From Nitrospinaceae bacterium (GTDB lineage: Bacteria; Nitrospinota_A; UBA7883; JAJDBK01): DNA of 40,099 nt. Numbering within the stretch: the first letter of the stretch is position 1; each line of letters opens with the position of its first letter. The stretch is taken from contig JAJDBK010000003.1 in the NCBI GenBank assembly GCA_029261405.1, positions 1 to 40,099 of the forward strand. The letters run 5' to 3'. The position numbers were made by a program, and so were the translations under genes. The notes beneath the pieces were generated by a model, which did not search any database, had not been told where the DNA came from, and was given only the letters and a program-made list of their open reading frames with translations. Positions 1-40,099 of this stretch are shown here, piece after piece.

Positions 1-2
1 GC

Positions 3-359
3 GGTTATAATTTGAGAAAGATCCTCCGGGATCTTTTATCGTCTCTCGTTACGAGGTGGCGATTTTCAACTCAGAGCTACATGGTTACGATAACTCATAT
101 TAAGGCCGCATGGAAAACAGGGGTTCTTCAGGGACGACTAATTATCACCGACATTGAGATGCCGGTAATGGACGGGTTTGAACTTATAAAAAAAGTCAGG
201 TCAGATTACAGGCTCAAAACGATTCCGCTGACCGTGTTGAGCAATCAAAGGGAGATCGAAACCTGCGAAAAGATCATATCGCTGGGGGCGGATGATTTCA
301 CTTTAAAATCGTACAAGCCAGAGGATCTCATCCCAAGAGTGAAGAAATATATAATCTGA
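3..359 (+). pseudogene. Receiver (CheY-like) domain, partial and apparently frameshifted
   Basis: The C-terminal two thirds are a recognisable response-regulator receiver: the phospho-acceptor segment IITDIEMPVMDG, then LTVLSN and a GADDF-LKS block carrying the conserved Lys, ending in a helix. The style (TDIEMPVMDGFELIKK) resembles receivers of chemotaxis proteins such as CheV or hybrid CheA. The frame is open to the window edge, so the true start and the acidic pocket lie outside. Between about 50 and 140 the reading frame looks wrong: the adjacent frame at 50-100 reads YEVAIFNSELHGYDNSY, which fits the expected beta2/alpha2 region, whereas the annotated frame there is unlike any receiver. 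Two compensating indels (decay or sequencing error) would explain this. Fairly sure of the family, unsure whether it is intact. Confidence 0.6.
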
Positions 360-371
360 CAACCGGGGTGG

Positions 372-1274
372 TTATTTCTTTTTCCAGTTGGGTTTATTCT
401 CTTTTTTTGCCAGTCCGAGGTGCGTTTTATAACTCTCAAAAAGCCTCGCTTCGATTCTTCCATCCTCGACTGCGGCGAGAATGGAGCAACCCGGTTCCGT
501 CATGTGCAGACAGTCCCGATAGTGGCACCCGGCTTCGAGAAACTCCATAAACCCGGGGAAACATTCAGCCACATCGGATGGAGTAAGACCGGTTGGAGTG
601 AACTGCCGTATCCCGGGTGAATCGAGAATTCTTGCGCCGGTTGCGGTTGTTACCATCAATGATGATGTGGTGGTGTGTTTTCCGAGACCCGATTTTTCGC
701 TTAGAACACCAACTTTTCGCTGAATACCCTTGAACATATGGTTAAGCAGAGAGGTCTTTCCGACACCCGACTGTCCTACAAGGGCCGAAACGTTATCGGC
801 AAGGGCATCGTAAAAATCATCCATCCCCTCACCGGTAATGGCGCAGACACAAAAGAGGGGTAGACCGAGGTTCCGGTAATCGAGGGCGGCTGACCGGTAC
901 TTATCGTCGTGGTCCAGGTCAATCTTGTTGAGTACAATCACGGGCCGGATTCCGGCGTGATGGGCGGCGATAACAAAACTGTCGAGAACCACCGGATTGA
1001 AACCGGGCTGGCAGGCTGTAACGATAAGCAGAAGATCGAGGTTGACGGCCAGCACCTGTCGTTTACCTGTGGCGCCTACTCTGGCAAGCTCGTTTCTTCT
1101 TTGAAGGTTTTCTTTTGGTATTCCGTTTTCAACACGAACCATATCGCCCACCACCCATTTTTGTTTGTCGGGTGGTTTTACACGGGTTGTCATTCCTTCA
1201 AATTCGACAGTGACGCTGGCCCCATGATGGGCAATCACGGTTCCCGTCACTTTTACCACATCAGGCTTTGTCAA
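372..1274 (-). CDS. rsgA: Ribosome small-subunit-dependent GTPase A
   Basis: A late-stage 30S assembly GTPase that hydrolyses GTP on the small subunit (cytosolic). The 300 residues have the family order: an OB-fold N-terminal region (about 8-75), then a circularly permuted GTPase with G4 NKID at 116-119 before G1 GQSGVGKTS at 167-175 and G3 DSPG at 218-221. A zinc-binding C-terminal module follows with Cys250, Cys255, His257 and Cys263. The start is TTG, placed by an AAAGGAG ribosome-binding site that lies inside the last codons of gatB. The two genes overlap by 14 bases, so translational coupling is likely. Length and motifs are complete. Confidence 0.96.
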
Positions 1275-2706
1275 GCTTCTCCTTTAACAGTTCGTTGACT
1301 ACACCCGGATTGGCTTTTCCTCTCGTCGCCTTCATCACCTGGCCTACGAACCAACCTATTAACTGCTCTTTTCCACCTTTGTATGCGGCTACCTGACCTG
1401 GGTTGCAGTCGATTATCTTATCGACTTCCGTTTCGATGGCCGAGGAGTCTGTTATCTGTACCAAACCTTTCTCCTCCACAATGGCTTTCGGATTCTTTCC
1501 GCTCTTCTCCATCTCTTCCATTACAGTTTTTGCGATCTTGCCGGAGATGGTCTTGTTCTCTATCAGGGAGACCAGTTCGCCCAACATTACCGGAGTTATC
1601 GGACACTGAGCCGGTGTCAGGGAACGCTCATTGATAATCCGCAGAATATCCCCCATAATCCAGTTTGATATCGTTTTGGGCGCTCCTCCCGTCTTGAGCG
1701 CTTCTTCAAAATAATCGGCCACATCTCTTGATTTGGTTAATACGTCAGCGTCGTAGAGCGGCAGGGAATACCGCTCCATAAACCTTGTACGTTTCGCGTC
1801 TGGAAGTTCGGGGAGAGAATTTCGCACATCCTCCACCCATTCGTCCGACACTTCCAGTGTCACAAGATCCGGGTCGGGAAAGTAGCGATAGTCGTGAGCT
1901 TCTTCCTTGCTTCGCATGGAGATGGTCACGTTCCTGTCGGGATTGTAGAGTCTGCTCTCCTGGACGACCACACCTCCCTCCTCAATGAGGGCGATCTGCC
2001 TCTCTATTTCGTAATCGATAGCTTTCTGAAGGTATCTGAACGAGTTCATGTTTTTCACCTCCGCACGGGTACCGAATGTGTCTGAGCCTTTCGGCATGAC
2101 CGATACGTTGGCGTCGCATCGCAACGAACCCTCCTCCATATTGCAGTCGGAAACTCCGAGATATTCGAGGATGGTCTTGAGCTTCTCCAGGTAGAGTTTA
2201 GCCTCTTCCGAAGAGCGCAGTTCCGGCTCTGACACTATTTCAAGGAGCGGTACACCTGTACGGTTTAAATCGACGTAACTCGAATCGGGATGACCCAGGT
2301 TCTGACCATGGATCAGTTTTCCGGCGTCCTCCTCCATGTGAATTCGGGTCAAGGCGATTCTTTTTCGGGAACCATCACTCAAGGTTATCTCCAGACCTCC
2401 CCCTTCGCATATCGGTAACTCATACTGCGATATCTGGTAACCTTTCGGAAGATCGGGGTAGAAATAGTTTTTCCGGGCGAATATCGACGTGCGCGCGATA
2501 CTGCTCCCTACAGCCAGACCCAGCTTTATGCCACGGCTAACCACTTCCTTATTCAACACAGGAAGCATTCCTGGCATCCCAAGACAGACGGGACAGGTGT
2601 TAGCGTTAACCTCTGCGCCAAAACCTGCGCTACAAGAACAGAATATTTTAGATTCGGTACTCAGTTGCGTGTGAACCTCAAGCCCGATAACAGCAGTGTA
2701 ATCCAT
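1261..2706 (-). CDS. gatB: Aspartyl/glutamyl-tRNA amidotransferase subunit B
   Basis: GatB binds the misacylated Glu-tRNA(Gln) or Asp-tRNA(Asn) and, with GatA and GatC, converts it to the amidated form. The 481 residues match the usual length. The N-terminal catalytic cradle carries the zinc-binding CSC...CPVC pair (about 22-40) and the family signature [14 protein letters not shown] near 90-105. The C-terminal YqeY-like tail domain follows (about 335-478). The ATG is preceded by GGAGAG. A perfect TATAAT (2757-2762, minus strand) lies about 50 bases upstream, but no good -35 is visible. gatA and gatC are not adjacent; the downstream partner is rsgA, overlapping by 14 bases. Confidence 0.97.
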
Positions 2707-2853
2707 CTTCTCTCCAGTTGGTATATGGCCGCTTTGTTGGTGGCGACAAAGAGGAAATTATAGCCGATTTGGCTCCGGTCTGGATAATTGATGAGGGGTC
2801 AACCCGTATATTCATGAGTGATCTACTCTGTACCACTGGCTGTGGGCGTACCA

Positions 2854-5124
2854 CTAATCTTCAAAGGTCAGATCAACCACCTTGACAAATTGCAGACCTT
2901 TAAACTCGGGAATAACCTTGAGTTTTTCCATCAGGTATTCTTCAAGCTTGTCCTGGGCGAAAATTGTCTCTTCGTAAAATTTTCCGGCGAAGAAATCATC
3001 GATATTGTTTTCGACAGAGACAGCCACGAAAAAGCTTCTGGCTCTAAGGGCTGTTGCCACCTCCTCGGAATCGAAAATCAGTTCCGATTCCACGCTCATT
3101 ATCCGGGTGGCTTCATTATCGAATTCCACAGGAAGATAGACCGCAACCTTAACAACAGGACCCGTTACCTCCTCGGTGTCTTCGGCTACAAGGGCGTCGT
3201 CAACGATGGGTTCTTCATCCGCCAGTTCACCTTCCGCAGTGGTGTCTTCAGAAGCGGGGTCTTCTACAGGAGTTTGAACCGCTACGCCATCTCCGGCGCC
3301 GTAGAAGAACCAGTAACCTCCACCGGCAGAAGCCAGAACCAATACCGCCGCCACGCCGATAATCACACGTCGGATTGATTTGGACAAAGCGGGCAATTTG
3401 ATTTTCTGCAGGATTCCTTCTACAGGTTTTTTTATGGCGGCGATTATACGCGCGACTAACGATTCCGGTTTATCTTCAACCGGTCCGATTTCGTCATACT
3501 GTCCCAGTGTGTCATCCGGGTGGCTTTCAAACTGGTCGGGATCATGCTCGAACTCCATGGAGGTGTCGTCGTGATCGTAAGCGTCATTCTCCTTTTCAGC
3601 GCTTTCGAATAGCTGGTCCAGATCATCTTCATCCGACTCACCATCCATGGTGGCAAGAGCTTCCATGTCGTCGCCGCTGAGCAGTTCCTCGTTCTCCCGC
3701 TCTTCGGCCTCCACGATCAAAGCGTCGATATCGTCCTGGGAGATAAGATCGCTCTCGGGATCATCTTCGTCTTCTTCATCTTCGTCGTCATCCCCGAAAA
3801 GAGCGTCGATATCATCCTGTGAGATGACATCGTCTCCACTCTCAATATCGGAAGGGCTTACATCGCTTTCCTGGTCCGCTGTCTCACCAGATTCCTCTTC
3901 TGAAAACCCGGCAAGCAGGTCGTCGAGATCGTTCTGGCTTACGAGGCCGGAATCGTCGGAAGATTCGCCTGGTTTCTCCTCCTCCTCCATTCCACCTGCA
4001 AGCAGAGCGTCCAGATCGCCTTGAGATATGGCTCCAGAGTCATCCTCCTCCTTTTCTTCAGACTGGTCAGGCGCAGATTCCGTGTCAGTCTCCTCCCCAG
4101 CGTTTGCCAATAGAGCGTCGATATCGTCCTGGGCGACAAGTTCGCTGATAGAGTTATCATCGCCTCCAGAGCCTGCCAACAAGGCGTCGATATCGCCTTG
4201 ACTAACCAGACCATCGGACGCTTCCGCAGATTCAGGTTGCGCGCTCGCCAGTATCGCGTCGATATCGTCCTGACCCGATGGTTCCGCTGGCGCCGGTTGC
4301 GCGCTCGCCAGTATCGCGTCGATATCGTCTTGACCCGATGGTTCCGCTGGCGCCGGTTGCGCGCTCGCCAATATCGCGTCGATATCGTCCTGACCCGATG
4401 GTTCCGCTGTGGCCGGTTGCGCGCTCGCCAATATCGCGTCGATATCATCCTGAACGTTTGGCTCAGAGAGAAGAGGGGCTGTTTGCTCCTCTTTTACATG
4501 AGATTGCTCGCCACCGGGCTCTTCATCCACAATCGTAGCAGGTGAAAATCCCGCCAACAGATCGCTTGAGTCTCCTTTATCCTCAGGTTCCGACTCTTCA
4601 ATCGCCACCGGGCTAATGGTCGCTAAAGTTTCAACAGCAGGCTTTTCGGTTTCCGCTTCTTCCGGGGCATTGTCCTTGAGCAGAGATTCTATCTGTGCGA
4701 TGACGGAAGGTATATCTGGTGGAGTTTGCTTTATCGAGGAACCATCCCGTTTGGTGTCGGGTTTTATCTCCTGAGTTGTGGTGGTCTCTTCGTCGGCCTT
4801 TTCCAGTATGGTGTCGATCCCGGTCTCCGCCTCGTATACTTCGGATACCTGACCTGAGTCATCCACCTTTTCTGGTACAGTGGAATCTGAATCCGCCGAC
4901 TGATCGCCGGGGCCATCTGTTACGACCACAGGTTTGGATTGTTCCGCCCGTTTCTTTTTAAGACGCTCTTTTCGGTTACGCAGGCGTTCTATCTCGCGCT
5001 CGGATCGTTTGCGTATGAAAAAGACGTTCTCGCAATTGGAGCAACGCATATAAGAACCTTTTTCCGGAATCGCTTCCTCGCTGGCTCTATATGTAGTTGC
5101 GCACTGCGGACATTTAACCTTCAC
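2854..5124 (-). CDS. Zinc-ribbon membrane protein with repeated DIDALL peptides and FliL-like periplasmic tail
   Basis: A 756-residue protein of unknown function. Residues 5-31 form an MJ0042-type zinc ribbon (CPQC...CSNC), followed by a basic coiled stretch (35-65). A long, very acidic, low-complexity cytoplasmic region follows. It contains four near-identical Q-DDIDAILA units (about 226-300) and then six more diverged units such as SQGDIDALLA, AQDDIDALLA, SQNDLDDLLA and SQDDIDALFG, plus weaker ones (SGDDMEALA). One transmembrane helix sits at about 588-608. The last 100 residues resemble the FliL periplasmic domain in pattern only. The repeated core looks like the SQDEIDALL peptide at the N-terminus of FliM, which binds CheY-P; that link is inference. 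The start is GTG (GTG AAG GTT). No partner gene is evident. Confidence 0.75.
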   Translation of the reverse strand: MKVKCPQCATTYRASEEAIPEKGSYMRCSNCENVFFIRKRSEREIERLRNRKERLKKKRAEQSKPVVVTDGPGDQSADSDSTVPEKVDDSGQVSEVYEAETGIDTILEKADEETTTTQEIKPDTKRDGSSIKQTPPDIPSVIAQIESLLKDNAPEEAETEKPAVETLATISPVAIEESEPEDKGDSSDLLAGFSPATIVDEEPGGEQSHVKEEQTAPLLSEPNVQDDIDAILASAQPATAEPSGQDDIDAILASAQPAPAEPSGQDDIDAILASAQPAPAEPSGQDDIDAILASAQPESAEASDGLVSQGDIDALLAGSGGDDNSISELVAQDDIDALLANAGEETDTESAPDQSEEKEEDDSGAISQGDLDALLAGGMEEEEKPGESSDDSGLVSQNDLDDLLAGFSEEESGETADQESDVSPSDIESGDDVISQDDIDALFGDDDEDEEDEDDPESDLISQDDIDALIVEAEERENEELLSGDDMEALATMDGESDEDDLDQLFESAEKENDAYDHDDTSMEFEHDPDQFESHPDDTLGQYDEIGPVEDKPESLVARIIAAIKKPVEGILQKIKLPALSKSIRRVIIGVAAVLVLASAGGGYWFFYGAGDGVAVQTPVEDPASEDTTAEGELADEEPIVDDALVAEDTEEVTGPVVKVAVYLPVEFDNEATRIMSVESELIFDSEEVATALRARSFFVAVSVENNIDDFFAGKFYEETIFAQDKLEEYLMEKLKVIPEFKGLQFVKVVDLTFED
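4234..4453 (-). repeat. 60-bp tandem repeat inside the DIDALL protein gene
   Basis: A 60-bp unit is repeated 3.7 times (copies begin at 4234, 4294, 4354 and 4414) with only a few substitutions between copies. Each encodes 20 residues ending in a DIDAILA-type peptide with an AQPAPAEPSG linker. Nucleotide-level identity means these copies arose recently, unlike the diverged units further toward the C-terminus. Confidence 0.95.
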
Positions 5125-5257
5125 TCGTTTACCATCTCACGGTTGTGATTTTGACGTAGCGCCAATTATTTGACGGATCGGTCATTTTCCAGAAAAAATA
5201 TCTACCATCTAACTTATTGATATCAGGTCATTTATCAAAAATCGGAGAAAATAAGGA

Positions 5258-5286
5258 TTGACGACCACCACAGTTGCCACTATATT
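5258..5286 (+). promoter_or_regulatory. Sigma-70-type promoter for the lytic transglycosylase
   Basis: TTGACG (5258-5263), a 17-base spacer, then TATATT (5281-5286). It points at the gene starting at 5387, giving a leader of about 90 bases. The leader contains a short GTAGC/GCTAC hairpin followed by four T. Confidence 0.6.
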
Positions 5287-5386
5287 GTCCTCCTTACTGT
5301 AGCACAAGCTACCTTTTGGTCTTTGGGAATTCACTTCGAACACCTGTATAAACAATAATCGTTCCAAAATTGTTTTGACGTATCAT

Positions 5387-6037
5387 ATGACTACCAGAAT
5401 ATCTTTTATTGCGCTGGCTTTCCTGCTCTACGGCTTGACCAGAGTCGCCGATATGTGGCTCGATATCGCCCAGTTTCAAAACAGCAGGGATTTATCTGTC
5501 GCTGTCGTCGAGGCTGAGCGTATGGAGAGAAATAACCGCCCGACGAAACTACGAAACCAGGTTCGGTTGGCCTTGAACCTGAGAGCCAAAGGATTACTCG
5601 CCTGGGAACGAATCAGCCTTGCCAACGCAATCGTCCGGTACAGTTCCCTGCACGGGCACGATCCATTGCTGTTGTTGGCTGTGATCGAAACCGAAAGCAG
5701 TTACCGGAAAAAGGTGGTCTCGAACGTGGGAGCGGTGGGTCTGATGCAGGTCCGGCCTTTCGTAGCCAAAGGGCTTGCCCACGAAATGAATGCCAACCCG
5801 AAAGTAGCCCAGAGCCTCTACGACCCGGAAACCAACGTCCGGGTAGGCGCTTATTACCTGGCGAAACTTCTACGACGGTTCGATGGCGACCTGACAGCGG
5901 CCCTTGAAGCGTATAATCAGGGTCCAACCAGCGTAGCCAGATCGATCCGAAACGGACGAAAACTAAGAGCGCACTACTCCAGACGTGTATTGAAAGCGCG
6001 AGACAACATAAGAAGAGTTTTCCTGCCGGAAATATAG
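5387..6037 (+). CDS. Lytic transglycosylase (SLT family)
   Basis: A membrane-anchored murein lytic transglycosylase that cleaves the glycan strand of peptidoglycan. An N-terminal signal/anchor helix (about 5-20) is followed by a linker and then the SLT domain (about 75-205). Visible motifs are IETESSY with the catalytic Glu, GLMQVRP, a DPETNVRVGAYYLAKLL block and AYNQGP, in the correct order. ATG at 5387 was chosen because the hydrophobic anchor begins there; an in-frame TTG at 5375 is possible and neither has a clear ribosome-binding site. Transcribed alone, converging on nirF. Confidence 0.88.
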   Translation: MTTRISFIALAFLLYGLTRVADMWLDIAQFQNSRDLSVAVVEAERMERNNRPTKLRNQVRLALNLRAKGLLAWERISLANAIVRYSSLHGHDPLLLLAVIETESSYRKKVVSNVGAVGLMQVRPFVAKGLAHEMNANPKVAQSLYDPETNVRVGAYYLAKLLRRFDGDLTAALEAYNQGPTSVARSIRNGRKLRAHYSRRVLKARDNIRRVFLPEI

Positions 6038-6294
6038 GCTCCCAAGTTGGTGTTTTGTGCGACTTCACCGCACCATACGCCATTGCAACCGGAGCCATGC
6101 GGATGGAATAGCGTATATCTTAATTATCCGTAATGGACCCGGAGGCGGGGAGCGTTATGGCCTGGAGTTTATGCCCCAGAGGGTACCACGCACTTTTTTA
6201 TTGGAGCCGAAGCCCGGGCCATAGGCCCCGGCGAACGAACGTAATCAGATCATCGTTTCCCAGCGACAGCGATATTGGCAGTGGCCCAGCCACC

Positions 6295-7476
6295 TCAGAG
6301 GCCGAATTTGTTTGATCTGTCGCTACAAAATATGCCGGAGGGTTTTTGGGCTGGGATTTCTTTTATCAGCTCGAAAGTTTTTGTGTCGTAGACTAAAACC
6401 TTGTTGTCGCCGTTTGATGAGATGTAGACGTACCTTCCTTTGGGGGTGAACTGCATGTGGAAGATTTTTTTGCCTGGTTTGAGTATCTTGATGACCTTTT
6501 TTGTCTTGATATCGACTACTTCCACCGTGTCGTGGTTTTTGCCGAGGACGTAGTTGGCCCAGATCTGGCGCATATCGGGTCGCGCCATGGCGAATACCGG
6601 AAAAGCGGAGAGTGGAATGAACTCTTTTGATTTCCAGGTTTTTGTATCGACCACCGCGAGACCTTCACCACCGATAACGGGGGCGAAAAGGTCTCCATCG
6701 GCCATAATCCATCCTTCGAGGTGAGGAATTTTTAAAACCGGTTCCAGATCCGGTTTGTCGGGTGGTTTCGGCAGGGGGACTTTTGTTATATTCTCCGGGT
6801 TCCACAGATCGAGCATGGCGACCCAGGGGGAGTGGAAGAGTCCTGCGATATACCATCTTCCGTCGGGAGTCAGGAGTCCGTCATACGGCTTGACTCCGAT
6901 ATCCGTATATTTTCTGATAACAGGAAAATCGGGTTTCGAGGCGTCGATAACCCATATCTCGTTGGCGTCCATCAACGAAACAATAAGCAGGTCGTTTGGA
7001 GCGTCTACCAGCCCGACGGTTTTGGAGTTGTCCGCTTCGATGGTTTTTACGATCTCGAATGTTTCGTCGGAGACGATTACGATGTTTCCCGGTTTGTAGT
7101 TGCTGATGGCTATATATTTACCATCCTGCGTGACGGCAAGCCCGATGGCGCTATCGCCGACTTTCAGTTTATTGGCGACTTTCAACTCTACCAGGTCGAT
7201 TTTGCTCAAAAATCCGTCCCTGCTGACGACGTAAGCGTATCGACTGCCACGGGAGAAGGAGATGGATGCGTGATGCAGAACTCCGAGTCCCTCGACTTTC
7301 CCCAGAACCTTATGATCCTGCGCGGAGTCTATAACCAGAACGGACCCAGCCTCCCGCTCTATCACGACCATCAGGGCGGACGTGCCCCATTTGTCGTCGG
7401 CCATGGCGGTAGCGGTTAAAATTAGGCCAAGAATAGCCTGAGCTACGATCAATCTAAGCGGTTTGGGCGATTTCAA
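6295..7476 (-). CDS. nirF: Heme d1 biosynthesis protein NirF
   Basis: NirF is a periplasmic beta-propeller needed for a late step of heme d1 synthesis; published work proposes oxidation of the side chain precursor. The 393 residues begin with a signal peptide (about 1-26, ending TAMA), followed by an eight-bladed cd1-like propeller without the heme c domain of NirS. Conserved features include HHASISFSRGSRYAYVVSRDG, the equivalent of the d1-proximal His blade of NirS. The start is TTG with AAGGAG seven bases upstream. The gene overlaps the end of nirJ by 23 bases. It is the last gene of the nirN-nirJ-nirF run, and no terminator with a T-run follows. Confidence 0.9.
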   Translation of the reverse strand: MKSPKPLRLIVAQAILGLILTATAMADDKWGTSALMVVIEREAGSVLVIDSAQDHKVLGKVEGLGVLHHASISFSRGSRYAYVVSRDGFLSKIDLVELKVANKLKVGDSAIGLAVTQDGKYIAISNYKPGNIVIVSDETFEIVKTIEADNSKTVGLVDAPNDLLIVSLMDANEIWVIDASKPDFPVIRKYTDIGVKPYDGLLTPDGRWYIAGLFHSPWVAMLDLWNPENITKVPLPKPPDKPDLEPVLKIPHLEGWIMADGDLFAPVIGGEGLAVVDTKTWKSKEFIPLSAFPVFAMARPDMRQIWANYVLGKNHDTVEVVDIKTKKVIKILKPGKKIFHMQFTPKGRYVYISSNGDNKVLVYDTKTFELIKEIPAQKPSGIFCSDRSNKFGL

Positions 7477-8623
7477 TTCCTATCTCCTTATCGGTCAGGT
7501 AGCAGGCCGGGTCACTCGCCCAGAAGTCACCGGCGATTCGTAGCGCCCGTTCGCGGTTGTTGCCACCGCATACATTGAGGAACCTGCATTCGCCGCATCT
7601 GCCCTTGATTGTTCTGGGTCGTTTACGAAGTTCATTCAAAAATTCGTTTTTGGTACTGTTCCAGATGTCGCCGAAAGGCGCGTCTTTTACATTGCCAAGG
7701 TCAACGTACTGGATCAGCGGGTCGGGATGCACCACACCTTGGGAATCGATATTCGCCACACCGATGCCGGCGCTGTTACCACCCGTTATTTTCATCCGCT
7801 CATGCAACCAATCAGCTTTTGCCGGATCTTTCTCCTGCAACCATAAAAGCAGGAACGCCCGGTCGGTATCGTTGTTTCCGGTTACGATCTCCATGTCGGC
7901 GCTGTTTGTAACATACTCTTGCGCTTTGGTGAAGACATTCTCCATCAGCCGACGTGTCTGTTCGTGCGTAACATCCTTGCCACGGTTTTCGTCTCCACGG
8001 CCCGAATATACCAGATGGGAAAGGTAGAGTTTGTCCACCTTCAGCTCTTCGGCAAGAGAGATGACATCAGGAACGGTGTCGAAGTTAAAATCGGTGACGG
8101 TAAAACGGATACCGGTCTTTACTCCAGAGTCCCTTAGCAGTTTTATGGCCCGGACAGATTTATCGAAAGCCCCCGTCGCGCCACGAAAAAGATCGTGGAT
8201 TTTGCGCGAGCCGTCGATACTGATTCCGATGTAATCAAAACCGGCCTCGACGATGGTTTTTGCGGATGACTCGTTTATCAGGACTCCGTTTGTTGAGAGA
8301 GTCACAGACATACCCGATTGCGCGGCGTGCCTTGCGATGTCGGGGAGATCGGGTCTCAATAACGGCTCCCCTCCCGACAGGATCAGATGTTTGACGTTTG
8401 CCGCCTTCAGGTCGTCCACAACCCGGATGGCGTCGTCGTGACTCAACTCCCCCTCAAACTTGCCTGCGTAAGAGGATGAATAACAGTGCAGACACGAAAG
8501 ATTGCACGCTTTTGTAAGATTCCATATGACCACAGGCGCCGCAAGTTGTTTCATCGGCGTGTTTGAGGTTCTACCTGCGGTTCTTTTATCGACCTGCCGT
8601 AATAGCCGGCTGAGTCTGAACAT
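7454..8623 (-). CDS. nirJ: Radical SAM heme d1 biosynthesis protein NirJ
   Basis: NirJ replaces propionate side chains on rings A and B of didecarboxysiroheme by radical chemistry in the cytoplasm. The 389 residues match the family. The radical SAM cluster motif CNLSCLHC supplies Cys40, Cys44 and Cys47. A GGEPL motif follows. An auxiliary cluster region in the C-terminus has CGEC...C (343, 346, 352) and Cys374. The opening MFRLSRLLR and PVVIWNLTKACNLSC are typical of NirJ. The ATG is preceded by GGGAGG. It sits between nirN (one base apart) and nirF (overlap). The upstream enzymes NirE and NirDLGH are not in this window. Confidence 0.93.
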   Translation of the reverse strand: MFRLSRLLRQVDKRTAGRTSNTPMKQLAAPVVIWNLTKACNLSCLHCYSSSYAGKFEGELSHDDAIRVVDDLKAANVKHLILSGGEPLLRPDLPDIARHAAQSGMSVTLSTNGVLINESSAKTIVEAGFDYIGISIDGSRKIHDLFRGATGAFDKSVRAIKLLRDSGVKTGIRFTVTDFNFDTVPDVISLAEELKVDKLYLSHLVYSGRGDENRGKDVTHEQTRRLMENVFTKAQEYVTNSADMEIVTGNNDTDRAFLLLWLQEKDPAKADWLHERMKITGGNSAGIGVANIDSQGVVHPDPLIQYVDLGNVKDAPFGDIWNSTKNEFLNELRKRPRTIKGRCGECRFLNVCGGNNRERALRIAGDFWASDPACYLTDKEIGIEIAQTA

Positions 8624-8624
8624 A

Positions 8625-10361
8625 TTAATCGACCTCCCTGAAACTTATGATGTAGGAGACAATGGCGTCTAGCTGTGGCTTCGAAAGTTTTATGTGCGAC
8701 ATGGAGTTTTGCTCGTAACCGAGACTTTCAGAGCTTTTGCCGGGAGATTTTATGTGGTTGCGGATCTCCGTTTCCGTGCGAACTTGCGCAATGTCGGTAA
8801 ACGATGGGCCAAAAGCCTCGTAAGTCTGATGGTGACAACCCATGCAATAATCGTTGAATACTGTTTCGCCATCCGATTTTGACGTATGGTAAGCTGGGCG
8901 TTCCAGCGATCTGCCCGGATAGGTTTTGTTGCGACCGTTATATTTGCCGACAGGTCGCTGGTAGGGCATGGTTTTTATCTTTTTAATGGTCGATGTATCG
9001 TAGACAACAACTGCTCCATCAACCCCTGGAATGGTCACAAGAGCGTATAGCCCGTTTTTTGTGAACTCCACATGCATCGCTTTTCTCCCCGCCATGGGAG
9101 TTATGTATCGAACTTTGGAAAAATCACTCTTATCAACAAGAACCACCTGCTCGCTCTCGGTGTCTATCCATAAATATGGAGTAGCGTAATGGGTTCGGAC
9201 AAAGAATCCGGCTCCCGGCAAGGGTATTTTCGCCACTTCTTTCAACTCATCAAGCGAGAGGATGGTGGCGTAAGGTTTCTTTATATGGTTGATGGTGGCG
9301 TAAAGTCTACCCCCATCCTTGTAGAAAGCCGCCGAGGCCAGATGCGGCAGTCCGCTTGTCGGCAGTTTTGCGACGATTTTTTCCATCTTGTAATCGTATA
9401 TATATAGATTGTCGGTCCCTCTTTTCGTACCGAGCAGATACGGTTTTTCGGGGCTGATCGAAAAATCCTCGAACGGCTCTGGAAGCGTTGCCTTTTTTAT
9501 CTTATATCCATTTTCGGGGAAGATAATCCATAACTCGGAAAGCTCCCTGAAAGAAACGACAAAGGCCTTTAACTCCGGCAGGGAGTAGAAACCTCCCACC
9601 TTCCCTGGCAGGGATATGGTTTTGATCGGCGCAAGGTCGGCGCTGTCGAAGAAGACTATATTTGCTGGGAGGTAGTTCGCCACCGCCACGATAGAGTCGT
9701 CGTGGGATACCGCTACAGACCTTGAGTTAATTCCGGCTTTTAACTTGCCGACAGTCGCCAGGGAGGGGATGTTGAACCATGTCACCAGCCCATCTCTCGA
9801 CACGGAATAGACATTTTCGAGGGAGTAGGAGAACTTCGGGCCACCGTGCACGTCGCCTACCTCAAACTTTGTAATCTTGTCGAGTTGCGGGCCGTTGAGG
9901 AGCGCGAGGCTTTTTGTGCCCCGTTCCATAACCAGGGTGACGGCTTCAAGGTCTGTGATTGCTTCTGCGTCTTTATGACGGGGCTTCATTTTTTTGACTG
10001 ATCGGCTTTGTAAAATATCCTTATCGGCCCATAAAAGCTGGCCTGGTTCTATCGGGGACTTTATATATTCGGTAATTTGCGAAATCTGATCTTTAGAAAG
10101 TTTGTTTTTATATGCGGGCATCCTGGAAGCGGGAAGCCCATCGCTTATAACTTTGGCGATCTTTCCCTTGACGGACCTTGAAAACATCTGAGGGATGAGA
10201 GGCGGAGCGGTCTGGCCCAACCGGTTGGGATGATGGCATTCGGAGCAATGTTTGATATAAAGATTGCGTCCCTGATTCTGGTCCTGATCCGCTTCTGCTG
10301 GAACCGCGTGGAGTGAGGAGATTATCGCCAACAACACGATTACAGACGCTTTATAAATCAT
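8625..10361 (-). CDS. nirN: NirN-like d1-propeller protein with a heme c domain at each end
   Basis: Canonical NirN is a periplasmic dihydro-heme d1 dehydrogenase that desaturates the precursor and passes heme d1 to NirS. Here the 578 residues contain a signal peptide (1-24), a cytochrome c domain with CSECH (39-43), a d1-binding propeller (about 125-475) and a second cytochrome c-like domain with CMGCH (506-510), followed by a plausible Met ligand in NSMSHIKLS. NirN from Pseudomonas has only the N-terminal heme c and is about 490 residues, so the C-terminal domain is an addition. The ATG has GAAGGA upstream. Lying between the nirS terminator and nirJ, it is probably expressed with nirJ and nirF. 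It could instead be a divergent NirS paralogue, but the context favours maturation. Confidence 0.82.
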   Translation of the reverse strand: MIYKASVIVLLAIISSLHAVPAEADQDQNQGRNLYIKHCSECHHPNRLGQTAPPLIPQMFSRSVKGKIAKVISDGLPASRMPAYKNKLSKDQISQITEYIKSPIEPGQLLWADKDILQSRSVKKMKPRHKDAEAITDLEAVTLVMERGTKSLALLNGPQLDKITKFEVGDVHGGPKFSYSLENVYSVSRDGLVTWFNIPSLATVGKLKAGINSRSVAVSHDDSIVAVANYLPANIVFFDSADLAPIKTISLPGKVGGFYSLPELKAFVVSFRELSELWIIFPENGYKIKKATLPEPFEDFSISPEKPYLLGTKRGTDNLYIYDYKMEKIVAKLPTSGLPHLASAAFYKDGGRLYATINHIKKPYATILSLDELKEVAKIPLPGAGFFVRTHYATPYLWIDTESEQVVLVDKSDFSKVRYITPMAGRKAMHVEFTKNGLYALVTIPGVDGAVVVYDTSTIKKIKTMPYQRPVGKYNGRNKTYPGRSLERPAYHTSKSDGETVFNDYCMGCHHQTYEAFGPSFTDIAQVRTETEIRNHIKSPGKSSESLGYEQNSMSHIKLSKPQLDAIVSYIISFREVD

Positions 10362-10379
10362 GCGTCCTTCGCCTTTCTA

Positions 10380-10417
10380 TAAAAAAAAAGTCCGGGCGCC
10401 TGTTAAGACGCCCGGAC
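10380..10417 (-). terminator. Rho-independent terminator after nirS
   Basis: Minus-strand hairpin with 9-bp arms GTCCGGGCG (10409-10417) and CGCCCGGAC (10390-10398), followed by nine T (10381-10389). It separates nirS from nirN by strand order, so nirNJF would receive only read-through or need its own promoter. Confidence 0.9.
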
Positions 10418-10433
10418 AGAATAACATACGCGA

Positions 10434-12032
10434 TCAGTAAATATCGCCCATCGTGTTGGTCACGTTGAACTTGCCAGTCGGAGTATGCAGACCTGTAATA
10501 CGGGTCTTGATCTTCCTGGTTTTGTCATCGATGATAACGATCTCACCCTTGATACTCCATATGGAAACCCATACTTCGGTACCTTGAGCGTTGTACTCCT
10601 GGTGGACTACACGAGCCTTCGGATCGGTGGTCAACTGAATGTAATCGATTTTACCCGGTTTGTTGATATCCATAACGCCAATGCTCTGGTGAGCCTTGAG
10701 GTCGGTGTTCAGGGTAAAATCCATCCAGAGGTTCTTGGAGTTCGGATGGGTTTTCAGGAAAAGGCTACCGGCGCCGCCAGCGGGTCCGACATCGCTAAGA
10801 TCGATGGAGCGAACAACTTTCCAGGCGCTTTTCGGGTGGCCTTCAGGATCGGTTCCCCATACGGAGATGAGTCCTTCACCAATATGAACTGTACCGTGAA
10901 CCGGGCCGAACTCAGGATCGGTCCAGTTGGCGCCACGACCCGGGTGAGGTTTCGTTCCGACATCAATGATGGCGACTCTTTTCCTCTCCTTGGTGTCGAT
11001 GACAACCATCTGGTCAACCATGTTGGCCGCAGGCATGAAATAACGGTGGGTGATATCCCAGCCGCCATCGTGAAGGAAGCGAGCCGCTTCAATCATGGTG
11101 ATTTTAAGGCTGTCTACGTTGGAGTAGTCAACCAGCCAGACGAAACCGGCTTCCTTGATATTCAGAACCCATTCCGGGCTGTAGTGGGAGGCGACGATAG
11201 CGGCCACGCGAGGCTCCGGATGGAATGTTCCGTCCAGGGTATAACCACGTGTGCTGACGACTTTCAGCGGCTCGAGTGTGGCGCCGTCAAGAACGACGAA
11301 GTGCGGAGGCCAGTAACAACCTACTACAGCCAGTTTGTCCTCGTAACCGTGGAACTTACTGGTATCAACAGAGCGGGCTTCCGAACATGTTCTGAGGGAG
11401 GCAACGATGGTCGGTTTTTTTGTCCAAAGGTCAATCATCTTGACTCTGCCGTCACGTCCGATGGAGAAGTAGTATCTTCCCGAAGCGGAGGAGCGGAGAA
11501 TATGAGTGGCGAACCCGGAATCGACACGACCGAACATTTTGTGGGTATCACCGTCATAGATGGCGATCTTGCCGGCGTCACGCTCGACAATACCCATGAA
11601 GTTTTTCCAGTTCAGGCTATGCTGAGGTTTGGTTGGTCGGTCAGCGACAGGAACCTGAACTTTCCAGCTCATTTTCATGTTACGCAGGGAAATCTCAGGC
11701 GGCGCAACAGGTTCTTGTTGGATGAACTTGGCCATCAGCATCATTTCATCCTTGGAAAGCTTATCGCTCCAGCCAGGCATTCCGCCAGGTGTACCTTCGT
11801 TGATGATCTCAAACAGGGTCTCTGTACCCATGTCGATGGTTTTCTTAGGCATGAGGTTAGGGCCTGTGGCGCCTTTCCTCAATGTCCCGTGACAACCGGT
11901 GCAATAGTTAAAGTAGGTTGCCGTGGATGCTTTCATCTCAGCGTCAGACATTTTCGGCGCTTTTGCAAGAGCCGATGATGTCATCAGGAAGACTGAGAAA
12001 AAGGCCAGGACAAGTATAGAACTTCTCTTCAT
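10434..12032 (-). CDS. nirS: Cytochrome cd1 nitrite reductase
   Basis: A periplasmic dissimilatory nitrite reductase that reduces nitrite to NO. The 532 residues include a signal peptide (1-23, ending SALA), a cytochrome c domain with CTGCH (44-48), and an eight-bladed d1 propeller. The d1 residues appear intact: proximal His177 in ATHILRSSASGRY, and the distal pair His321 (FLHDGG) and His363 (KPHPGRGANW), 42 residues apart as in the Pseudomonas enzyme. The C-terminus PTGKFNVTNTMGD is typical. The start chosen is ATG at 12032, where a signal peptide begins and a GGGGGG stretch precedes it; an upstream extension lacks both. A strong terminator follows, so it can be made in excess of nirNJF. 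Confidence 0.97.
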   Translation of the reverse strand: MKRSSILVLAFFSVFLMTSSALAKAPKMSDAEMKASTATYFNYCTGCHGTLRKGATGPNLMPKKTIDMGTETLFEIINEGTPGGMPGWSDKLSKDEMMLMAKFIQQEPVAPPEISLRNMKMSWKVQVPVADRPTKPQHSLNWKNFMGIVERDAGKIAIYDGDTHKMFGRVDSGFATHILRSSASGRYYFSIGRDGRVKMIDLWTKKPTIVASLRTCSEARSVDTSKFHGYEDKLAVVGCYWPPHFVVLDGATLEPLKVVSTRGYTLDGTFHPEPRVAAIVASHYSPEWVLNIKEAGFVWLVDYSNVDSLKITMIEAARFLHDGGWDITHRYFMPAANMVDQMVVIDTKERKRVAIIDVGTKPHPGRGANWTDPEFGPVHGTVHIGEGLISVWGTDPEGHPKSAWKVVRSIDLSDVGPAGGAGSLFLKTHPNSKNLWMDFTLNTDLKAHQSIGVMDINKPGKIDYIQLTTDPKARVVHQEYNAQGTEVWVSIWSIKGEIVIIDDKTRKIKTRITGLHTPTGKFNVTNTMGDIY

Positions 12033-12186
12033 AATAGCTGTACCCCCCAAATCCTTTAAAAAATTTGTGAACATTATGGTCAAAACCGCAAAAACGCCCT
12101 TCAAACGTTTTCTCAAGACCACTTTTAACGATACAATCTATACCAACCTTAATTCCCGGCGCAACAGTTTTTTTTGTTGCATTTCA

Positions 12187-12267
12187 TTAATATATCGAGG
12201 TAACAAAATCGCAAAATGAACGGAACGTTATGTATAATTTGAGGGAAACGTCAATATTTACTTGCAT
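12187..12267 (-). CDS. Possible 26-residue leader peptide upstream of nirS
   Basis: A minus-strand ORF beginning MQVNIDVSLKLY with GAAAGGAGGA ten bases before its ATG, the best ribosome-binding sequence in this leader. It ends about 155 bases before nirS. The first dozen residues have an alternating beta-strand pattern reminiscent of MoaD/ThiS starts, but the ORF is far too short for that fold. It may be a regulatory leader, a remnant or chance. Confidence 0.25.
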   Translation of the reverse strand: MQVNIDVSLKLYITFRSFCDFVTSIY

Positions 12268-12407
12268 GGCGCTCTTTCCTCCTTTCTATATAGGGCTTTT
12301 TACGCTGAATCGCTTAAACCAGGCGGTGTCACTTCAGAGAAATTGCCGAATAACCAGCTTGTGATAAGCTGTGGAACCTTTTAACAAATGGTTTGGAGTT
12401 GACTTAA

Positions 12408-12716
12408 GTGAGATTTGTTAAACGCGCGACTCTCCCGGTCATAATGATTTGCCTGATTTTGGTGGCGGGCGATATAGCGCAGGCCGGAGAGGTCGAACTG
12501 CGGGAAAAATGGTCCCAGCTTGTAGCGGGCATCAGAATTGGCGAATGCGCGGATGAAGATAAGAGACTGGTGCTTAAAAAGCTCAACTATGCGGCTGTTC
12601 TTATCATGCACAACGAAATTGATGAGGCGTTGACAGTCATGGAGAGGGCAAAAGACGCCTCGAAATCGGCCAGTTGCGCCATAGCGATCAAAAACGGGAT
12701 GAGCCCGTCCGAATGA
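12408..12716 (+). CDS. Small exported protein of unknown function
   Basis: 102 residues. GTG start with GGAG eight bases upstream. A signal peptide (about 1-24, ending AQAG) is followed by a short helical domain that contains two Cys (in GECAD and SASCAIA) and could be disulfide-bonded in the periplasm. Not recognised. It is followed 54 bases later by another exported unknown, and the pair is transcribed away from nirS, ending at the terminator at 13361-13410. Confidence 0.65.
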   Translation: MRFVKRATLPVIMICLILVAGDIAQAGEVELREKWSQLVAGIRIGECADEDKRLVLKKLNYAAVLIMHNEIDEALTVMERAKDASKSASCAIAIKNGMSPSE

Positions 12717-12770
12717 CGGATTGTCGGCAACGGTTCCAATCCAAAATATATAACCAGACTGGAGATTGTC

Positions 12771-13295
12771 TTGAGAACAGGGATATTTTTTCTTTTTATA
12801 ATTCTTTTTGCGGCGCCTGTGTTCGCAGGGACCGATCTTACCAATGCGGATATTGATGGTTTCCGACTGGGGCAGACCCTGGAGGAGGTGAAAACTCTTC
12901 ATCCGAAAATGAGGATCAAAGAGATCAAACCCGATGGCGATATGATAATGGGGTACCTCTCAAGCGTTAATGGGGTGGCCTTGAGCTTTGCGTCAGATAA
13001 GTTCGGGAAAGTCCTGTTCAGCATTCAGAAAGTTGTGATGTACAGGGAGAAACCGAACGTTGAGGTAGTGTACGGTCCGATTCTGAAAAAATATGGCACT
13101 CCCGATTACGGTGGCAGGCAGATGCTTCATGTGGCGTCGTGCTGGGGGAAGTGTTTTGGAAATCACACCAGCCTGGAGTTCAAACTGAAGGTCATGAGTA
13201 TGGGGAAAGGCGGCTACCCGATGTCCCTCACGCTTGTGGACAAGGAGCTTCAGACCAAAAACCGGCGGATGTTTCTGGACAATCGCACAAAGTAA
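12771..13295 (+). CDS. Exported protein of unknown function
   Basis: 174 residues. TTG start with GGAG six bases before it. A clear signal peptide (1-19, ending VFAG) precedes a globular part opening with DIDGFRLGQTLEEVK, a pattern seen in small periplasmic proteins where a short helix follows a G-x-S/T-x-x-E motif. A CWGKCFGN segment (about 123-130) supplies a CxxxC pair. No enzymatic signature is visible. Probably co-transcribed with the gene at 12408. Confidence 0.7.
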   Translation: MRTGIFFLFIILFAAPVFAGTDLTNADIDGFRLGQTLEEVKTLHPKMRIKEIKPDGDMIMGYLSSVNGVALSFASDKFGKVLFSIQKVVMYREKPNVEVVYGPILKKYGTPDYGGRQMLHVASCWGKCFGNHTSLEFKLKVMSMGKGGYPMSLTLVDKELQTKNRRMFLDNRTK

Positions 13296-13360
13296 ATTAA
13301 CCTTTCCACCTGCTGGCGCTTCTCGTCTGCGGGCGCCCTGTGTCCTGCGCCGCTCTCTGC

Positions 13361-13410
13361 CTGACCGACCTGATTCCTATTCCGGAAGGAACTGGTCGGT
13401 CAGTTTTTTT
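13361..13410 (+). terminator. Rho-independent terminator after the two exported unknowns
   Basis: Perfect 10-bp arms CTGACCGACC (13361-13370) and GGTCGGTCAG (13394-13403) followed by seven T. The loop itself is partly self-complementary (TTCC/GGAA). It insulates the downstream NO reductase-like operon. Confidence 0.9.
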
Positions 13411-13509
13411 ACGAATTGTTAACGCCTATACTCCAAAACCGCTCTTTTTCCGTAATAGATCCCTTAAACTCAATTATTTGTTAACGGAATGACGCACGCT
13501 GGAGAGCAA

Positions 13510-13549
13510 GTGGAGAGTTTTTGATCATTATGTGGAGAGTTTTTGATCA
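13510..13549 (+). repeat. Pair of 18-bp direct repeats upstream of the heme-copper operon
   Basis: GTGGAGAGTTTTTGATCA occurs identically at 13510-13527 and 13532-13549. The period is 22 bp, about two helical turns, so bound proteins would lie on the same DNA face. Each copy contains the palindrome TGATCA. They lie about 145-185 bases before the predicted sigma-54 start, a typical distance for an enhancer-binding activator. Confidence 0.85.
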
Positions 13550-13576
13550 GTTTTGTGAAATATGTTGGATAAGGTG

Positions 13577-13605
13577 TTGACAGTCAATATCACGTCATTT
13601 ATCCT
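13577..13605 (+). promoter_or_regulatory. Alternative sigma-70-type promoter
   Basis: TTGACA (13577-13582), a 17-base spacer, then TATCCT (13600-13605). The -35 lies within the small palindrome TTGAC-A-GTCAA. It would give a leader of about 150 bases. It competes with the sigma-54 candidate downstream; only one may be used. Confidence 0.4.
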
Positions 13606-13666
13606 AATCCGCAATGAGCAGACCTTTGTCCACTCTTTTCGGGTGGGTGGGAAGGAATGCTCTTGG

Positions 13667-13682
13667 TGGCAAGAAAATTGCT
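13667..13682 (+). promoter_or_regulatory. Sigma-54 (RpoN) -24/-12 promoter
   Basis: TGGCAAGAAAATTGCT matches the consensus TGGCACG-N4-TTGCW at every fixed position but one, with the GG and GC elements correctly spaced. Transcription would begin near 13693, about 70 bases before the first gene. Sigma-54 promoters require an enhancer-binding ATPase, and the paired repeats at 13510-13549 are the natural candidate site. Confidence 0.65.
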
Positions 13683-13763
13683 TTAACTTCGGGCGGCCAT
13701 GTTCGGTCCGTCTGAAAAGGTTTCAACATTACTGGTAACTTAAAACACCCGGGGGGGACGCGT

Positions 13764-14393
13764 ATGAGCGACAACGACAAAGAAAAGAGCGGCAAAAAAG
13801 TATCGTATTGGGAAGTATTCATGGATGACATCTTCCTGTTATTTTTCCTGAGCATAGCTATTCTGTATATCTCCTATACGGTTTGGGGACTCATGGAGCT
13901 TGGCACAGCCAAACCTTCACCTCTTCTTTCGCCGTCTGTAGCGTCCGCTGAAGCGCCAGCGGCGGCTGTAGCGAAAAACTACTGGGCCGACTGGGCCAAA
14001 GGTAAAGCTCAGGGTCCGATGCCTGACTGTAATGTAAACGTTCTTGCCCTCGGCGGTGACGACATTCTGCAGGCTACCGTCGATATCTACTGTGGAGTTA
14101 AACCGGGTAGTTACACTTCCAAGATCAACCCGGCGGTCATGGATATTTACAATGCCAAAGGCGACACATATCCAGATGGAAAAACCGGAGTTCTCATATT
14201 CGAAGATATCGGAGTTGTCTTTTCCACAGATCATAAAGGCGGACAGCCGATATATGACGTTCTGACCATCAAGGAAGAAAAATCGATCGCTTCAAGCGAG
14301 GCTGGGCACCCGTTAAATCCGAAGACTTGCGAAAAATGCCACGCAACATTTGACGGCGTATGTGTGGGTTACGTTTGCGGAAACAGATTCTGA
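13764..14393 (+). CDS. Membrane-anchored protein with one C-terminal heme c motif, heme-copper enzyme subunit
   Basis: 209 residues. A cytoplasmic N-terminus with Lys/Asp, one transmembrane helix (about 22-45), an Ala/Pro linker, then a periplasmic domain (about 75-209). The only heme motif, CEKCH (189-193), lies just 16 residues from the C-terminus, so the usual cytochrome c fold with a downstream Met ligand cannot follow it. Cys200 and Cys205 and earlier Cys89 and Cys110 could form disulfides. By position (first of four genes, GGGGGGG ribosome-binding site) it is probably an electron-entry or accessory subunit of the heme-copper enzyme, like NorC or a cytochrome c subunit in role though not clearly in fold. 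Confidence 0.7.
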   Translation: MSDNDKEKSGKKVSYWEVFMDDIFLLFFLSIAILYISYTVWGLMELGTAKPSPLLSPSVASAEAPAAAVAKNYWADWAKGKAQGPMPDCNVNVLALGGDDILQATVDIYCGVKPGSYTSKINPAVMDIYNAKGDTYPDGKTGVLIFEDIGVVFSTDHKGGQPIYDVLTIKEEKSIASSEAGHPLNPKTCEKCHATFDGVCVGYVCGNRF

Positions 14394-14435
14394 TAACTAT
14401 ATCGACTGCTCAAGTATAAAGGAGGATTAATCGAA

Positions 14436-14963
14436 ATGAGCGTAACTGCGCCGCAACCAGGTTTCTTTGATCAACCTCTTCATAAAGAAGAGAAGATCTG
14501 GATAGCCCTGGCGTTCGTATGGTGTATTTTTATCACGGTTGCAATGCCCTGGTGGCATATTGCAGGAAATCAGAACTCATCCAGCGAGTTCTACAAAATT
14601 TCCGGTGAGCATTTTTCCACCATAGTAGATGATTTTATCGCCAAGAATAAAACCGGTGAAGAGGCTGGCATTCCAGTAGTGTCCCCTCCCCCTGGTAGCG
14701 ACATTTTCCTGAGGGGCCAACAGTGGGCCTGGGATCCTATTCTTGACCTGAAGGTTAACGAAACTTACCGATTGCACCTGTCTTCAATCGACGTTTTGCA
14801 CGGCATGTCGATCCATCCGATCAACATGAACTTTGAGGCGGTTCCCGGCTGGGATTACGTCCTGACTATCACACCGACCACTAGTGGTGATTTCCGAATT
14901 ATCTGCAACGAGTTTTGCGGAGTGGATCACCACAACATGATCGGTAAAATAATCGTTAAGTAG
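14436..14963 (+). CDS. CuA-containing subunit II of a heme-copper NO reductase-type enzyme
   Basis: 175 residues. One transmembrane helix (about 22-40) and a periplasmic cupredoxin domain. The CuA site is complete: His122 in DVLHGMSI, and Cys157-x-Glu159-x-Cys161-G-x-x-His165-x-x-Met168. It therefore accepts electrons from a soluble cytochrome c or cupredoxin and passes them to subunit I. Having a single transmembrane helix and this short length is like B-family (ba3-type) subunit II rather than the two-helix A-type. AAGGAGG precedes the ATG. Subunit I starts 13 bases after its stop. Confidence 0.88.
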   Translation: MSVTAPQPGFFDQPLHKEEKIWIALAFVWCIFITVAMPWWHIAGNQNSSSEFYKISGEHFSTIVDDFIAKNKTGEEAGIPVVSPPPGSDIFLRGQQWAWDPILDLKVNETYRLHLSSIDVLHGMSIHPINMNFEAVPGWDYVLTITPTTSGDFRIICNEFCGVDHHNMIGKIIVK

Positions 14964-14976
14964 GAGAGGGGGGAAA

Positions 14977-16497
14977 ATGGCCGCGAAATCTGAAAAATTC
15001 AGAACGTGTCCGACAACCGGGTTCAAAATACATGGCCCGGCGGAGACTCTGATTCAAATAAACGCTGTCACCGCGATAGTGTTTCTGCTGGTCGGGGGCA
15101 TCATTGGCCTCGCCTTGGCTTTGACAAGGTGGCAGGCGATACATCTGCTGAATGATACACTTTTTTACCGCCTTCTCTCCTTGCACGGCATTGCAATGCT
15201 GGTTGCGTGGATCATCTTCTTTGAGATGGCGATTCTCTATTTTGCCAGCGCGGTAGTGCTTAGCGCGCGGCTGGCTGTGCCGTGGCTCGGATGGTTGCAA
15301 TACCTGCTGATGCTCGTTGGTGGCGCCATCGTCGCTGTACAGATCCTTCTGGGCAACGCCGATGTCATGTTTACATCGTATGTTCCGCTACAGGCGCATC
15401 ATCTCTATTATCTTGGCATTATCCTCTTCGCTGTCGGCGCTATCTTGGGTTGCGTAGTCTTCTTCGCCACCGTGGTAGCCGCTAAAACCGAAGGCGCGCA
15501 TACCGGCTATCTGCCGCTTGTCACCTTCGGCGCCGCCGCCGCCGCGATCATTGCCATTGGTACACTCTCTCACGGCGCTATCGTTTTCATCCCGACATGG
15601 CTCTGGGCCGCCGGGCTGGTTCCGATGATGGACGTAGAGGTTTACAGGCTCATCTTCTGGGGCTTCGGACACTCTTCGCAACAGATCAACGTCTGCGCGA
15701 TGGTTGCCGTATGGTACCTGCTTGGAACATTGACAGTCGGCTCAGTTCCCTTGAACGAGAAGGTCTGTAGGTCCGCGTTTGTTCTGTACATCCTCTTCAT
15801 CAACATAGCTTCCGAGCATCATCTCCTGGTTGACCCGGGCCTTTCGGCCGCTCACAAAACCTGGAACACTGGTTACTTCATGCACCTTGCCGTGCTCGCC
15901 AGTATGATTCACGCTTTCTCGATCCCGGCCGCTGTTGAGGTTGCCTTAAGGAAGAAAGGCTATACTAAAGGCGCATTTGAATGGCTCAAGAAGGCTCCCT
16001 GGGGTAACCCGGGATGGTCCGCTCTGGTTCTCTCTCTCATCGGATTTGGTTTCCTTGGCGGAATTACCGGTGTTGTTTACGGAACTGAGCAGATCAACAT
16101 CATCGCCCATAACAACCTGAGAATTCCTGGTCACTTTCACGCTACCGTGGTCTGCGGAACTACTCTTGCCTTTATGGGTATCACCTACTATGTACTGCCT
16201 CTCATCTTCAGAAGAGAAGTGGCCTTCCCACAGCTTGCGAAAATTCAGCCTTATCTGTTCGGTATCGGCATGATGGTCTTCTCGACCGCCATGATGTTCG
16301 CCGGTGGATTTGGTGTATCTCGCAGAAGCTGGGACATGAACGGTGTTGAGTCGGCTTTCGCTGTAGATTTCGGCCCTGTCGTTGATATCGCTCTTGCCAT
16401 TATGGGCATTGGCGCTCTTGTCGGCGCAATTGGTGGCGCATTGTACTGCGTAATTGCCGTGGCTACACTGCTCATCGGCAAGAAAATTAACGCATAA
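14977..16497 (+). CDS. Heme-copper enzyme catalytic subunit I lacking the crosslinked Tyr (candidate eNOR/sNOR-type NO reductase)
   Basis: 506 residues with about 13 transmembrane helices. Metal ligands are visible: His70 (SLHGIAM) and His388 for the low-spin heme, His386 (PGHFH) for the high-spin heme, and His232, His281 and His282 for CuB. Oxygen reductases of the A and B families carry Tyr four residues after the first CuB His (HPEVY); here the sequence is HSSQQ, with Gln236 in that place. Loss of this Tyr together with retention of a CuA subunit II is what separates the eNOR/sNOR-type NO reductases from oxygen reductases; cNOR instead pairs with a cytochrome c and has Glu residues. The function (2 NO to N2O) is inferred from this and from nirS nearby. 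GGAGAGGGGG precedes the ATG. Confidence 0.82.
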   Translation: MAAKSEKFRTCPTTGFKIHGPAETLIQINAVTAIVFLLVGGIIGLALALTRWQAIHLLNDTLFYRLLSLHGIAMLVAWIIFFEMAILYFASAVVLSARLAVPWLGWLQYLLMLVGGAIVAVQILLGNADVMFTSYVPLQAHHLYYLGIILFAVGAILGCVVFFATVVAAKTEGAHTGYLPLVTFGAAAAAIIAIGTLSHGAIVFIPTWLWAAGLVPMMDVEVYRLIFWGFGHSSQQINVCAMVAVWYLLGTLTVGSVPLNEKVCRSAFVLYILFINIASEHHLLVDPGLSAAHKTWNTGYFMHLAVLASMIHAFSIPAAVEVALRKKGYTKGAFEWLKKAPWGNPGWSALVLSLIGFGFLGGITGVVYGTEQINIIAHNNLRIPGHFHATVVCGTTLAFMGITYYVLPLIFRREVAFPQLAKIQPYLFGIGMMVFSTAMMFAGGFGVSRRSWDMNGVESAFAVDFGPVVDIALAIMGIGALVGAIGGALYCVIAVATLLIGKKINA

Positions 16498-16521
16498 CCT
16501 GACGACAAGGAAAGGATTATT

Positions 16522-16647
16522 ATGTCTGAGAACCCTGATCTGGCTCCAAAGGGTAGTTTCATCCTCATAATGGTGTTTTTTGCATCATTTGTGCTGTTCT
16601 ACCTGCTTAACTGGAAGCAACTTGCTGCCATCTGGCATGTAGGTTAG
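16522..16647 (+). CDS. 41-residue single-helix subunit, IIa-like
   Basis: Begins [13 protein letters not shown], then one hydrophobic helix (about 12-30) and a short periplasmic end. A good AAGGA site precedes the ATG. The layout, a P-K-G motif just before one helix with a total of about 40 residues, closely parallels subunit IIa of Thermus ba3 oxidase, a small B-family-specific subunit. It lies 24 bases after subunit I and before the terminator, so it belongs to the operon. Confidence 0.72.
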
Positions 16648-16669
16648 TTCCGGTCAATTGACCTTGAAA

Positions 16670-16705
16670 CCCCGGTGGGTATATATTGCCCGCCGGGGTT
16701 TTTTT
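16670..16705 (+). terminator. Rho-independent terminator of the NO reductase-like operon
   Basis: 10-bp arms CCCCGGTGGG (16670-16679) and CCCGCCGGGG (16689-16698, one G-T pair), a nine-base loop, and seven T. It closes the four-gene operon. Confidence 0.93.
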
Positions 16706-17018
16706 ATGTAATTAACCGGGAACTTGTGTATGTGAAAAAGTTCAGCTTTCCGGTTGTTGATTATGACTTTAATCATGTCGAACTTTTTCCGGTTCATGTA
16801 GATTAAAAATGGAACCGGATACTCACACACAATAGATCCTTCATAAATTCCCGGATCTGTAGAAATCGCCTCTTTTTGAGGATGTTTTTCCGGTTTATTG
16901 GAAAAACGATTATCAGCAAACCGGGTTTTGAATCTTTTGACTATTGTGTGACATCTATAGTCGGGCGGACATAATTCTCGCCTGAAAATTCGGATATTCG
17001 AGGCTGGATATATAGCTT
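16706..17018. other. Intergenic region with nested inverted repeats
   Basis: No gene is seen. GAAAAAGTTC (16734-16743) and GAACTTTTTC (16780-16789) are perfect inverted 10-mers enclosing a second pair, TGATTA and TAATCA, separated by six bases. A further hairpin, GTTTTTCC (16884-16891) with GGAAAAAC (16900-16907), follows. The sequence is AT-rich and probably holds the promoter and operators of the SCO/cytochrome b operon, but no clear -35/-10 pair stands out. Confidence 0.6.
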
Positions 17019-17828
17019 ATGTTTAGGTGGCCGCAACAGATTATATCTCTCTTTATTCTTGCGATTGTTTTTGCTGGACCGGCTGGCGCAATCTCGGCTA
17101 TTGAAGAATCGGAAAAAGCTGTCGGAAAAAAAATGGGCAACTACAGGCTGATAGATCAGGATGGTGTGTTTACCCCCTTTTACACATTCATAGGTCATCC
17201 TGTCTTGCTTAACTTCATGTATACAAACTGCGTCGGTCCATGTCAGATAGCAAGCGCGGGTATCAGCAAAGTACGCAAATCCCTCAACCCGGAACTGGCG
17301 GCTCAATTGATAACGGTATCTATAACCCTGGATATCGACCGGGACAAACCACACATATTAAAAGAATTCGGTTACGGGTTTACCGACAGTTTCGAGAGCT
17401 GGAAGTTCGCCCGCGCCGACGAGATTACCCTGGAAAAAATGATCGCCGACCTGGGGTTCAAATATGAAAAGACGGAAATGGGGATGGATCATATGAACCG
17501 TCTGACCCTGATCGGCCCGGATGGAATAGTAAAGAAACATTTTTATGGCATGAATTACGACCCTGCCATAGTAGGCCCTGCCATAAAGGCGGTGGTCGAG
17601 GGGCGGGGTTTAAGCGAGGCTATCTCCGATTCATTGGGGCGTGTTCTTTTATACTGCTCCAATTACGACCCGATTACTAAGACTTACAGGGTCGATTTTA
17701 TGTTTGTTGCGATAGTTATATTTCAATATCTTCTGGTGATGGGATGCATCATTTTTTATTTTCGGGCGGGGATCGCGCGCATTTTCATGAAACTTATTAA
17801 GAGAGGCGATTATAAAGATGGAGTCTGA
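17019..17828 (+). CDS. SCO1/SenC copper chaperone with C-terminal membrane helix
   Basis: A periplasmic thioredoxin-fold copper chaperone that helps load CuA in subunit II. Of its 269 residues, 1-25 are a signal sequence. The copper-binding CVGPC (71-75) and a later His in GMDHMNR complete the Cys-x3-Cys/His site. A C-terminal helix (about 228-252) anchors it, an extension found in a subset of SCO proteins and also in the copy at 27014. Its position between the NO reductase-like operon and the cytochrome b fusion (overlapping it by 11 bases) suggests service to the CuA of the 14436 protein. No strong ribosome-binding site is seen. Confidence 0.88.
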   Translation: MFRWPQQIISLFILAIVFAGPAGAISAIEESEKAVGKKMGNYRLIDQDGVFTPFYTFIGHPVLLNFMYTNCVGPCQIASAGISKVRKSLNPELAAQLITVSITLDIDRDKPHILKEFGYGFTDSFESWKFARADEITLEKMIADLGFKYEKTEMGMDHMNRLTLIGPDGIVKKHFYGMNYDPAIVGPAIKAVVEGRGLSEAISDSLGRVLLYCSNYDPITKTYRVDFMFVAIVIFQYLLVMGCIIFYFRAGIARIFMKLIKRGDYKDGV

Positions 17829-19479
17829 GAATAGTGGCGTAAAAAAAGAGGCAAAAGCCGCTCCACGCGGTTACAAAAAATCGAACAAACAGGTTCCGGC
17901 TATTCTTGCGCCGGGGAATTATCTGCTTGTGCGAATACAGGAGGCGTTTAACCTGATATTCACCCCCGCCATGAATCCTCTCTATTATCTTGGCGCAATA
18001 ACGTTCCTCTTTTTCTGGGTGATTCTCGGTTCCGGCGCCTATTTATATCTCTTTTACAACATGAGCCCGGATGGCGCATACGAATCGATCAGATACATAA
18101 GCGAGGATCAGAAATATTACGGCGGTATCATTCGTTCAATGCACAGATACGCATCCGACGGGATCGTGATCGTCATACTTATTCATGTATTCCAGGTATT
18201 TTTCTCCGACAGGTTCAGGCAATACAGGTGGGTCGCATGGGTGTCTGGCGCAGCCATTCTTCCTGTTATATGGTTTGAGGGAGCGTCTGGTTATTTTCTG
18301 GTGTGGGACAAGCCGGCTCAGGCTTTGGCTATGGCCCTTTCCGATATGATGGATGTCCTGCCGCTGAATGCGGACCCGGTTCAGCGCAACTTCCTCACTC
18401 CAGACCACATCAACGCACTCCTCTTTTTCGTCATGAGTTACCTGCACCTTGCGATCCCGTTACTCTTGCTTATACTGGCGTGGGTTCATTGTATGCGCAT
18501 CTCCATGCCTCTGATTCATCCGCCAAAATCTGTAACCATTGTCATCCTCTCCTCCCTGGTGGCCCTCGCCCTCATAAAACCCGCCGCAAGTGGTGAGCCG
18601 GCCAACCTGATGGAACTTGTGGGCTCTACACAGGTCGACTGGTTTTTTGTTGGCATGTTTCCGCTAATGCATCTTCTCGATATTACCCCGTTAACAGCAT
18701 GGATCGCAGGAAGTCTGTTTGCCACTGTTTTTGTAGCTCTTCCATGGATTGTACCCGGTCCCAATAAATCTGAGGTAGAGAGACCTGCTTTTGAGCAGGC
18801 GCCGATTGAGGTCGATAACGACAAGTGTAAAGCGTGTGTATTGTGCCAACAGGCGTGCCCCTTTGAGGCGATGGTGGTAGAGAAATTTCCGGAAGGGTCA
18901 CCGACTGCGGGAAGGGCGGTCGTATCGCCAGAAAAATGCTCCGAATGCGGATTCTGCGTCAACGCATGTGAGTTTGGCCTTGTATCGATGGGCGGTGTGA
19001 ACAAAATAACGATGCAAACATATATCGAGAGCCTTTTCCAGCCTCAGAAGGGGAGAGTGACTCCGACATCCTTGGCGTTTGTATGTGAAAGAAGTTTCAA
19101 CCAGGAGGGGTTTTACTCTGGAGATAGAAAACGGCTCGCATCAAACGAAGAGGTGGCGAGTGTAGTGATCCCTTGTGTAGGAATCTTGAGCCAGACGATT
19201 ATTGACGCCAGCTTCAAGGCCGGGGCGAAGGGAGTCTTTGTGGTCGATTGCAGACCGCTCGATTGCCACTACAGGGAGGCTCGCAGAAGGCTGAAACTGA
19301 GTGACGATCCGGAAAGACAGAAATTCCATATCGAAAACATGGAGGGGGATAACCTTAAGGTTCTTTCAGTCTCTCCGTTTGAGACGGAAGCGTTGGTAAA
19401 AAAGATCAACGAGTTTAACGAGGCGGTCAAGGGCGCAAAGAAGGTTGATGAATCCAATATGAAAGATGGTGAGGTCTGA
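17818..19479 (+). CDS. Cytochrome b fused to a 2[4Fe-4S] ferredoxin and an MvhD-type domain
   Basis: 553 residues. The N-terminal half is a diheme cytochrome b of bc/b6f type with about seven helices (55-312): His109/His123 and His210/His224 are spaced as the two bis-His heme pairs. The Qo PEWY motif is altered to VDWF (273-276). Then comes a ferredoxin with two full CxxCxxCxxxC motifs (Cys337-347 and Cys374-384). The end (about 418-540) is an MvhD/FlpD domain with Cys423, Cys453, Cys478 and Cys483, including CRPLDCHY; in methanogens this domain links hydrogenase or formate dehydrogenase to heterodisulfide reductase. No Rieske or cytochrome c1 gene is adjacent. Inference: electron transfer between quinone and a soluble iron-sulfur partner. 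The soluble domains should face the cytoplasm. Confidence 0.86.
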   Translation: MESENSGVKKEAKAAPRGYKKSNKQVPAILAPGNYLLVRIQEAFNLIFTPAMNPLYYLGAITFLFFWVILGSGAYLYLFYNMSPDGAYESIRYISEDQKYYGGIIRSMHRYASDGIVIVILIHVFQVFFSDRFRQYRWVAWVSGAAILPVIWFEGASGYFLVWDKPAQALAMALSDMMDVLPLNADPVQRNFLTPDHINALLFFVMSYLHLAIPLLLLILAWVHCMRISMPLIHPPKSVTIVILSSLVALALIKPAASGEPANLMELVGSTQVDWFFVGMFPLMHLLDITPLTAWIAGSLFATVFVALPWIVPGPNKSEVERPAFEQAPIEVDNDKCKACVLCQQACPFEAMVVEKFPEGSPTAGRAVVSPEKCSECGFCVNACEFGLVSMGGVNKITMQTYIESLFQPQKGRVTPTSLAFVCERSFNQEGFYSGDRKRLASNEEVASVVIPCVGILSQTIIDASFKAGAKGVFVVDCRPLDCHYREARRRLKLSDDPERQKFHIENMEGDNLKVLSVSPFETEALVKKINEFNEAVKGAKKVDESNMKDGEV

Positions 19480-19480
19480 T

Positions 19481-20035
19481 ATGAGTAGCTCAAAACTTAA
19501 TCTTGGCGGAATTGTGACATTGATGGCGCCTATCGTCCTGATCTTCTTCTTGTCGACTTCGCCAGGCTACACTTATCATCAGCCTGATGAATCGATGATA
19601 ATCGTCTCTTTCAAGAAAACGACTGAGAGAAGGACCTTATGTGACGATAGCCAGATGGAGGATTTCAGAAGTACCGAGGATACCCAGAGATCACATATGA
19701 GGAAAAAAGGTCGTAATTGCGGCAGTCGTGATCGTGTCTCGCTTGAGATGATAATAAACATGGATGGCGATGAGAGGTTTAACGGTCTGATTCAACCCAG
19801 CGGACTTAACTCTGATGGCGTTGTGTTCATATATGAAAGGTTCTCTATAAAAGCTGGAGACCATACGATAGAGGTGAAGGTTCGGGACAATAAAGATCCG
19901 AATGCGGAGTTCAAAACTTTCAAGGAAAGTATTTCGTTGAAAGGTCACGAGATCGCCGTTATCGATTATGACAAGGGGAAAGACTCCTTTTTTCTAATTA
20001 CGGGCGATTCAACCTTCCGTACTATGGCTAAGTAA
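19481..20035 (+). CDS. Membrane-anchored protein of unknown function
   Basis: 184 residues. An N-terminal helix (about 9-27) leads to an extracytoplasmic beta-rich domain with the pattern SIKAGDHTIEVKVRD, as in small immunoglobulin-like or carbohydrate-binding folds. Cys54 and Cys80 may pair. ATG at 19481 lies one base after the stop of the cytochrome b fusion with GGTGAGG upstream, so the two are probably co-translated. It converges with and overlaps by eight bases the heme O synthase on the other strand. Not recognised; a subunit or assembly factor for the fusion protein is possible. Confidence 0.65.
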   Translation: MSSSKLNLGGIVTLMAPIVLIFFLSTSPGYTYHQPDESMIIVSFKKTTERRTLCDDSQMEDFRSTEDTQRSHMRKKGRNCGSRDRVSLEMIINMDGDERFNGLIQPSGLNSDGVVFIYERFSIKAGDHTIEVKVRDNKDPNAEFKTFKESISLKGHEIAVIDYDKGKDSFFLITGDSTFRTMAK

Positions 20036-20912
20036 TATCGAGGACCATCGCGGTTACCAGAATCGGTAGCTGGGCGAGGGAGAAGAAAAATATACGCATG
20101 GCCAGATGGCTGTCGGATATGAGAAACAAGAGCGACATGGTTATGTGTACGCCTCCCACCAGCAGAGCTATCACCAGATAGTAGACCCCTGTCATACCGA
20201 ATGTGTATGGCAGGATCGTAACCACGGTCATGAGTCCGGCCCAAAGGGCGATTCTCCGTTTTGTCGCTGATACTCCCATTGCCACAGGATGGTTTTGTAC
20301 ACCAGCGGCCCTGTATTCATCGATATATTTCAACGCCAATGCCCAGAAATGAGGGTGTTGCCAGGCGAAGATCAGAAGAAACAGGATGAATGCGTAGATA
20401 TCGAGTTCAGGTTTAATAGCCGCATAACCGATCACAGGCGGCAGAGCGCCACCCACACCACCTATGTATGTGGCCATTGGTGTCTGTCTCTTGGTGAATG
20501 CTGTATAAAGAATCACATATATAAAGATAGCGGAAAAGTTGAGAAACGCCACCATGCCGTTTACAAAGATGCCCGATATGGCCACCGAAACAAACGACAG
20601 GGAGAGTCCCATAGCAAGGACCGTACCCGGTTGAGCTTTCCCGGAAGGTATCGGACGTTTTCTGGTCCGTATCATTATCCGGTCGATATCCTTGTCGATG
20701 AAATTGTTGAGTGACGCCGCTCCACCAGTGGCAAGCCCGACCGCCAGAAGGTTCCAGAAGATAAGATTGCCCGCTGGAACAGCGCCATGCGCCATATACA
20801 TTCCACTTAAGGTGGAGATCAGCACCATGAGGATGATGAAAGGTTTAGTTACAATCAGATAACCTTTAAGGCGAGCCGAGAGGGGGAAGTCGGTTTTCTG
20901 GATGGTTGTCAT
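20028..20912 (-). CDS. ctaB: Protoheme IX farnesyltransferase (heme O synthase), copy 1
   Basis: An integral-membrane prenyltransferase that adds a farnesyl group to heme B to make heme O, the precursor of heme A. The 294 residues have about nine helices and the two Asp-rich motifs of the UbiA superfamily: NNFIDKDIDRIM (about 65-76) and a second loop region around KYIDEYRAAGVQNHP. It is one of two ctaB copies here (the other is at 31192). It lies convergent to the cytochrome b operon and near the NO reductase-like genes rather than with an oxidase, so it may supply the heme of that enzyme. Identity is firm; the specific client is inferred. Confidence 0.93.
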   Translation of the reverse strand: MTTIQKTDFPLSARLKGYLIVTKPFIILMVLISTLSGMYMAHGAVPAGNLIFWNLLAVGLATGGAASLNNFIDKDIDRIMIRTRKRPIPSGKAQPGTVLAMGLSLSFVSVAISGIFVNGMVAFLNFSAIFIYVILYTAFTKRQTPMATYIGGVGGALPPVIGYAAIKPELDIYAFILFLLIFAWQHPHFWALALKYIDEYRAAGVQNHPVAMGVSATKRRIALWAGLMTVVTILPYTFGMTGVYYLVIALLVGGVHITMSLLFLISDSHLAMRIFFFSLAQLPILVTAMVLDIT

Positions 20913-21036
20913 CGTAAAACCGCCTGGTGAGACAACATATTTTATTTAATTTAGCTCACTATTTAAGGTTGATGACTCCCTCTATTGTAGAATTAACGGT
21001 TTGAGTATGCAATAACCTGTTTGAATGGAATAAAAC

Positions 21037-21390
21037 GTGCGACGAAATATCATTGATCTTACGGTTGTCCTGGCTCTGTTCGCTCTTGGGGTGGCGAGAA
21101 TAAATGAGGTCGATCTCACCTTTTTCGGAATGGACAAGGATCAGGTACGCGAATATTTCTTTCACATCATGGCGGGTACATTTTTCGGATGGTCGTTATT
21201 CGCCGGGTCGAGCGAAATAATGGAGTCGTTCAGGACGGAAAAAAACCGGGCGGTCGCTGTCTGCGCGGTTGTGGCGCCTCTACTCTTCCTGATTCTCGCC
21301 CACCAGACCCGCGACACCATCAACGATGGTCCCGCCACCATAGGAATATCATTAGGTTATCTGACCGGGTATTTGCGGGGAAAGCCCTGA
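21037..21390 (+). CDS. Small membrane protein of unknown function
   Basis: 117 residues with GTG start and weak GGAA upstream. About three hydrophobic helices (5-22, 44-60, 75-92) with charged loops. It is divergent from ctaB copy 1. No family recognised. A 28-bp piece of its coding end is duplicated downstream of its stop. Confidence 0.55.
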   Translation: MRRNIIDLTVVLALFALGVARINEVDLTFFGMDKDQVREYFFHIMAGTFFGWSLFAGSSEIMESFRTEKNRAVAVCAVVAPLLFLILAHQTRDTINDGPATIGISLGYLTGYLRGKP

Positions 21391-21436
21391 TCCGTCTGTA
21401 AGGTTATGCCATCAACGATGGTCCCGCCACCATAGG
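21317..21436 (+). repeat. 28-bp direct repeat spanning the end of a gene
   Basis: The 28 bases at 21317-21344 (starting CCATCAACGATGG) recur identically at 21409-21436, 92 bp apart. The first copy is coding (the 21037 gene), the second noncoding. Each copy begins with a CCAT-CAACG-ATGG dyad. Confidence 0.9.
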
Positions 21437-21561
21437 GCTTTTGTCGCGCCTTATCTCTCCAGCGTAAAAGCAGACATGCAAGTTTCCCGAAATTGATCTG
21501 CAAAAAAAAGGTTCATGGTCTAAAATAGGCGAATTAACGGAAATAGGTTGGGTCTGATCGA

Positions 21562-21948
21562 ATGAGCAAAAGAACAATAGAAACGGATGCCGCCCCTACA
21601 GCTATTGGCGCATACTCCCAGGCGATTATCGCAAACGGGTTCATTTTTACCGCCGGTCAGATCGGTCTCGATCCGGCTACAGGTGTTATTGTCGAGGGGG
21701 GAGTCGCGCTCCAGGCGGAAAGGGTAATGGCGAACCTCAACGCTGTACTGACAGCGGGGAACTCAAGTTTCAATGCTGTGGTAAAAACAACCATCTACCT
21801 TGCCAATATAAATGATTTCGCCAAAGTGAACGAAATCTACGCTAAAGCTATGGGTGGCGCCATGCCGGCAAGATCCACCATAGAGGCGGGCGCTCTTCCC
21901 CTCGGAGCCTTGGTTGAGATAGATATGATCGCAATGGTACGGGAATAG
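21562..21948 (+). CDS. ridA: RidA family enamine/imine deaminase
   Basis: RidA hydrolyses reactive 2-aminoacrylate and related imines made by PLP enzymes (cytosolic trimer). The 128 residues match the family length. Seen are the opening APTAIGAYSQA, FTAGQIGLDP, the central NL-AVL-AGNSS helix and the signature MPARSTIEAGALPLGALVEIDMIA with the conserved substrate-binding Arg. GGTTGGG lies upstream of the ATG. It is followed after five bases by yicC. Confidence 0.95.
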   Translation: MSKRTIETDAAPTAIGAYSQAIIANGFIFTAGQIGLDPATGVIVEGGVALQAERVMANLNAVLTAGNSSFNAVVKTTIYLANINDFAKVNEIYAKAMGGAMPARSTIEAGALPLGALVEIDMIAMVRE

Positions 21949-21953
21949 TCGGC

Positions 21954-22832
21954 ATGACAATGTCGATGACCGGCTATGGCCGGGCCGAACGGAGCGAAGA
22001 TGGTAAAACCGCCTGTGTAGAGGTAAAATCGGTCAACCACCGGTTTCTGGAGGTGAACGTAAAATCGACCGGCAAGCTCTTCGCCGTGGAGGATTGTGTT
22101 CGCAAGACCGTAAAGAAAAGATTCGAGCGGGGATATTTCGACATTAACGTGGTTCTGACGGTAGACGAGAAGGATGAACCCGAGGTTGTCATACAGGAGC
22201 CTCTGCTTAAGGGGTATATGAAGGCGGCCAGGGAGATGTCTGAAAATTACGGATTGAGCTATCCGCCCGCCTTTGGAGAACTGATCCAGATCAAGGATCT
22301 TTTCTGCGTAAAGAATGGAGAGGTTATTCCCGGCGACTGGAACGGGCTGGTTGGCTCAGCGCTCTGTGATTCCCTCGAACAGGTCGAAACTACAAGGAAG
22401 AATGAAGGCGCCTTAACGGAGAGCGAAACCCTGGAGAGACTCGACGGCATAGAAAAAACCATAGGTATTATTTCGAACGAACACGATTCCGTGGCTGATG
22501 TTCGATGTGAAAAACTGATAGAACGGATAAAAAAACTGGCGGGTGATATCGAACTTGATGACGCGCGTATAGCCCAGGAGGCGGCGATCCTCGTGGACAA
22601 AGCCGATATAAGTGAAGAGCTTATGCGGATGCGATCCCACCTCGTACAGGTGAAAAATCTTTTCGGGTCTGGGGCTCCGGTCGGCAGGAAACTCGAATTT
22701 TTTATCCAGGAGATCAATCGTGAAACGAACACTATCGGCTCAAAGACAATATCTCCAGAGGCGACCAACATGGTGGTACAGATAAAAAGCGAACTGGAAA
22801 AATTGCGGGAACAGGCGCAGAATCTGGAATGA
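21954..22832 (+). CDS. yicC: YicC family endoribonuclease
   Basis: YicC-type endoribonucleases act on small and messenger RNAs; they are widespread and usually sit next to gmk, as here. The 292 residues are full length. The start MTMSMTGYGRAE, the EVKSVNHRFLEV block (about 23-34) and the C-terminal KTISPEATNMVVQIKSELEK with REQAQNLE are family signatures. ATG at 21954 or 21960 is possible; the first is used. It overlaps gmk by four bases. Confidence 0.95.
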   Translation: MTMSMTGYGRAERSEDGKTACVEVKSVNHRFLEVNVKSTGKLFAVEDCVRKTVKKRFERGYFDINVVLTVDEKDEPEVVIQEPLLKGYMKAAREMSENYGLSYPPAFGELIQIKDLFCVKNGEVIPGDWNGLVGSALCDSLEQVETTRKNEGALTESETLERLDGIEKTIGIISNEHDSVADVRCEKLIERIKKLAGDIELDDARIAQEAAILVDKADISEELMRMRSHLVQVKNLFGSGAPVGRKLEFFIQEINRETNTIGSKTISPEATNMVVQIKSELEKLREQAQNLE

Positions 22833-23437
22833 GCGGTAGCGTTGAGAGGAGAAGGGGAGGGCTGTTCGTTCTGTGCGGACCGTCCGGGGTGGGAAAAACC
22901 AGCGTAGCCGAGCTTGCCATTGCTAAGATAGACTCCCTTACCAGGTCGGTATCCCATACAACCCGACCCATCCGCGAGGGGGAAAACAACGGTGTCGATT
23001 ACCATTTTGTAACCGATCAGCAATTTCAGTCGATGGTTGATGATGACGACTTTATAGAATGGGCGAAGGTCCACTGCAACTGCTACGGCACCTCGATTGG
23101 CGCTGTAAAGAAAGTTGTGGAGGTGGAGAAGGCGGACCTTGTCCTGGTGATAGACGTTCAGGGCGCCGAAACCTTGAGGGAAAAGGGGATCAATTTTACA
23201 GGTGTGTTTCTCTTGCCCCCTTCCATGGAGGAACTTGCGCATCGCCTTGCGGGGAGAGGTGACACCAGCGACGACGATATCGATCTTAGAATGAAAAACG
23301 CCACAGAAGAAATGGCGAGCCGTGACAAATTCGATTTTCAGATAATTAACAATAACCTGTATGAAGCGGTGGAGGAGTTTTGCGCCATTATAACCGCCGA
23401 AAAACTGCGGACATCAAACAGGATTATCAAGCTGTAA
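22829..23437 (+). CDS. gmk: Guanylate kinase
   Basis: Phosphorylates GMP to GDP using ATP (cytosolic). The 202 residues match the usual length. P-loop GPSGVGKTS (17-25), the GMP-binding SVSHTTRPIREGE segment, VDYHFV, and FIEWAKVHCNCYGTS are all present. Translationally coupled to yicC through an ATGA overlap. rpoZ, which often follows gmk, is not here. Confidence 0.97.
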   Translation: MSGSVERRRGGLFVLCGPSGVGKTSVAELAIAKIDSLTRSVSHTTRPIREGENNGVDYHFVTDQQFQSMVDDDDFIEWAKVHCNCYGTSIGAVKKVVEVEKADLVLVIDVQGAETLREKGINFTGVFLLPPSMEELAHRLAGRGDTSDDDIDLRMKNATEEMASRDKFDFQIINNNLYEAVEEFCAIITAEKLRTSNRIIKL

Positions 23438-23451
23438 ACAGGATGATTTAA

Positions 23452-24096
23452 ATGACAATAAGAACTTTTGTAGCGATTGTACTAATGACAGCGGCCGCCT
23501 TCGGTGTACGGGCCATTCTGCTGGCAAACTTCGGGCCGCCCGAAATGGAACCGGCTAAACCGATTCCATACAAGGATTTTGACCGGTCCAAGTATATGAC
23601 AGGCGCCCCCCTCGACGGGAAATATCTCTTTACCGATCAGGGCGGGAAACCGTTTGATCTCGCAACATGGTACGACAAACCGCTGGTGGTCTCTTACATG
23701 TTCACCAAATGTGGCGATGTATGCCCTGCTATCACGGCAAGCCTGATGAAAGTTGTAGAAGAAGTCGGGTCAGGTTTCGGGAAAGATTTTCGTATCGTTT
23801 CCATAGGTTTTGACACCGCCAACGACACTGTTCCTGAGATGAAGAAGTTCGGGGAGCGGTTTACGAAAGATTTTACGAACTGGAAATTTCTCTCAGGTGA
23901 TGATGAGACCACCAAGAAACTCTCTGAAAAACTGGGGATTGCCTATATGCCAGGGCCGGACAAAGTGTCTTGGGCTCACTCAATTGGGGTCACAGTTGTT
24001 TACGATGGAAAGGTCTACAGACAGGTCAAAGGCTCAAATTTCCCCGCCGATGACGTTTTATCCAAGGTAAAGTCCGCGCTGGCCGGAACGCCCTGA
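23452..24096 (+). CDS. SCO1/SenC copper chaperone
   Basis: 214 residues: an N-terminal membrane anchor or signal (about 5-25), then a thioredoxin-fold domain with the copper motif CGDVCP (87-92) and a later His in WAHSIG (about 167). Unlike the copies at 17019 and 27014 it has no C-terminal helix. It follows gmk by 14 bases and overlaps the CtaM-like gene by one base, so the pair is likely an assembly unit for the oxidase operon downstream. Confidence 0.92.
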   Translation: MTIRTFVAIVLMTAAAFGVRAILLANFGPPEMEPAKPIPYKDFDRSKYMTGAPLDGKYLFTDQGGKPFDLATWYDKPLVVSYMFTKCGDVCPAITASLMKVVEEVGSGFGKDFRIVSIGFDTANDTVPEMKKFGERFTKDFTNWKFLSGDDETTKKLSEKLGIAYMPGPDKVSWAHSIGVTVVYDGKVYRQVKGSNFPADDVLSKVKSALAGTP

Positions 24097-24482
24097 TGTT
24101 ATTCTACATAATAGAGGGAGCGGTACCGGTCCTGACCTGGTTTCTGGTGGTGGCGCTGATACGCGCTTTTGCAAAGGATTACGAACGGCACCAGAAAACG
24201 GCCAAAATCCACGCCCTGCTCACTCTATCATCGTGTGCGCTCGTATTTATACTGGTCCGGCTGGGGCATTCTCTCGATAAAGGCTCCGCGCCAGAATGGA
24301 TTCTCACCGTCCATCTAATCATCATCTATTTAATGATTCCCTCCCTGGTAGCCTTAATGGTGACAGGCTCAAAGCGAATCCGCGCCGTTCACGTCCCACT
24401 GGCTTATTTCTACACCGTAAACTGGGTACTGGCCCTAGTGACAGGTTGCATGATCTTTCTCTTCAGCAAAGGCTATATTTAG
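24096..24482 (+). CDS. DUF420 (CtaM-like) membrane protein
   Basis: 128 residues, four transmembrane helices. The pattern of His residues (HQKTAKIHALL, LGHSLDKG, TVHLIIIYLMIPSLVALM, VHVPLAYFYTVNWVLALVTG) is that of the DUF420 family. CtaM, a member in Firmicutes, is needed for maturation of an aa3 oxidase. It is placed right after an SCO gene, consistent with such a role. The start codon overlaps the SCO stop. Confidence 0.85.
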   Translation: MLFYIIEGAVPVLTWFLVVALIRAFAKDYERHQKTAKIHALLTLSSCALVFILVRLGHSLDKGSAPEWILTVHLIIIYLMIPSLVALMVTGSKRIRAVHVPLAYFYTVNWVLALVTGCMIFLFSKGYI

Positions 24483-24545
24483 CCCAGCCCAGATTAAAAG
24501 CTTGATGAATCACACATGGAATAAACCTTTTTCAGAGGTTTCAGA

Positions 24546-25475
24546 ATGGATGAAAATAAGAAAGCATTACATATGCTGAAGCAATCTGAATTAAAACAAC
24601 TACTGGAAGAGCAAGAATCAGACTATTTGGACTTTAAACAACAATTTCCTGAAGACAACATTGATCTAATTCATGACATTCTCTGTATGGCAAATGTCAT
24701 TTCAGAAAAGGATCGATACCTCATATATGGCGTAACGGATGATGGCGTTATTGTTGGCATAGAAAACGATCCAAATAAAAAAACACAAGCAAATATATTG
24801 GATTATGTAAGCCAATCAAATTTCAATAGGATTCCAAGAATAAGGTTACAAGATTTTCAGTTAGATGGTCATGTAATTGCTACTCTGATTATAAGCAATA
24901 GAAGGGAAAAGCCTTACTTCCTGACAAAGGATAAAACCCATAATAAGAAAACTATTCGAGCAGGGGTGGTGTATTCAAGACTGGGAGACACCAATGTGCC
25001 GTTAAAAAAAAGCTCCACAGAATCAAAGATTGAACATATGTGGCGAGAGAGGTTTCGCCTCGATTTATCGCCTGCTGAAAGATTGAGCTATTATTTAGAT
25101 GATCCCGAGAACTGGAAAAAGATTGATGGTGTCAATAACTATCATTATGTGCCGTTTCCAGAGTTTCAGCTTATTGCTTCAAGGGAAGAACAAAGGCCTT
25201 TTAAAGTAGAATGGACAGAAAAATTTCCAGATAAAGAAGCGTTTCGTCTTGAAATGGATGCTATATATCATTCGACAATACTGGAAAGACATACAATTAT
25301 CGAATGTGATGGTGGGCGGTATTATCTGCCCTTGCCCCAGTTGGACGTTGTTAACGATGTGCAGAAATGGCGCATTGATAAAAATTCGCCCATATACAGG
25401 ATATCAAGATTATTTCGGCAATGCCAAGACTTGGATGAAACAATGAATAGCATAGGGATTGTCATTATAGACTAG
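24546..25475 (+). CDS. AlbA_2 (Schlafen-type) domain protein, probably acquired
   Basis: 309 residues. The N-terminal part (about 12-150) is an AlbA_2 putative nucleic-acid-binding/ATP-binding domain: ESDYLDFKQQF, ILCMANVISEKDRYLIYGVTDDG, IRAGVVYSRLGDTN. The remainder is an uncharacterised alpha/beta domain. Base composition is conspicuously AT-rich with A-ending codons, unlike its neighbours. It separates an SCO-CtaM pair from the cox operon and is followed by about 770 noncoding bases. Together these suggest horizontal arrival. AlbA_2 proteins occur in transcription regulation and phage defence; which applies here cannot be told. Confidence 0.8.
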   Translation: MDENKKALHMLKQSELKQLLEEQESDYLDFKQQFPEDNIDLIHDILCMANVISEKDRYLIYGVTDDGVIVGIENDPNKKTQANILDYVSQSNFNRIPRIRLQDFQLDGHVIATLIISNRREKPYFLTKDKTHNKKTIRAGVVYSRLGDTNVPLKKSSTESKIEHMWRERFRLDLSPAERLSYYLDDPENWKKIDGVNNYHYVPFPEFQLIASREEQRPFKVEWTEKFPDKEAFRLEMDAIYHSTILERHTIIECDGGRYYLPLPQLDVVNDVQKWRIDKNSPIYRISRLFRQCQDLDETMNSIGIVIID

Positions 25476-26249
25476 CGCTGAGCATTTTCTGCAACCAGAA
25501 GCCTCATAAAATCAACTATTTCTGATTAGTTTTCCTTGATTTCTATCTAGCCTTAGCGCCGTTCAGTCAGCCTGACCAAGGCAGTTTTGGCCTGTTTCCG
25601 GCCTGCGGACGAGCCTTGCGCGGCTCAGGGCTACGTTGTTATGCAACCAACCTTTTGAAGTTGCACGTCAAGCCGCATAGGGGGATTCCCAGAGGGTTCG
25701 GCGCCCAATCCGATTCATGGAACACCAGATCTTCACGTCCACTGTCTTTACTCGACCCGGCTCGCCCTTTCGGGGGGAGGCAACTCTTTTAGCGCAATGG
25801 CGTAAAACCGGAAATGGAAAACTGGAGCCGGTGGTCCGAAGGGGCGAACACAGGCCGTAAATCTGTATTTTAAGGCGATGAGAAAAATAAATATTTTCCG
25901 GGATAACCCGCAATTTCCTCCAAAATCGTAAAAATCTGGAAACATTCTTTTCGGTGTCTGGAAAGAAAGTTTCCGATTTTGAAAGTCTGCGAACTTATTG
26001 AAAAAAAAGGAGAAAAATCCCGATTTAAGGCTTGATCGGAGTTTGCGAAAGTGCTTAAATTCAGACTCACATATTCAGAGACGACCCCCACAGGTGGAGG
26101 AGGTTGTCTAATTAAATTGTTTATTCAACGGAGAAAACTCTCCGTTTTAAAGCGTTTTAAAGTTTTCGTGACGGCGGTCGCATTCGTGGTCGGGAATCAT
26201 GGGACTAATTTTTTTGGCAATAAAAATCTACGTTTTTGGGAGGGAGTCT
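25476..26249. other. Long noncoding stretch with multiple hairpins before the cox operon
   Basis: No convincing gene. At 25570-25626 three hairpins lie in a row: GCCT/AGGC, GGCC/GGCC and GAGCC/GGCTC. G+C-rich sequence at 25600-25860 differs from the AT-rich AlbA_2 gene and may be an insertion boundary or structured RNA. From 25870 onward the sequence is AT-rich and probably regulatory for coxIII. The AGGTGGAGGAGGTT segment (26091-26104) pairs imperfectly with the ACGACCCCCAC just before it. Confidence 0.5.
26127..26146 (+). promoter_or_regulatory. Hairpin in the cox operon leader
   Basis: Perfect 8-bp arms AACGGAGA and TCTCCGTT around an AAAC tetraloop, about 105 bases before coxIII, followed by two tandem CGTTTTAAAG units. 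It lacks a long T-run, so it is more likely a regulatory or RNA-stability element than a terminator. Confidence 0.55.
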
Positions 26250-27005
26250 ATGGCAAGTGAAGAGGCGCATGTCCACCATTGGGAATGGAGTTATTATCCT
26301 CTGATTCTTGTGGCCGGCATATTTTTCGCCGTTCCATTGGGTTTTGCAGCGTTTTTTGTTTACGGAAGCGGGCTGATGTCCGCATTGTTTATCGGTCTTG
26401 GTGTTCCCCTGATAATCTGGGGTTGCGCTGGATGGGCCGGAGAGGGAATTGCAAACGCGGAAAATGAGACAGGCTGGGCTTTGACCGGACTGCCGATATT
26501 TATCGTTTCCGAAGTTCTGATCTTTCTCTCTTTGTTTGTATCTTACTGGATGTTAAGGCTGACCGCTCCTGAGTGGCCACCCCCCGGCAGTCCTGAGATA
26601 GGTCTTGGCATTCCGATATTCATGACTATCCTACTGGTAAGCTCGTCGTTTACCTATCATATTGGCGAGGAGAGGCTCGAAGAGGGTGACAAAGCCGGTT
26701 TTATAAAATGGCTCTACATCACTATTGGTCTTGGAGCGCTATTTCTCCTGATGACAGGTGTCGAATACACCCACCTGCTTGGTGAAGGGTTCGGTTTTTC
26801 CGCCAACGCCAAATCGACCGCATTCTATTCGATTACCGGTTTCCACGCATCCCATGTTCTTGTGGGTCTTGGCATTTTCCTGTTTGTGCTGTTTCCAGCG
26901 TTGTCGGGGAAAATCAGCCATGTCTTTGTGACAGGGGCCGGAATCTACTGGCACTTCGTTGATATCGTCTGGTTTTTTGTTATTTCCCAGATCTATATTT
27001 GGTGA
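26250..27005 (+). CDS. ctaE: Heme-copper oxidase subunit III
   Basis: 251 residues, about seven helices. Typical segments are SEVLIFLSLFVSYWMLR (with the conserved Glu), a central ...TYHIGEERL... loop, GFHASHVLVGLG and the C-terminal YWHFVDIVWFFVISQIY. Start at ATG 26250 is set by GGGAGGGAG immediately before it; an upstream in-frame ATG (26199) would add a poor, site-less extension. It is the first gene of the oxidase operon, an uncommon position since subunit III normally follows I. Confidence 0.93.
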   Translation: MASEEAHVHHWEWSYYPLILVAGIFFAVPLGFAAFFVYGSGLMSALFIGLGVPLIIWGCAGWAGEGIANAENETGWALTGLPIFIVSEVLIFLSLFVSYWMLRLTAPEWPPPGSPEIGLGIPIFMTILLVSSSFTYHIGEERLEEGDKAGFIKWLYITIGLGALFLLMTGVEYTHLLGEGFGFSANAKSTAFYSITGFHASHVLVGLGIFLFVLFPALSGKISHVFVTGAGIYWHFVDIVWFFVISQIYIW

Positions 27006-27013
27006 ATTAAGGA

Positions 27014-27862
27014 ATGATACGCTGGCTGTTAATAATTGCGCTACTCCTGCTCTCGGGGGTTGATGAAGCGAATTGCACTTCTCTTCCTTCCGATTCCCAG
27101 ATTGATCCCGAACTGCTCAGAGTCGATGACAAGGAGTATCTTGGGGTCAAGGTCACGGAAGGATCGGTCTTTATCGACAGTCAAGGAAAAGAGTTCACCT
27201 GGAAGGATCTTGGTGACAAACCGGTAATTCTCGTTCTCTCCTACTATACATGTGACGGTTTTTGTCCGGCGTTTAACACGGAACTCCGTTCTGTGTTGGA
27301 GCGAGTGCAGAATCTGTCACGCGTAAAGATCGGGGACGATTTTGCCGTTCTCACCCTTTCGTTCGACGGTAACGACGACCCGGAGTCCGCCGGAATGTTC
27401 CGCGAAAAACTGGCTTTGCCTGACGAACTTGAAAAAGATTGGAAGGTGGCTGTTTTCAAGGAGCGTGACCGGATCAAATCGTTCACTAACAAGATCGGTT
27501 ACAAATTTTTCTGGTCACCACCGGACAGGATGTTCTTTCATCCGAACGCTTTTTATTTTATTACACCCGAGAGAAGGGTGTCGAGAATCCTGCATAACTC
27601 ATTAACGGACGCAAGCGATATGGAGCTTGCCATTCTTGATGCGAAGTTTTCCAGGATGAAACCGACCGAGATCGTTAATTTTGCGGTAAGTCTTTGTTAT
27701 AGCTACAACTATAAAGAAGGTAAATATGGCCTTAACTACCCGCTTTTTATCGCTTTCGGATCGTTGTTTGGCGGAATAACTGCGTTTGCCGTCGCGGCGA
27801 ACGTTTCACGAAAAAAGGCTGAAAAGCTGAAAATATCAAGAGGTAAAGGGGAAAAACTATGA
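27014..27862 (+). CDS. SCO1/SenC copper chaperone with C-terminal membrane helix
   Basis: 282 residues. Signal sequence (1-20), thioredoxin-fold domain with CDGFC (80-84) and the later His in MFFHPNAFYF, then a C-terminal helix (about 243-263) and a basic tail. Same architecture as the copy at 17019, including an aromatic YSYNYKEGKYGLN segment before the helix. Inside the oxidase operon (eight bases after coxIII, four-base overlap with coxII), so it most likely loads CuA of the adjacent subunit II. Confidence 0.9.
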   Translation: MIRWLLIIALLLLSGVDEANCTSLPSDSQIDPELLRVDDKEYLGVKVTEGSVFIDSQGKEFTWKDLGDKPVILVLSYYTCDGFCPAFNTELRSVLERVQNLSRVKIGDDFAVLTLSFDGNDDPESAGMFREKLALPDELEKDWKVAVFKERDRIKSFTNKIGYKFFWSPPDRMFFHPNAFYFITPERRVSRILHNSLTDASDMELAILDAKFSRMKPTEIVNFAVSLCYSYNYKEGKYGLNYPLFIAFGSLFGGITAFAVAANVSRKKAEKLKISRGKGEKL

Positions 27863-28548
27863 CAATTTGGTTCCGCGTAGTGGCGATGGTTTCCGCCGTC
27901 GCACTATGGGCCGTTCCGGCAATGGCGGAAGGAAAGCCGTTGCAGGATCACACCGAACACTGGAACACCTTGTGGCACCATGTGATATTGGACATGACGG
28001 CCATAGCGGTAGTGTTTGCCGCTATTACCATATGGTTCCTGGTGAAATACAAGAGGACTAGCGAAGATCAGGAAGGGGACTCGCCCTCCCTCTCCTTCGG
28101 CGCTTCGATGGCTTGGGCCATCATCCCGATTTTTCTGTTTCTGGCGGACGATTTCTATCTGGCCGCCAACGGCTGGAAGCTGTGGAACGACCAGCGGCAG
28201 GTTCCGGAGAACGCCATGGAGGTGAAAGTCACAGCGTCGATGTGGAGTTGGGAGTACGAATACGAAAACGGAAAGACTTCCGAGGATCTAGTTGTTCCGG
28301 TTGGGGCTCCTGTCGTGGTTCGTGGTTCGAGTGATGACGTTGTTCACGGTATGTCTTTGGCCGACTTCAGGATCAAGGAAGACATCATGCCGGGAAGGAT
28401 AACTTATCTCTGGTTCTACCCCAAGGAAGTAGGTGAGCATGTCTGGACATGTACCGAATATTGTGGTTTGAACCACTCGGATATGTACAACAAGGTTGTC
28501 GTGAAATCGAAGGCTGATTTCGACTCATGGCTCGGTACTAAAGGCTAA
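27859..28548 (+). CDS. ctaC: Cytochrome c oxidase subunit II (CuA)
   Basis: 229 residues. A signal sequence (1-23), two transmembrane helices (about 44-63 and 82-100) and a cupredoxin domain. CuA ligands: His163, Cys198, Glu200 (backbone), Cys202, His206 and Met209 in CTEYCGLNHSDM. WSWEYEYENGK is the aromatic electron-entry strand. No fused cytochrome c domain, so a separate cytochrome c is the donor. It is 90 bases from subunit I; the gap holds a CCTTCC/GGAAGG hairpin just upstream of the coxI ribosome-binding site. Confidence 0.96.
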   Translation: MTIWFRVVAMVSAVALWAVPAMAEGKPLQDHTEHWNTLWHHVILDMTAIAVVFAAITIWFLVKYKRTSEDQEGDSPSLSFGASMAWAIIPIFLFLADDFYLAANGWKLWNDQRQVPENAMEVKVTASMWSWEYEYENGKTSEDLVVPVGAPVVVRGSSDDVVHGMSLADFRIKEDIMPGRITYLWFYPKEVGEHVWTCTEYCGLNHSDMYNKVVVKSKADFDSWLGTKG

Positions 28549-28638
28549 TCCTGATTTCCGCTCCTCCTCTCTGTTTAAAAGGGGAGACGGATTTTTGAAA
28601 GGAACCTTCCGGGGGAAGGTGATTTAAAGGGAAAAAAT

Positions 28639-30222
28639 ATGAAAGAATGGATTTTTACGACCGACCATAAGAGGATAGGAATCCTCTATCTTGTCGGTTC
28701 CATAGCCGCCTTTGCTGTGGCTGGAATCATGGCCCTGCTCATAAGGGTAGAGCTGTCCAGCCTCGGACCAACGCTGGTGGAGGATGCGTCACAATATAAT
28801 GTGTGGCTCTATTTTCATGGCGCCGCCATGATCCTCGCCTTCCTCATTCCGGGGTTGACAGGCTTTGTGGCCAACTACTGCATTCCGCTAATGATCGGCG
28901 CCCACGATGTGGCGTTTCCGAGGATCAACGCATTTTCCGTGTGGCTCTTCTGGTTCGCTATTGTCCTGGCTCTGCTGACATTTGTTATTCCGGATCCGCC
29001 AGATGTGCTCTGGACCGGTTATCCGCCATACTCCGTGCAGACGGACGGTAACACGGCTTTTTATGTATTTACGGTTCACCTGCTCGGATTCTCTTCGATC
29101 CTGGGCGCCGTAAACTTTCTTTGCACTGTAATCTACATGAGAGCTCCCGGCATGGGCTGGAACCAGCTTAATGTCTTCGTCTGGACAACCCTGGGCGCTT
29201 TTGTTATTCAGCTTGTCATGATTCCGGTGCTGGCATCGGCTGTCACGCTACTGCTATTTGACAAGTATTTAGGGACGACGTTCTTTAATCCGGAGAATGG
29301 AGGTGACGTACTGCTATACCAGAACCTCTTCTGGTTCTACTCGCATCCGGCGGTTTACGTTATCTTGCTACCGGCGGTCGGCATTATTCTCGAGGTTCTT
29401 GCGACATTTGCTAGGAACCCTGTCTTTAACTACAAGGTCACCGTCTATGGCGGTATCTGGGGCACCGTTCTGCTTGGGTCCGACGTATGGGCGCATCACC
29501 TCTACACTTCCGGTATGGTCGATTGGCTCAGAATCGGAATGATGGTGACGACCTTGCTCATATCGCTACCTGTGGGACTGCTTACCATATCTCTTGTCGG
29601 CACGCTCTACAAGGGGTCAATCTCATTCAAGACCCCAATGGTCTACGCCACTTCCACACTATTCCTCATTCTGCTAGGCGGACTGACCGGTATCCCGCTG
29701 GCCATGACCTCCCTTACAGTGCACCTCGCGGAGACCTACTTCGTTATGGCGCACTTCCATTACATAATGGGAATTACCGCTACCTTCGCCGTTTTCGCCG
29801 GAGTGTATTACTGGTTCCCGCTTATGACTGGAAAAATGTATAATGAGACTTATAGTCAAATCGGTTTTTGGTTGAATTTCATTGGTGTGAACCTGACTTT
29901 CTGGCCGCTGTTTGGTATCGGTATCGACGGGATGCCCCGCAGGTATTTCGATTACCAGATGTATCCGGAGTTTGAATCGACTCAAATGCTCTCTACTGTT
30001 GGCGCGTTTATTGTCGCCGCTGGTATGGCGATTACGATTCTGACCTGGATTCATGGAGCGATCCTGGGCGAGAAAGCCAAGCCTAATCCGTGGGGTTCCA
30101 AATCGATGGAGTGGACTCACTGCGAGTATCCTCCGGGGCCGGGTAACTTCCCGACTCCTCCGGAGGTTACCGCCGAATGGTCTCCTTATAACTACGGCAA
30201 ACATACTGCCCAAAGTTTGTAA
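28639..30222 (+). CDS. ctaD: Cytochrome c oxidase subunit I, A2-type, with K-channel Lys replaced
   Basis: 527 residues, 12 helices expected. Ligands: His60 and His374 (low-spin heme), His372 (high-spin heme), His236, His286 and His287 (CuB), with the crosslinking Tyr240. The motif YSHPAVY (234-240) is the A2 signature: the helix VI Glu is absent and Tyr-Ser replaces it. The D-channel Asp90 (GAHDVAFPR) is kept. Where A-type enzymes read PTG-x-K, the sequence is PVGLL (311-315), so the K-channel Lys is Leu. Flanking residues align without gaps. It is an oxygen reductase by Tyr240, but its proton pathways are unusual. A terminator follows. Confidence 0.93.
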   Translation: MKEWIFTTDHKRIGILYLVGSIAAFAVAGIMALLIRVELSSLGPTLVEDASQYNVWLYFHGAAMILAFLIPGLTGFVANYCIPLMIGAHDVAFPRINAFSVWLFWFAIVLALLTFVIPDPPDVLWTGYPPYSVQTDGNTAFYVFTVHLLGFSSILGAVNFLCTVIYMRAPGMGWNQLNVFVWTTLGAFVIQLVMIPVLASAVTLLLFDKYLGTTFFNPENGGDVLLYQNLFWFYSHPAVYVILLPAVGIILEVLATFARNPVFNYKVTVYGGIWGTVLLGSDVWAHHLYTSGMVDWLRIGMMVTTLLISLPVGLLTISLVGTLYKGSISFKTPMVYATSTLFLILLGGLTGIPLAMTSLTVHLAETYFVMAHFHYIMGITATFAVFAGVYYWFPLMTGKMYNETYSQIGFWLNFIGVNLTFWPLFGIGIDGMPRRYFDYQMYPEFESTQMLSTVGAFIVAAGMAITILTWIHGAILGEKAKPNPWGSKSMEWTHCEYPPGPGNFPTPPEVTAEWSPYNYGKHTAQSL

Positions 30223-30237
30223 GGGATAGTTTATTCG

Positions 30238-30283
30238 GGTGGGTCCGGCGCCAAATCGGCGTTCCGGGCCCACCTTTTTTTTT
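30238..30283 (+). terminator. Terminator between coxI and ctaA
   Basis: GC-rich hairpin with outer arms GGTGGG and CCCACC and inner CCGG/CCGG and GCC/GGC pairs (30238-30274), followed by nine T. ctaA begins 13 bases later, so the heme A synthesis genes would be expressed at a reduced level by read-through. Confidence 0.85.
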
Positions 30284-30296
30284 AAGATGGTATGAA

Positions 30297-31190
30297 ATGA
30301 TAAAAGCAGTAATTGGCGCTTCAGTTGTAGTCGTTTATATTCTGATGGTTATGGGGAACGTGGTGACAACCACAGGGTCTGGCCTTGCGTGTCCCGATTG
30401 GCCGTTATGCCATGGAACCGTAGCGCCTCCTCTGGAGATAAGCATATGGTTCGAGTGGGGGCACCGATTATTGGGAGGTACCGCCGGACTCCTGGTGCTA
30501 TCGTCGGCGATTGTCGTCTGGCTTAATTTTACCGGAAGACTGCGCTGGCTTACATCTTCAGCTCTGGGACTGCTGGTTGTAGGGGTGATTTTCGGCGGCA
30601 TAATTGTTCTTATAGAGGCGCCTATGCTAAAGGAGACCCTTCATCTCCTTATAATTTCGTTTCATATCCTTTTGGCTACGATCATTTTTGCTCTGATGAT
30701 TCTGGCTTACCGTTCATTACCCGGTCCGGCCCTTGAAGAGGATGGCAAGTTCTACCTCTATATGTTCGGGCTTGTATTTCTACAGGTGATGATCGGAATA
30801 TTCGTCAGGTATGGCAAGGCGGGGCTGGCGTGTGGACCCGATTTTCCCCTCTGTATGGGGTATCTCATTCCTCCGTTCAACACGTTTGAGGTTACGATCC
30901 ATTACGTTCACCGGCTGGTAGCCACCGCAATCTTCTTCTACGCCCTCTGGCACATGATTGATGTTATCAAAAAGGGTTACGACTCAAAAAAGGCGATAAT
31001 AACCTTCGCCCTGATCCTGACCCAGGCGTCGTTCGGAATTGCGCTGGTACTAACCGGCATGTTCCTTCCGTTCATAATCCTGCACGGCGCCAACGGCTTT
31101 TTGCTCCTCGGTTGGCTCGTATACAGGTCGGCTCCATATCTGGTCAGCGCAGAGCCTGCGACGATAACCGACGAACTGGAGATTGCGTAA
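30297..31190 (+). CDS. ctaA: Heme A synthase
   Basis: Oxidises the C8 methyl of heme O to the formyl of heme A, in the membrane. The 297 residues form two four-helix halves. Each half has its His pair region: EWGHRLLGG (about 58-66) and IHYVHRLVA (about 201-209). Both halves also carry a periplasmic Cys pair: CPDWPLC and CGPDFPLC. Located after the coxI terminator and just before ctaB, the usual supply genes for an aa3-type oxidase. Confidence 0.94.
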   Translation: MIKAVIGASVVVVYILMVMGNVVTTTGSGLACPDWPLCHGTVAPPLEISIWFEWGHRLLGGTAGLLVLSSAIVVWLNFTGRLRWLTSSALGLLVVGVIFGGIIVLIEAPMLKETLHLLIISFHILLATIIFALMILAYRSLPGPALEEDGKFYLYMFGLVFLQVMIGIFVRYGKAGLACGPDFPLCMGYLIPPFNTFEVTIHYVHRLVATAIFFYALWHMIDVIKKGYDSKKAIITFALILTQASFGIALVLTGMFLPFIILHGANGFLLLGWLVYRSAPYLVSAEPATITDELEIA

Positions 31191-31191
31191 C

Positions 31192-32100
31192 ATGAATAGC
31201 GGTGACACCCTCTCAGCAGAGCGTGAGGAGCGAAACCTGACTTTCGCAACTCTCCTGACCTATGTCGCCCTGGTTAAGCCGTGGATTGTGGTCATGGTTC
31301 TGGTCTCGACTCTGGGCGGTATATTTATGGCGCATAAAGGTTTGCCAGATACCAGCCTGATTGTATGGACCTTGTTTGGTGTCGGACTGGCTACAGCGTC
31401 AGCGGCGGCTCTCAACAATTTTATCGATACCGACATCGACGCCAGGATGAAACGAACCAGCCGCCGACCGACAGCCTCCGGGGCTATCTCACCTGAAAAC
31501 GCCTTGGCGACAGGGCTGGTTTTAGCTGTGTCAAGTGTTGTGGTCATGTCTTACGGCTCCACTCCTGTCGCATCTTCGCTTTGCATCGCATCGATTTTTA
31601 TCTATGTGGTCCCGTATACATATTGTTTGAAACGAACCACCCCTCTGGCTACCTTCGTCGGTGGCATAGCGGGGGCCTTTCCTCCGGTTATCGGTTATGT
31701 GGCTGTAAAACAGCAAATCGATCTCTCAGTGTTATGTCTCTTTCTGGTTCTCTACGTCTGGCAACACCCGCACTTCTGGGCGCTGGCGTTAAAATACAGA
31801 AAAGATTACACCCGCGCCGGTGTAATGAACCTTCCGGCCAGTCGTGGTGTTGATGAGACCAAAAAGCAGATAGCCCTCTGGTCAGTTCTGTTGCTTATCG
31901 TATCTACCCTCCCGTATATGGTCGGCATGACCGGAACGCTCTATCTTAGCGTGGCGGTCTTCACCGGCGCTCTGTTTGTCGCTTTGAGTTTCTGGTTTCT
32001 GATGTCACGTCAGGAGATAGCCATGAACCTTTTTTTCTACTCCATAGTTCATCTGCCAATGCTCTACTGTGCGATGGTGGTGGATATTATTCAGGATTAA
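31192..32100 (+). CDS. ctaB: Protoheme IX farnesyltransferase (heme O synthase), copy 2
   Basis: 302 residues, about nine helices, with NNFIDTDIDARMKRTSRRP and the second polar loop KYRKDYTRAGVMN. ATG at 31192 is chosen because GGAG lies ten bases upstream; the in-frame TTG at 31183 would have no usable spacing. The start follows the ctaA stop by one base. A second copy exists at 20028; the two share motifs but differ over much of their length, so they are not a recent duplication. Confidence 0.94.
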   Translation: MNSGDTLSAEREERNLTFATLLTYVALVKPWIVVMVLVSTLGGIFMAHKGLPDTSLIVWTLFGVGLATASAAALNNFIDTDIDARMKRTSRRPTASGAISPENALATGLVLAVSSVVVMSYGSTPVASSLCIASIFIYVVPYTYCLKRTTPLATFVGGIAGAFPPVIGYVAVKQQIDLSVLCLFLVLYVWQHPHFWALALKYRKDYTRAGVMNLPASRGVDETKKQIALWSVLLLIVSTLPYMVGMTGTLYLSVAVFTGALFVALSFWFLMSRQEIAMNLFFYSIVHLPMLYCAMVVDIIQD

Positions 32101-32101
32101 T

Positions 32102-32215
32102 ATGTCGAAAAAACCTTTCATATCCCAAAGAACACTCATTATCCTTATGGTCCTGATGATGGTGACCATTGCCACAACCTTTGTTTACAGGATAGCGACC
32201 CACGGATATCAGTAA
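32102..32215 (+). CDS. 37-residue single-helix membrane protein at the end of the oxidase operon
   Basis: Starts one base after the ctaB stop. MSKKPFISQRTL, then one hydrophobic helix (about 12-28), then IATHGYQ. A short positive N-terminus suggests N-in topology. The position suggests a small structural or assembly subunit, analogous to subunit IV of bacterial oxidases, but no sequence family is recognised. No ribosome-binding site of its own; likely coupled to ctaB. Confidence 0.6.
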   Translation: MSKKPFISQRTLIILMVLMMVTIATTFVYRIATHGYQ

Positions 32216-32280
32216 ACCGCTGATTTCTGTTTTTCTCTTTCCGGGTTTATAATTGAGTACCATTCAAACCGGGAGTTGAT

Positions 32281-33042
32281 ATGCAAAAAGCCGTCACCTT
32301 TTTAGCCGTATCCCTTTTCTTTGGCGTTTTGTCGGCGGAAAGTCGTGACGCCTCTGAGATACTCAACGAGATAGACGACATGTGGCGTGGGAAATCCTCC
32401 TACGCCCTGTTCACCATGAAGGTGAAAACCGCTAACTACACCCGGAGCATGACGATGCGGGCCTGGTCGAGCGGCAAGGAGAAGACTCTGGTCCGGATTC
32501 TCGCGCCGGTGAAAGAGAAAGGTTCGGCTACCTTGAAATCGGGGAACAATATCTATACATACCTCCCGAAGACCGACCGGACCATCAAACTTACATCAGG
32601 CATGATGATGGGCGCCTGGATGGGGAGCCACTTCACCAACGACGATCTGGTGAAAGAGTCGAGGTTGCAGGACGACTATAACGTGGTCATCGGTTTTGAA
32701 GGGGAGCGGGATGGAGAGAGTGTCATCGAATTCTCCCTGACCCCGAAACCGGATGCGCCGGTGGTGTGGGGAAAAATCGTCATCGAGGCTTTTCTGCTAA
32801 AGGATGGTGGATATTACCTTCCGCTGAAGGAGCGTTTCTACGACGAAGATATGGAAGTGGTCCGCACCATGACCTTTTCCGGTTTGAAAGAGCTGGGTGG
32901 CAGAAAACTTCAAACGATCATGCGGGTAATTCCGGCGGACGAACCGGATGAATTCACCGAAGTTATCTATGAAACCCTCGAATTTAACGAAGAGATTCCA
33001 GATTCGTTCTTCTCCCTTTCAGGATTACGGAGAATGAAGTGA
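32281..33042 (+). CDS. Outer-membrane lipoprotein-sorting-like protein (LolA superfamily)
   Basis: 253 residues with a signal peptide (1-19). The mature part has the convex beta-sheet pattern of the LolA/LolB-like family: SYALFTMKVKTANYTRSMTM, a KTLVRILAPVKEKGSATLK strand pair, NIYTYLPKTDRTIKL and GMMMGAWMGSHFTNDDLVKE. Such proteins commonly accompany MacB/LolCE-type permeases, as here, and are thought to carry a hydrophobic ligand across the periplasm. GGGAG precedes the ATG. Stop and next start overlap (GTGA). Confidence 0.85.
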   Translation: MQKAVTFLAVSLFFGVLSAESRDASEILNEIDDMWRGKSSYALFTMKVKTANYTRSMTMRAWSSGKEKTLVRILAPVKEKGSATLKSGNNIYTYLPKTDRTIKLTSGMMMGAWMGSHFTNDDLVKESRLQDDYNVVIGFEGERDGESVIEFSLTPKPDAPVVWGKIVIEAFLLKDGGYYLPLKERFYDEDMEVVRTMTFSGLKELGGRKLQTIMRVIPADEPDEFTEVIYETLEFNEEIPDSFFSLSGLRRMK

Positions 33043-34265
33043 AGATTTTTTCGTTTGCCTTACGGAACGTCGGCAGAAACAAGAGTCGCACATTTGTTAC
33101 AGTGGCGGCCATGGCGCTTGCTGGTGGGGTGATGGTCTTCTATTCAGCCTTGCTTGCCGGTTTCTTCGATACTATGGAGCGGAACATCGTTTCCATCAGT
33201 CTGGGTGAAATCCAGATTCACGCGGATGGGTACCGGGACGATCCAGACCTTTACAAACGGATAGAGAACCCTGAACGGCTGATTTCAGAACTGAACAGAT
33301 CGGGCATGAACGCCTCGATCAGGTTGTACGGGTTCGGACTGGCGGCTGTCGAGGCCAACTCAGCGGGTGTCACGATTCGGGGGGTTGATCTTGAACGGGA
33401 GCCAACCGTGACACAGATCGCAAGCCACATGATGAAAGGGGAGTGGCTTGCAAAGGATGACCAGAAAGGTGTCGTTTTGGGAAGGTCGCTTGCCAGAACC
33501 TTAAATGCTGATATCGGTAGTGAAGTAGTGCTTTTAAGTCAGGCGACCGACGGCTCCATGGCTAACGAGCTCTACCGGGTCCGGGGAGTTTTAAAGTCAG
33601 TGGGAGGAAAAATAGACGGTTCCGGTTTGCTGATGAACGAAAGATCGTTCCGGGACTTGATGGTGATGGAAGAGGGGGCGCACGAAATTACCGTGGCGCG
33701 GAAAGATAGGGCGACGCCGTTAAAAGAGGCGGTCGAAAAAATAAAATCGGTGGCGCAAGGGTACGAAGTTATGGACTGGCGTGAATTATCACCAGTCGTT
33801 GCCAGGATTATGGATACTACCGACGCTTCCCTTTTTTTTATGCTATTCATAGCTTACGCCGCTATCGGAATGGTGACGCTCAACGCCATGTTGATGTCGG
33901 TGTTTGAGCGGATCTACGAGTTTGGCGTACTTAAAGCGTTGGGCACGCCGGGAAGACAGATTCTCGCATTAGTCTTTACCGAAGGCATGATCCTTGGCCT
34001 GATTTCGTGTGTCATCGCCATTGTGGGGGGCGCTACAGCGTCACTCTATTATCAGAGTCACGGCATCGACCTGACATCGGTGGTCGGCCATTCCATCGGC
34101 ACCGTCGGCGGTGTTGCCATCGACGCTGTGTGGTACTGCAAGGTCACGCCGGAGTCGATCTTCATACCGCCCGCAGTTCTTCTTGTTATAGTTATACTTG
34201 CAGTGATCTATCCGGGGGTAAAGGCCGCCATGATAACTCCGGTAGACGCTCTTAAGCACATATAA
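33039..34265 (+). CDS. FtsX/LolCE-type ABC transporter permease, first copy
   Basis: 408 residues: an N-terminal helix (about 16-38), a periplasmic MacB-PCD-like domain (about 40-265) and three C-terminal helices (about 270-395) in an FtsX fold; the cytoplasmic coupling segment is FERIYEFGVLKALGTPGRQI. GTG start overlapping the LolA-like gene. Such permeases extract lipoproteins or extrude substrates using an ATPase; none is encoded beside it. Likely forms a heterodimer with the next gene. Confidence 0.9.
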   Translation: MKIFSFALRNVGRNKSRTFVTVAAMALAGGVMVFYSALLAGFFDTMERNIVSISLGEIQIHADGYRDDPDLYKRIENPERLISELNRSGMNASIRLYGFGLAAVEANSAGVTIRGVDLEREPTVTQIASHMMKGEWLAKDDQKGVVLGRSLARTLNADIGSEVVLLSQATDGSMANELYRVRGVLKSVGGKIDGSGLLMNERSFRDLMVMEEGAHEITVARKDRATPLKEAVEKIKSVAQGYEVMDWRELSPVVARIMDTTDASLFFMLFIAYAAIGMVTLNAMLMSVFERIYEFGVLKALGTPGRQILALVFTEGMILGLISCVIAIVGGATASLYYQSHGIDLTSVVGHSIGTVGGVAIDAVWYCKVTPESIFIPPAVLLVIVILAVIYPGVKAAMITPVDALKHI

Positions 34266-34268
34266 ATT

Positions 34269-35510
34269 ATGAGCTTACTTCTCAGAATGGCGCTTCGCAC
34301 GATGTTGCGACGAAAGCGCAGAACCCTTATCACCGGATCAACGGTAGCGTTCGGCGTTTTTCTGTCGGTTACATTTACAGCTTCCGGCGACTACTCCTAC
34401 ACAAACATGATCGATACCAGCGCAAAGATGGGGTTCGGTCATGTAACGGTTCAGGCGTTGGGACAGAACGAACGACCTTCCGTAACAAAAAGACTTTCCG
34501 GTGTATCGGAAATCGGGAAATCGCTCGATAACGTCGATGGTGTCAGCCGGTCTACTGTCAGGATTTTTGGACAGGCGATGTTCGCAAGCGCGTCCAAAAG
34601 CGTTGGCGGAGTCTTTATAGGTATTGACCCGGCAAGCGAAGATCCCGCCGATAACATATTCGTTAACTCGATCAAGGAGGGAAAAATATTCGACTCCACC
34701 ACGGGCAAGAAGATAATAATCGGCTCCAAAATGGCCGAAAAACTGAACCTCAGGATCGGCAAACGGATGGTCTGGACCTCCACCAACGCTGAAGGTGAGA
34801 TTGTAAGCCAGATCGCAAAAGTATCCGCAATATTTTCCACAGGTGTGAACGATGTCGATTCGGCTTTTGCCCTTCTGCCGATAGACCGGGTACGCAAGAC
34901 AATCGACTACGGCCCGGATGAAGCCACTATGGTTTCGGTCATGCTCGATGACCAGCGCTACTCCGATGTTATGGCAAGGCGGATTGAAACGGTGGTGGGT
35001 GAGAAGGACCGGGAGGTTCTGACATGGCGTACAACCCAGGCGGATATGTCGGGAATGATAACTGTTGATCGGGCAAGCAACTATCTTTTCCAGTTCCTTG
35101 TCGGGCTGGTCATAGCCGCAGGTATCCTCAACACCATTATGATGAGTGTGTTGGAACGGAAACACGAGTTCGGTGTCCTGCTGGCTGTCGGAATGTCGCC
35201 TCTACGGCTCTTCGGAATGGTCCTGATGGAGTCTGTCGCTCTGGGGGTTGTTGGTTTGATTCTTGGCATTATCGTTACGGCGCCCTGGTATCACTACATG
35301 TATTACACCGGCCTTGATTTAACCTCCATGATGGAAGAAGGCTCCGATATCGGAGGAGTTCTGGTCGATCCGGTTATGAAATTTCGTCTCTATAAAGAGA
35401 GCGCGCTTGCTATTCTCGCCGGAGTATTTTCGCTCACCGTGGCCGCTGGTCTCTACCCGGCTATAAAAGCGGGACGTATTCCGCCGGTAGATAGTCTCAA
35501 GGCGGGTTAA
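34269..35510 (+). CDS. FtsX/LolCE-type ABC transporter permease, second copy
   Basis: 413 residues with the same layout as its neighbour: N-terminal helix after a very basic start (RTMLRRKRRTL), a periplasmic domain (about 45-275) and three C-terminal helices with the coupling segment LERKHEFGVLLAVGMSPLRL. It starts three bases after the first permease with no evident ribosome-binding site, suggesting coupling. Sequence divergence between the two implies an obligate heterodimer. The LolD-like ATPase must lie elsewhere. Confidence 0.9.
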   Translation: MSLLLRMALRTMLRRKRRTLITGSTVAFGVFLSVTFTASGDYSYTNMIDTSAKMGFGHVTVQALGQNERPSVTKRLSGVSEIGKSLDNVDGVSRSTVRIFGQAMFASASKSVGGVFIGIDPASEDPADNIFVNSIKEGKIFDSTTGKKIIIGSKMAEKLNLRIGKRMVWTSTNAEGEIVSQIAKVSAIFSTGVNDVDSAFALLPIDRVRKTIDYGPDEATMVSVMLDDQRYSDVMARRIETVVGEKDREVLTWRTTQADMSGMITVDRASNYLFQFLVGLVIAAGILNTIMMSVLERKHEFGVLLAVGMSPLRLFGMVLMESVALGVVGLILGIIVTAPWYHYMYYTGLDLTSMMEEGSDIGGVLVDPVMKFRLYKESALAILAGVFSLTVAAGLYPAIKAGRIPPVDSLKAG

Positions 35511-35744
35511 ATGCTCGATTTCATACTAAACTTTTTTGCAGGAACAATTATTTCGCTGGTCATATTCCTGATTGCCACCTGTGCCGAAGGGATCAGGAGT
35601 TTTTCCGCCCCCTTCTTTCTCATCTTTGTCGGGCTGTTTTGCGGAATCCTCTCCATCTGGTTTGGTTATTTGGGGAGTGTGGGTGTCCTTGTTTTGTATA
35701 TGATCGCCAGTGTGGTGGAAGTTGTGGAGATGAGAAAATTTTAG
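35511..35744 (+). CDS. 77-residue membrane protein of unknown function
   Basis: Its ATG immediately follows the stop of the second permease. Two hydrophobic helices (about 8-25 and 33-70, the latter possibly two) and a charged C-terminus. Not recognised. Probably co-transcribed with the permeases. Confidence 0.6.
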   Translation: MLDFILNFFAGTIISLVIFLIATCAEGIRSFSAPFFLIFVGLFCGILSIWFGYLGSVGVLVLYMIASVVEVVEMRKF

Positions 35745-35775
35745 AGATGATTACCGCTTTAACCTGGAGTGGCGT

Positions 35776-36099
35776 GTGACCTGGTTTTATCTCCTGATGG
35801 CCATACTCTTCGAGGTGTGTGGCACGACTGCCATGAAGTTATCTGACGGCTTTGAGAGAATGTGGTCCTCAGTGGCGGTCTTTGTTTTTTATGGCCTTAG
35901 CCTTACAGCGCTCACCTTCGCAATAAAAAAAATCGATATCTCAATCGCCTATGCCATCTGGTCGGGACTCGGTACCGCCCTGATCGCAGTTATAGGGATT
36001 TACTGGTTCAGGGAACCTGTGACCGCCATAAAGATAGGCTCGATAGCCTTGATAATCGCAGGAGTTGTGGGCCTTAACCTGATCGAAGCGAGGAACTGA
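35776..36099 (+). CDS. Small multidrug resistance (SMR/EmrE-like) transporter
   Basis: 107 residues, four helices. The proton/substrate Glu13 sits in AILFEVCGTTAMKLSDGF, followed by IAYAIWSGLGTALIAV, both typical of EmrE/Qac-type rather than guanidinium (Gdx) members. It would export cationic compounds as an antiparallel dimer in exchange for protons. GTG start with GGAG nine bases upstream. It ends just before a large hairpin. Confidence 0.92.
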   Translation: MTWFYLLMAILFEVCGTTAMKLSDGFERMWSSVAVFVFYGLSLTALTFAIKKIDISIAYAIWSGLGTALIAVIGIYWFREPVTAIKIGSIALIIAGVVGLNLIEARN

Positions 36100-36107
36100 A
36101 ACTAGCT

Positions 36108-36159
36108 CCCGTTGCGCGCCATTCATCAATTAATCTACTGATGAGTGGCGCGCAACGGG
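36108..36159. repeat. Large hairpin between convergent genes
   Basis: Arms of 14 perfect base pairs, CCCGTTGCGCGCCA (36108-36121) and TGGCGCGCAACGGG (36146-36159), extended after one mismatch by TCATCA/TGATGA. It has no T-run on either strand. Lying between the converging SMR gene and the 43-residue membrane protein gene, it may stop both transcripts or be a REP-like element. Confidence 0.8.
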
Positions 36160-36164
36160 CAGAC

Positions 36165-36296
36165 TTACCTTATGAAGACATAATAAAGAATCGGCGCCGC
36201 GAATAGCGCTATAGCAAAAGCTGTTCCGACCATTTCTACCCACTCGTCATGTAGAAGACACAATTCCCCATTACATATCGTCGCCTGGTTTTTCAT
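36165..36296 (-). CDS. 43-residue single-helix membrane protein
   Basis: ATG preceded by GGAG at a good distance. A polar N-terminus with two Cys (ICNGELC) and then EWVEMVGTAFAIALFAAP-type helix (about 23-42), ending FIR. It has its own promoter and operator-like palindrome upstream. Not recognised; in size and layout it resembles small regulatory or accessory membrane proteins such as those of terminal oxidases and transporters. Confidence 0.65.
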   Translation of the reverse strand: MKNQATICNGELCLLHDEWVEMVGTAFAIALFAAPILYYVFIR

Positions 36297-36369
36297 CACT
36301 TTCTCCTTACTTTCTTTGAACCCACCCTGATCGTTTGCCTGGTCAGGACGGGTTTTGTGTTCATGCTTA

Positions 36370-36403
36370 GACTTAATCTAAGTCCATGGTTGGCATTTGT
36401 CAA
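36370..36403 (-). promoter_or_regulatory. Promoter with overlapping palindromic operator
   Basis: Minus strand: TTGACA (36398-36403), 17-base spacer, TAGATT (36375-36380). A 15-bp dyad GACTTA-ATC-TAAGTC (36370-36384) covers the -10, and a second offset dyad, CTTAGA/TCTAAG, overlaps it. This is the arrangement expected of a repressed promoter. It would start about 70 bases before the 43-residue protein. Confidence 0.65.
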
Positions 36404-36531
36404 GGCGCCTGAAGTGGCAAAAAAGAATTAAATGAGAAAAAAATGGCGCCATTATATAAAAAACGGAACCTAACTAACCCGACCACCACATAATACCGCT
36501 CTCTGGCTGGCGGATTTTAAAAAAGCCAGTC

Positions 36532-36564
36532 GAAAAACCGTTACAGCTCAATCTCGGCTGTAAC
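36532..36564 (-). terminator. Terminator of the DUF499 transcript
   Basis: Minus-strand hairpin GTTACAGC (36557-36564) and GCTGTAAC (36540-36547), loop of nine bases, then GG and five T. The stop codon of the preceding small ORF falls in the loop. Confidence 0.75.
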
Positions 36565-36736
36565 GATATTCCTTCCCCGTTCTGTTATATAGTTGTGTGA
36601 GCTTGTCAGTTATGGAGAGAAATTCTATGTAAGTTTCCACACCCAGGAAACCTTTACGGAGAAGATATGAGGTGTTCAGGATGAGCGTATAGACAACCCG
36701 GTTCCAGCGCCCCTCGGCCAAATTATTCCTTTGCAA
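36548..36736 (-). CDS. Small ORF downstream of DUF499, possibly a four-helix-bundle protein remnant
   Basis: Up to 62 residues from a TTG that overlaps the end of the DUF499 gene; no ribosome-binding site. It reads NNLAEGRWNRV, then a helical segment RKGFLGVETYIEFLSITDKL. This recalls the NIAEG motif and the C-terminal helices of the S23/avd-like four-helix-bundle family, but most of the domain would be missing. The stop is inside a terminator loop. Remnant or chance ORF; weakly supported. Confidence 0.3.
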   Translation of the reverse strand: MQRNNLAEGRWNRVVYTLILNTSYLLRKGFLGVETYIEFLSITDKLTQLYNRTGKEYRYSRD

Positions 36737-39700
36737 ACCCGTGTGATCTGAATTTTAGTGTGTCGCAGTTTTCCGATACTACCCGTTGTGTATCGTCGGG
36801 AATGCCATCTGGAACGGTGGCGTGTATTTCCAGAGCTATTTTGACGTTGGCCCCTCTCAGGCTACTGAGGTGTTGCAGGACCTCTTCAGCGATTTGCCCC
36901 GCGTTTCGTCCCAATCGATCTGGATCGAGTTCAACCGAACCAAAAAAGGAGGTGGTTAGCCTCGATTCTCCGTCACCTGATTCAGGCTCGCCAGTTCCAC
37001 CCGAATCTCCTCCAGTGTCCGGACTCGGTGTCTCACCACATGTTTCCACTGGTATCTCTCTCTCAACTTGTTCCTGGGCGACATCTGGTTTCACCACCAC
37101 ACTCACTGAGTCGATTACTGCAGAACCTCCTCCAGTCAGAATCAAACCCTCATATCTTCCAGACTCTTCGTTATACCGACCGGCATATGCGAAATGATCG
37201 CAGATAGTTTGATGTATCCCTGCCTGAATAGTATTGAGTAAAACGTCACTATTCACAAGTCTCGGCATATACAGATATGATGCGCAATATTCCCACAGCT
37301 TTTTCGTATTCAGATGGTTCTCATTTTTCCATAGGTACCGATCCAGTGACATTTTCAATCGTGCGGGGCCAAGTATTGTCATCAAGGATTCATCGTTCTT
37401 CAGTTTCTTTGAAACGCGGACAGCAAGCGCGTCCTGACCTGATACCTTGGTTTCGTTCCACTCTATAGCTCCCTGCGGGTCTGGCTGATCCGGGGCAAGA
37501 CACCAGCGCCATGTCTCCTGTATACGGGCTGTGATTGCGTCTTCGGCCTGGGTCTTTTTTGCTTTTGCCTGTTTCGTAAGGGACTCTGTAAGATCAAGCG
37601 TCTCTCTGTCGTTCAATATCGAATCCCACGCCATAAACTGCCGAACAGCAGTTTCGAGAACTCCGAGATTCTTCGCATCCGGCGCGAGGAACACAAGCAT
37701 GTTCCTGAAAATCCGGGGTGATGACCCTCGATTGGCGAGGATATCTTCCACACGTTTTCGCGCGGAGCTTTCGGCGGTCCCGCGTACATGAACATGCTCA
37801 GGCCCCAGAACTACCAACCGCGCTTCCATTTCATCAGGAACATCCGCAGCGCCGTCCGGCGCGACATGGACTCCGGCGAAATCTCCACGACTCCGGTCTT
37901 TTTTGAGTTGTTCGGTGAGTTTTGCATATACATCAGCCCGGTCGATTTGTGTCGCCCTGTCTGCGGCCACCTGCGTCACGTTGGCTTTAATTGAATACCA
38001 GTACCGCCCTGAATCTGCGTAGAGAAATGTGGCGCGATCAGAAAGCCTTCTTAACGCGTCACCGAATATGCCAATCGGCTCACCTGGCTGAATACAACCG
38101 AGCCGTACGCTTCGGTCATCCAGTCCGGCGTTACTCTCTTCTGATGTGGGCGCCGACCCCATATAGATGGTTCGGGCCACACGACGGGTCGCGGAGAGTC
38201 TTCCAAGGTTTGGCGTTTCCCTGTCAATGGCTATGGGGATTGCGCCATCGCCATCGACATCGCTATTGATGATGGAGTCCCACTGCGGCGACATGTAGCG
38301 CGTCAACTCCGGCTGGACAGCCGTTGCCCCCACCGGGACGCTGGCGGGCATAATCAGCAACGAAGTATCGCCCGACTCCCACAGGGAGTGGATCACCGCC
38401 GCCATGAGACGCAGAACGCCTCTGGTTCGCTGGAACTTGTCGAGGCTCCCCCACTCGTTATAGAGACGATTGAACAATTCCGGATGGATCGGGAATGCGC
38501 TTTCCATCTGAACGCGATATTCTCTTTCGCCACATCCATGGGGGAACTCGGCGCTATTTGACTGATACATTTTGCTGAATGCGACCAGAACAGCGTCCCG
38601 TTCGGCGAAGTGTTGCGCCTCGGTAATCGGCTCGAACAACCGTCGCCGCACTATTTCGAATCCTTCCTGTGCCGATGCCGGACGCCAGGACGATTCCACG
38701 CGGCTGAATGTGTTCTTTAACCGGTCGAGCGCGTGCCTTCCCCCTTCTCCCCCTATCTCGATATCGGAGGCGGGCAGACTTGCGACAACCAGAGCGTTTC
38801 TGGTCGCTTTGGCGGCCTCAGTCAGGCTCTGGGCGAATGTCATGTTTGCGTCGAACGAACCGCCCGGCAAACCATCCGTTAAGTACATCTGGCGCACATA
38901 CGCCACCCACTCATCTATCAGTACCAGACAAGGGCTGTAGCGTGTAAGGAGATTCGTCAGAATATCCGATCCAGGACTGGTACCGCTTTTATCAGAATCG
39001 GCCACCATCGAATATCCTTCTTTGCCGCCCAACTGCCATGCCAACTCTCCCCAGAGGGTATGGATGACGACACCATCATTTTTGGCCCGGGTCTGACCTG
39101 CGGCGATGGCGGTTCCGACCAGAACTGCGCGGTTGACTTTTGGCAGGTCGCCAAGCTTGAGTTGTGCGATCATCTCATCGACTCCGGTCAGGTCTTGCGC
39201 TGATCCTTCGCCGAAAAGATGATAGAGGGCCAGCATGGAGTGCGTTTTACCACCGCCGAAGTTTGTCTGCAACTCGACCACCGGGTCTCCACCTTTACCG
39301 GTGATGCGGAGCATGGCTCTTTCCAGCAGGTGCGACAACCCTTCTGTAAGGTATGTTCGCCGGAAAAACTCGATAGGGTCACTGTACTCCGATTCCCCTT
39401 CACCCCGATGAACCTGCGCGAGATCGGCGGCGAACTCCGCTTGCTGATACTGGCCGGAGGCTACGTCTCTGTGTGGAGTTACGACATCGCGCCACGCCTT
39501 GAGACCGGCAGAAGGGGCACCCTCTACCGGCGTGGTTTTACGGGTGATCGTCCGCGCCTGTTCGGAATAGATGGTGCGATGCAACTCCCGGTAGATTTTA
39601 TCCACCGCATCGGCCTGTTCAGTTGCCGAGACCGATATCAGCAGGCGTTTGGTTGTGTCGAGGGCTCGTAATGTATCATCTGACGAGAACGCATGATCGT

Positions 39701-39800
39701 GCGCCCAAGCGTTTCGTGTATCGGCAAGTTCTCCAACAAGCGACCTGTCAGTGCGGCCCAGAACATCCTTGAATACCGACATCCAGTTATCTGACATCAC
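36723..39800 (-). pseudogene. DUF499 ATPase with Swt1-type HEPN domain, N-terminus deleted
   Basis: 1025 residues remain open. Residues 1-55 are the second half of a Swt1-family HEPN domain with the RxxxxH motif (Arg29-NAWA-His34). Then comes a DUF499 P-loop ATPase: Walker A FGGGKTHS (181-188) and Walker B LVLIDEW (292-298). An acidic, Gly/Pro-rich linker (about 940-970) leads to a final small domain. These ATPases occur in defence islands with DUF1156 methyltransferases and DUF3780 proteins. In this frame the upstream codons read TAALLKV just before MSDNWMSVF, matching the interior of the HEPN domain, but an in-frame stop lies beyond and a different gene's start is abutted. About 50-65 N-terminal residues are therefore gone. 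It could still be translated from GTG/ATG at 39800/39797 after the 17-codon ORF upstream. Called a pseudogene because of the truncation; the ATPase part looks intact. Confidence 0.78.
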
Positions 39801-39802
39801 TT

Positions 39803-39856
39803 TCAGCAGGGCGGCGGTAACGCCACCTCGATCAGCTTCTTCTTGTATTCAGTCAT
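39803..39856 (-). pseudogene. Start of a DUF1156 methyltransferase gene, truncated after 14 codons
   Basis: The ORF reads MTEYKKKLIEVALP and then runs out of frame to a stop three residues later. MTEYKK-LIEVALP is the characteristic opening of DUF1156 (anti-phage-associated DNA methyltransferase-like) proteins, which continue L-AIN-ASAREKSIRHGHP; that continuation is absent. The remaining sequence is joined directly to the middle of the DUF499 HEPN domain. The stop lies two bases before the DUF499 GTG, so re-initiation is possible. Confidence 0.7.
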
Positions 39857-39881
39857 CCAGCTATCATCTTTTGACCAGTCC

Positions 39882-40099
39882 TGTAAATAGTGGACACTTT
39901 CGTTTCATGCTACCGCCTGTGTTTCATCGTATTTTTTAGCAAATACGGCAGGAGGCAAATAGCCAAGACGAGAGTGGCGTCTTTGGCGATTATAGAATAT
40001 TTCGATATACTCCCGGACTGAGGCACAAGCCTCGGAGCGGGTAGCGTAACGCCTGTGATGTACAAGCTCGTTCTTCAGACTTCCCCAGAAACTTTCTAT
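39882..40099 (-). mobile_element. IS3-family insertion sequence, one end, cut by the window
   Basis: The terminus TGTAAATAGTGGACACTTTC (39882-39901) is of IS3-family type. The transposase reading frame runs toward this end. The other end is outside the window. It lies 25 bases from the DUF1156 start scar, on the upstream side of the DUF499 locus. Confidence 0.8.
39905..40099 (-). CDS. IS3-family transposase OrfB, C-terminal part
   Basis: 64 residues are visible, beginning at the catalytic Glu region: ESFWGSLKNELVHHRRYAT, then EYIEIFYNRQRRHSRLGYLPP, which is the classic IS3 DDE integrase C-terminus. The stop is TGA at 39905-39907. The N-terminal catalytic Asp residues lie beyond the window, so completeness is unknown. 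Confidence 0.93.
   Translation of the reverse strand: MESFWGSLKNELVHHRRYATRSEACASVREYIEIFYNRQRRHSRLGYLPPAVFAKKYDETQAVA

Follow-up and report, generated by a model that had tools for sequence, protein, structure and literature searches.

Nitric oxide reductases of the eNOR type occur in several phyla and are held to produce N2O, while little is known about how they are supplied with electrons and assembled. Their catalytic subunit carries Gln at the position of the active-site Tyr (PMC8756737), and eNORs have been reported in Gallionellaceae and in Zetaproteobacteria. The described eNOR operons (PMC8756737, PMC10734462, PMC8114936) share with the locus considered here a subunit I in which Gln takes the place of the Tyr, and a CuA-bearing subunit II. 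However, the literature examined mentions no cytochrome b–ferredoxin–MvhD gene for them, and some eNOR operons do lack it, whereas in the present locus such a fusion follows the reductase genes. The Rieske/cytochrome b complexes of anammox bacteria (Kuste4569-4574, Kustd1480-1485; PMC12954380) likewise connect a diheme cytochrome b with a cytosolic Fe–S/NAD(P) module in a nitrogen-oxide context. Nevertheless, they contain a Rieske protein and multiheme c subunits, and their NAD(P) reductase is a protein of its own, whereas the fusion has the MvhD domain in the same chain, no Rieske protein, and an eNOR as its neighbor, and a Rieske gene accompanies only its distant relatives. The soluble end of the fusion is the same unit as the C-terminal ferredoxin–MvhD region of HdrA2 (NF040770), with the FAD-binding HdrA body gone and a membrane cytochrome b in its place; a protein resembling one half of complex III has thus acquired soluble iron–sulfur modules known from enzymes of hydrogen and methane metabolism. 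CcoG/FixG is also a membrane protein with 2[4Fe-4S] whose gene lies downstream of heme-copper reductase genes, and the fusion together with the product of the next gene, T, may parallel it in having a β-sandwich on a transmembrane (TM) anchor; however, the fusion differs in its diheme cytochrome b core, its extra [2Fe-2S] domain, and the lack of a FixG-domain match. Thus, the parts belong to known families, whereas the searchable literature yielded nothing on their combination, on its occurrence in eNOR operons, or on the swapping of its soluble modules; no description of a cytochrome b–MvhD fusion appeared in the literature searched, and a prior mention in the primary eNOR paper (PNAS 2024) is possible.

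The window, that is, the whole stretch of 40,099 nucleotides that was analyzed, belongs to contig C3 of a 3.27 Mb genome that is 99.5% complete, and its features lie on the + strand unless stated otherwise. The fusion (17818..19479) is a single ORF of 553 aa (ORF list, Pfam, AlphaFold2), and the union of a diheme cytochrome b, two [4Fe-4S] clusters, and MvhD in one polypeptide, proposed in an earlier note made from the sequence alone, was borne out by Pfam, an alignment of 115 sequences, and AlphaFold2/Foldseek. Pfam assigns residues 47-228 to Cytochrome_B (66.6 bits, cut-off 27.2), 336-387 to a 4Fe-4S dicluster, and 419-538 to FlpD/MvhD (54.4 bits, cut-off 22.3), while residues 329-542 correspond as one unit to HdrA2 571-773, with 89.8 bits against a cut-off of 1100, a match restricted to the C-terminal part of HdrA2, the FAD-binding HdrA domain being absent. 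The cytochrome b part (residues ~28-312, 17899..18753; Pfam, AlphaFold2, Foldseek) consists of an amphipathic helix and TM helices A-F, and the model of the fusion (pLDDT 89.7, pTM 0.88) has its best fold matches among bc1 cytochrome b chains, with 5nmi_C at the top (E 9e-8). As in the cytochrome b (bc1/b6f) family, four heme His with 14-residue spacing, H109 and H123 in helix B (18142..18186) and H210 and H224 in helix D (18445..18489), are invariant in 115/115 aligned sequences; by analogy with bc1, H109 and H210 would ligate heme bL, and H123 and H224 heme bH. The ef loop carries VDWFF (residues 273-277, 18634..18648; alignment) at the PEWY position, with Asp instead of Glu. This modified Qo motif, recognized earlier as VDWF, is shared by the relatives, in which D274, W275, and F276 are kept in 110, 114, and 106 of the 115 sequences, respectively. 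The 2[4Fe-4S] ferredoxin domain (residues ~329-395, 18802..19002; Pfam, alignment) contains the cluster cysteines C337/340/343/347 and C374/377/380/384, and the MvhD/FlpD [2Fe-2S] domain (residues 419-538, 19072..19431; Pfam, HdrA2 match, alignment) contains C423, C453, C478, and C483, each present in 100-111 of 115 sequences; all twelve cysteines, and hence all three clusters, are complete in 95/115. Since the C-terminus after helix F would be cytoplasmic by analogy with bc1, the Fe–S domains are expected on the cytoplasmic side beside heme bH, and the VDWF pocket on the periplasmic side beside heme bL.

The fold and the heme ligands could indicate an ordinary subunit of a bc1/b6f-like complex III. 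However, this is very improbable, as the operon encodes neither a Rieske protein nor a cytochrome c1/f, an ordinary Rieske/cytochrome b pair is present on contig C17, DWF stands in place of PEWY, and Fe–S modules are attached at the C-terminus. The absence of a Rieske partner asserted in the earlier note was confirmed for the window and contig C3, the two Rieske matches of the genome being on C17 and C76. The refuting case named there, homologues always accompanied by Rieske/c1 genes, failed for the main family, whose members are usually without them, although some distant relatives do have a Rieske gene.

The fusion had been placed between a SCO gene and a NO reductase-like operon; the actual order is COX2-COX1-SCO-fusion within one gene cluster, of which SCO and the fusion form the 3′ part. 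The small single-TM protein X (13764..14393) is followed by COX2, a subunit II with the CuA motif CNEFCGVDHHNM (14436..14963; ORF list, Pfam), COX1, a heme-copper subunit I (14977..16497; Pfam, alignment), and a SCO1/SenC-type copper chaperone in which CxxxC is present (17019..17828; Pfam), whose ORF end overlaps the start of the fusion by 11 bases; T starts directly behind the fusion (19481..20035). In the window, X is extended and has a CEKCH heme-c motif close to the C-terminal end; its counterparts in other lineages are bare TM peptides. The order X-COX2-COX1-(CtaB)-SCO-fusion-T is conserved both within the class and among the named loci, and the full operon is present on a Defluviimonas plasmid, where the annotation reads 'cytochrome b N-terminal domain-containing protein' and 'hypothetical protein'. 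The model of T (pLDDT 92) shows a TM helix and a β-sandwich, its C54 and C80 are invariant in 39 sequences, and in some relatives T is joined to the C-terminus of the fusion. Upstream of the operon and in divergent orientation lie NirS, the cytochrome cd1 nitrite reductase (10434..12122, − strand), with both catalytic His present, and the NirN-like, NirJ, and NirF-like heme d1 genes (6295..10361, − strand). Two close direct copies of GTGGAGAGTTTTTGATCA at 13511-13550, upstream of the eNOR operon, may represent an operator. A search for the NNR/DNR box TTGAT-N4-ATCAA with up to two mismatches gave 23 matches where 23.5 were expected and was therefore uninformative. Downstream, an aa3-type oxidase cluster (COX3, COX2, COX1, CtaA, CtaB) with further SCO-like genes occupies positions 26199-32100.

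Judged by their residues, COX1 and COX2 would form an eNOR-type NO reductase. In an alignment to ba3 oxidase, Gln (Q236) replaces the active-site Tyr of COX1 and the three CuB His are kept; Q236 is found in 50/51 and the CuB His in 50/51 COX1 sequences. An sNOR was considered in view of the similar norSY-senC-orf1 order and was discounted, since the active site has the Gln listed for eNOR, not Asn. A COX1 homologue of ~430-495 aa, Y2, recurs in these clusters (L078:13144-14619, L079:3655-5046, and further loci); it keeps the heme His, but two of the three CuB His are missing and Phe occupies the position of the Tyr (33/33). When eNOR, rather than the fusion, was used as the query in 385 genomes, the fusion was found in or beside the eNOR operon at 9/12 resolvable loci outside the phylum (the locus of G055, which runs out at the contig edge, is not among the 12) and was absent in G369, G042, and G189. 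Thermus and Thermomicrobium plasmids have X-COX2-COX1 without adjoining SCO, fusion, or T. Over 43 loci, the distances of COX1 and the fusion correlate at 0.89, against 0.20 for the best of 1000 permutations. The proposed link to NO respiration is supported by the eNOR-type COX1, the NirS gene next door, and the recurrence of the same operon in many lineages.

These features suggest an undescribed electron connection that joins the cell interior to either NO respiration or the assembly of the NO reductase, and the conserved SCO–cytochrome b–Fe–S–T block is a concrete candidate for the feeding or assembly of eNOR. The preferred reading, which has about an even chance of being right, is that the fusion serves as the membrane electron conduit of the eNOR gene cluster, connecting cytosolic NAD(P)H or ferredoxin with the quinone/NO-reductase side. 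In this conduit, a cytosolic carrier, NAD(P)H or ferredoxin, would exchange electrons with the MvhD [2Fe-2S] cluster, the latter with the two [4Fe-4S] clusters, and these with heme bH and then heme bL, possibly in either direction and in this presumed order, while heme bL might hand over to a quinone in the Qo-like pocket or to the CuA side of eNOR. This reading is favored because of the observed cofactor ligands, the expected topology, the partner modules, and the Rieske-linked relatives, alongside the operon and the phylogenetic conservation of the fusion, and it is also supported by the co-inheritance of COX1 and the fusion. However, the transfer of NADH electrons to the p-side would be a waste of energy for an autotroph. 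Moreover, the soluble module is lost in the relatives G013 and G014, some eNOR operons are without the fusion, and the window contains no NuoF or FNR gene.

As for the soluble partner, copies of the fusion at 11 loci of Nitrospirota and relatives adjoin a gene for a NuoF-like protein (FMN domain, SLBB, NADH_4Fe-4S), which at several of these loci lies between two copies. Beta-proteobacteria have a second copy in which the cytochrome b is retained and Fer2, FAD_binding_6, and NAD_binding_1 replace the ferredoxin–MvhD part; this cytochrome b–[2Fe-2S]/FAD/NAD reductase fusion (L080:5969-7897 and beta-proteobacterial equivalents) is paired with the ferredoxin–MvhD version. One cytochrome b core is thus joined to different soluble redox modules, namely ferredoxin–MvhD, ferredoxin–MvhD plus NuoF, and the FNR type, and the NuoF and FNR modules of relatives make NAD(P)H the probable cytosolic reactant. 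The idea that a bc-type cytochrome b is wired to soluble redox carriers is supported by the conserved cluster ligands and by these modules. Following the suggestion to look for HdrA-like or other MvhD partners, single searches of the genome located one NuoF on C56 and, on C78, HdrA-like genes that resemble QmoA/QmoB in size, but none of them is linked to the operon.

Alternatively, the fusion could act outside the respiratory chain as an assembly reductase, of the CcoG type or resembling Fre-type cupric reductases, in which the fusion and T would pass cytosolic electrons to the periplasm and reduce Cu(II) or the cysteines of SCO/CuA while eNOR is built. Although this is less probable, copper/thiol assembly competes seriously with the conduit, given that the fusion strictly co-occurs with SCO and some eNORs are without both. 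Among 14 eNOR loci that had been collected irrespective of the fusion, 9 have both SCO and the fusion and 5 (Thermus, Thermomicrobium, G042, G189, and G369) have neither, with a Fisher p of 5e-4 that is not corrected for phylogeny. Furthermore, the distance correlation between the fusion and SCO is the highest, at 0.93 compared with the 0.89 for COX1, and this co-variation fits an assembly role and counts against the conduit. The neighbors include biogenesis genes (SCO, CtaB, sometimes CtaA), T combines a TM anchor with two invariant Cys, and CcoG offers a parallel with its 2[4Fe-4S], its Ig-like periplasmic domain, and a gene downstream of oxidase genes (PMC7558416). Nevertheless, the Qo-like DWF and both hemes are strongly conserved in the fusion and neither is described for CcoG, and relatives of the fusion are found in Rieske operons, alone, or beside a kinase. 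T, in turn, has no Pfam match, the FixG domain included, and no PDB fold match at E <= 0.001 in Foldseek; its identification as FixG found no support from Pfam, PDB sequence search, or Foldseek.

The Rieske-linked relatives bear on both the conduit and a further possibility. In G240, G098, G369, and G132, a bc-type cytochrome b with Arg and Tyr replacing both bH ligands, thus with bL ligands only (L210:10766-11926, L212:9619-10842, L213:6524-7750, and L214:10416-12260), adjoins a cytochrome b–2[4Fe-4S] protein with a DW[FL]Y motif, and a Rieske gene and a separate MvhD gene were read directly in G240, G098, and G132. Since the partner lacks the bH ligands, its low-potential electron would be able to continue only via the Fe–S-bearing subunit, so that the exit of this electron from a bc-type complex is directly testable in these relatives. 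The joint presence of Rieske, bL-only cytochrome b, and separate MvhD genes gives the conduit a respiratory precedent. It also fits a quinol-bifurcating complex, in which quinol would be oxidized at the Qo-like site, one electron going to eNOR (CuA or the heme c of X) and the other through bL, bH, and the Fe–S clusters to ferredoxin or NAD(P)+; with such a split, NO reduction would drive the formation of low-potential reductant. An equivalent split has been proposed in anammox bacteria for Rieske/cytochrome b complexes that include NAD(P) reductase modules (PMC12954380). In the fusion, the chain of clusters leads to the cytosol, and the hosts include groups known for lithotrophy, e.g., Gallionellaceae. 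Bifurcation is, nevertheless, improbable here, as the eNOR operons are without a Rieske protein or an equivalent one-electron gate, with no certain substitute, and versions with cytochrome b only exist. Hosts such as Gallionellaceae presumably rely on ubiquinone, and the higher potential of this quinone disfavors the reduction of NAD+ along such a route, which would make bifurcation unlikely as a general function. The specific version, in which a Rieske-free, quinol-oxidizing cytochrome b supplies electrons both to eNOR for NO reduction and, through MvhD, to ferredoxin/NAD(P)+, is a little more doubtful still; if true, it would provide denitrifying lithoautotrophs with low-potential reductant, paid for with NO.

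The fusion occurs in many related and distant genomes, which rules out an assembly artefact, a possibility that had been raised as a caveat. The closest named relatives of the window in a scan of named genomes are mostly Nitrospinota MAGs, and among 60 relatives, full fusions run through most of the order and part of the class. The scan yielded 232 related stretches, and the best 79 loci belong to Nitrospinota, Nitrospirota, 'Deltaproteobacteria', alpha-, beta-, gamma-, and zetaproteobacteria, and one Polarisedimenticolaceae MAG. In G013 and G014, cytochrome b and T are kept and ferredoxin and MvhD are lost, thus the soluble module is dispensable there. A paralogue consisting of cytochrome b, ferredoxin, MvhD, a TM helix, and a β domain without the cysteines of T is found in G000 (L052:4230-6311, contig C73) and G001 (L054:8741-10588, contig C4), where its gene follows immediately on that of a Ser/Thr protein kinase. 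This arrangement suggests a redox-sensing pair of the kinase and the paralogue. The paralogue also shows that the architecture of the fusion has a use outside NO reduction, which counts against the conduit reading.
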